A stretch of 36,165 nucleotides of DNA from Gammaproteobacteria bacterium. GTDB taxonomy: Bacteria > Pseudomonadota > Gammaproteobacteria > Ga0077536. Positions within the stretch are counted from its first letter, which is position 1. Each line of letters starts with the position of its first letter. The stretch is from the NCBI GenBank assembly GCA_023257255.1, contig JALRCR010000012.1, positions 1 through 36,165 on the forward strand, read 5' to 3'. The position numbers were made by a program, and so were the translations under genes. This document shows positions 1 to 36,165 of this stretch, one piece after another. The notes beneath the pieces were generated by a model. That model saw only the letters and a list, made by a program, of their open reading frames with translations, searched no databases and had not been told where the DNA came from.

Positions 1-353
1 GCCCGTTGCGCAGCAGGCATGCCACTGAGTTCCAGGCCCAGCCCCACGTTTTCGCTGACCGTGCGCCAGGGCAGCAGCGCAAATTGCTGAAACACAAAGC
101 CGATGCTTTGGCGCAGCGCGCGCACATCGGTGCCGGCTGCGGTGATGTCCTGGCCCCGGAAGCGGATAAGGCCGCTGGTCGGTTCGACCAGCCGATTGAG
201 ACAGCGCAAAAGCGTGGATTTGCCGCAGCCCGAAGGCCCCATCACGACTTTGATTTCACCTGCGTAGAGGTCCAGATCGACGCCGTTGAGCACCGTGTGC
301 TCGCCGAAGCGGGTCACCAGCTGGCGAATCTCGATGAGCGGTGAGGCGTTCAT
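1..353 (-). CDS. Amino acid ABC transporter ATP-binding protein (partial, N-terminal part)
   Basis: This is the ATPase that powers the importer encoded by the two genes upstream of it on the minus strand. The gene starts with ATG at 353 and runs off the left edge of the window, so only about 117 residues are visible. They include the Walker A motif GPSGCGKST followed by LLRCLNRL, and a Q-loop region FVFQQFALLPWRTVSENV; the signature motif, Walker B and H-loop lie outside. The start overlaps the permease stop in an ATGA arrangement, so the two are translationally coupled. The family is the polar amino acid (GlnQ/HisP) or the related glycine-betaine type; the neighbouring family-3 binding protein favours amino acids. 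The substrate cannot be told. Confidence 0.9.
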   Translation of the reverse strand, partial: MNASPLIEIRQLVTRFGEHTVLNGVDLDLYAGEIKVVMGPSGCGKSTLLRCLNRLVEPTSGLIRFRGQDITAAGTDVRALRQSIGFVFQQFALLPWRTVSENVGLGLELSGMPAAQR

Positions 354-1003
354 GCCGGACGCATGCCGGGAATCTCGTAACGGCGTTCCAGCCAGCGAAT
401 GAACACCATTAGCAGGCGGAAGATAGCGAAGTACACCAGGCCGACGGCGAGATAAATCTCGATGCCACGATGGGTGGTGGCGACCAGCGACATGGCTTCC
501 TTGGTCACTTCAGGCAGGCCCACGGTATAAGCGAAGGGCGAATATTTGAGCACCGTAGTGAACTCGTTGACCATGCCCGGCACGGCGAAGCGCAGCATTT
601 GCGGCAGTTCGATGAAGCGGAAAATCTGGCCGCGGGTCATGCCGCTGGCGCGGGCGGCGAGGATTTCGCCGGCATCGACGCTGGCCAGCGCGCCGCGAAA
701 GACTTCCGCCAGATATGCGCCCGCGATGAGGCCGAGGCTCAACATCATGGCGAGCAGCGGCGCCACCTTGAGGCCTAGACCAGGCAATCCAAAGTACACC
801 ACGAACAGCAGCACCAGCACCGGGACACCGCGAAAAATATAGGTGTAGACATCCAGCAGCAGCGTGCTGGCGGCGCCGCCCAGTTGCCGTCCGCCCGCAA
901 TGAGCAGCCCGCTCAACAAGCCGGTGACGCTACACGCGAGCGTCACCAGCAGGGTGTAACCCACGCCATGCGCTAGCTGGCGCAGGATGTCGAGGAAGCT
1001 CAC
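350..1003 (-). CDS. Amino acid ABC transporter permease (HisM/GlnP type)
   Basis: This is the inner-membrane channel subunit of a polar amino acid importer, 217 residues, the usual size for the family. Hydrophobic segments are seen near residues 15-40, 55-80, 82-105 and 185-205. The cytoplasmic loop carries the EAA-type motif around residues 112-135 (AARASGMTRGQIFRFIELPQ), which contacts the ATPase. The start is GTG at 1003, 19 bases after the binding-protein stop, and the stop overlaps the start of the ATPase gene by four bases. Gene order binding protein, permease, ATPase on one strand points to a single transcript. With one permease gene, the channel would be a homodimer. The family is clear; the substrate is not. 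Confidence 0.93.
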   Translation of the reverse strand: MSFLDILRQLAHGVGYTLLVTLACSVTGLLSGLLIAGGRQLGGAASTLLLDVYTYIFRGVPVLVLLFVVYFGLPGLGLKVAPLLAMMLSLGLIAGAYLAEVFRGALASVDAGEILAARASGMTRGQIFRFIELPQMLRFAVPGMVNEFTTVLKYSPFAYTVGLPEVTKEAMSLVATTHRGIEIYLAVGLVYFAIFRLLMVFIRWLERRYEIPGMRPA

Positions 1004-1022
1004 GCGACGCGCACTCGCCGGC

Positions 1023-1916
<894 letters not shown>

Positions 1917-1996
1917 TCATCAGCGCAGATGCGTGGGGACGGCCTACAGAGGGCGCAACCGGGCGATGCCGCGCGTTGTCCGGCCATACGCGCTGC

Positions 1997-3487
1997 CTAA
2001 TCGGCGAAGATCGCTACATTGCGGCCGCCGACCTGTCTCAACTGTAACGCGCGCCCAACCTGATTCTCGCCCGTCAGCGCCGCGTACATCGCCGGCGCCG
2101 GCTCGCCGTTGGCAACAAAGCGCAGGCCGTCCGGCGTGTGGCCGTAGAGCAGCGAGCATACCGGCCGCTGTTCGCGGTCGTAGAGGACGGTGTAGGTGTC
2201 GAGCGTGCCCGGTCCGGTGGGCGCTGCGACCATCGGCACCGGGCCGGCGCCGGCATCGGGGCTGGTCGTATCGGCCAGGTCGGTCTCGCGCAGGTCATTC
2301 TCGCGCGGGGTCGCGCTGTAAATGCCGGCGGCGTACTTGTGCATGAACCAGCCCAGCGCGGTGGCCATGCCGTTGCGATAGCGCCCGGCGGCGATGGCTT
2401 CGGCCATCGTCGCAATGCCATGCAGGGCATAGTTGCTGCCGGGCCCGCCGAAGAAGCCGAGCCCACCGGTGAGCGTCAGCGGGCGGGTGTCGTGCGCGTC
2501 GATGCCAATTTCGCGCTGGGCCACCTGCACCGCGCAGGGAAAGCAGCTGTAGAGGTCAAAGCATTCGAGCTCCGCCGCCGTGATGCCGGCGCGGGCCTCT
2601 GCGCGCTGCACCGCCTGCGCCATCGCCGGGCTGCGGGTGTAGTCGGCTTTCTCGATAAAAAAACGCTGCCGGTCGCGGGCGTAGGCGCCGCCCAGAAAGT
2701 ACACCGGCGCGCCTGCACCGTCGCGCAATGCGCCGGCGCGTTTGGCGGTGCTCATGATCACCGCCGCGCCCAGGTCCGCCATTACCAGCGAGACCATGCG
2801 CTTGGTGTAAGGAAAGGCGATGGGGCGATTGTCCGGACCCGGGGTGGTGATGCTGGCCGCGTCGACCGGCGCGCGCGTCCACGCATTGGGATGTGTCGCC
2901 GCCACTGCGCTGAAGCCCGACCACAGCGCGCCCACGCGCGCCAGCCAGGCCTCGCGCGACAGTCCCGATCGGGCCCACAGCGCGTTTTCAAACAGCGGAA
3001 AGCCGTGAATTGGCAGGCTGAGGCCGTGCGCCTGTTCGAGTTCGCTGCTGCCCACCGCGTCGTCCGAGGCGTAGTCCGCCGGAATGCCCTGCAGGAGGCC
3101 GGCGTCGCCGCGCACCGCGTCGGCGCTGCGCGGGTAGTAGGTCTCGGCGCCGCAGATGAGCACGGTTTCCGCCTCGCCCCGCGCCAGCATGCCCGCCGCC
3201 TGATTCACAAAATACTGCGGCACATGCCCGCCGATACCGGAGACTTTCACCGTGCGCGGTGTAAGGCCCAGCCGCGCGACCAGCGCGGCGCCGGCGTCCG
3301 GCAGGTGCCGGCTCTGGGTATGCACCACCAGCACGGTGTCGACCTCCTGCAGCACGCCTGCGCCGGCCACTGCGGCCGCCTGTCGGGCGGCGTCGGCCAT
3401 CAGATCGAGCGGCGTTTGCCAGGGCGGCGTGGCGTCTTTGCGCTGGGTGATCTGGCCCCAGCCAATCAGCGTGATGGGGGAATGCAT
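1997..3487 (-). CDS. Thiolase-like protein (acetyl-CoA acetyltransferase family, TLP1 type)
   Basis: The protein has 496 residues with a thiolase fold and an extra C-terminal domain of about 90 residues of the kind found on type-1 thiolase-like proteins (ending GRNVAIFAD). Family landmarks include ARGEAETVLICGAETYYPRS, ECFDLYSCFPCAVQVAQREI and GGLGFFGGPGSNYALHG. Where a true thiolase has its nucleophilic cysteine about 17 residues before the GEA segment, this protein has glycine (in SGIGGHVPQ), and the GHP histidine motif reads GGP. It is therefore unlikely to do standard thiolytic chemistry, although database names usually say acetyl-CoA acetyltransferase. Members may bind acyl-CoA or lipid. 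It is preceded by a tRNA gene and transcribed alone or after it. The fold is certain, the reaction is not. Confidence 0.85.
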   Translation of the reverse strand: MHSPITLIGWGQITQRKDATPPWQTPLDLMADAARQAAAVAGAGVLQEVDTVLVVHTQSRHLPDAGAALVARLGLTPRTVKVSGIGGHVPQYFVNQAAGMLARGEAETVLICGAETYYPRSADAVRGDAGLLQGIPADYASDDAVGSSELEQAHGLSLPIHGFPLFENALWARSGLSREAWLARVGALWSGFSAVAATHPNAWTRAPVDAASITTPGPDNRPIAFPYTKRMVSLVMADLGAAVIMSTAKRAGALRDGAGAPVYFLGGAYARDRQRFFIEKADYTRSPAMAQAVQRAEARAGITAAELECFDLYSCFPCAVQVAQREIGIDAHDTRPLTLTGGLGFFGGPGSNYALHGIATMAEAIAAGRYRNGMATALGWFMHKYAAGIYSATPRENDLRETDLADTTSPDAGAGPVPMVAAPTGPGTLDTYTVLYDREQRPVCSLLYGHTPDGLRFVANGEPAPAMYAALTGENQVGRALQLRQVGGRNVAIFAD

Positions 3488-3533
3488 GGCAGGCGGATAC
3501 TCCGGTTGGGCGGGGCGTCAGCGTGAAGCGTTT

Positions 3534-3608
3534 TGGCCTCGCCAGTAGGAATCGAACCTACATCTGGCCCTTAGGAGGGGCCCGTTCTATCCATTGAACT
3601 ATGGCGAG
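3534..3608 (-). tRNA. tRNA-Arg (anticodon CCT)
   Basis: Read on the minus strand, the cloverleaf is complete: acceptor CTCGCCA paired with TGGCGAG, D arm GTTC/GAAC, anticodon stem GGCCC/GGGCC with loop CTCCTAA (anticodon CCT, decoding AGG), variable loop AGAT, T arm GTAGG/CCTAC with loop TTCGATT, discriminator G and an encoded CCA. It resembles the E. coli CCT tRNA-Arg closely. It begins 34 bases after the glnS stop on the same strand and may be processed from that transcript; no clear promoter of its own was found in the 34 bases. Confidence 0.97.
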
Positions 3609-3642
3609 GTGTTCGGCAGCAGTGTAGCGGGCGCCGGCGTGC

Positions 3643-5319
3643 TCAGTCGCGCTTGCCCTGCACCTTGGCCCAGGTGTCGCGGAGCGTGACGGTGCGGTTG
3701 AACACCGGGCGACCGGGGGCGTGCTCGCGCAGGTCGGCGCAGAAATAGCCCAGACGCTCGAACTGGAAACTGGCGCCGGGGGCGGCATCGGCCAGCGCAG
3801 CTTCCAGCTGCGCGGCCGGCAGCACGCGCTGGGAGTCCGGATTCAGATGGATGCGGAAATCATCGTCGCTGCCCGGATCCGGGATCGTGAACAGGCGGTC
3901 GTAGAGGCGCACTTCGGTGCTGACCGCGGTGGCCGCGCTGACCCAGTGAATCGTGCCTTTGACCTGCCGGTTGTCCGGGGCATTGCCGCCGCGGGTGGCC
4001 GGGTCGTAGCTGCAGTGGATGGCGATGATCTCGCCGGCGTCGTTCTTTTCGACGTGGGTGCAGGTCACCAGATAGCCGTAGCGCAGCCGTACTTCGCGGC
4101 CCGGGCCGAGGCGGAAGAAACCCTTCGGCGGGTCTTCCATGAAATCTTCGCGCTCGATGTAGAGCTCGCGCGAAAAGGCGATCTCGCGGCTGCCGAAGTC
4201 CGGGTTCTTGGGGTGATTGGCGGCCGGCAGCGACTCGACCAGCTCGGCCGGGTAGTTGTCGATGACGAGCTTGACCGGGTCCAGCACCGCCATAGCGCGC
4301 GGGGCGTTGGCGTCGAGGTCTTCCCGCACGCAGGTTTCCAGCACTCCCATGTCGATGGTGGTTTGCTTTTTGGTGAGCCCAACGCGCTCGCAGAACTCCC
4401 GAATCGCCGCCGCCGGATAGCCGCGTCGGCGCAGGCCTTTCAGCGTGGGCAGGCGGGGGTCGTCCCAGCCGCTGACCAGGCCTTCATGCACCAGCGCGTG
4501 GAGCTTGCGCTTGCTGGTGATGGTGTAGTTCAGCTCGAGCCGGGCGAATTCGATCTGCCGCGGATGGCAGGGCACGGGCAGCTGGTCCAGCACCCAGTCG
4601 TAAAGCGGGCGGTGGTCTTCAAACTCCAGCGTGCACAGCGAATGCGTGATGCCCTCCAGCGCGTCCGAAATGCAGTGGGTGTAGTCGTACATCGGGTAAA
4701 TCGCCCAGCTCGCCCCGGTGCGGTGATGGGTGGTGCGACGGATGCGGTAAATCGTCGGGTCGCGCAGGTTGATATTGGGCGAGGCCATGTCAATTTTGGC
4801 GCGCAGCACGTGGGTGCCGTCCGCAAACTCGCCGGCCCGCATGCGGGCAAAGAGCGCGAGGTTTTCGTCGACCGTGCGCGCTCGCCAGGGGCTGTCGCGC
4901 CCGGGTTCGGTCAGGGTGCCGCGGGCATTGCGGATTTCTTCGGCCGATTGGCTGTCCACGTAGGCCAAGCCGGCCTTGATTAGGTGGACGGCGTAGTCGT
5001 GAAGCTGCTCAAAATAGTCGGAGGCGTGGAAATACCGGTCATCCCAGCTGAAGCCCAGCCACTGGACGTCTTCCGCAATGGCGCGTTCGAACTCCTCGCT
5101 TTCCTTCTCGGGATTGGTATCGTCGAAGCGCATATTGCACTGGCCGGCGTAGTCGCGCGCCACCCCGAAATTGAGGCAGATGGACTTGGCATGGCCGATG
5201 TGCAGATAGCCATTGGGCTCCGGCGGAAAGCGGGTCACGATGCGTTGATGACGCCCGACACGCAGGTCGTCTTCGATGATGTCGCGGATGAAGTTGCTGC
5301 GGGCGGGAGAGGTTTCCAT
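3643..5319 (-). CDS. glnS: Glutamine--tRNA ligase
   Basis: This cytoplasmic class I synthetase charges tRNA-Gln with glutamine using ATP. At 558 residues it is almost the length of the E. coli enzyme (554). The N-terminal Rossmann fold carries the HIGH signature at residues 40-43 ([12 protein letters not shown]), the FDDTNPEKE segment that typifies GlnRS/GluRS, and a KMSKS-loop variant ITSKRK near residue 270. The C-terminal part matches the anticodon-binding beta-barrels of GlnRS (for example [21 protein letters not shown]) rather than the helical GluRS domain. The ATG at 5319 precedes [15 protein letters not shown], the normal N-terminus of the family. Downstream on the same strand lies tRNA-Arg. 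Identity is secure. Confidence 0.98.
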
Positions 5320-5519
5320 GCGGTCAGACTTTGCGGCTCGGCTAGCGGATTTCAGGGCCGCATTGTGGCATAGCTAAAGCGCCCGATGGGCGGGCCATGG
5401 GCGCGCTGAAGTTTGGGTCGGGCCGAGTCGCTATGGGTGTTAGGATTGCGACGCCCTCACCGGGCAGCCGGTCGACCGTCCGGTATCGAAAACAACAATT
5501 CAGGAACGAGCCGAGAGCA

Positions 5520-8500
5520 GTGGAGCAGTCTGACGCCCCGCAAGCGGGAGCTGAACGCCGAAGGTACGCACGCCTTCCGATCAATCTGGAAGCCGCCATT
5601 GCAGTCGCGGGGCGCGCGCGCGTGTCCTGCGCGGGCAAGGATTTTTGCGTGGCGGGCATGTTCATCCGCCTCGACGCCGCCGAACTGGCAAAGATCAGCC
5701 CCGAAGACCGCGCGGTGCTGTACTTCTCCCTGCCCAACACCCGCTCTGAACTCAGCCTCAACCTGCAGGTGTGCCGGGTTATTCCGGCCGGCATCGGGGT
5801 TTCTTTCGAGAATCCGCCGTTCTCGATCATTCGCATGCTGGAAAAGCTGGCCGGCGCCAAGGACGACGACGAAGAAACGTCCCTGTCCGAAACGCAGCGG
5901 CGTTTTGCGCCCGAATTCGGCCGCAGCTTCCCGGGGCTGCTGGAGCAAACGGAGCGCTTTGCCGCGTTTATGTCGCAGGAGTTTCTGCGACAGGTGAATG
6001 AGGCGCTGTTTCTGGCCACCCGCGATGCGGGCAGTAACGCGGAAGCCCGGTCAATACTGGACGCCCAGCTGAAAATAAAAGACCGCTCCGACCATCTTCG
6101 GCGGCGGGTGCCGGAGTTGCTCGGCCACGGGGTAGCCATTCTGGGCAATCCGCTCATGGTCCGGAAAAGCCCCGAGGCCGAAGCGGCGAGTGGCCTGTCG
6201 CTGATCGACAAGGATGAGTTCGAGCAATTCCTGTCGGTCTCAAGCGCAGTGGCGGAACTCGAAAAGGCGCTGCACGAACCGCTGGGCGAACTGAGCGCCC
6301 GATTTTCCACCATGGCGCGGCGGGTGATTGATGACAGCGGTAACCCGCTAGGACCCGCCACCCTCTGCAATATTGTTGCGGATACCCTGAAGTCCAGTCT
6401 GGGCGGCATCGTAATCAACGAAATCGTGTTTCGCGCCCTGCGCCGCCTGCTCGAAGCGCAACTGCCGCCGTTCTATCGGGAAATTAACGACTACCTGCAG
6501 GGGCAAGGCGTACAGCCGATGCAGGACCTCGAAAAGCCGCTGCCGGCCCTACGCCCGCAACCACGACCCCGTCGCGCGGAAACACGTGACCCGCCCACCG
6601 CACCGGCCGTGAGCGGCGTGGCGTATCCATCAGCAGGCGCCGGGCAGCCGCTGCCCGGGGGCGGCGCGCAGCCCGCGTTGCCGCTCGAGGCAGGGTCGGC
6701 GAGCGGCGCAGCGCCGGGGCAGCCGGCACCCTGGGTTCAATGGACGTCTCCGCTATCGGGGGATCAAGGCTTTCCGGTTCTGGACCCCGACGTTCAGGAC
6801 GCGCCCCCCGGCATCCCGCTGGGCGCACCGGTGCCGGGGTATCCCGTCTACGGCCCGGGCTATCGACCGATGCAGACCGCGCTGTCTTCGGCGCGCGCCC
6901 AGCTGAGTCTGCTGCGCCAGTTTCAGCGCGGCGGGCAAGCCGCGGCAGAGGCGCCGGAGGCAAGCTACCCGCTGGAGCGGATCGTCGAAGCCCTGGGCAT
7001 GCTCGCGGTGGAAGCGCCCGAGGGTGAAGCGCCGCCCTTGCTCAGTGCCCGCGCGGTCAGCGAACAGGTGGCGGCCAGTTTGCAGGCTAATGGCCTTGGC
7101 CCGATGGCGATCGCACCGGAGCAGCAGGACATCATCGAAGTGGTCGTCAGCCTGTTGGGCTCCCTGCTGCACGATCCCCGGCTGGCCGACGTGGCGAAAT
7201 CGAGCATCCGGCGCCTGCAGGGCGCGGCGCATCGGGCCGCGATCACCGATGAGCAGTTTTTCGAAGACACCTCGCATCCGGTGCGGCAACTGATTAACCG
7301 CGTCGCCGCCGTGCGTCCGGCGCACGATCTGGACGACGAGAATCTGGAAGCGCGAATGGCCTCGCTGGTCAGTGCCGCCGAGGAGCAACTGGTCAAGGAT
7401 CCGTCAGCGCTGCAGCCTGTGTTCCAGGAGCTCGACCAATTGCTGGAGCAACAGGCCCGGCAATACGACGACAGCGTGGCGATGGTCATTCAGAGCAGCA
7501 TCGAACAGCAAAAGCTGCTGAAGGAGCGGCGCGAGAAGGCCGGTCTGTCGCCGGTGGCTGCGCCTCGCCAGCCGCCGTCCGAAGAGTGGGAACGCTGGTT
7601 GCGCAAGGCGCGAGCCCTGAACGTGGGCGAACACTTCGTCATGAATCACGGCGCGGCGCAGGCCTACATGACGGCGCTGGTGTGGATTGGGGACGACTTC
7701 AACCCGTATGTCTTCGTGGACCGGCGGGGCCACAAGACCATGACGCTGACGCTGGAACAGGTCGCCATGAACCTGCGTCGCGAGGTGATGAAGGCCGTGC
7801 GCGAGGAGCCGGTCGCGCCGGTCGAGCGCGCGATGTCCGAAGTGGTCGAGCAATTCCACGATGAAATCGTCGCCGGTGCGGCGCGCGATGAACTCACCGG
7901 CCTGCTGACGCGCAAGGCGTTTCTCGCCCATCTGGACCGCAAGCTGCCTGTGACCGATGAACTCGCCGCGCAGGCCGTAATCTGCTTTCTTGCGATGAAT
8001 AACCTGAAGCAGATTAACGACGCCTATGGGCTGGATGCGGGCGACGAAGCCCTGCGGGGCTGGGCGCAACACATCACGGCGCACTGCGCTCAAAAACCGG
8101 TCACCGTTGCCCGAATCAGCGGTGGTGAATTGGGCCTGTTCTGGGAAAGCGGCGGGATGGATGCGGCACTGCCCGAGGTGCAGAGCCTGCTGGAAGGCTA
8201 CTTCGCGCTACCGAGCGGTAAGGCCGAGACCACGATCGCTGTGCGTTGCGTGGCGGGGCTGGCGGCGTTGGATAGCAGCATGCTGCGCCCGGAGCAGGTG
8301 CTGGAGGCCGCCGTCAGGGCCTGTAACGAGGCCCGCAGCCAGGGCGACAACGCCATCGTCGTGGCCGGCGCCGACCAGCGGCAGCAGGAGCAACTGAAAC
8401 AGGTCGCCAGCTACGTCAAGAAATCGGTCGAGCGCAATCGGCTGGTGCTGTTGCTGCAGGAAGCCCAGGCCGTGCGCGCCGACCGGCCGTCGCTGGCGCT

Positions 8501-9131
8501 GCTGCAGGCCAGTGCCGAAGACCGTAAAGGCAAGCTGGTGCCGCCGGTACTGTTTGGTGAAGCGGCCGGCACTACGGCGTACGGTTGGGACATTGATCTG
8601 TGGAATCTCCGGCAAACCTTACGCTGGCTGACCGAGCACGGGCCGGACGGCGAGCGCTTTGGGCAACTGGTCATTTCGATTTCACGGGTATCACTGCTGC
8701 GCGAGAACCTCGCCAGCGCGGTGCTGGAACTGCTCATGGCGACCGAGATCCCGCCCGCGCGGCTGTGTTTTTCCATCACCGACCGCGATGCGGTGGGCAA
8801 TCTGGAGCAAACCGCCGAGTTCATTAATACCCTGCGCGCGTTCGGTTGCCGTTTCATGCTGGATGAATTCGGCGGCGGGCAGGGCGACTACGCGCACGTG
8901 CGTGAACTGGCGGTGGACTACGTCTGTCTGCAGCGTGCAGTTCTGGAGGAAGCCCGGCACAATCCCAAGGACTACGCCATGGCCAAGTCGGTCAACGAAC
9001 TCGCGCACTTCATGGGCAAGCTGACTCTGGCCCGCTTGCCCGGCAACGAAGACGTTGATGATTGGATCAAGGATCTTGGCCTCGATTTCGTCATCGACCA
9101 GTCGCGCATGATGCGCCTGAAAATACGCTGA
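5520..9131 (+). CDS. PilZ-DUF1631-GGDEF-EAL multidomain protein (degenerate GGDEF and EAL)
   Basis: The protein has about 1203 residues and no membrane segment. Residues 12-110 are a PilZ domain: RRYAR gives the RxxxR motif (14-18), and DFCVAG (41-46) stands for [D/N]xSxxG with Cys for Ser. Residues ~115-330 and ~480-770 match DUF1631, split by a Pro/Gly/Ala-rich linker. Residues ~788-955 are GGDEF-like, but the site reads SGGEL (867-871), losing a metal ligand. Residues ~960-1203 are EAL-like with the EAL glutamate gone, LDEFGGG (near 1114) for DDFGTG, and no KID lysine, so neither cyclase nor phosphodiesterase activity is expected. I infer a c-di-GMP receptor or scaffold. The GTG at 5520 places PilZ at the N-terminus; ATG 5397 or 5433 in the same frame would add a basic leader without similarity. 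A Ser/Thr kinase gene follows after 3 bases. Confidence 0.88.
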   Translation: MEQSDAPQAGAERRRYARLPINLEAAIAVAGRARVSCAGKDFCVAGMFIRLDAAELAKISPEDRAVLYFSLPNTRSELSLNLQVCRVIPAGIGVSFENPPFSIIRMLEKLAGAKDDDEETSLSETQRRFAPEFGRSFPGLLEQTERFAAFMSQEFLRQVNEALFLATRDAGSNAEARSILDAQLKIKDRSDHLRRRVPELLGHGVAILGNPLMVRKSPEAEAASGLSLIDKDEFEQFLSVSSAVAELEKALHEPLGELSARFSTMARRVIDDSGNPLGPATLCNIVADTLKSSLGGIVINEIVFRALRRLLEAQLPPFYREINDYLQGQGVQPMQDLEKPLPALRPQPRPRRAETRDPPTAPAVSGVAYPSAGAGQPLPGGGAQPALPLEAGSASGAAPGQPAPWVQWTSPLSGDQGFPVLDPDVQDAPPGIPLGAPVPGYPVYGPGYRPMQTALSSARAQLSLLRQFQRGGQAAAEAPEASYPLERIVEALGMLAVEAPEGEAPPLLSARAVSEQVAASLQANGLGPMAIAPEQQDIIEVVVSLLGSLLHDPRLADVAKSSIRRLQGAAHRAAITDEQFFEDTSHPVRQLINRVAAVRPAHDLDDENLEARMASLVSAAEEQLVKDPSALQPVFQELDQLLEQQARQYDDSVAMVIQSSIEQQKLLKERREKAGLSPVAAPRQPPSEEWERWLRKARALNVGEHFVMNHGAAQAYMTALVWIGDDFNPYVFVDRRGHKTMTLTLEQVAMNLRREVMKAVREEPVAPVERAMSEVVEQFHDEIVAGAARDELTGLLTRKAFLAHLDRKLPVTDELAAQAVICFLAMNNLKQINDAYGLDAGDEALRGWAQHITAHCAQKPVTVARISGGELGLFWESGGMDAALPEVQSLLEGYFALPSGKAETTIAVRCVAGLAALDSSMLRPEQVLEAAVRACNEARSQGDNAIVVAGADQRQQEQLKQVASYVKKSVERNRLVLLLQEAQAVRADRPSLALLQASAEDRKGKLVPPVLFGEAAGTTAYGWDIDLWNLRQTLRWLTEHGPDGERFGQLVISISRVSLLRENLASAVLELLMATEIPPARLCFSITDRDAVGNLEQTAEFINTLRAFGCRFMLDEFGGGQGDYAHVRELAVDYVCLQRAVLEEARHNPKDYAMAKSVNELAHFMGKLTLARLPGNEDVDDWIKDLGLDFVIDQSRMMRLKIR

Positions 9132-9134
9132 ACT

Positions 9135-10400
9135 ATGAGTGATATTCCCGCAAAAATTGGCAAGTACGACGTCATCAGCGTATTGGGGCGCGGCGCGATG
9201 GGGGTGGTTTATCGCGGCTATGACGCCTACGTAGACCGGCCGGTTGCGATCAAGCTGGCCAGCCAGGTCGATGCCGAAGGCGAAGAAATGGCGCGCCGTC
9301 TGTTCGTCAACGAGGCGCGTTCGGCCGGCCGACTCGACCATCCCAACGTGCTGAAAGTGTATGAGGCAGGCGAAGAAAACGGCCGGCCCTACATGGTCAT
9401 GGAGTACATCGAAGGCGGCGATACGCTGCGTAATCACTGCGCAAGCGAGCGCATGCTGCCGGTAGAACAGGTGCTGCGGATCATTCGCCAGACGGCCGAT
9501 GCGCTGGGTTATGCGCATCGGTTGGGGGTGCTGCACCGGGACATCAAGCCCGCCAACATCATGCTGACCCAGAGTGGCGTGGCGAAGCTTGGCGATTTTG
9601 GCATCGCGCGCCGCGACGGCGCCGACCAGACCCAGATCGTGGGCTGGTTCGGCTCCCCGCTTTACATGTCGCCCGAACAGGCACGCGACATGGAAATTAC
9701 CCTGCAATCCGATCTCTTTTCGCTGGGCGCGGTGTTCTACGAATTACTTTCCGGCGCACCCCCGTTCGCCGCCAAAGGGCTGACCGGACTGATCCAGAAA
9801 GTCTGTTTTGAAGAGCCGGCAGTGATCGCGGACGTGCCGGACGGGCTGTGGCAGATCGTCAAAAAGCTCCTCGAAAAAGACCTCAAGCGCCGCTACCAGA
9901 GCGGTGAAGAGGTGGTGCGCGATATCGACCTGCTGACTTCCGGCAGCCGTTCGCTGGAAGTCACCCTGAATGACGAGCAGAAACTGGATACGCTGGCCGG
10001 CCTTAGCTTCTTTCAGGACTTTACGCGCGGCGAGCTGAAGGAAGTGGTGAAGGTGGCCGGCTGGCAGCGGTGCGCGGCGGGCGAAGTCATTTTCAACGAG
10101 GGCGCCAAGGGCCGCTCGTTCTATGTGCTGGTCGATGGCATGTTGGCCGCAGCGGTCAACGGGGTGCGGATTGCCGATTTCCGGCAGGGCGATTGCGTCG
10201 GGGAGATGGACTACCTGTCTGAAGGCGTGCGCAGCGCCAAAGTGACGGCAGACACCGACTGCACCCTGCTCGGGATCGATCGCGATTTCAAGGAATGGGC
10301 CTCCTTGCCCTGTCAGCTGCGGCTGAACCGCACGTTTCAGCGCGTGCTGATCGAGCGCCTGCGCGCCACCACCCGCGAACTCGCGCGCGCGCTCCGCTAG
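9135..10400 (+). CDS. Ser/Thr protein kinase with C-terminal cyclic-nucleotide-binding domain
   Basis: This soluble 421-residue protein is a Hanks-type kinase joined to a CAP-like sensor domain. The kinase (about residues 9-265) has all key residues: glycine loop GRGAMGVVYRG (18-28), K40 in VAIK, E60 in the C helix, HRDIKPAN with catalytic D136, DFG D154, and GSPLYMSPEQA in the activation segment. The cNMP-binding fold (about 290-400) keeps the phosphate-binding cassette GEM...RSA (E357, R366, S367), as in proteins that really bind cAMP or cGMP. No transmembrane or PASTA segment is seen. The ATG lies 3 bases after the upstream TGA with no Shine-Dalgarno of its own, so translation is probably coupled and the two proteins likely act together. 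Substrates and ligand are unknown. Confidence 0.93.
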   Translation: MSDIPAKIGKYDVISVLGRGAMGVVYRGYDAYVDRPVAIKLASQVDAEGEEMARRLFVNEARSAGRLDHPNVLKVYEAGEENGRPYMVMEYIEGGDTLRNHCASERMLPVEQVLRIIRQTADALGYAHRLGVLHRDIKPANIMLTQSGVAKLGDFGIARRDGADQTQIVGWFGSPLYMSPEQARDMEITLQSDLFSLGAVFYELLSGAPPFAAKGLTGLIQKVCFEEPAVIADVPDGLWQIVKKLLEKDLKRRYQSGEEVVRDIDLLTSGSRSLEVTLNDEQKLDTLAGLSFFQDFTRGELKEVVKVAGWQRCAAGEVIFNEGAKGRSFYVLVDGMLAAAVNGVRIADFRQGDCVGEMDYLSEGVRSAKVTADTDCTLLGIDRDFKEWASLPCQLRLNRTFQRVLIERLRATTRELARALR

Positions 10401-10416
10401 CCGGGCATCAGCCCGG
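10401..10416. repeat. Inverted repeat at the kinase/dgkA convergent junction
   Basis: The 16 bases CCGGGC-ATCA-GCCCGG form a perfect 6-bp GC hairpin directly after the kinase stop and covering the dgkA stop. There is no T tract on either side, so it is not a classic intrinsic terminator, but it could slow or protect the 3' ends of both convergent transcripts. Confidence 0.4.
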
Positions 10417-10782
10417 GCCGAAGCGCAGCCACGCCAGCGTCGCCCACACGGCGGCCATCAGCGCGAGGCTGAGCATCACGGCCGCAGAGCCCAGATCCTT
10501 CGCGCGCGCGGAGAGTTCGTGGGCTTCCAGCCCGACCCGGTCGGTGACTGCTTCCACCGCCGAATTCAGTAACTCGACTATCAGCACCAGCACCCCTGAG
10601 CCCAGCAGCAGCAGGTAGTCGCGCGGGTTGCGCCCCAGCCAGAGGGCCGCGGGGATCAGGGCCAGGACCAGCAGCAGTTCCTGACGAAAAGCCGCCTCAT
10701 AGCGCCATGCCGCACGCAGGCCGGCCCATGAATAGCCACAGGCCTTGAGGATACGGGTCAGGCCTTTGACATCACTGGCCAT
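10408..10782 (-). CDS. dgkA: Diacylglycerol kinase
   Basis: This small integral membrane enzyme phosphorylates diacylglycerol to phosphatidic acid with ATP, recycling the lipid released during transfer of phosphoglycerol head groups. It has 124 residues, the standard size of the bacterial trimeric DgkA. An N-terminal amphipathic part (GLRAAWRYEAAFRQE) is followed by three membrane helices; the hallmark active-site segment ELLNSAVEAVTDR and the SARAKDLGSAAVM segment are both present. The ATG at 10782 is preceded by GGAG eight bases upstream. A TATACT hexamer on the minus strand at 10843-10848 could be its -10 box, though the -35 is poor. It is divergent from lexA, and dgkA next to lexA is also seen in E. 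coli. Confidence 0.96.
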   Translation of the reverse strand: MASDVKGLTRILKACGYSWAGLRAAWRYEAAFRQELLLVLALIPAALWLGRNPRDYLLLLGSGVLVLIVELLNSAVEAVTDRVGLEAHELSARAKDLGSAAVMLSLALMAAVWATLAWLRFGPG

Positions 10783-10898
10783 AGGGCAGCACTCCGGAAT
10801 TGAGAAAGCAGGGCAGGGTCTGCGCGTTCAGGCGCAGGCCGGAGTATAGACAGCCCGCAGGACACCCGACGTGACTCGCCGCCGGACAAATACCGGGC

Positions 10899-10926
10899 TT
10901 GCCGCACGCCGCTTGCTGGCTATAAT
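10899..10926 (+). promoter_or_regulatory. lexA promoter (-35/-10)
   Basis: TTGCCG at 10899-10904 and a perfect TATAAT at 10921-10926 are separated by 16 bases. The predicted start of transcription falls inside the LexA box just downstream, the usual layout for autorepressed lexA. Confidence 0.8.
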
Positions 10927-10931
10927 CACAG

Positions 10932-10947
10932 CTGTATAAAAAAACAG
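10932..10947 (+). promoter_or_regulatory. LexA binding site (SOS box)
   Basis: CTGT, eight A/T bases (ATAAAAAA), then ACAG make a perfect match to the CTGT-N8-ACAG operator of gammaproteobacterial LexA. It starts 5 bases after the -10 box and 30 bases before the lexA ATG, so LexA bound here would block its own transcription and that of imuA-imuB. I found only this one box in the intergenic region. Confidence 0.93.
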
Positions 10948-10961
10948 TATCGAGGCCCCCA

Positions 10962-11579
10962 ATGCCTGAAGAACTGACTGCCCGCCAGCTGCAAGTCCTG
11001 AATTTCATCCGCAAGGCCGTCGAGGAAAACGGCCTGCCGCCTACCCGTAGCGAAATTGCCGAGGCGCTGGGATTTCGCTCGGCCAACGCTGCCGAAGAAC
11101 ATCTGCGCGCCCTGGCCCGCAAGGGCGCCATCGAACTGCGGCCGGGCGCTTCACGCGGGATCCGGCTGCCAGATCTCAACCGGGGTCAGGTGCTGGGCCT
11201 GCCGATCGTGGGCCGGGTGGCCGCCGGGCAGCCCATTCTGGCCAGCGAGCACATCGAGGAGCACCTGCAACTTGACCCCGCCGCCTTCCGGCCGCGGGCG
11301 GACTATCTGCTGCGCGTACAGGGGATGAGCATGCGGGATGCCGGCATCCTGCCGGACGACCTGCTGGTTGTGCACACCACGGCCACCGCTGAAAACGGCC
11401 AGATCGTGGTCGCCAGACTGGAAGACGAAGTCACCGTTAAACGTTTTCGGCGGCGCGGGCAGCAGGTCTCGCTCTTGCCGGAAAACGACGAATTCGCCCC
11501 CATCGAAGTTGACCTTGGCAGCCGCAGTCTGGTCATTGAAGGGCTGGTAGTCGGGGTTTTGCGGTCGCGTGTGCGATGA
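10962..11579 (+). CDS. lexA: SOS repressor LexA
   Basis: LexA represses SOS genes until RecA filaments trigger self-cleavage. The 205 residues comprise an N-terminal winged helix (residues 1-70, [20 protein letters not shown], with recognition helix around [12 protein letters not shown]) and a C-terminal S24 peptidase domain. The Ala-Gly cleavage bond is A88-G89 (RVAAGQP), and the catalytic dyad is S123 (GMSMRDAGI) and K160 (VTVKRF); all three are offset by +4 from E. coli. A GAGG ribosome site lies 6 bases before the ATG. The stop overlaps the imuA start (ATGA), so repressor and mutagenesis genes form one operon under the SOS box upstream. The sequence looks like a normal cleavable LexA and may be the only copy. 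Confidence 0.98.
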
Positions 11580-12238
11580 CCCTCGAAGAACTCATGCGCC
11601 GCGCCAGACTCTGGCGCGCTGGCGAGGTGTCGGCTGAAGGCGGCCTGTCGACCGGTTTCGACGCGCTCGATGCCATGTTGCCCGGCGGAGGCTGGCCCCA
11701 TCCGGGGCTGATCGAAATTCTTGCCAGCCGCCCGGGGATCGGTGCCCTGCGACTGTTGTTGCCAGCGCTGGCCGCGCTGGGGCGGCGCCAGCAGTGGTTG
11801 ATCTGGGTGGCCCCGCCCTATCTGCCCAATGCACCGGCCATGGAAGCCGCCGGCCTCGAGCTGTCGCGGGTGCTGGTGATTGATGTGGACGCCGCCTCGG
11901 CTGCAGGCGCTGCCGCGCGGCGACCGACCCGACGCCAGCAGACGGCGGCCGAGCGCGAGTTCTGGGCCTTTGAGCAGGCGCTGCGCTTCATGGATGCCGG
12001 TGCCGCGCTGTATTGGCCCGGCACGCTAGCACCGCTGGCCCTGCGGCGATTGCAACTGGCCTGTGAGGCCGGCGGCAGTCTGGGCGTGCTGTTTCGTTCG
12101 CCCGATTGCGCCGGGCAGGCCTCACCGGCGGCGCTGCGCCTGTTGCTAAGTCCGGTCGCCGGCAGCACCGAGGTGACCGTGCAGGTACTCAAATGCCGGG
12201 GGAGTCTGCAGACCCGGGCGTGCAGGCTCGCGCTCTGA
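11576..12238 (+). CDS. imuA: Translesion synthesis accessory protein ImuA
   Basis: ImuA is a RecA-like accessory factor of the ImuA-ImuB-DnaE2 mutasome, which copies damaged DNA during the SOS response. The 220 residues match the family: an N-terminal [21 protein letters not shown] segment split around a glycine run, then [20 protein letters not shown] in the place of the RecA P-loop, lacking the Walker lysine as is usual for ImuA, and [19 protein letters not shown] late strand [16 protein letters not shown] is also typical. It overlaps lexA by four bases and is followed by imuB after 90 bases. Nothing suggests it is broken. SulA-like annotations of this family are historical and do not apply. 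Confidence 0.9.
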
Positions 12239-12328
12239 GCCTCTCGCGACGCAGGCTTCAAGTCTCACGCCGCCCCCGACCCAACGTCATCGGTTTGGCG
12301 TCATCCAGTTCAGTCAGGAATCAAACGC

Positions 12329-13909
12329 ATGAAACATGAATGGTCAATTGTCGCTCCAGGTTCGCTGCCTCCGGCGGCATCTGTGCCGCGTCTGGGCGCG
12401 GTAGCAAGCACCGCGGCGCCGGCGCCGGCAGCCCAGCGTTTGTGGTTGGCCGTGCACCTGCCGCGCTTCACCCTGGATATGGCGCTGCGTGGCAATACCA
12501 CCCGTAAAGCCTGTGTGCTGGTGGAAGGAGAGGGCCGGCAGCAGCGCATCACCCAGGCCAATGCCGAGGCCACTCGCCTGGGCATGCGGACCGGATTGCC
12601 GCTGAGCGCGGCGCATGCGCTGGGCGAGGTCTTGGCTTTCACCCGCGTGCCCGCGGTCGAACAGCAGGCCTTGCAGCAGCTGTGCGCCTGGGCCTATCAG
12701 TTCACGCCCGTACTGGCACCGCTGCCGCCCGACGGCCTGATCATGGAAGTGCGCGGGAGTCTGGGGCTGTTCGGCGGCTTGCATGGCTTGCTGTCCCGCC
12801 TGCGTCGCGAATTGCGCCAACTGGGCTTTCAGTCCGTGGCTTTTGGTACCGCGCCCACGCCAACGGCCGCCCATTGGCTGGCGCGCGCCCGTCAGACTGC
12901 GCCGGTCGAGTCGCTGGCCGCTTTGCCGGCCGCGCTGAGTCAGGTGCCCTTGGACGTGATGGGCCTGCCGGCCCGTCTGTTACAGGATTTCTGCGGGATT
13001 GGCATCCGCACCATCGGCGAGTGCCTGCGTCTGCCGCGCGACAGCCTGGCGCGCCGGTTTACCCCGGCGCTGTTGCTGACCCTCGACCGGGCATTGGGGC
13101 GTCAGCCCGATCCGGTGCCGGCTTTTGAGCTCCCGGCCTGTTTTGCCAGCCGCATCGATCTGCTGTGGGAAATCCATCACGCTCAGGGTTTGGGGTTGGC
13201 CATGGAGCGCCTGCTGCACGAATTGACCGGCGTGCTGCGTGCCCAGGCTTCCGCCATCCGTCAGATCGACTGGCAACTGCACCATGCAGATGGCTCGGTA
13301 TCCCGCCATTCAATCAATCTTCTGCAGCAGAGCCGCGACTTGCCGCACCTCTTCCGGCTTTCCCGCGAGTATTTCCTGCGCCAGCAACTCGGCTCGCCGG
13401 TGCGCGGCATCAGTCTGGAAGCCGCCCGCTTCGAGCGCCTGCCGGTGGTCACCGAGGGCGATCTTTTCAGCCCGGCCAAGGCCAGTGCAGAGACCGAATC
13501 CTGGCCGCAGTTTGTGGAGCGCTTGCGGGCAAGACTGGGCGATGAGGCCCTGTGCGGCCTCAGCACCCGGGCTGACCATCGGCCGGAGCGAGCCAGTTGT
13601 GCCACGGTGGTGCGTCAGGCACAGCGGGCGCGGCCGGTCGGCACGCCGACAGGCTCCCGGCGCTGGCCCGATCGCCCCCTGTGGTTAACCCGCACCCCGG
13701 TTCCCCTGAGCACCGAGGACGGTCGTCCCAACTTTGATGGCCCCTTGGAGCTGACCGCCGAGCGCGAGCGCATCCAGACCGGTTGGTGGGATGGCGCAGA
13801 GGTGGCGCGCGACTATTTCATCGCCCGTAACCAGCACGGCAGCCGGCTGTGGATCTTCCGCGAGCTGGCCGGGGCGCGCGGCTGGTATTTGCACGGCATT
13901 TTTGAGTGA
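12329..13909 (+). CDS. imuB: Y-family polymerase-like mutasome protein ImuB
   Basis: ImuB is a Y-family DNA polymerase relative without polymerase activity that links the mutasome to the sliding clamp. The 526 residues begin with a 35-residue low-complexity Ala/Pro leader, then LWLAVHLPRFTLDMAL where active Y polymerases have the metal-binding DxDxFF; the second acidic motif is replaced by EVRGSLGLFGG. Palm, finger and little-finger regions follow, and the C-terminal part (from about 440) carries the family segment RPLWLTRTPVPL and ends GARGWYLHGIFE. AGGA lies 9 bases before the ATG. No dnaE2 gene follows; the next gene encodes a diguanylate cyclase. I found no perfect clamp-binding pentapeptide by eye. 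Confidence 0.92.
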   Translation: MKHEWSIVAPGSLPPAASVPRLGAVASTAAPAPAAQRLWLAVHLPRFTLDMALRGNTTRKACVLVEGEGRQQRITQANAEATRLGMRTGLPLSAAHALGEVLAFTRVPAVEQQALQQLCAWAYQFTPVLAPLPPDGLIMEVRGSLGLFGGLHGLLSRLRRELRQLGFQSVAFGTAPTPTAAHWLARARQTAPVESLAALPAALSQVPLDVMGLPARLLQDFCGIGIRTIGECLRLPRDSLARRFTPALLLTLDRALGRQPDPVPAFELPACFASRIDLLWEIHHAQGLGLAMERLLHELTGVLRAQASAIRQIDWQLHHADGSVSRHSINLLQQSRDLPHLFRLSREYFLRQQLGSPVRGISLEAARFERLPVVTEGDLFSPAKASAETESWPQFVERLRARLGDEALCGLSTRADHRPERASCATVVRQAQRARPVGTPTGSRRWPDRPLWLTRTPVPLSTEDGRPNFDGPLELTAERERIQTGWWDGAEVARDYFIARNQHGSRLWIFRELAGARGWYLHGIFE

Positions 13910-13930
13910 GGTCCGGTCGCTGCTTGTCGG

Positions 13931-13948
13931 GCAGACGGTCCGGTCTGC
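13931..13948. repeat. Inverted repeat downstream of imuB
   Basis: GCAGAC-GGTCCG-GTCTGC forms a 6-bp stem with a 6-base loop, 21 bases after the imuB stop. The 9-mer GGTCCGGTC occurs twice here, at 13910-13918 and 13937-13945, the second copy within the hairpin. There is no T tract. It may mark the 3' end of the lexA-imuAB transcript. Confidence 0.4.
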
Positions 13949-14032
13949 ACACCTCGACGCCATCGCCTGGTACACGCAGGCCTCAAGTTGGCGGGCCCGT
14001 GGACGCTAGTACACGTGAGTGGCCCAAGACCA

Positions 14033-15544
14033 ATGACAGCAGACAACGACAACCCATCCGCCAATGGCTCATCCGACGCCCAGATTCGCTTACGCGAAGT
14101 GCAGGGCGAGCTTGAGCGCAAGCGCGCCGAGTGGCAGGCCTCCGAACGGGTCCTGACCCGCGCCTTGCTGCGGATTGTCGAAGTGCTGGGTCCGGTGGAT
14201 CAGGAACTGGGCCGCGAACTGAAAGTTCTGCGCGACAACCTGCTCAGCAACGCCACCGTCAGCCACTTCTCGGGGCTCATCAACCGTTTGAGCGAGCGCA
14301 GCGTCACTATCCTGCGGCGCCGGCTGAAAATTACCCGTCCGGTCACCGAACCCGTTGAACAACTGATGGACCTGCTGGCCCAGTCCCCCCGGCTGGTCAG
14401 CGGGATCAATCTGCTACGCCGGCGTCTGCATGCTGGCGAAAGTGCCGACACCATTGTCGCCGCGATTGCCGACCTGTTTGTCGACGCCGAACAGGCCGCC
14501 CGGTCAGAGTTGCCGGCAGACCCGCAAAGCCTGTTTCTTAATCTGCTCGACCAGCTGAGCCTGCCCCCCGAATTTGAAGCCCGCCGAGTCACCCTGCGGA
14601 TGGCGTTGAGCGCGCGCGAAGTAGACGACCCGGCCCAAGATCTGAGCGAACTGCTGCGTGAAGCCCACACCTATCTGGGGCGTGATTCGCGCCTGCTTTC
14701 GGCCTTTCTGAAGCGCTCCGCGCAGTACATGAGCGTGATCGATACCCAGCTCAAGGTGGCGCTTGACCAGTCGCGGCTGGCGGCCAGCGACACCGACGCC
14801 TTGACCCGCAACATCTCGGTGGGGCTGGAAGAACTAGACGCAAGTTTTCAGGGCGACACCGTCGAGATGCAGGTCCAACTCAAAGTTGAGGAAAACCTGC
14901 GCACCGTGCGCGATGCGGTCGGCAAGTTTCTGAATGTGCAGGACCAGCAGCGGCAGGATTACGAAACCCGCATTGCCGAACTCACCACCCAGATCACGGG
15001 TTTTGAACGCGAATCCGCGCGGCTACGCGAGAGCCTGGCGGCAGAACATGCCCGCGCCCACCGCGATCCCCTGACCGATAGCCCCAATCGCCTGGCCTAC
15101 GAAGAGCGCGGCGAACTGGAAATCATGCGCGCGCGGCGTGCGCGTACACCGCTGTGTCTGGCGGTGCTGGATCTGGACCGTTTCAAACTGGTCAACGACC
15201 GTTTTGGCCACCGGGTAGGCGACCGCCTGTTGCGTTCGGTGTCGGCCATCGCCCAGCAGCGGGTGCGCGGCACGGATCTGTTTGCCCGCTACGGCGGCGA
15301 AGAATTTGTCGGCTTGTTTCCGGAGACGACGCTGGAAGCGGCGCAAAACCTGTGCGAAGACCTCCGAGCGCGTATCGAAGCCGCCGCCTTCCAGTTTCGC
15401 GGCGAGTTTGTGCCCATGACGGTTTCGATCGGTTTGGCCGCGCTCCGCCCCGACGATAATCTGGATACCCTGTTCGAGCGCGCGGACGCCGCGCTCTATC
15501 GGGCCAAGGAAATCGGACGCAACTGTCTGGTTGTCGACGACTAG
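14033..15544 (+). CDS. Diguanylate cyclase (GGDEF) with N-terminal helical regulatory domain
   Basis: The C-terminal GGDEF domain (about residues 345-503) should make c-di-GMP from two GTP. The active site is GGEEF at 421-425, and RGTD at 412-415 sits exactly five residues before it, the RxxD inhibitory site for product feedback. Upstream features such as DSPNRLAYEER and LDLDRFKLVNDRFGH are intact. The first ~340 residues are helical and charged, with a likely coiled coil just before the cyclase (about 285-345). No membrane or phospho-receiver domain is seen, so it is cytoplasmic. The general plan recalls DgcP-type cyclases of pseudomonads, but that is only an impression. ATG 14033 was preferred over a TTG 15 codons upstream. 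The signal it senses is unknown. Confidence 0.92.
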   Translation: MTADNDNPSANGSSDAQIRLREVQGELERKRAEWQASERVLTRALLRIVEVLGPVDQELGRELKVLRDNLLSNATVSHFSGLINRLSERSVTILRRRLKITRPVTEPVEQLMDLLAQSPRLVSGINLLRRRLHAGESADTIVAAIADLFVDAEQAARSELPADPQSLFLNLLDQLSLPPEFEARRVTLRMALSAREVDDPAQDLSELLREAHTYLGRDSRLLSAFLKRSAQYMSVIDTQLKVALDQSRLAASDTDALTRNISVGLEELDASFQGDTVEMQVQLKVEENLRTVRDAVGKFLNVQDQQRQDYETRIAELTTQITGFERESARLRESLAAEHARAHRDPLTDSPNRLAYEERGELEIMRARRARTPLCLAVLDLDRFKLVNDRFGHRVGDRLLRSVSAIAQQRVRGTDLFARYGGEEFVGLFPETTLEAAQNLCEDLRARIEAAAFQFRGEFVPMTVSIGLAALRPDDNLDTLFERADAALYRAKEIGRNCLVVDD

Positions 15545-15623
15545 CCAGCGCTTGTCGTTTGCCCTCGACTACCGCCCGCCAACTGGCGCCGGGCAGATCA
15601 CGCACCTTGGCGGAGGATTCCCC

Positions 15624-16022
15624 ATGGCGACTGTTCCCGCGGCATTGCTCGATCTCTTGGCCACCAAGGTGAGCTTTGCGCACCTCGCAACCACCATGGC
15701 CAACGGCGCGCCACAGGTCACCCCCGTGTGGTTCAGTTTCGACGGCAGTCATCTGCTGCTCAATTCGGCGAAAGGGCGGCTCAAGGACCGCAATATGCGG
15801 GCCCGGCCGGCGGTGGCGGTGTCTATCCTCGATCCGGAAAACCCCTATCGCTATCTGCAACTGATGGGGCAGATCGTGGACGTGACGGAGGCGGGCGGCG
15901 ATGCGCACATCGACGCGCTGGCCAAGAAATATCTGGGGCAGGACACCTATCCCGGCCGCGCGCCTGGCGAGGTTCGGGTTATCTACCGCATGGCCCTCGA
16001 CAAGGTGCAGACCATGGGCTGA
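15624..16022 (+). CDS. PPOX-class (pyridoxamine oxidase-like) flavin/F420 oxidoreductase
   Basis: This small split-barrel protein of 132 residues belongs to the pyridoxamine 5'-phosphate oxidase-like superfamily, subgroup often named PPOX class F420-dependent. Family features are FAHLATTMANGAPQVTPVWF near the N-terminus, LLLNSAKGRLKDRNMRARP and VAVSILDPENPYRYLQLMG, which form the cofactor-binding barrel. Members are dimers that bind FMN or F420; which one applies here cannot be decided, and the reaction is unknown. ATG 15624 has GGAGG seven bases upstream; an in-frame reading starting 31 codons earlier would overlap the cyclase gene and lacks similarity. It follows the cyclase by about 80 bases on the same strand. 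Confidence 0.88.
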   Translation: MATVPAALLDLLATKVSFAHLATTMANGAPQVTPVWFSFDGSHLLLNSAKGRLKDRNMRARPAVAVSILDPENPYRYLQLMGQIVDVTEAGGDAHIDALAKKYLGQDTYPGRAPGEVRVIYRMALDKVQTMG

Positions 16023-16035
16023 GGCCGTTGGCCTC
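16021..16035 (+). terminator. Hairpin at the end of the PPOX gene
   Basis: GAGGCC-GTT-GGCCTC is a perfect 6-bp stem with a 3-base loop beginning inside the stop codon. It is followed by GGGGAAACCC rather than T residues, so it is only a possible transcription or RNA-stability signal. Confidence 0.3.
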
Positions 16036-16110
16036 GGGGAAACCCGCCCGGTCAAGGATTAAGACTCGGTTCAGACCCGACAACGTATTACTATTCGGGC
16101 CTGACAACCG

Positions 16111-16124
16111 GGAGATTCCCCATC
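16111..16124 (+). promoter_or_regulatory. Ribosome binding site pointing to an ATC start codon
   Basis: GGAG at 16111-16114 is followed after seven bases by ATC-AAA-ACG at 16122. The same spacing and similar bases (GGAGGATTCCCC, then ATG) precede the upstream PPOX gene. Translation from ATC restores a complete signal peptide, while the nearest conventional start (TTG 16134) lacks the basic residue and has no well-spaced site. Confidence 0.5.
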
Positions 16125-16769
16125 AAAACGCTGTTGCTTTCGCTGGCACTTGCCGGCTTCGCCTACTCCCCCTTCGCGGCGCAGGCTGCCCCGGCGGCGA
16201 CTGACGCAAGCCCCTGTGCGGGCGGCGCGGTCGACACCGCGCTGGCCAGCGAAATGGCCTCGGTCGGCATCATGTATAACCTTGCCGAGCACCCGAAGTC
16301 GGTGCGGGCGGTGGCGGCCCGTCTGCTGGACGATGCGCTGAACAAAAGCAAAGCCCACACCGAGGCCTGCAAAGACTGCAGCAAGACTGAAACAACGCGC
16401 GTGCTCTACCGCGTGGGCCCGACCAAATTCCTGCCCGACGCCGAGCAGCAGCAGATCTGTCGCACGCTGGACAAACAGACCGCCGCCAAGCCGTTGACCT
16501 GGCCCGACCGCAAGTTCAAGACCCTGCCGGAAGTGAACGACTGGATCCGCGCCTTCTCCGAAGGCCGTGGTGAGGAAGGCAAAGCCCTCTACGCCAAGTG
16601 TTCCGCCAACTGCAGTCCGCGCTACGAGTTTGAAATTTCGCCCGAAGGCGAGCAAATGCGGCTCAGCACCCGCGTGCACTGCGGGCTGGCGCGCGACGCC
16701 AACGACGACCAATACGAAGTGGCCACCGCCTTGCGCACCAGCTGCAAGCCCGGCGCGGCCAAGCCCTGA
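16122..16769 (+). CDS. Exported cysteine-rich protein of unknown function
   Basis: I do not recognise the family. Reading from ATC at 16122 gives 215 residues beginning with a good Sec signal peptide, (M)KTLLLSLALAGFAYSPFAAQA, with likely cleavage after AQA near residue 22. The mature part contains eight cysteines (SPC, EACKDC, QIC, AKCSANC, VHC, TSC), an even number that suits disulfide bonding in the periplasm; no CxxCH haem motif is present. It is otherwise hydrophilic and mixed helical. If ATC is not used, TTG 16134 gives 211 residues with a signal lacking the lysine. Its stop overlaps the start of the hydroxylase gene by one base (TGATG), which suggests joint expression. Confidence 0.75.
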   Translation: MKTLLLSLALAGFAYSPFAAQAAPAATDASPCAGGAVDTALASEMASVGIMYNLAEHPKSVRAVAARLLDDALNKSKAHTEACKDCSKTETTRVLYRVGPTKFLPDAEQQQICRTLDKQTAAKPLTWPDRKFKTLPEVNDWIRAFSEGRGEEGKALYAKCSANCSPRYEFEISPEGEQMRLSTRVHCGLARDANDDQYEVATALRTSCKPGAAKP

Positions 16770-17722
16770 TGCAGGCAAAGGCGGCGGCGCTGCCAGCGGC
16801 ATCAGCGCCCGAATCCACACTGGCGCGCCTGGCGGCCTATCTGGCCTGGCCCGCGCTGGTGCTGTCCAGCGCCAGCATTCTCGCGTTTGGCTTTGGCAGC
16901 GGCCATCCGGCCGGCTTGTCTGAGACCCTGCGTAAAGCCTGGTTCTTCAACCTGTCTTATCTCTGGCTGCTGATGTGGCTGCTCCTGCTGGAGCGTCGCT
17001 GGCCCTGGCGCCGCGCCTGGCAGCAGTCTGACGGCCAGCTGCCGGCGGATCTGGCCCATACCCTGCTCGACAAGGGCACGGTGCAGATGACAATTATTTT
17101 TCTCTCCGGCCTGCCGTTCTTTGCCAGCCGCGGAGATGGGCTAGTCGGCAGTTTGCCGCTGGCCGTGCAGGTTGCCATCGGGCTGGTGTCGGCCGAGTTT
17201 GGTCTTTATTGGGCGCACCGGCTGTCGCACGAATGGCCGGTGTTCTGGCGCTTCCACGCGGTTCATCACAGCGTGCGCCGGCTGTGGATTGCCAATACCG
17301 GCCGTTTTCACTTCATCGATTCGAACATCAGCGTGCTGGCCAGCATGCCGTTCATGCTGGCCACCGGCATTTCCATGGACGCGATGATCTGGGTCAGCGC
17401 CATCACGGCCTACCTCGGCCTGCTGACCCACTGCAACATCAACATGCGCGGCGGCTGGCTGAGCTACGTCTTCAACACGCCGAACCTGCACCGCTGGCAC
17501 CACTCGCCCAATCCGGCGGAGGGCAACAGCAACTACGGGCAGAATCTGGTGATTTGGGACCAGGTTTTCGGCACCTGGCTGCATCGGCCGGATCGCGAGC
17601 TGGGCGTGATCGGCATCGTCGAACGGATGCCGCGGCGTTTCCTGCAGCAGCTGCTGGTGCCGTTTCGCTGGGCGCGGTTTCAGGCCGAGTCGACGAAGGC
17701 CGACCCGGCGACGCTGGTTTAG
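16769..17722 (+). CDS. Fatty acid hydroxylase / sterol desaturase family membrane protein
   Basis: This membrane-bound non-haem diiron oxygenase has 317 residues. Histidine clusters that would hold the iron are all present: HRLSHE, HAVHHS, HCN and HRWHHSP, in the order and spacing of the fatty acid hydroxylase superfamily. Hydrophobic segments lie near residues 18-42, 58-75, 98-120, 130-145 and 190-215. Family members hydroxylate or desaturate lipids such as fatty acids, sterols or ornithine lipids; the substrate here is unknown. The start overlaps the stop of the cysteine-rich exported protein gene. Its own stop overlaps the stop of the convergent ferritin-like gene by three bases, leaving no room for a terminator between them. 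Confidence 0.93.
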   Translation: MQAKAAALPAASAPESTLARLAAYLAWPALVLSSASILAFGFGSGHPAGLSETLRKAWFFNLSYLWLLMWLLLLERRWPWRRAWQQSDGQLPADLAHTLLDKGTVQMTIIFLSGLPFFASRGDGLVGSLPLAVQVAIGLVSAEFGLYWAHRLSHEWPVFWRFHAVHHSVRRLWIANTGRFHFIDSNISVLASMPFMLATGISMDAMIWVSAITAYLGLLTHCNINMRGGWLSYVFNTPNLHRWHHSPNPAEGNSNYGQNLVIWDQVFGTWLHRPDRELGVIGIVERMPRRFLQQLLVPFRWARFQAESTKADPATLV

Positions 17723-18543
17723 CGGGCGACCGCTTCCAGCCGCCGCAGGCGGCGTTGCATGCCCCACCACACGGCCGACAGGGCCACGCGGAGCAGTGGC
17801 GCTGCCAGTTTCAGCCGGGCCGCACGCAGAATCATGCGGGCGGCGCTTTCCACGTGACGCGGCTGATAGAGCTTGATGGCCCGCCGCCAGTAGGCCGTCG
17901 CACAGCGCTCGCGGCTGTAGGCTTCGGTGCCTTCCGGCACGTTCGCGCTGAAGTAGGCGTAAGAGAGTTCGTCGTCACCGGTTTCGTCCACCCGCCCGAA
18001 GGCGATTTTCAGGCGCCGCCATAAGCCCAGCGGCTCGCGCTCGAGGTAGCGGTTGAGGTGGTCTTCAAACAGGCGGTAGTGGCGGGCTTCATCCTGCGCG
18101 ATGCAGTGACAGATCGCGCGGAGCACCGGGTCCGGGCTGCGGTCGCGAATTGCGGAATAAAACGAACAGGTGCCGGACTCCACCACGCAGCGCGCGACCA
18201 GTTCGCCGGTGCGTGAGCCGCGCACCGAGGCGCTGACATCCAGCGGCAGCTGATAGCCGGCCCGGAAGCGGGCAAGGGCGGTGGGAAAATCAAAGCTCGG
18301 ATCTACTGCGGTCGCCCAGCGGGCCAGCGCCTCGCCGTGCTGGGCTTCTTCCACGCCCCATTCGTCGGCCGCCGCCTTGAAGGCGTCGTCGTCGGCAAAC
18401 ACGTTGCGCAGATAGGTGACGTAGTCCGCGCTATTGGCCTCGACCAGCGCGGCCGTTTTAACGGTCTCCAGCAGGTCGCGGTCCACCTTGGCGGGGGTGA
18501 TGTCGTCCCAGCGAAACTGGGCAAGGGTCCATGATTGGCTCAT
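17719..18543 (-). CDS. Diiron ferritin-like protein, acyl-ACP desaturase-like
   Basis: This soluble four-helix-bundle protein has 274 residues. A complete set of carboxylate/histidine iron ligands is visible: E35 (VEANSADY), EEAQH with E65, E66 and H69, E122 (VVESGT), and DEARH with E152 and H155. The context WGVEEAQHGEAL closely resembles the W..EENRHGDLL motif of plant stearoyl-ACP desaturase, so a desaturase or related oxygenase role is plausible, but the protein is shorter than true acyl-ACP desaturases. The C-terminal 60 residues are basic and hydrophobic, possibly membrane-contacting. The ATG at 18543 was chosen over longer readings, which extend into pbpC. It follows pbpC by 35 bases on the same strand. 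Confidence 0.8.
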   Translation of the reverse strand: MSQSWTLAQFRWDDITPAKVDRDLLETVKTAALVEANSADYVTYLRNVFADDDAFKAAADEWGVEEAQHGEALARWATAVDPSFDFPTALARFRAGYQLPLDVSASVRGSRTGELVARCVVESGTCSFYSAIRDRSPDPVLRAICHCIAQDEARHYRLFEDHLNRYLEREPLGLWRRLKIAFGRVDETGDDELSYAYFSANVPEGTEAYSRERCATAYWRRAIKLYQPRHVESAARMILRAARLKLAAPLLRVALSAVWWGMQRRLRRLEAVAR

Positions 18544-18578
18544 GCCTGCATCGTAACAAGTTTCGGGCGCGCGCCGCG

Positions 18579-20693
18579 CTATTCGGTCGGTGCCGGCGAC
18601 AGCCGATCGTCGCCGCGCACCACGAACTGCGTACGGTCTATGACCACGCCGGCCGCATTGACCAGCGTTAGTTGATGCCGCCCGGGTCGTGGGGCCCACG
18701 AGCGACCCGCCGCCAGCGGCTTGCCGTTCAGCTGCCACGACAGCCCGGCGCGCGGCGGACTCATCGTCGGGAAAATTCGCTGATGCGCCGGCGGAATGTC
18801 CGGATCGAGCACCAGAATGCTGCCGTTGGCCGGTGCAACGATGCGCGCGCTGGTATCGTCGACCGGCGCGGGCCGCACTTCCGCGGTTTCAGTGCCGCCA
18901 AGAAACCACTCCTCGCGCGGTGGCTCCAGCGCGTCGGCAAAGCGTACCGCTCGCCGCTCGAGTCCCGCCGGCGGCAGCGGCGGGCGGCCGGGCTCGCTGG
19001 CGTGCAGGGCTTGCATGACTTCCGCCCAGATCGGCGCCGCCCCGCTTAGTCCCGAGACTTCCCACATCGGCGTGCCGTCGAAATTGCCCACCCACACCCC
19101 GACCGTGTAGCGCGAGGTATAGCCGATGCACCAGTTGTCCCGCATTTCCTTGCTGGTGCCGGTTTTGACCGCCGCCCAGAACGGCAGGGCCAAGGGACTT
19201 TCCAGCCCGAAGGTGGCGCTGCGACTGGCGCGGTCGGCTAGCAGATCGCCCACGATGAAACTCGCCGCGGGCTGCAGCGCGGGCGTGGCCTGCAGCGGCT
19301 CCTCGGGGCGCACGCGGAGCGGGGCGTACACGCCGCCGCTCGCGAGCGTGCGGTAGGCGGCGACCAGTTCCCACAGGCTGACCTCCGGCGAGCCCAGCGC
19401 CAGCGCTTCGCCGTAATACTCGCCGTCGTGTGCGAGCGCAAAGCCCAGCTGGCGCAAATGGCCGACGAAGCGCTCCGGGTTGAGCAGCATCAGCGTGCGC
19501 ACCGCCGGCACGTTCAGCGAGCCGGCAAGCGCGCTGCGCAGGCTGACCCGGCCACGAAACGCTTCGCTGTAGTTGCGCGGCTCATAGGCGCCGCCGGCTT
19601 TCACCACGCTGAGCGGACTGTCTTCGAGGATCGACGCGGCGTTGAGTCGGCGGGTTTCGATGGCGAGTTCGTACAAGAAGGGCTTGAGGGTCGAACCCGC
19701 CTGCCGGCGGGCGCGCACACCGTCGACAAAACGGGCCGAACTCAAAGGCGCGCCGTTGCCGACGTAAGCCAGCACCTCGGCGCTTGCGTTGTCGACCACC
19801 AGCACCGCGCCGTCGCTGACGTGGCGCGGCGCGAGTTCGCGTAACTGCCGTTGCAGCGCCTCACGGGCAACGGCCTGCAGCCGACCGTCCAGCGTGCTGG
19901 TCACCGTTTCGCCGCCGGTGCGCAGCAGTCGCGCGGCCAGCTGCGGGGCCTCGCTCGGGCTCGCTTCGACCGTGCCTTGCGACAGATCCCGGGCGCGCGC
20001 TTGCAGCGCGCTGCAGGCCACCGGCGTCGGCAGCCGCACCGCCAGCCGACAGGCGCGCGCGCTCAGCGCGGCGGGTGAAGCATTCGGTTGGCCAAGCATC
20101 GCGCTGAGGAGCAGGGCGTCGGTGCGGTCAAGCGCGGCGGGCGCCTTGCCGAACAGGCGGTGGCTGGCGGCACCGATGCCCGCCAGCTCGCCGCGATAGC
20201 TGGCGAGATTGAGATAGGCCTCGAGAATTTCGGGCTTCGACCAGGCGCCTGCCAGCGCGCGTCCAGCCTGCGCCTGCCGCCATTTTTGCCACAGCTTGCG
20301 GCCGCCCCGACGCGCCCGCAGCGTCGGGTCGAGGAGGGCGGCAAGCTGCATATCGATCGTGCTGGCGCCGCGCGGATAACCCCGCAGCGTGTCGCGCAGG
20401 GCCGCCGCGATTGCCCACCAGTCGACGCCGGCGTGCTGCCAGAAGCGCTGGTCTTCGACGGTGATGACGGTGTCTAGCAGCGGTCGCGACAGCGCCGACA
20501 GCGGCACCCAGTCGCTGCGTCTTACCTCGGCGTTCTGCCGGCGACTGTCCAGCACCACGCCGTGGCGGTCCAGCAGCTGCGCTTCGCTGGCCGGATGCGC
20601 GGCGCGCACCTCGCCCGGCGAGGGCAGGGCCGCGGCGGTGGCCGGCGCCGACACCACCAGCGCCAGCAGCAGACTGCGCGCCCGGCGCCTCAC
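18579..20693 (-). CDS. pbpC: Penicillin-binding protein 1C
   Basis: This bifunctional peptidoglycan synthase has 704 residues. An N-terminal hydrophobic anchor (SLLLALVVSAPATAAA) exposes it to the periplasm. The GT51 transglycosylase domain (about 45-210) has E80 in VEDQRFWQHAG, ASTIDMQLA, and NLASYRGELAGIGAA. The transpeptidase domain (about 285-560) has S334 and K337 (GSTLKP), GSLN, and KTGTSKEMRDN with K510. The last ~90 residues are the PBP1C C-terminal beta domain (IVAPANGSILVLDPDIPP). It begins with GTG at 20693, overlapping the macroglobulin stop by four bases. Genes for PBP1C and bacterial macroglobulin are commonly neighbours; they are thought to repair wall after macroglobulin traps invading proteases. 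Confidence 0.96.
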   Translation of the reverse strand: MRRRARSLLLALVVSAPATAAALPSPGEVRAAHPASEAQLLDRHGVVLDSRRQNAEVRRSDWVPLSALSRPLLDTVITVEDQRFWQHAGVDWWAIAAALRDTLRGYPRGASTIDMQLAALLDPTLRARRGGRKLWQKWRQAQAGRALAGAWSKPEILEAYLNLASYRGELAGIGAASHRLFGKAPAALDRTDALLLSAMLGQPNASPAALSARACRLAVRLPTPVACSALQARARDLSQGTVEASPSEAPQLAARLLRTGGETVTSTLDGRLQAVAREALQRQLRELAPRHVSDGAVLVVDNASAEVLAYVGNGAPLSSARFVDGVRARRQAGSTLKPFLYELAIETRRLNAASILEDSPLSVVKAGGAYEPRNYSEAFRGRVSLRSALAGSLNVPAVRTLMLLNPERFVGHLRQLGFALAHDGEYYGEALALGSPEVSLWELVAAYRTLASGGVYAPLRVRPEEPLQATPALQPAASFIVGDLLADRASRSATFGLESPLALPFWAAVKTGTSKEMRDNWCIGYTSRYTVGVWVGNFDGTPMWEVSGLSGAAPIWAEVMQALHASEPGRPPLPPAGLERRAVRFADALEPPREEWFLGGTETAEVRPAPVDDTSARIVAPANGSILVLDPDIPPAHQRIFPTMSPPRAGLSWQLNGKPLAAGRSWAPRPGRHQLTLVNAAGVVIDRTQFVVRGDDRLSPAPTE

Positions 20694-23600
20694 GGCAGAA
20701 CGGTCAGGGGCTCGTTGGGGCTCGCACCGAAGACGGCCGGGGCATACATGGCGTCGACCCGTGTCGGCGGCAGCGCGAAGCTGCCCGCATTGTTGAGTCG
20801 CACCCGATAGCGCAGCACCGAACGCCCCGCCGGCAGGTATTCAAGGTACGCGCGGTAGCCGTCCGCGCCACGCTCCGTAAAGCTCGGCGTGAGGCTGGCG
20901 CCGCTGTCGTCCTGACCCAGTGTGGCGCTGTCGCCGCCGAGGCCGCTGCCCAGCGCGACCGCGCCGGCCGGCAGGGGATCGCTGACGGCCACCCATGGCA
21001 TCTCGCTCTTGGCGTCAATTTCGAGCACCACGCTGTAAATGTCGCCGCGATGCCAGGCCTCGGGCGTTTGCCGGCTGATGGCTTCCACGCGGCGGGTAAT
21101 CCGGTAGCCGCTCGCCACCGTGGCGCTCAGCGGGACGGCCGCGCGGCTTTCCAGCGAGGCCCAGGGTGCACCGCTACCGCTGTGCTGCAGACGCAAGACG
21201 GCGGGCCCGGTCGGCCAAGGCAAGGTGTGCGCGATGGCGGGCGTTGGCCACGCTTGCTCCCGTTGCTGCCCGGCCAGACTCAGACTGGTGCGGCCGACAA
21301 CCGGCGTTTTTTCAAAGTTTTCCGCGAATTTCCGCAGTGCCAGCACGCCTACGGCATTGGCCGCCGTGGTGTCCCAGTGCCCCGCCTGCTGGCGGGCAAG
21401 TGCGCCCTGCAACAGCCGCGGCGCGTCGCTGGCCCAGTCGGGCAGGGCCGCGATCAGACCCAACAGGCGGTTATGCGTCAGGTCTCCCGACACCATCAGG
21501 CTGGGCAGCTGGTCCCCCGGCGCGCTTGTCAGCATCAGCTGATTACCCTGTGGCGCGAGGCGCGCGCGCAGTTCGTCCAGCGTGGCCTTGAGCCGCGCTG
21601 GCTGGCCCGGCAGGTCCGGGCTACGCAGCAGGATGTCCAGCCAGTCGACCACGGCGCTGCTCGGCCACAGCCGGGGTGTTTCGTCGATGCTGTCCAGCCA
21701 GCCGGGATTGAGCCCTTCGGGTTGGCGGGCCAGCGCCGCAAGGATCGCGATCTTGCGCAGGCTGAGGTCGGCGGTGGGCAGTGGCGAACGCGGCTGGTAG
21801 CGGCCTTCCAGCACGCCGATCAGGCCTTCCCGCAGCGGCATGCGCTGCAGCGCTGGAATCTCGCGCCCGGCGTCCGCGGCGAGCGACAGCAAATAGGCCG
21901 ACAGCACGTCGCTGCCGGCGCCCTGACCCGGGAAATAACGCACCAGACCGTGTTCGTCGAGATAGCCCGGCAGTTCGCTCATCAGCGCGTCCCACTCGGT
22001 GTCGTCGCCAAGCCCGACGGCCTTCGAGACGCGCTGCTCGAGACAGCGGAAGGGATATTGCCGGAACCAGGTTTCAACGCCCGCCGGCACCTGCGCCAGC
22101 GACGCCTGCAGACTGATTCGCAGCCCGCCGCCGGGCAAGGCACCGACCGGTGCAGCGACCGGCAGGGTCTGCTCGCCCTGCACTTGCAGGAGGCTGGCCT
22201 GGAGGGTGCTGAGCGGAATCGCCGGCAGCACCGTCTGTTTCACGCTAAGCGCATCCTGAGCCGCGGCGCCCGCATCGGCTGTCACCGTCCAGCGCAAGCC
22301 GCTGGCATCCGGTGCCTCGTAGTCCCAACTCACCTCCTGCGCGGCGCCCGGCGCGAGGCTGACCTGTTGGGCGGGCAGCGGGTTGGCGCTGGTCTCGCCA
22401 GCGTCCTGGGTGACGCTGACCTGCGCGGCAAGCGTCGCGCTCAGCGCCTTCTCGCTCGCGTTGCGCAGCGTGAAGCTCGCGCGGTAGCGGTCGCCCGCGC
22501 GGACCATCGTCGGCAGGCCGGCGTGCAGCATCAGCGGCTGGGTGCTGCGGATGCTCGCGCTGCCGGTGCCGAAGTGGCCGGTGCCGGCGGTGGCCACGGC
22601 GACCAGCCGGAAGCTGGTCAGGGAGTCGTTCAAGGGCACTTCGATCCGCGCCCGGCCCTGAGCGTCCAGCGCGAGCTTCGGCGCCCACAGCAACAGCGTG
22701 TCGAACATGCGTCGCGTGCCGCTGCCGCTGCCGCCACCACCGCCAGGCGCCACCGCCTTGCGTCCGTAATGCCGCTTGCCGACGACCTGCATTTGCGCGG
22801 TCGCGGTCTGCACTTCAATACCGCGCCGGGTGAGCATGCTTTCCAGCACCTGCCAGCTCGCGTTGGGGCGGAGTTCCAGCAGGCCTTCGTCGACCGCCGC
22901 CAGCGCCACTTCGCTGTGCGGCGGCAGCGCTTTGCCGTCGGCCCGGCGGACTGCGATCTCGACCGCGGCCCGTTGCCCCGGCTGGTAGGTCTCGCGCTCG
23001 GGCGTCACGCTTACCTTGAGCGCATGCGCCGCCCAGCCGACGCGCAGTTCGGTCATGCCGAGCTTGAAGGCCGGCCGACCCAGATCGACCAGCGCGGTCG
23101 GTTGAATCGCTCGCTCACGACCCCGCACCGCCAGCACCGAGACAAACACGTTCGGAGCGCCCTCGGGCGGAATCGGCACCTCGACCACCGGCGCCTTGCC
23201 GCTCAGGTCCACCACCTGTTGCCACAGCACGCCTTCGCGCTCCAGCGAGACCAGCGCGGTGGCCGCGCGAAACGGCATGCGCACCTGCAGGCGCGCGGTT
23301 TCGCCGGGGGCATATTCACGGCGCTCCGGCACCAGCGACATGCGGTCGTCGTTGCCCTGGGCGAACCACCAGTCCTGATCGTTCGCCACCCAGACGTCGC
23401 GATTCACCACGCTCGGATTGCCAGCGGCATCCAGCGTCTGCGCGCGCAGGATGAGGTTGCCGGCGATCTCGGTGCTGGTGGTGCAGACCAGTTCGCCGCG
23501 GGCGTCGGTACGGCCGCGACAGGCCTGCCCCAGCGGCTTCACTTCGCTGCGGTTCTCCCAGGCATAGAAGCCGCCCAGCAGTCTTTTACGGCTCGAATAG

Positions 23601-26536
23601 TTAATTTTCTGGAACAAATCGACCGTCACGTCCACGCCGGCCAGCGGCCGACCGCGGGTGTCCAGCGCGACCGTGGTGAAGACCACCTCGCGTCGGCTCA
23701 TGGTCCAGTCGCGTGGCTTGATCCCCAGCAGCACCGCCGACGGCCAGAGCGGCACGCGGGTGGCGGCGGTCAGTACTTCGCCGTTGGGGTCCGGGTATTC
23801 CACTTCCGCCACCAGCGTTTGCGGCGTGGTGGATTTTGGCAGCGCCGTGAGTTCGAGCCGGGCGCCGCCCGTTTTGTCCAGCGTCAGGCTTTGCACCGGC
23901 AGCGCCTGCGGCGGCGGTGCCGGCTGGTAGCTGGGCGCGCTCCACGCGGCCTCGGTCTGGTCGGTCTCGCCCACGCTGACGTCGCCGTTGGCAAACACAT
24001 AGTCTTCATAGTCGGTAAAGCCGACGGTGCGGGCTTGGATGAGGCCGCGCAGCTTGACGGGCAACTCGCTGGCGCCGCCGCCGGCGAGGTAGGTGATCTG
24101 CAAATCGAGCGGCAAGCGGTCGCGGTTTACGACCGGCAGGTCCTGCGGCTGCAGCGCGGCGCGGAGCAGCGGCACGCGGAACTGTTCGACGCGGAATTCG
24201 CCAGCCTCGAGCCAGGCGTCGCCGTCGGCGATCTGGATGCGATAGGTACCTTGCCGCGCGCTGGACGGAATGGTCCAGTCGCTCAAGGCGCTGCCGGTGT
24301 CGCTATCCAGCTTGGCGTCGAGCGGGATCTCGGTGCCGCTGCCGTCGTGACGCAGGCGCACTTGCAGGCTCTCGGGCTGCCAGGCCGCAAATCCGCGGGT
24401 GCTGCGGGCGCGCAGCAGGTGCTTCATGTGCACCGTCTCGCCGGGCTTGAAGAGGCTGCGGTCAAGCACGCTGACCGCGCTATGCGCGCTGAACCAGTTC
24501 GGCCCTGGCAGGCCGAACTGCCAGGTGCTGATGCCGTTGTTCCAGTCCGACGCCACAAAGCTTGCGTCCTCGCCGTAACGCGCCACGGCGATCAGGCCCC
24601 GGCTATTCCAGCCACAGTCTGGCAGCTGCTGATTGTTGGGCAGGGCTTCGGCAATAGTGGCCACCCCCTGTCGGTCGGTCGTGCCCTGCCACAGCGCCTT
24701 GCCGGCGCAGTCGTGCACGCTGACCGCGGCGTTGGCGACCGGTTTGCCGCTGTCGAGCGCCGTGACCCAGACGAGCGAGGATTCGCGTCCCCACTTGAGG
24801 TGCACGCCCAGATTGGTCACCAGCGCCATGGCCTGCACGTAGTAGGGCGCGGGCTTGGCGAACAGCGCTGCGCCGAGGCGCGGACTGGCGATTTCGGCGA
24901 CGTAGAAGCCGGGCTTTGGCAGCGGGATGCCGACCATTTCCAGCGCTTTTGCCGGGGTTTGGCGCGGCACTTCAAAGGCGGTGACGCCGCTCGCCTCGCG
25001 CAGCACTTCGGTCATGCCGGGCTGGCCGCGCAGTTCGCTGGCCTGTTTTTCTTCGTTCCAGAACCAGTCGTAGCGCCGCGCCTGCTTGACCTGTTGAAAC
25101 CACTGGCCGATCGCGGCGACGTCGTCCACCGGCACCCGCAGCAGGCGGCCCTTGATGCCGGCGCGCACGGTCGGCGCGCCGGTGAAGCCGCGGTCCCGCC
25201 GCAGGAGTTGGTCGATCTGTTCGTCGATAAAGCCCGTGATACCGGGCGCCGTCGGCGTGGACGCCGGGCGGGCGCTCACGATCAGATTGGGTTCGATGTT
25301 GCGCACGCTGATTGGCAGCGCCGGTTCGCCATGGGCCTCCACAATGCCGAACTCGGCGGCAAATTTAGCGAGCGGCGGGTCTTCTTCGGTGCGGATGATC
25401 AGCGGAAAGCTGGCCGCATTGGCAAGCGTGCGGCCGGCGTCGTCGCTTAGCCCGGCAGGCAGCGTGAGTCGCAGTTTCGCGTGCGGCGGGAAGGGCCCGC
25501 GCGCCACCAGACCGTTGCTCCAGAGGTCTCCCGTGCTGCCGTCGACGGTGACTGGAAAGCGCTGGCCGTCGGGGCCTTCCAGCGTTGCGGCCAGCAGCGC
25601 TTCGCGCGGCACGGCAGCGTTGAAATCAAGCCGGATGTCAAAGCCCGGCAGGCAGCCGCCGTCGCGGCGGGCACGCTGACAGCCCTGGATGGCGGTAAAG
25701 TCCGCCCGGGTTTCATAGGCCAGCGTCTGGCGCTCGGCATTGCTGATGCCCGACGCAGCGGCGATGCCCGGACCGAAGTCGAGAAATACTTTGGCCGCCG
25801 CGGGCAGGCGTTGGCGGCACTGCACGGCCACCAGCGCCGAATCCGGCCCCTCAGTCTGCGCGGCATAGCGCGCGCGTACCGCCGCTTCATCGGCCGCCGT
25901 GCGGGCCACGAGGGTCTGCTCGTAGGTGGCCGGCAGGCGGGCCATGGCATAACGGCGGAGAAACCAGGGGCTGGCCTCCAGCACCGCGCGACGCTCGTCA
26001 TCCTTGAGCACCCGCACGCCGATTTGCTCACCCACGCCTTCCGCGCGGCAATGCACGCGCTGTTCGAGGGTCGCGGCGTCGACGGGTGCGTCCAGTCCCA
26101 GCAGGAAAACCTGATTTTCATCGATCGTGCTGCCTTCCCAAGGCTCGCTTTGGAGGATTGACGGGCCACCCGTGTCGAAGGCAAAACGCTGCTGGCCGCC
26201 TATCGTCTGACCCTGACTGTCGCGCAGGCCAGCCTGCAGGGCGAACTGACAGCGCAGGCCCACCGGCGGCGTGCCCGCGATGTCGAATACCCAGTTGCGC
26301 GCATCCAGCCAGCGGCCGCTGCCGGGCAGGGCGCAGTCCATGGTGAAGGGATCGGCCAGACGGGGTTCGCCGAAGGCCACCATCGGGGTGGCGAAGCGGA
26401 CGCTCACGCTGCCAATGGCTTTGGCGCTGCCGGCCGGGCTGAACGACTCCACGCGCGCTGACGGCGATGCGGCAAAGCTTGAAGTGCCGAAGATGCCGGT
26501 GAGGACCAGCAGCAGGGCGCGGAGCGTGTTCATCAT
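20690..26536 (-). CDS. Bacterial alpha-2-macroglobulin (YfhM type)
   Basis: This very large periplasmic protease trap has 1948 residues, well above the ~1650 of E. coli YfhM. It starts with a signal peptide (MMNTLRALLLVLTGIFGTSSFA), cleaved near AA-S; no lipobox cysteine is present, unlike the lipoprotein of E. coli. A series of macroglobulin-like beta domains occupies the first ~1150 residues. The ANA-domain region around 1300 is followed by the thioester motif CLEQ at C1498-Q1501, which would form the Cys-Gln bond that captures proteases, then an alpha/alpha thioester domain and the receptor-like C-terminus. GGGAG lies five bases before the first of two ATGs. The gene is coupled to pbpC downstream, the classic pairing. 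Confidence 0.95.
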   Translation of the reverse strand: MMNTLRALLLVLTGIFGTSSFAASPSARVESFSPAGSAKAIGSVSVRFATPMVAFGEPRLADPFTMDCALPGSGRWLDARNWVFDIAGTPPVGLRCQFALQAGLRDSQGQTIGGQQRFAFDTGGPSILQSEPWEGSTIDENQVFLLGLDAPVDAATLEQRVHCRAEGVGEQIGVRVLKDDERRAVLEASPWFLRRYAMARLPATYEQTLVARTAADEAAVRARYAAQTEGPDSALVAVQCRQRLPAAAKVFLDFGPGIAAASGISNAERQTLAYETRADFTAIQGCQRARRDGGCLPGFDIRLDFNAAVPREALLAATLEGPDGQRFPVTVDGSTGDLWSNGLVARGPFPPHAKLRLTLPAGLSDDAGRTLANAASFPLIIRTEEDPPLAKFAAEFGIVEAHGEPALPISVRNIEPNLIVSARPASTPTAPGITGFIDEQIDQLLRRDRGFTGAPTVRAGIKGRLLRVPVDDVAAIGQWFQQVKQARRYDWFWNEEKQASELRGQPGMTEVLREASGVTAFEVPRQTPAKALEMVGIPLPKPGFYVAEIASPRLGAALFAKPAPYYVQAMALVTNLGVHLKWGRESSLVWVTALDSGKPVANAAVSVHDCAGKALWQGTTDRQGVATIAEALPNNQQLPDCGWNSRGLIAVARYGEDASFVASDWNNGISTWQFGLPGPNWFSAHSAVSVLDRSLFKPGETVHMKHLLRARSTRGFAAWQPESLQVRLRHDGSGTEIPLDAKLDSDTGSALSDWTIPSSARQGTYRIQIADGDAWLEAGEFRVEQFRVPLLRAALQPQDLPVVNRDRLPLDLQITYLAGGGASELPVKLRGLIQARTVGFTDYEDYVFANGDVSVGETDQTEAAWSAPSYQPAPPPQALPVQSLTLDKTGGARLELTALPKSTTPQTLVAEVEYPDPNGEVLTAATRVPLWPSAVLLGIKPRDWTMSRREVVFTTVALDTRGRPLAGVDVTVDLFQKINYSSRKRLLGGFYAWENRSEVKPLGQACRGRTDARGELVCTTSTEIAGNLILRAQTLDAAGNPSVVNRDVWVANDQDWWFAQGNDDRMSLVPERREYAPGETARLQVRMPFRAATALVSLEREGVLWQQVVDLSGKAPVVEVPIPPEGAPNVFVSVLAVRGRERAIQPTALVDLGRPAFKLGMTELRVGWAAHALKVSVTPERETYQPGQRAAVEIAVRRADGKALPPHSEVALAAVDEGLLELRPNASWQVLESMLTRRGIEVQTATAQMQVVGKRHYGRKAVAPGGGGGSGSGTRRMFDTLLLWAPKLALDAQGRARIEVPLNDSLTSFRLVAVATAGTGHFGTGSASIRSTQPLMLHAGLPTMVRAGDRYRASFTLRNASEKALSATLAAQVSVTQDAGETSANPLPAQQVSLAPGAAQEVSWDYEAPDASGLRWTVTADAGAAAQDALSVKQTVLPAIPLSTLQASLLQVQGEQTLPVAAPVGALPGGGLRISLQASLAQVPAGVETWFRQYPFRCLEQRVSKAVGLGDDTEWDALMSELPGYLDEHGLVRYFPGQGAGSDVLSAYLLSLAADAGREIPALQRMPLREGLIGVLEGRYQPRSPLPTADLSLRKIAILAALARQPEGLNPGWLDSIDETPRLWPSSAVVDWLDILLRSPDLPGQPARLKATLDELRARLAPQGNQLMLTSAPGDQLPSLMVSGDLTHNRLLGLIAALPDWASDAPRLLQGALARQQAGHWDTTAANAVGVLALRKFAENFEKTPVVGRTSLSLAGQQREQAWPTPAIAHTLPWPTGPAVLRLQHSGSGAPWASLESRAAVPLSATVASGYRITRRVEAISRQTPEAWHRGDIYSVVLEIDAKSEMPWVAVSDPLPAGAVALGSGLGGDSATLGQDDSGASLTPSFTERGADGYRAYLEYLPAGRSVLRYRVRLNNAGSFALPPTRVDAMYAPAVFGASPNEPLTVLP

Positions 26537-26609
26537 GAAGTCTCCCGAACCGGATAGGCGTCGGGGCGTAGTCTACGGGCAGACGGGGCGGGACGTACCT
26601 GCGGGAGAA

Positions 26610-27458
26610 TCAGGCGGCGTGATGGATGGCCTGCTCGCCGGCGTAACGCAGCGGCTCGCTGAACCAGGCCAGCGACTCGCCCAGCGCCGCGACTTCGCCC
26701 ACCACGACCAGCGCGGGCGCGGCAATCTGCTGTGCGCGTCCGGCTGCCGCGAGGCTTTGCAAGTCGGCCAGCACCACGCGCTGTGCGGCGGTGCTGCCGC
26801 GTTCGATCAGCGCGACGGGCGTGTGCGGCGCGCGGCCCGCCGCCAGCAGGCGCGCTTCGATCAGCGGCAGCTGCGCGACACCCATGTAGAACACCACGGT
26901 GTGAGTGGATTGGCCCAGCGCCGTCCAGTCCACGCGGTCGACCGAGCGTTGGCAGTGCGCGGTGACGAAGCTGACCTGCTGAGCGTAGTCGCGATGGGTC
27001 AGCGGAATACCGGCATAGGCCGCGCAACCTAGCGCGGCGGTCACGCCCGGAATGACCGCAAACGGCAGGTCGTGAGCGGCGAGGATCGCGAGTTCTTCGC
27101 CGCCGCGCCCGAAAATGAACGGGTCGCCGCCTTTCAGCCGCACCACGCGCTTGCCGGACTGCGCAAGCGCGAGCAGGCGTTGGCCAATGCGGGCCTGGGT
27201 TTGTTGGTGGTCCTGCCCGGTCAGTTTGCCGACGTCTTCCTGCACCACGTGGGCGGGAATCAGCGCCAGCACCTCGGCGCCCACCAGCCGGTCGTACAGC
27301 ACGTGCTCGGCTTCCATCAGGGCCTTGAGTCCGCCTAGCGTCAGCAGATCCGCCGCGCCCGGGCCGGCGCCAACCAGCGTCACGAAACCCCGGTCGCTCC
27401 GTACGGTGCCCGGCAGCACCTGTCGCAGCCGGGCAAAGAGTTCGCGCAGGCTGGTCAT
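26610..27458 (-). CDS. cobA: Uroporphyrinogen-III C-methyltransferase
   Basis: This enzyme adds two methyl groups from S-adenosylmethionine to uroporphyrinogen III, giving precorrin-2, the precursor of sirohaem and cobalamin. The 282 residues carry family motifs VGAGPGAADLLTLGG (near 29), LYDRLV, VVRLKGGDPFIFGRGGEE, VIPGVTAALGCAAYAGIPLTHR and VFYMG. A ~28-residue leader precedes the catalytic domain. There is no fused precorrin-2 dehydrogenase/ferrochelatase part as in CysG, so that step must be encoded elsewhere. The ATG overlaps the cysI stop (ATGA), which ties the enzyme to sirohaem for sulfite reductase rather than to vitamin B12. Confidence 0.95.
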   Translation of the reverse strand: MTSLRELFARLRQVLPGTVRSDRGFVTLVGAGPGAADLLTLGGLKALMEAEHVLYDRLVGAEVLALIPAHVVQEDVGKLTGQDHQQTQARIGQRLLALAQSGKRVVRLKGGDPFIFGRGGEELAILAAHDLPFAVIPGVTAALGCAAYAGIPLTHRDYAQQVSFVTAHCQRSVDRVDWTALGQSTHTVVFYMGVAQLPLIEARLLAAGRAPHTPVALIERGSTAAQRVVLADLQSLAAAGRAQQIAAPALVVVGEVAALGESLAWFSEPLRYAGEQAIHHAA

Positions 27459-29173
27459 CCGGCGGTGGTGAGTCGCCGGACTTCGCCGGCGAACTGCTGG
27501 CCGGTGTGAATATCTGCGACGATGCCGGCGCGGCGCACGAAGTCACCCAGACTTTCGCCGGCGTTGCGCCCCGCGGCGTAGGCGGCGAAGACGGTCGTGA
27601 GTTCGGCCAGAATCTCGGCTTCCGTGATGTTGTCGCGGAAAGGCACGGTCAGACGCGAGCCGTCGCGGGCCCCGCCGAGATACAGGTTGTAGCGCCCCGG
27701 CGCCTTGCCGACCAGCGCAATCTCGGCCAGAAACGGCCGCGCGCAGCCGTTCGGGCAGCCGGTGATCCGCAGGTTAATCGGCGTGCCGGCCAGGCCGTGT
27801 TCGTCAAGCAGCGCTTCGACCTTGCCGAGGAACTCAGGCGCGTAGCGTTCGCTTTCCGCCATCGCGAGCGCGCAGGTCGGCAGGCCCACGCAGGCCAGCG
27901 CCAGGTGGCGCACCGGCGAGACGGTGGTGATGAGGCCATGCGCGCGGAGCAGGGCGTCGACTGCGGCCTTGTCTGCCGCGCTGATGTCCGACAGCAGCAC
28001 ATTCTGGTTGGCCGTTAGCCGGAACTGCGCCTCACCGCTCGCGGCAATCGCGCGCAGGCCGCTCAGCGCTTGCCACGGACCGTCATCGCGGATGCGGCCC
28101 GACGGCGCGTACAGCATGTAGTGCCAGTAGCCTTCATCGTCCTGATGCCAGCCCTGCGGCCGGTCGCCGTTGTCGTTGAAATGAATGGGTGGAGCGGGCG
28201 TGAAACGGATGCCGGCGCGGCGCTCGACTTCGGCGCGGAAGGCGTCGAGGCCCATGTCGTCGACCGTGTACTTCAGCCGCGCGTGCTTGCGATTGGTCCG
28301 GTCGCCGTGGTCGCGCTGGGTGGTGACGACGGCCTCGGCGACCGTCACCGCGTGTTCCGGCGTGCACACGCCAAGCCCGTCTGCCACCCGCGGCCAGGTC
28401 GCCAAATCGCCGTGGGTCACGCCCATGCCACCGCCGACCACCACGTGATAGCCGGTGATGCGTCCCTCATCCAGCACGGCGATGAAGCCGAGATCCTGCG
28501 AGTAGACGTCGACGTCGTTGTCCGGCGGGACGGCGAGGCCAATTTTGAATTTGCGCGGCAGATAGGTGCTGCCGTACACGGGTTCGTCGACCTCTGCGGT
28601 GTCGACCAGCTTCGCGCCGTCGAGCCAGATTTCGTGGTAAGCGCCGCTTTTAGGCAGCAGATGCGCGCTGATTCGACGCGCCAGATCCAGCGCCTCGGCG
28701 TGCACCGCGCGGCTCGCCGGCAGGGTGGTGCTCATCACGTTGCGGTTCACGTCGCCGCAGGCCGCAAGTGTGTCCAGCAGCGCGCGATTGATCGCCGCGA
28801 TGGTGGGTTTGAGGTCGCGTTTCAGGATGCCGTGCAGCTGAAAAGTCTGCCGCGTGGTCAGCCGCAGCGTGCCGTTGGCATACTCGTGGGCGATGTTGTC
28901 GAAGGCCAGCCATTGCGCCGGCGTGCACAGCCCGCCCGGGATCCGCGCGCGCACCATGAACTGCCACGCTGGTTCCAGCTTCTGCTCGCGGCGCTCGGCG
29001 CGCAGGTCGCGGTCATCCTGCTGATAGCTGCCGTGAAACTTGATGAGCTGGGTGTCGTCGTCGCTGATGGCGCCGGTGATCTGGTCGGTCAGGCCTTCGG
29101 CGATCGTGCCGCGCAGCTGTCGGCTGCGGGTCTTGATGCCTTCAACGGCGGAAAGCTCGTCGGACTTGCTCAT
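27455..29173 (-). CDS. cysI: Sulfite reductase [NADPH] haemoprotein beta subunit
   Basis: CysI reduces sulfite to sulfide with six electrons delivered by CysJ, using sirohaem coupled to a [4Fe-4S] cluster. The 572 residues match the family length. The cluster/sirohaem ligands are the cysteines C428 and C434 in CVGLPTCALAMAESER and C473 and C477 in GCPNGCARPF, a constant six residues below the E. coli numbers. Upstream landmarks are LKFHGSYQQDDRD-type sequence near 46, TTRQTFQLHG, and GDVNRNVMSTTLP. The start was set at ATG 29173 (MSKSDELSAVEG), one base after the cysJ stop; a longer reading upstream would run through cysJ and is not supported. It overlaps cobA by four bases. Confidence 0.97.
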   Translation of the reverse strand: MSKSDELSAVEGIKTRSRQLRGTIAEGLTDQITGAISDDDTQLIKFHGSYQQDDRDLRAERREQKLEPAWQFMVRARIPGGLCTPAQWLAFDNIAHEYANGTLRLTTRQTFQLHGILKRDLKPTIAAINRALLDTLAACGDVNRNVMSTTLPASRAVHAEALDLARRISAHLLPKSGAYHEIWLDGAKLVDTAEVDEPVYGSTYLPRKFKIGLAVPPDNDVDVYSQDLGFIAVLDEGRITGYHVVVGGGMGVTHGDLATWPRVADGLGVCTPEHAVTVAEAVVTTQRDHGDRTNRKHARLKYTVDDMGLDAFRAEVERRAGIRFTPAPPIHFNDNGDRPQGWHQDDEGYWHYMLYAPSGRIRDDGPWQALSGLRAIAASGEAQFRLTANQNVLLSDISAADKAAVDALLRAHGLITTVSPVRHLALACVGLPTCALAMAESERYAPEFLGKVEALLDEHGLAGTPINLRITGCPNGCARPFLAEIALVGKAPGRYNLYLGGARDGSRLTVPFRDNITEAEILAELTTVFAAYAAGRNAGESLGDFVRRAGIVADIHTGQQFAGEVRRLTTAG

Positions 29174-29174
29174 C

Positions 29175-30971
29175 TCAATACACGTCTCGCTGGTAGCGCC
29201 CCTGTTGGCGTAGTTCGAATAGATACTCTTCGGCGCCGTCTTCGTCACGCCCGCCGTGGCGCATGATGAGTTCAAGCAGGGCGCGGTGCACGTCTTTCGC
29301 CATGCGCCTGGCGTCGCCGCAGACGTAGAACGCAGCGCCGGCTTCAAGCCAGGCGTAGACCTCGGCGCCCTGTTCGCGCAGACGATCCTGCACGTAGACC
29401 TTCTGTGCGCCGTCCCGTGAAAAAGCCAGATCCAGCCGCGTCAGCGAGCCCTCGCGCAGATGCCGCTGCCACTCGATCTGGTAGAGGAAATCTTCGCGCT
29501 GCGTGCGTTCGCCGAAGAACAGCCAGTGCTTGCCGGCGGCGCCGCGCGCCGCGCGCTCTTCGATGAAGGCCCGAAACGGCGCGATGCCGGTGCCGGGGCC
29601 GACCATGATGAGCGGCACGTCGTCGTTGGCCGGCAGGCGGAAGGCGCTGTTGCGGTCGAGTTGCAGCTCGACGACGGCGCCGGGCGCCAGCGCGGCCAGA
29701 TAGTTGGATGCCGCACCTGGCCGGGCGCGTCCTTCGTGGTCGTCGTTGACTATCGCCACCGTCAGATGCACTTCATCCGGGCTTGCGAGCCGGCTTGAAG
29801 CGATCGAATAGGCGCGGGTCGCCAACGGTCGCGCCAGCGACACCAGCGTTTCGGGCGGAAAACGGGCGTCGGATTCGCGCAGGACGTCGACCAGCTGCCG
29901 CGACGCCAGCCAGTTGGCGACGGCCTCGGGCGTGGCCGCTGCCAGCCAGTCGCGCAGCTCTGATCGCGGCGCCAATTCCACAATCGCCTGCACCACCGGG
30001 CGGGCGAGCTGGGTGATTTCAAGCCCCTCGCGCAGGGCGGCTTCAATCGTCAGCGTGCGCTCGCCCAGTTTCACCGGCGTGGCCGCAGGCCACTGCATGA
30101 GCGTGAGGATTTCAGTCACCACGCTCGTCGGGTTGTGCGGACGGAGCGACACGCTGTCGCCCGGGAGGTAGTCGAAGTCGGCGGTGTCCAGCGCGAACTC
30201 GACGTGGCGAACCTCCTTGCTGGACTGACGTCCGGTGATGCGCTGGTTGGCCAGCAGGGTGGCGCTGGCTCGCACGTGCTCGCGCGGCGCCGGCGCGGTG
30301 GTTTCCACCAAGGCGAGGCGCGCGGGCGCGGCGGCTTCTGGTAGCAACGCGGCGAAGGCGCTGACGGCTGATTCAATCCACGCGTCGTTCGCCGCCGCCA
30401 GATCGACATCGCACTCCACGCGCGGCACCGCGGCCCGTGCGCCCAGCGCCTGCAGGCGCTCGTCGAAATCGCGGCCCGTTTTGCAGAAATGCGGGTAGCT
30501 GGAATCGCCCAGGGCCAGCACGCTGTAGGTAAGTTGGGACAGGCGGGCGGCCTGCGCGCTCGTCAGATACCGATGCAGGGCGAGCGCGTCGTCCGGCGGG
30601 TCGCCGTCGCCGTGGGTGCTGACGATTAACAGCAGCGCGGTTTCCTGCCGCAACTGGCGCGGATTGAAGTCGGCCAGACTCACCAGACGGGCAGCAAGCC
30701 CGCGCTGCTGGGCCGCCTTGAGCACGCGCTCGCCGAGCCGCTTGCCGTTACCGGTTTGCGAGCCGACCAGAATGCTGAGGCGCTGAGCGGGCGGATGGGC
30801 AGACGCTGCGGCGGTCGGGGCGCTTCGGTGCTGATCGGCGAGACCGGCCAGATAGCCGCTGGCCCATACGAGGTCGCTGGGCGAGAAGCCGTCGACCGCC
30901 GCCTGCAGGCGCGCAATTTGCGTTGCCGTGAGAGGCTGGGGCCGGGATTCGGGCTGGGATGCAGAAGACAA
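29175..30971 (-). CDS. cysJ: Sulfite reductase [NADPH] flavoprotein alpha subunit
   Basis: CysJ moves electrons from NADPH through FAD and FMN to CysI. The 598 residues hold, in order, a helical leader, a flavodoxin FMN domain (about 65-205: GSQTGNGKRLGE, STHGDGDPPDDA, LALGDSSYPHFCKTG), an FAD-binding domain (TRAYSIASS near 395) and an NADPH domain (MVGPGTGIAPFRAFIEER, FFGERTQREDFLYQ, YVCGDARRMAKDV), ending with the typical YQRDVY. The start codon is TTG at 30971, supported by GGAG at 30980-30983, eight bases upstream; the N-terminus then aligns with that of E. coli. It is first in the cysJ-cysI-cobA operon. In enterobacteria such operons answer to CysB; I could not identify a CysB site. Confidence 0.96.
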   Translation of the reverse strand: MSSASQPESRPQPLTATQIARLQAAVDGFSPSDLVWASGYLAGLADQHRSAPTAAASAHPPAQRLSILVGSQTGNGKRLGERVLKAAQQRGLAARLVSLADFNPRQLRQETALLLIVSTHGDGDPPDDALALHRYLTSAQAARLSQLTYSVLALGDSSYPHFCKTGRDFDERLQALGARAAVPRVECDVDLAAANDAWIESAVSAFAALLPEAAAPARLALVETTAPAPREHVRASATLLANQRITGRQSSKEVRHVEFALDTADFDYLPGDSVSLRPHNPTSVVTEILTLMQWPAATPVKLGERTLTIEAALREGLEITQLARPVVQAIVELAPRSELRDWLAAATPEAVANWLASRQLVDVLRESDARFPPETLVSLARPLATRAYSIASSRLASPDEVHLTVAIVNDDHEGRARPGAASNYLAALAPGAVVELQLDRNSAFRLPANDDVPLIMVGPGTGIAPFRAFIEERAARGAAGKHWLFFGERTQREDFLYQIEWQRHLREGSLTRLDLAFSRDGAQKVYVQDRLREQGAEVYAWLEAGAAFYVCGDARRMAKDVHRALLELIMRHGGRDEDGAEEYLFELRQQGRYQRDVY

Positions 30972-31067
30972 GGCGCGTACTCCGGCCGGGATTCGGGAGC
31001 GCGGAGTCTAGGGAGAGAAGTCAGCCGGGTGAATTATCGTCTCGGCATAACCATCTGCCATTGCGGT

Positions 31068-31874
31068 CTAAGTGGCGCCGGAGGAGCCGCCGCCCAGCGC
31101 CCAGAGCACCAGCAGGCCAAAGGCAATCCGGTACCAGGCGAAGGGCACAAAGCTGTGGGTGGCGACAAAGCGGAGTAGAAACCGGATTGCGGCCAGCGCG
31201 CTGACGAACGCCGCGACGAAGCCGGTTGCGAATACCGGCAAGGCGTCCAGTGTCAGCAGGTCCCAGCTTTTGTAGAGGTCCAGTGCGGTGGCGGCGAACA
31301 TCACCGGAATGGCGAGGAAGAAAGAAAACTCGGTCGCGCATTGGCGACTGACGCCGAGCCACATGCCGCCCATGATCGTTGCGCCTGACCGGGATACCCC
31401 GGGGATCAGCGCCAAGGCCTGACAAAGACCAATCTTGAATGCGAGTGAGAGACTGAGGCTGTCGACCGCCGTGACCCTGGATGGCGGCGCCAGCCGTTCG
31501 ACCGCAAGGATCGCGAGACCACCGCCGATCAACGCCCAGGCAACGACCGTCGGGCTGAACAGCACGGACTTGATATAGCCATGCAGGAGCAGGCCAAGGA
31601 CGGCGGCCGGCAGGAAGGCGCAAAGCAGGCGGAGCACAAAGCCCTGCGCGACCCGGCTGTGGGTCAGGCCGGTGGCCACCGGCCAGAGGCGCGCACGGAA
31701 GTGCCAGCAGACCGACAGGATCGCCCCCAGCTGGATGACGACCTCAAAGGTTTTCGCTTCCGGTCTGTTAAACTCCAGCCACTCGCTGGCAAGAATCAGG
31801 TGGCCAGTGCTCGACACCGGCAGGAACTCGGTCAAGCCCTCAACCACGCCCAGCACGAGCGCTTTCAGCATCAT
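31068..31874 (-). CDS. uppP: Undecaprenyl-diphosphatase (bacitracin resistance protein)
   Basis: This inner-membrane phosphatase converts undecaprenyl diphosphate to the monophosphate, recycling the lipid carrier for peptidoglycan and other surface polymers. The 268 residues, with about seven or eight hydrophobic helices, carry both family motifs: EGLTEFLPVSSTGHLIL near the N-terminus and PGVSRSGATIMGGMWLG in the middle, including the catalytic glutamates, Ser and Arg. The start was set at the first of a tandem ATG pair at 31874; an in-frame GTG 12 bases upstream or a TTG at 31913 would only add a short polar leader. It lies upstream of cysJ on the same strand, 96 bases apart, and diverges from the antiporter gene. 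Confidence 0.96.
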   Translation of the reverse strand: MMLKALVLGVVEGLTEFLPVSSTGHLILASEWLEFNRPEAKTFEVVIQLGAILSVCWHFRARLWPVATGLTHSRVAQGFVLRLLCAFLPAAVLGLLLHGYIKSVLFSPTVVAWALIGGGLAILAVERLAPPSRVTAVDSLSLSLAFKIGLCQALALIPGVSRSGATIMGGMWLGVSRQCATEFSFFLAIPVMFAATALDLYKSWDLLTLDALPVFATGFVAAFVSALAAIRFLLRFVATHSFVPFAWYRIAFGLLVLWALGGGSSGAT

Positions 31875-31964
31875 CACCTGATCCACGAGGCTCCCCGATT
31901 CGACGTTCAACAAAAATCCGGCCCACGTCTGATGACTTCGGGGCGCGGGCGGCGCGAGGTTAGC

Positions 31965-32969
31965 ATGGTCCTTGGTCTGGAATTGTTAGGCACGCTGTTG
32001 CTGATCCTCATCGCGGCAGAAATTTTCACCAACGCACTGGAACATCTGGGTGAACGCATCGGGATCTCCGAAGGCGTGACGGGCTCGCTGTTTGCGGCGG
32101 TGGGCACGGCGATGCCCGAAAGTATTGTCCCGCTGGTGGCGGTACTGGCCGGCGGCGCCAACGCGCAAATGAATGCTGAAATCGGCGTCGGCGCCATTCT
32201 GGGTGCGCCCCTGATGCTCTCGACTTTGAGCCTCGCAATCATGGCCCTCTCGGTGCTGGGACGGCGCGGGTGGATGGGCCATTTGCGGCCTGAGCGCAGC
32301 GGGCTGCGCCGGGATTTGCTGTTCTTCCTGATCGCCTACGCGCTGGCCATTGCCGCGCTGTTCGTGCCGGCCGAGATGAAAGCCGTGCGGTCGGGGTTCG
32401 TCGTGGCGCTGGTCCTGACCTATTTCATTTACGTGATGCTGACGCTGCGCGTGTCCGCCGCGCTGGTCGACGATGGCCACGGCACCGAAGCTGGTGGGGC
32501 CTTGTTTCTGAGCCGGCTGGGTCTGCCGACCAATTTGCCGGTGATTGTGCTGCAGATGCTTATCGGGCTCGCCTTGCTGGTCGGCGGTGCCAAAGGCTTT
32601 GTGCATTCGGTAGAAACCGTGTCGGCGCTGATCGGGCTATCGCCACTCTTGCTGGCACTGCTGATCGTGCCGGTGGCCACGGAATTGCCGGAGAAGGTGA
32701 ACAGCGTGCTGTGGATCCGTCGCGGCAAAGACACGTTGGCGTTCGGCAATATCACCGGCGCCATGGTGTTTCAGGGCAGTTTGCTGCCCGCGTTGGGGAT
32801 TGTGATTACGCCCTGGCAACCCACCCCAGAAGTGCTCGTCGGCATCGGTGTGACCTATGCCGCCGGCCTCTGGATGTTTGCATTGGCCCGGCGCGGAGAT
32901 TTGCGCCTGTGGCATCTCGCCGTGAACGGCGTGATTTACGTGGGCTATGTCAGCCTGATGCTGACGTGA
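31965..32969 (+). CDS. Sodium:calcium antiporter (CaCA/YrbG family)
   Basis: This is an inner-membrane cation exchanger with about ten hydrophobic segments in 334 residues. The two inverted alpha-repeats that bind ions are visible: GTAMPESIVPLVAVLAGG (P51, E52) and VATELPEKVNSVLWIRRG followed by GNITGAMVFQGSLLPALG. The charged loop between the halves (GHLRPERSGLRRD and DDGHGTEAGG regions) is cytoplasmic or periplasmic. Ca2+/Na+ is the typical pair, but K+- or H+-coupled variants occur, so the ion is open. ATG 31965 has GAGG five to six bases upstream; earlier in-frame readings are antisense to uppP. It diverges from uppP across about 90 bases. Confidence 0.9.
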   Translation: MVLGLELLGTLLLILIAAEIFTNALEHLGERIGISEGVTGSLFAAVGTAMPESIVPLVAVLAGGANAQMNAEIGVGAILGAPLMLSTLSLAIMALSVLGRRGWMGHLRPERSGLRRDLLFFLIAYALAIAALFVPAEMKAVRSGFVVALVLTYFIYVMLTLRVSAALVDDGHGTEAGGALFLSRLGLPTNLPVIVLQMLIGLALLVGGAKGFVHSVETVSALIGLSPLLLALLIVPVATELPEKVNSVLWIRRGKDTLAFGNITGAMVFQGSLLPALGIVITPWQPTPEVLVGIGVTYAAGLWMFALARRGDLRLWHLAVNGVIYVGYVSLMLT

Positions 32970-32986
32970 TCAGGATTTTGTTTGCG

Positions 32987-33012
32987 ACCTGCCAGCACAA
33001 TGCTGGACAGGT
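32987..33012. terminator. Hairpin between the antiporter gene and tRNA-Leu
   Basis: ACCTG-CCAGCA (32987-32997), loop CAA, TGCTGG-A-CAGGT (33001-33012) give an 11-bp stem with one bulged A. It lies 18 bases after the antiporter stop and 8 bases beyond the 3' end of the convergent tRNA-Leu, so it can serve both directions. There is no clear T tract, so the mechanism is uncertain. Confidence 0.55.
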
Positions 33013-33019
33013 TGCTGGC

Positions 33020-33104
33020 TGGTGCCGAGAAGAGGACTCGAACCTCCACGGATCTCTCCACTGGTACCTGAAACCAGCGCGTCTACCAATTCCGCCACCT
33101 CGGC
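33020..33104 (-). tRNA. tRNA-Leu (anticodon CAG)
   Basis: Read on the minus strand, this is a class II tRNA: acceptor GCCGAGG with TCTCGGC (one G-T pair), D arm GCGGAATTGGTAGACGC typical of tRNA-Leu, anticodon stem CTGGT/ACCAG with loop TTCAGGT (anticodon CAG, decoding CTG), a long variable arm closed by GGA/TCC, T arm GGAGG/CCTCT with loop TTCGAGT, discriminator A and an encoded CCA. CTG is the major leucine codon in this GC-rich genome, so the gene should be highly expressed. Confidence 0.98.
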
Positions 33105-33116
33105 AAAGCGAGCGGC

Positions 33117-33145
33117 AATCTACAGAAGGGGCATGGGTGAGTCAA
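33117..33145 (-). promoter_or_regulatory. Promoter of tRNA-Leu, overlapping the rnr start
   Basis: On the minus strand TTGACT (33145-33140) and TAGATT (33122-33117) are 17 bases apart. The -10 ends 12 bases before the mature tRNA, and the bases between are GC-rich (GCCGCTCGC), the discriminator type linked to stringent control. The -35 hexamer ends on the first base of the rnr ATG at 33145. Confidence 0.75.
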
Positions 33146-35319
33146 TGAGTCGACGCAACGATCGCGCGCCGCGCGAACCTCGCGAGTACAGCGTGGTCAT
33201 CCCATCGCGTGAAGATATCGCCGCCGCGCTCGAAAAAGCCGACGCGCCCTTGCCCTTGCCGGCACTCGCCAATCTGCTCGGTTTGCTGGGCAATGAGGAA
33301 GCGATCGATGGCCTGACCCGGCGTCTGCGTGCGATGGTGCGCGACGGACAATTGGTCGAGAACCGCGCCGGCCGTTACGGCGTGGCGCGACGAATGGAGC
33401 TCATCGCCGGGCGCGTGATAGGGCATCCCGATGGCTTCGCCTTTGTGCGTCCTGATACGGGCGATCAGGACATCTATCTCGAACCCCGTCAGGCGCGGCG
33501 CGTGTTGCACGACGACCGGGTGCTGGTGCGGATTGCCGGGGTCGATCAGCGGGACCGTCCGTTTGGCGCGATTGCCGAAGTCATCTCACGCGCCAACAGC
33601 GAAGTGGTGGGGCGTTATTTTCGCGACGGCGGCGTGGGCTACGTGGTGCCCGACAATCGCAGCATCAACCAGGATTTGCTGGTGCCGGCAGGCGATGAGG
33701 GCGACGCCAGTCACGGCCAGATTGTGGTCGCGCTGATCACCCAGCAGCCGGACGCCCACACCCAGCCGATTGCGCGGGTGGTGTCGGTGCTGGGGAATCA
33801 CATGGCGCCGGGCATGGAAGTGGAAATCGCGATCCGCGCCCACAGCCTGCCGTGTGAGTGGCCGGCGGACATCGAGCCAGAGGTGGCGCAAGTCCCGACC
33901 AGCGTCAGCGCCGAGGACTGCGCCGACCGCGTCGATTTACGCGACCTGCCCTTCGTCACCATCGACGGCGCCGATGCGCGCGACTTTGACGACGCCGTGT
34001 ACTGCCGCGCCGTGCGGGGCGGTTACAAGCTCTACGTCGCAATTGCCGATGTCGCGCATTACGTGCGCGAAGGCAGCGTGCTGGACGCGGCAGCCCGCGA
34101 ACGCGGCACCTCGGTGTATTTTCCCGACCGCGTGATCCCGATGCTGCCCGAGGCGCTGTCGAACGGCATTTGCTCACTGCGCCCGGAAGTCGACCGGCTG
34201 GTGCTGGTGTGTGAGCTGTCGCTCAACGCCGAGGGCGAGCCGGGTAAAGCCCGCTTCTACAACGGCGTGATTCATTCACATGCCCGCCTGATTTACGAAG
34301 ACGTGGCGGCCTGGCTCGACCAGCCGCGCACCCGCGAGCCCAGCCTGCACAACCAGGTGCTGCTATTGCATGAGCTCTATCTGAAACTGCGCGAACGCCG
34401 CGAATTGCGCGGCGCGCTGGACATCGATTCGGTAGAGCCGAAGTTCGTGTTCAACGCGGCGCGCAAAATTGAACGCATCGAAACCCGTGAGCGCAACGAC
34501 GCCCACCGGCTGATCGAGGAGTGCATGATTGCCGCTAACGTTGCGGCCGCGGAATACCTCGAGCGCCATGCGCTGCCGGCGCTGTATCGCATTCACGCCC
34601 GGCCCGAGGGTGAAAAGCTGGTCGCCTTACGCAAGTTTCTGGCCGAGCTGGGCATTGCGCTGCCCGGCGGTGAGAAGCCCGAAGCGCGCCACTTCGCGCA
34701 GGTGCTGACGCAGGCGAAAGCGCGCCCCGATCGCCATTTGATCGAAACGGTGCTGATGCGCAGTCTGAAGCTCGCGGTCTATCGCGGCGAGAACGCGGGG
34801 CATTTCGGCCTCGCACTCGACGCCTATGTGCATTTCACCTCGCCCATCCGCCGCTATCCCGATCTGGTCGTGCACCGCGCGATCAAGCGCCGGCTGGCCA
34901 AGGTGAAGACGCCCAAATCGGCGCTGGAAGAAATTCCGGTGCTGGCCGAGCACACCTCGATGACTGAGCGCCGCGCGGATGAAGCGACCCGCGAAGCCGT
35001 GGCCTGGCTGAAGTGCGAATTCATGCTGGAAAAAGTGGGTAAAAGTTTTCAGGGCACCATCAGCAACGTCACCTCATTTGGCATGTTCGTCCAGCTGTCC
35101 GACATTTTTGTGGAAGGCTTGGTACACGTCACTGCGTTGCCGGACGACTACTACCAGTTCGATCCGACGGGCCACCGCCTGCGCGGCCGGCGCACGAATC
35201 GGGAGTTCCGGATTGGCCAGCAGGTACGGGTGACGGTGATGCGGGTCAGTCTCGACGAGCGTCAAATCGATTTTGCGCTCGCGACCGAAGCACCGCCGGC
35301 CAAACGGCGCAGGCGGTAA
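33145..35319 (+). CDS. rnr: Ribonuclease R
   Basis: This 3'-5' exoribonuclease of the RNB family degrades structured RNA in quality control of rRNA, tRNA and mRNA. The 724 residues show, in order, a helix-turn-helix (about 20-75), two cold-shock domains (to about 240), the RNB domain with catalytic aspartates D274, D280, D282 and D283 in IDGADARDFDDAVYC (two above the E. coli numbers), and an S1 domain (about 630-705, GTISNVTSFGMFVQLSD). The basic Lys-rich tail of E. coli RNase R is cut to PPAKRRRR. ATG 33145 is favoured by numbering and a GGTGA site; ATG 33133 in the same frame, four codons upstream, is possible. rlmB follows after 6 bases. Confidence 0.97.
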   Translation: MSRRNDRAPREPREYSVVIPSREDIAAALEKADAPLPLPALANLLGLLGNEEAIDGLTRRLRAMVRDGQLVENRAGRYGVARRMELIAGRVIGHPDGFAFVRPDTGDQDIYLEPRQARRVLHDDRVLVRIAGVDQRDRPFGAIAEVISRANSEVVGRYFRDGGVGYVVPDNRSINQDLLVPAGDEGDASHGQIVVALITQQPDAHTQPIARVVSVLGNHMAPGMEVEIAIRAHSLPCEWPADIEPEVAQVPTSVSAEDCADRVDLRDLPFVTIDGADARDFDDAVYCRAVRGGYKLYVAIADVAHYVREGSVLDAAARERGTSVYFPDRVIPMLPEALSNGICSLRPEVDRLVLVCELSLNAEGEPGKARFYNGVIHSHARLIYEDVAAWLDQPRTREPSLHNQVLLLHELYLKLRERRELRGALDIDSVEPKFVFNAARKIERIETRERNDAHRLIEECMIAANVAAAEYLERHALPALYRIHARPEGEKLVALRKFLAELGIALPGGEKPEARHFAQVLTQAKARPDRHLIETVLMRSLKLAVYRGENAGHFGLALDAYVHFTSPIRRYPDLVVHRAIKRRLAKVKTPKSALEEIPVLAEHTSMTERRADEATREAVAWLKCEFMLEKVGKSFQGTISNVTSFGMFVQLSDIFVEGLVHVTALPDDYYQFDPTGHRLRGRRTNREFRIGQQVRVTVMRVSLDERQIDFALATEAPPAKRRRR

Positions 35320-35325
35320 GCGGCT

Positions 35326-36081
35326 ATGTCGCGCAACGATCGCAGCCTGACGGTGTTTGGCCTACATGCTTGCGCAGCGACCCTGACCCGCGCCGGCCAC
35401 GATGTGCTTGAAATGTGGTTGCGGCGCGACGGCGGCAGCACCGAACTCGACGCGCTGGCGAAACAGGCGAGCGCACTGGGCGTGATGGTGCAGCGGGTGC
35501 CGCCGGCAACGCTCGACCGGCTGGCCGATGGCGGCGTGCATCAGGGCATCGTGCTGCGCCGACGCGCGCCGCCGGCGCTGGAAATGAACGACCTGCGGGC
35601 GCGACTCGCAGGTCGCAAAGAACCGCCGCTGCTACTGGCCATCGACCATCCGCAGGATCCCCACAATCTGGGCGCCTGCCTGCGTGTAGCGGACGGTGCG
35701 GGGGTGGATGCGGTCATCATTCCGCGCGACCGCAGCGTGGGTCTCACCGCCGTCGCGGCCAAGGTCGCCAGCGGCGCAGCCGACAGCGTGCCCCTGGTGC
35801 AGGTCGGCAATCTGGTGCGCGCGCTGGAGTCGCTGAAGGAAGACGGCCTGTGGGTGGTGGGCGCCAGCGGCGAGACCGAACACAACCTGTATCAGGCCGA
35901 CCTCAAACTGCCGCTGGTCATGGTGATGGGCGCCGAAGGGCCGGGACTCCGCCGCCTGACCCGCGAAACCTGCGACCTGCTCGTGCGGATTCCCATGCTC
36001 GGGACGGTTGAGAGTCTCAACCTGTCGACGGCGGCCGCGGTTTGCCTGTTCGAGGCGCGCCGCCAGCGCCAGTTCACCTGA
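35326..36081 (+). CDS. rlmB: 23S rRNA (guanosine(2251)-2'-O)-methyltransferase
   Basis: RlmB methylates the 2'-oxygen of G2251 in the peptidyl-transferase P loop of 23S rRNA, using S-adenosylmethionine. The 251 residues start with the small substrate-binding domain (LTVFGLHACAATL, VHQGIVLRRR) and continue with the knotted SpoU methyltransferase fold: motif 1 DPHNLGACLRVADGAG, motif 2 VMVMGAEGPGLRRLTRE, motif 3 RIPMLGTVESLNLSTAAAV. The catalytic Asn and Arg of motif 1 and Glu of motif 2 are present. It follows rnr by 6 bases, the order found in E. coli and relatives, so the two are co-transcribed. Confidence 0.97.
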   Translation: MSRNDRSLTVFGLHACAATLTRAGHDVLEMWLRRDGGSTELDALAKQASALGVMVQRVPPATLDRLADGGVHQGIVLRRRAPPALEMNDLRARLAGRKEPPLLLAIDHPQDPHNLGACLRVADGAGVDAVIIPRDRSVGLTAVAAKVASGAADSVPLVQVGNLVRALESLKEDGLWVVGASGETEHNLYQADLKLPLVMVMGAEGPGLRRLTRETCDLLVRIPMLGTVESLNLSTAAAVCLFEARRQRQFT

Positions 36082-36091
36082 GGTCTGCGGG

Positions 36092-36121
36092 TTTACAGCC
36101 AACGGCTTGGCGGCTTACCAT
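36092..36121 (+). promoter_or_regulatory. Possible promoter and small hairpin after rlmB
   Basis: TTTACA (36092-36097) and TACCAT (36116-36121) are 18 bases apart, and the spacer contains GCCAA-CGGC-TTGGC (36098-36111), a 5-bp hairpin. This could be the promoter of the next gene outside the window or a weak end signal for rnr-rlmB. The rest of 36082-36165 shows no gene start. Confidence 0.3.
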
Positions 36122-36165
36122 CGCTGGCTCACTATTTCCTTCAATCTCCTTGCTTCACCGCTTCG

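Follow-up and report, generated by a model that had tools for sequence, protein, structure and literature searches.

Upstream of a gene for a Hanks-type Ser/Thr kinase with a C-terminal cyclic-nucleotide-binding domain (CNBD), an uncultured gammaproteobacterium carries a gene for a large receptor-type protein that combines PilZ, DUF1631, GGDEF and EAL domains. Do the two proteins act together and, if so, which ligands might they read? The window (the whole 36,165-nucleotide stretch that we analyzed) belongs to a metagenome-type assembly of 3.9 Mb in 549 contigs. Its named relatives are gammaproteobacteria that have not been cultured, many of them of freshwater or groundwater origin (some of their database records are titled Klebsiella pneumoniae, evidently a mislabel), and the host is an uncultured freshwater or groundwater bacterium.

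The large protein (5520..9131, + strand; 1203 amino acids from a GTG start) was delimited by Pfam matches, homologs and codon-position bias, and the kinase (9135..10400, + strand; 421 amino acids) by Pfam matches, codon bias and an AlphaFold model with a pLDDT of 82. The domains named in a preliminary description of the locus, PilZ, DUF1631 in two stretches, GGDEF and EAL in the first ORF and Pkinase and cNMP_binding in the second, all scored above the Pfam gathering cut-offs. The 3-base spacing that it reported was also borne out: the TGA stop at 9129-9131 is followed by ACT and the kinase ATG at 9135 (junction 9129..9134, + strand), and several relatives have ATGA-type overlaps here. Compared with a 95% identical relative (G010), mismatches at the first, second and third codon positions numbered 16/14/76 over 5520-9128 and 5/1/45 over the kinase ORF; third-position mismatches dominate, and both ORFs are under purifying selection. 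The 200 nucleotides before the large ORF (5320-5519) gave 4/4/2, with no third-position bias. Because codon bias is absent before 5520, we favored the GTG start over an upstream ATG at 5397. A promoter scan returned no signal above chance.

The large protein begins with a PilZ domain (5553..5840, + strand; Pfam and alignments) with an RxxxR motif (RRRYAR) and a second motif, DFCVAG, that reads DxCxxG where the receptor motif is [DN]xSxxG. The RxxxR motif and the Asp of DFC were invariant in all 13 order members aligned; in order member L089 the second motif is degraded. Kinase-less relatives whose EAL domain is intact commonly have DxCxxG too, and Myxococcus PixB, whose PilZ domains do not have the conserved Ser, still binds c-di-GMP (PMC8316039). 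In one relative (G035, L137:8953-9399 and 9424-12969), PilZ is a separate ORF just upstream of DUF1631-GGDEF-EAL, which may reflect a natural split or a frameshift introduced in assembly. DUF1631 follows at 5946..7523 (+ strand), where two all-helical halves flank a disordered linker rich in Pro and Gly (about 6525-6860, a low-pLDDT segment); it scored 238.5 bits against its profile (PF07793; cut-off 33.7). A weak NCBIfam match, PacR, spans just part of DUF1631, and our literature search for PacR found no paper describing it.

The C-terminal half consists of a GGDEF domain (7878..8351, + strand) and an EAL domain (8421..9092, + strand), identified by Pfam and alignment, and both had been described as dead. 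The alignments bore this out. The GGDEF domain has SGGEL (8118-8132) in place of the GG[DE]EF A-site of diguanylate cyclases, and its metal-site Asp residues are replaced. In the EAL domain, the phosphodiesterase signature (ExL, N, ETE, DD, K, AExVE and QG) is lost: the Glu of ExL, the Asn, ETE, the second Asp of DD, the Lys, AExVE and QG all differ. Neither domain retains the residues for ligand contact. PilZ, with its Ser replaced by Cys, is the sole domain of the protein to keep a c-di-GMP signature. Binding of c-di-GMP by the EAL half, suggested earlier, is unlikely because the ligand-contacting residues are replaced. An AlphaFold model of the protein (low global confidence, pTM 0.43) showed a PilZ-like beta domain, two helical DUF1631 halves with a disordered linker between them, and a long helix preceding the GGDEF-EAL pair. 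Among the matches listed in a fold search with this model, there were solely GGDEF-EAL structures and none for the DUF1631 fold; for the C-terminal half, the closest relatives of solved structure include PA0861 (RbdA), the nearest for the GGDEF-EAL pair, together with FimX, MorA and LapD.

Other families also have long PilZ-DUF1631-GGDEF-EAL proteins that lack the kinase partner. In our alignment the full EAL phosphodiesterase signature was present in 15 of 19 kinase-less proteins versus 1 of 21 kinase-linked ones (five further order sequences were placed in a separate alignment). This is a pattern without the force of statistical proof, since it amounts to one or a few evolutionary events in which an active EAL domain became a dead one. 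The sole kinase-linked protein with an intact set is that of G168 (family f134). The large-protein tree has long branches and requires the linked label to change twice. Since catalytic sets are lost readily but seldom regained, the linked lineage most likely stems from a phosphodiesterase turned pseudoenzyme; judged by its residues, the large protein of the window looks like a former phosphodiesterase. Loss is also seen in a tandem duplicate of the kinase-less protein (G151, L103:6968-10726 and 10870-14877), of whose two copies only one retains the EAL signature.

The kinase domain itself (9165..9899, + strand; Pfam, alignments and fold matches to mycobacterial PknA/PknB) has intact catalytic residues, as had been claimed. 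It has the G-loop, the VAIK Lys (Lys40), HRDxKPxN, DFG, an APE-like motif and an activation-loop Thr166; Lys40, HRD, Asn141 and DFG are kept in all 30 DUF1631-linked kinases, with SPE replacing APE. Standalone kinase-CNBD proteins (e.g., G000:C546) have the same layout and 41-44% identity to the window kinase but are not beside DUF1631, and most have DFS where the window kinase has DFG. At G000:C546 (L073:3095-4384 and 6118-7410), two such paralogs flank a glucose-6-phosphate-isomerase-like gene, and similar close pairs occur in many relatives. A literature search for bacterial CNBD kinases found no characterized member.

We then surveyed how well the gene pair is conserved. Among 36 genomes of the order, counting as kinase orthologs matches with E < 1e-160 or copies split at a contig break, 25 have the large protein, 24 the kinase and 23 both; in all 23 order genomes with unbroken contigs the two genes are directly adjacent on one strand. 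In the exceptions (G011, G015 and G028), a contig end truncates the gene or adjoins it; most of the 10 genomes that lack both genes are small or incomplete. Outside the order, the pair was found in 8 genomes from 5 more families (274 class genomes sampled), where the top-scoring kinases (G063, G101, G167, G168, G232, G279 and G280) and the more diverged one of G234 all lie just 3' of a long DUF1631 protein. In a tree of 67 kinases, the 30 linked ones fall on one side of a branch with an SH-aLRT of 99, a single change of state, and the 37 standalone relatives, including paralogs from genomes that also carry a linked kinase, fall outside; the family trees came from quick searches and have long branches. 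The flanking genes are glnS, dgkA, lexA and imuA in the order, and minor pilins (f67), glycerate kinase (f133) or a HerA-type ATPase (f134) elsewhere. In G101 (f67; L119:2950-5223), the run of minor-pilin-type genes beside the pair hints at a link to type IV pili or secretion. Shared function is the best explanation, because the pair stays together while its surroundings change. The suspected adjacency is thus old and conserved, in six families and with the linked kinases forming one clade, which gives good support to the proposal that the two proteins act together; we consider their partnership very likely. Outside the class, a survey of 398 phylum genomes found no linked member at a threshold that linked members passed, and the module therefore appears confined and rare.

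The CNBD (10068..10286, + strand; Pfam and alignment) had been credited with an intact phosphate-binding cassette. The cassette, GEMDYLSEGVRSA (10200..10238, + strand; gapless alignment to PKG cassettes), does have the Gly and the canonical Glu and Arg (Arg366), but its fourth residue, which has to be small to accommodate a cyclic phosphate and is Ala or Gly in cAMP and cGMP binders, is Asp359 (10209-10211). The earlier description thus needs correcting. Linked kinases of the order share the pattern GE-x-[DE]-YL...R, with Glu357 and Arg366 invariant and position 4 acidic in 21 of 22 (19 Glu, 2 Asp); the exception, with Gly, is G021, the first to branch in the order. Position 4 is acidic in none of the 8 linked kinases outside the order (Gly, Ala or Thr) and in none of the 37 standalone kinases (Gly, Ala or Ser), and a regex survey of other CNBDs of close relatives found no acidic residue there except in one apparently spurious match. 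The substitution is that of trypanosomatid PKA, which has Glu at the site equivalent to PKA Ala202 and binds nucleosides, not cAMP; structures show this Glu contacting the hydroxyls of the ribose and clashing with the cyclic phosphate (PMC10959531). Gating of the window kinase by a cyclic nucleotide (cNMP) is doubtful on this analogy. Of the pairing first described, a c-di-GMP-type receptor with a cNMP-gated Hanks kinase, the dead GGDEF-EAL receptor and the Hanks kinase stand as read from sequence, and the gating is what the conserved acidic residue speaks against. The retained Arg may still allow weak cNMP binding.

Both types of messenger are plausibly made in the cell, given that class III cyclases and an active-looking diguanylate cyclase are both encoded in the genome. 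The latter (13988-15544, + strand), with RYGGEEF and an RxxD I-site, lies 3.6 kb downstream of the pair, beyond lexA-imuA-imuB-type genes, and several relatives (L122, L123, L124 and L134) likewise have GGDEF proteins downstream of the pair. A CNBD-EAL protein resembling Bdellovibrio Bd1971 (G000:C501, L195:553-1791, - strand) and similar CNBD and EAL matches in one frame of G000:C22 were found as well; the CNBD-EAL protein suggests further cNMP/c-di-GMP cross-talk in this organism. Farther along the window (18579-26536, - strand), an alpha-2-macroglobulin-like protein adjoins a penicillin-binding protein 1C-type gene, a common bacterial pairing.

We propose that the locus encodes a Hanks kinase module controlled by a c-di-GMP receptor and built from a pseudo-phosphodiesterase and a repurposed CNBD, a reading of the sequences to which we give about an even chance. 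The ancestor of the large protein would be a c-di-GMP phosphodiesterase with the PilZ-DUF1631-GGDEF-EAL layout, whose catalytic activity disappeared in the kinase-linked lineage; the protein would now serve as receptor and scaffold, with PilZ as the likely c-di-GMP sensor and with DUF1631 and the pseudo-GGDEF-EAL pair offering assembly surfaces. It would bind the co-translated kinase and set its activity, so that Ser/Thr phosphorylation becomes the readout of c-di-GMP. Four elements of this scheme we infer: the physical interaction, c-di-GMP binding by PilZ, the direction of control and the ligand of the CNBD. The CNBD pocket, as changed in the order, is probably unresponsive to cAMP or cGMP at normal concentrations; it may sense another ligand, for which a nucleoside is the precedent, or act as a docking or dimerization domain. 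In a more specific and unlikely version, the CNBD, with its convergent acidic residue of the trypanosome PKA type, would sense a purine nucleoside or other non-cyclic ligand and integrate it with c-di-GMP through the co-translated PilZ-DUF1631 pseudo-phosphodiesterase, giving a two-ligand kinase switch in which neither ligand is used in the textbook way.

How do other accounts of the pair compare? The large protein could be mainly the substrate of the kinase, its phosphorylated linker or DUF1631 region switching a c-di-GMP effector while the kinase integrates a cNMP or another ligand. Kinase and target genes are often neighbors, the large protein has a long disordered linker, and the kinase has its full set of catalytic residues; however, the linker varies in length and sequence and the alignment consensus has no obvious conserved Ser/Thr site. 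The sequence itself does not distinguish a substrate from a regulator. We regard this account as rather unlikely, and a role as regulator or scaffold as at least as likely as one as substrate.

A kinase truly gated by a cNMP, one that tolerates the cassette Asp or Glu and is switched on by cAMP or cGMP made by the class III cyclases, would likewise integrate cNMP with c-di-GMP, and the cyclases, the cNMP-EAL protein and the invariance of Glu357 and Arg366 are all consistent with it. So is a trypanosome PKA mutant in which Glu was kept and Arg restored, the same residue combination as in the order's cassettes: it retained its nucleoside response and was still activated by cIMP, though only at 24 uM (PMC10959531). 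Against such gating stand the clash of the equivalent Glu with the cyclic phosphate and the confinement of the acidic residue to the order's linked kinases, none of the 45 other family kinases having it, and we consider it quite unlikely. Finally, the genes might be neighbors by inheritance only, an operon held by linkage inertia whose products work in separate pathways. The neighborhood from glnS to lexA-imuA is kept in several order genomes, so conservation within the order is by itself weak evidence of a shared role. However, the pair is intact across six families with changing flanks, and its kinases form one clade apart from standalone paralogs in the same genomes, which makes mere inheritance very unlikely.

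The known outputs of c-di-GMP are chiefly direct effectors and histidine kinases. If our preferred reading is true, the messenger would gain a new output route, a Hanks kinase under the control of a c-di-GMP receptor. The evolutionary series also allows tests of a general question, the conversion of a signal-degrading enzyme into a receptor after it gains a partner, since both the intermediate (G168, linked and with an EAL domain still active in appearance) and the end state (the order of the window protein) exist. For ligand switching by CNBDs in organisms other than eukaryotes, the altered cassette offers a sharp prediction. DUF1631 itself occurs in about a third of the class genomes sampled (92 of 274), yet our literature search found almost nothing on it and no characterized member.

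The components of the module are of known kinds, and their combination, PilZ-DUF1631-GGDEF-EAL with kinase-CNBD, is without a description in the open literature searched, in line with the earlier remark that no such pairing had been characterized. Its nearest precedents are Pkn1, Bd1971, LapD/FimX and trypanosome PKA. Myxococcus xanthus Pkn1 also couples a Hanks kinase to PilZ but does so in one polypeptide, with a PilZ domain predicted not to bind c-di-GMP, and is described only as kinase plus PilZ, with no DUF1631, GGDEF, EAL or CNBD (PMC8316039). Bdellovibrio Bd1971, a cNMP-controlled EAL phosphodiesterase, likewise joins a CNBD to an EAL signaling part (PMC6717892); unlike the module, it is one polypeptide with a cAMP-binding sensor domain, an active EAL and no kinase. 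LapD and FimX have a tandem GGDEF-EAL without catalysis that likely serves as receptor or scaffold, as in the large protein, whose EAL, in contrast, has also lost the ligand-contacting residues; here the c-di-GMP motif lies in the N-terminal PilZ, with DUF1631 in between and a Ser/Thr kinase as partner. The trypanosomatid PKA regulatory subunit shares with the window kinase a kinase-controlling CNBD and the acidic residue at the PKA Ala202 position (PMC10959531), but it is eukaryotic and a separate subunit and has lost the cassette Arg that the window kinase keeps, and we infer that the acidic site common to the two is convergent.
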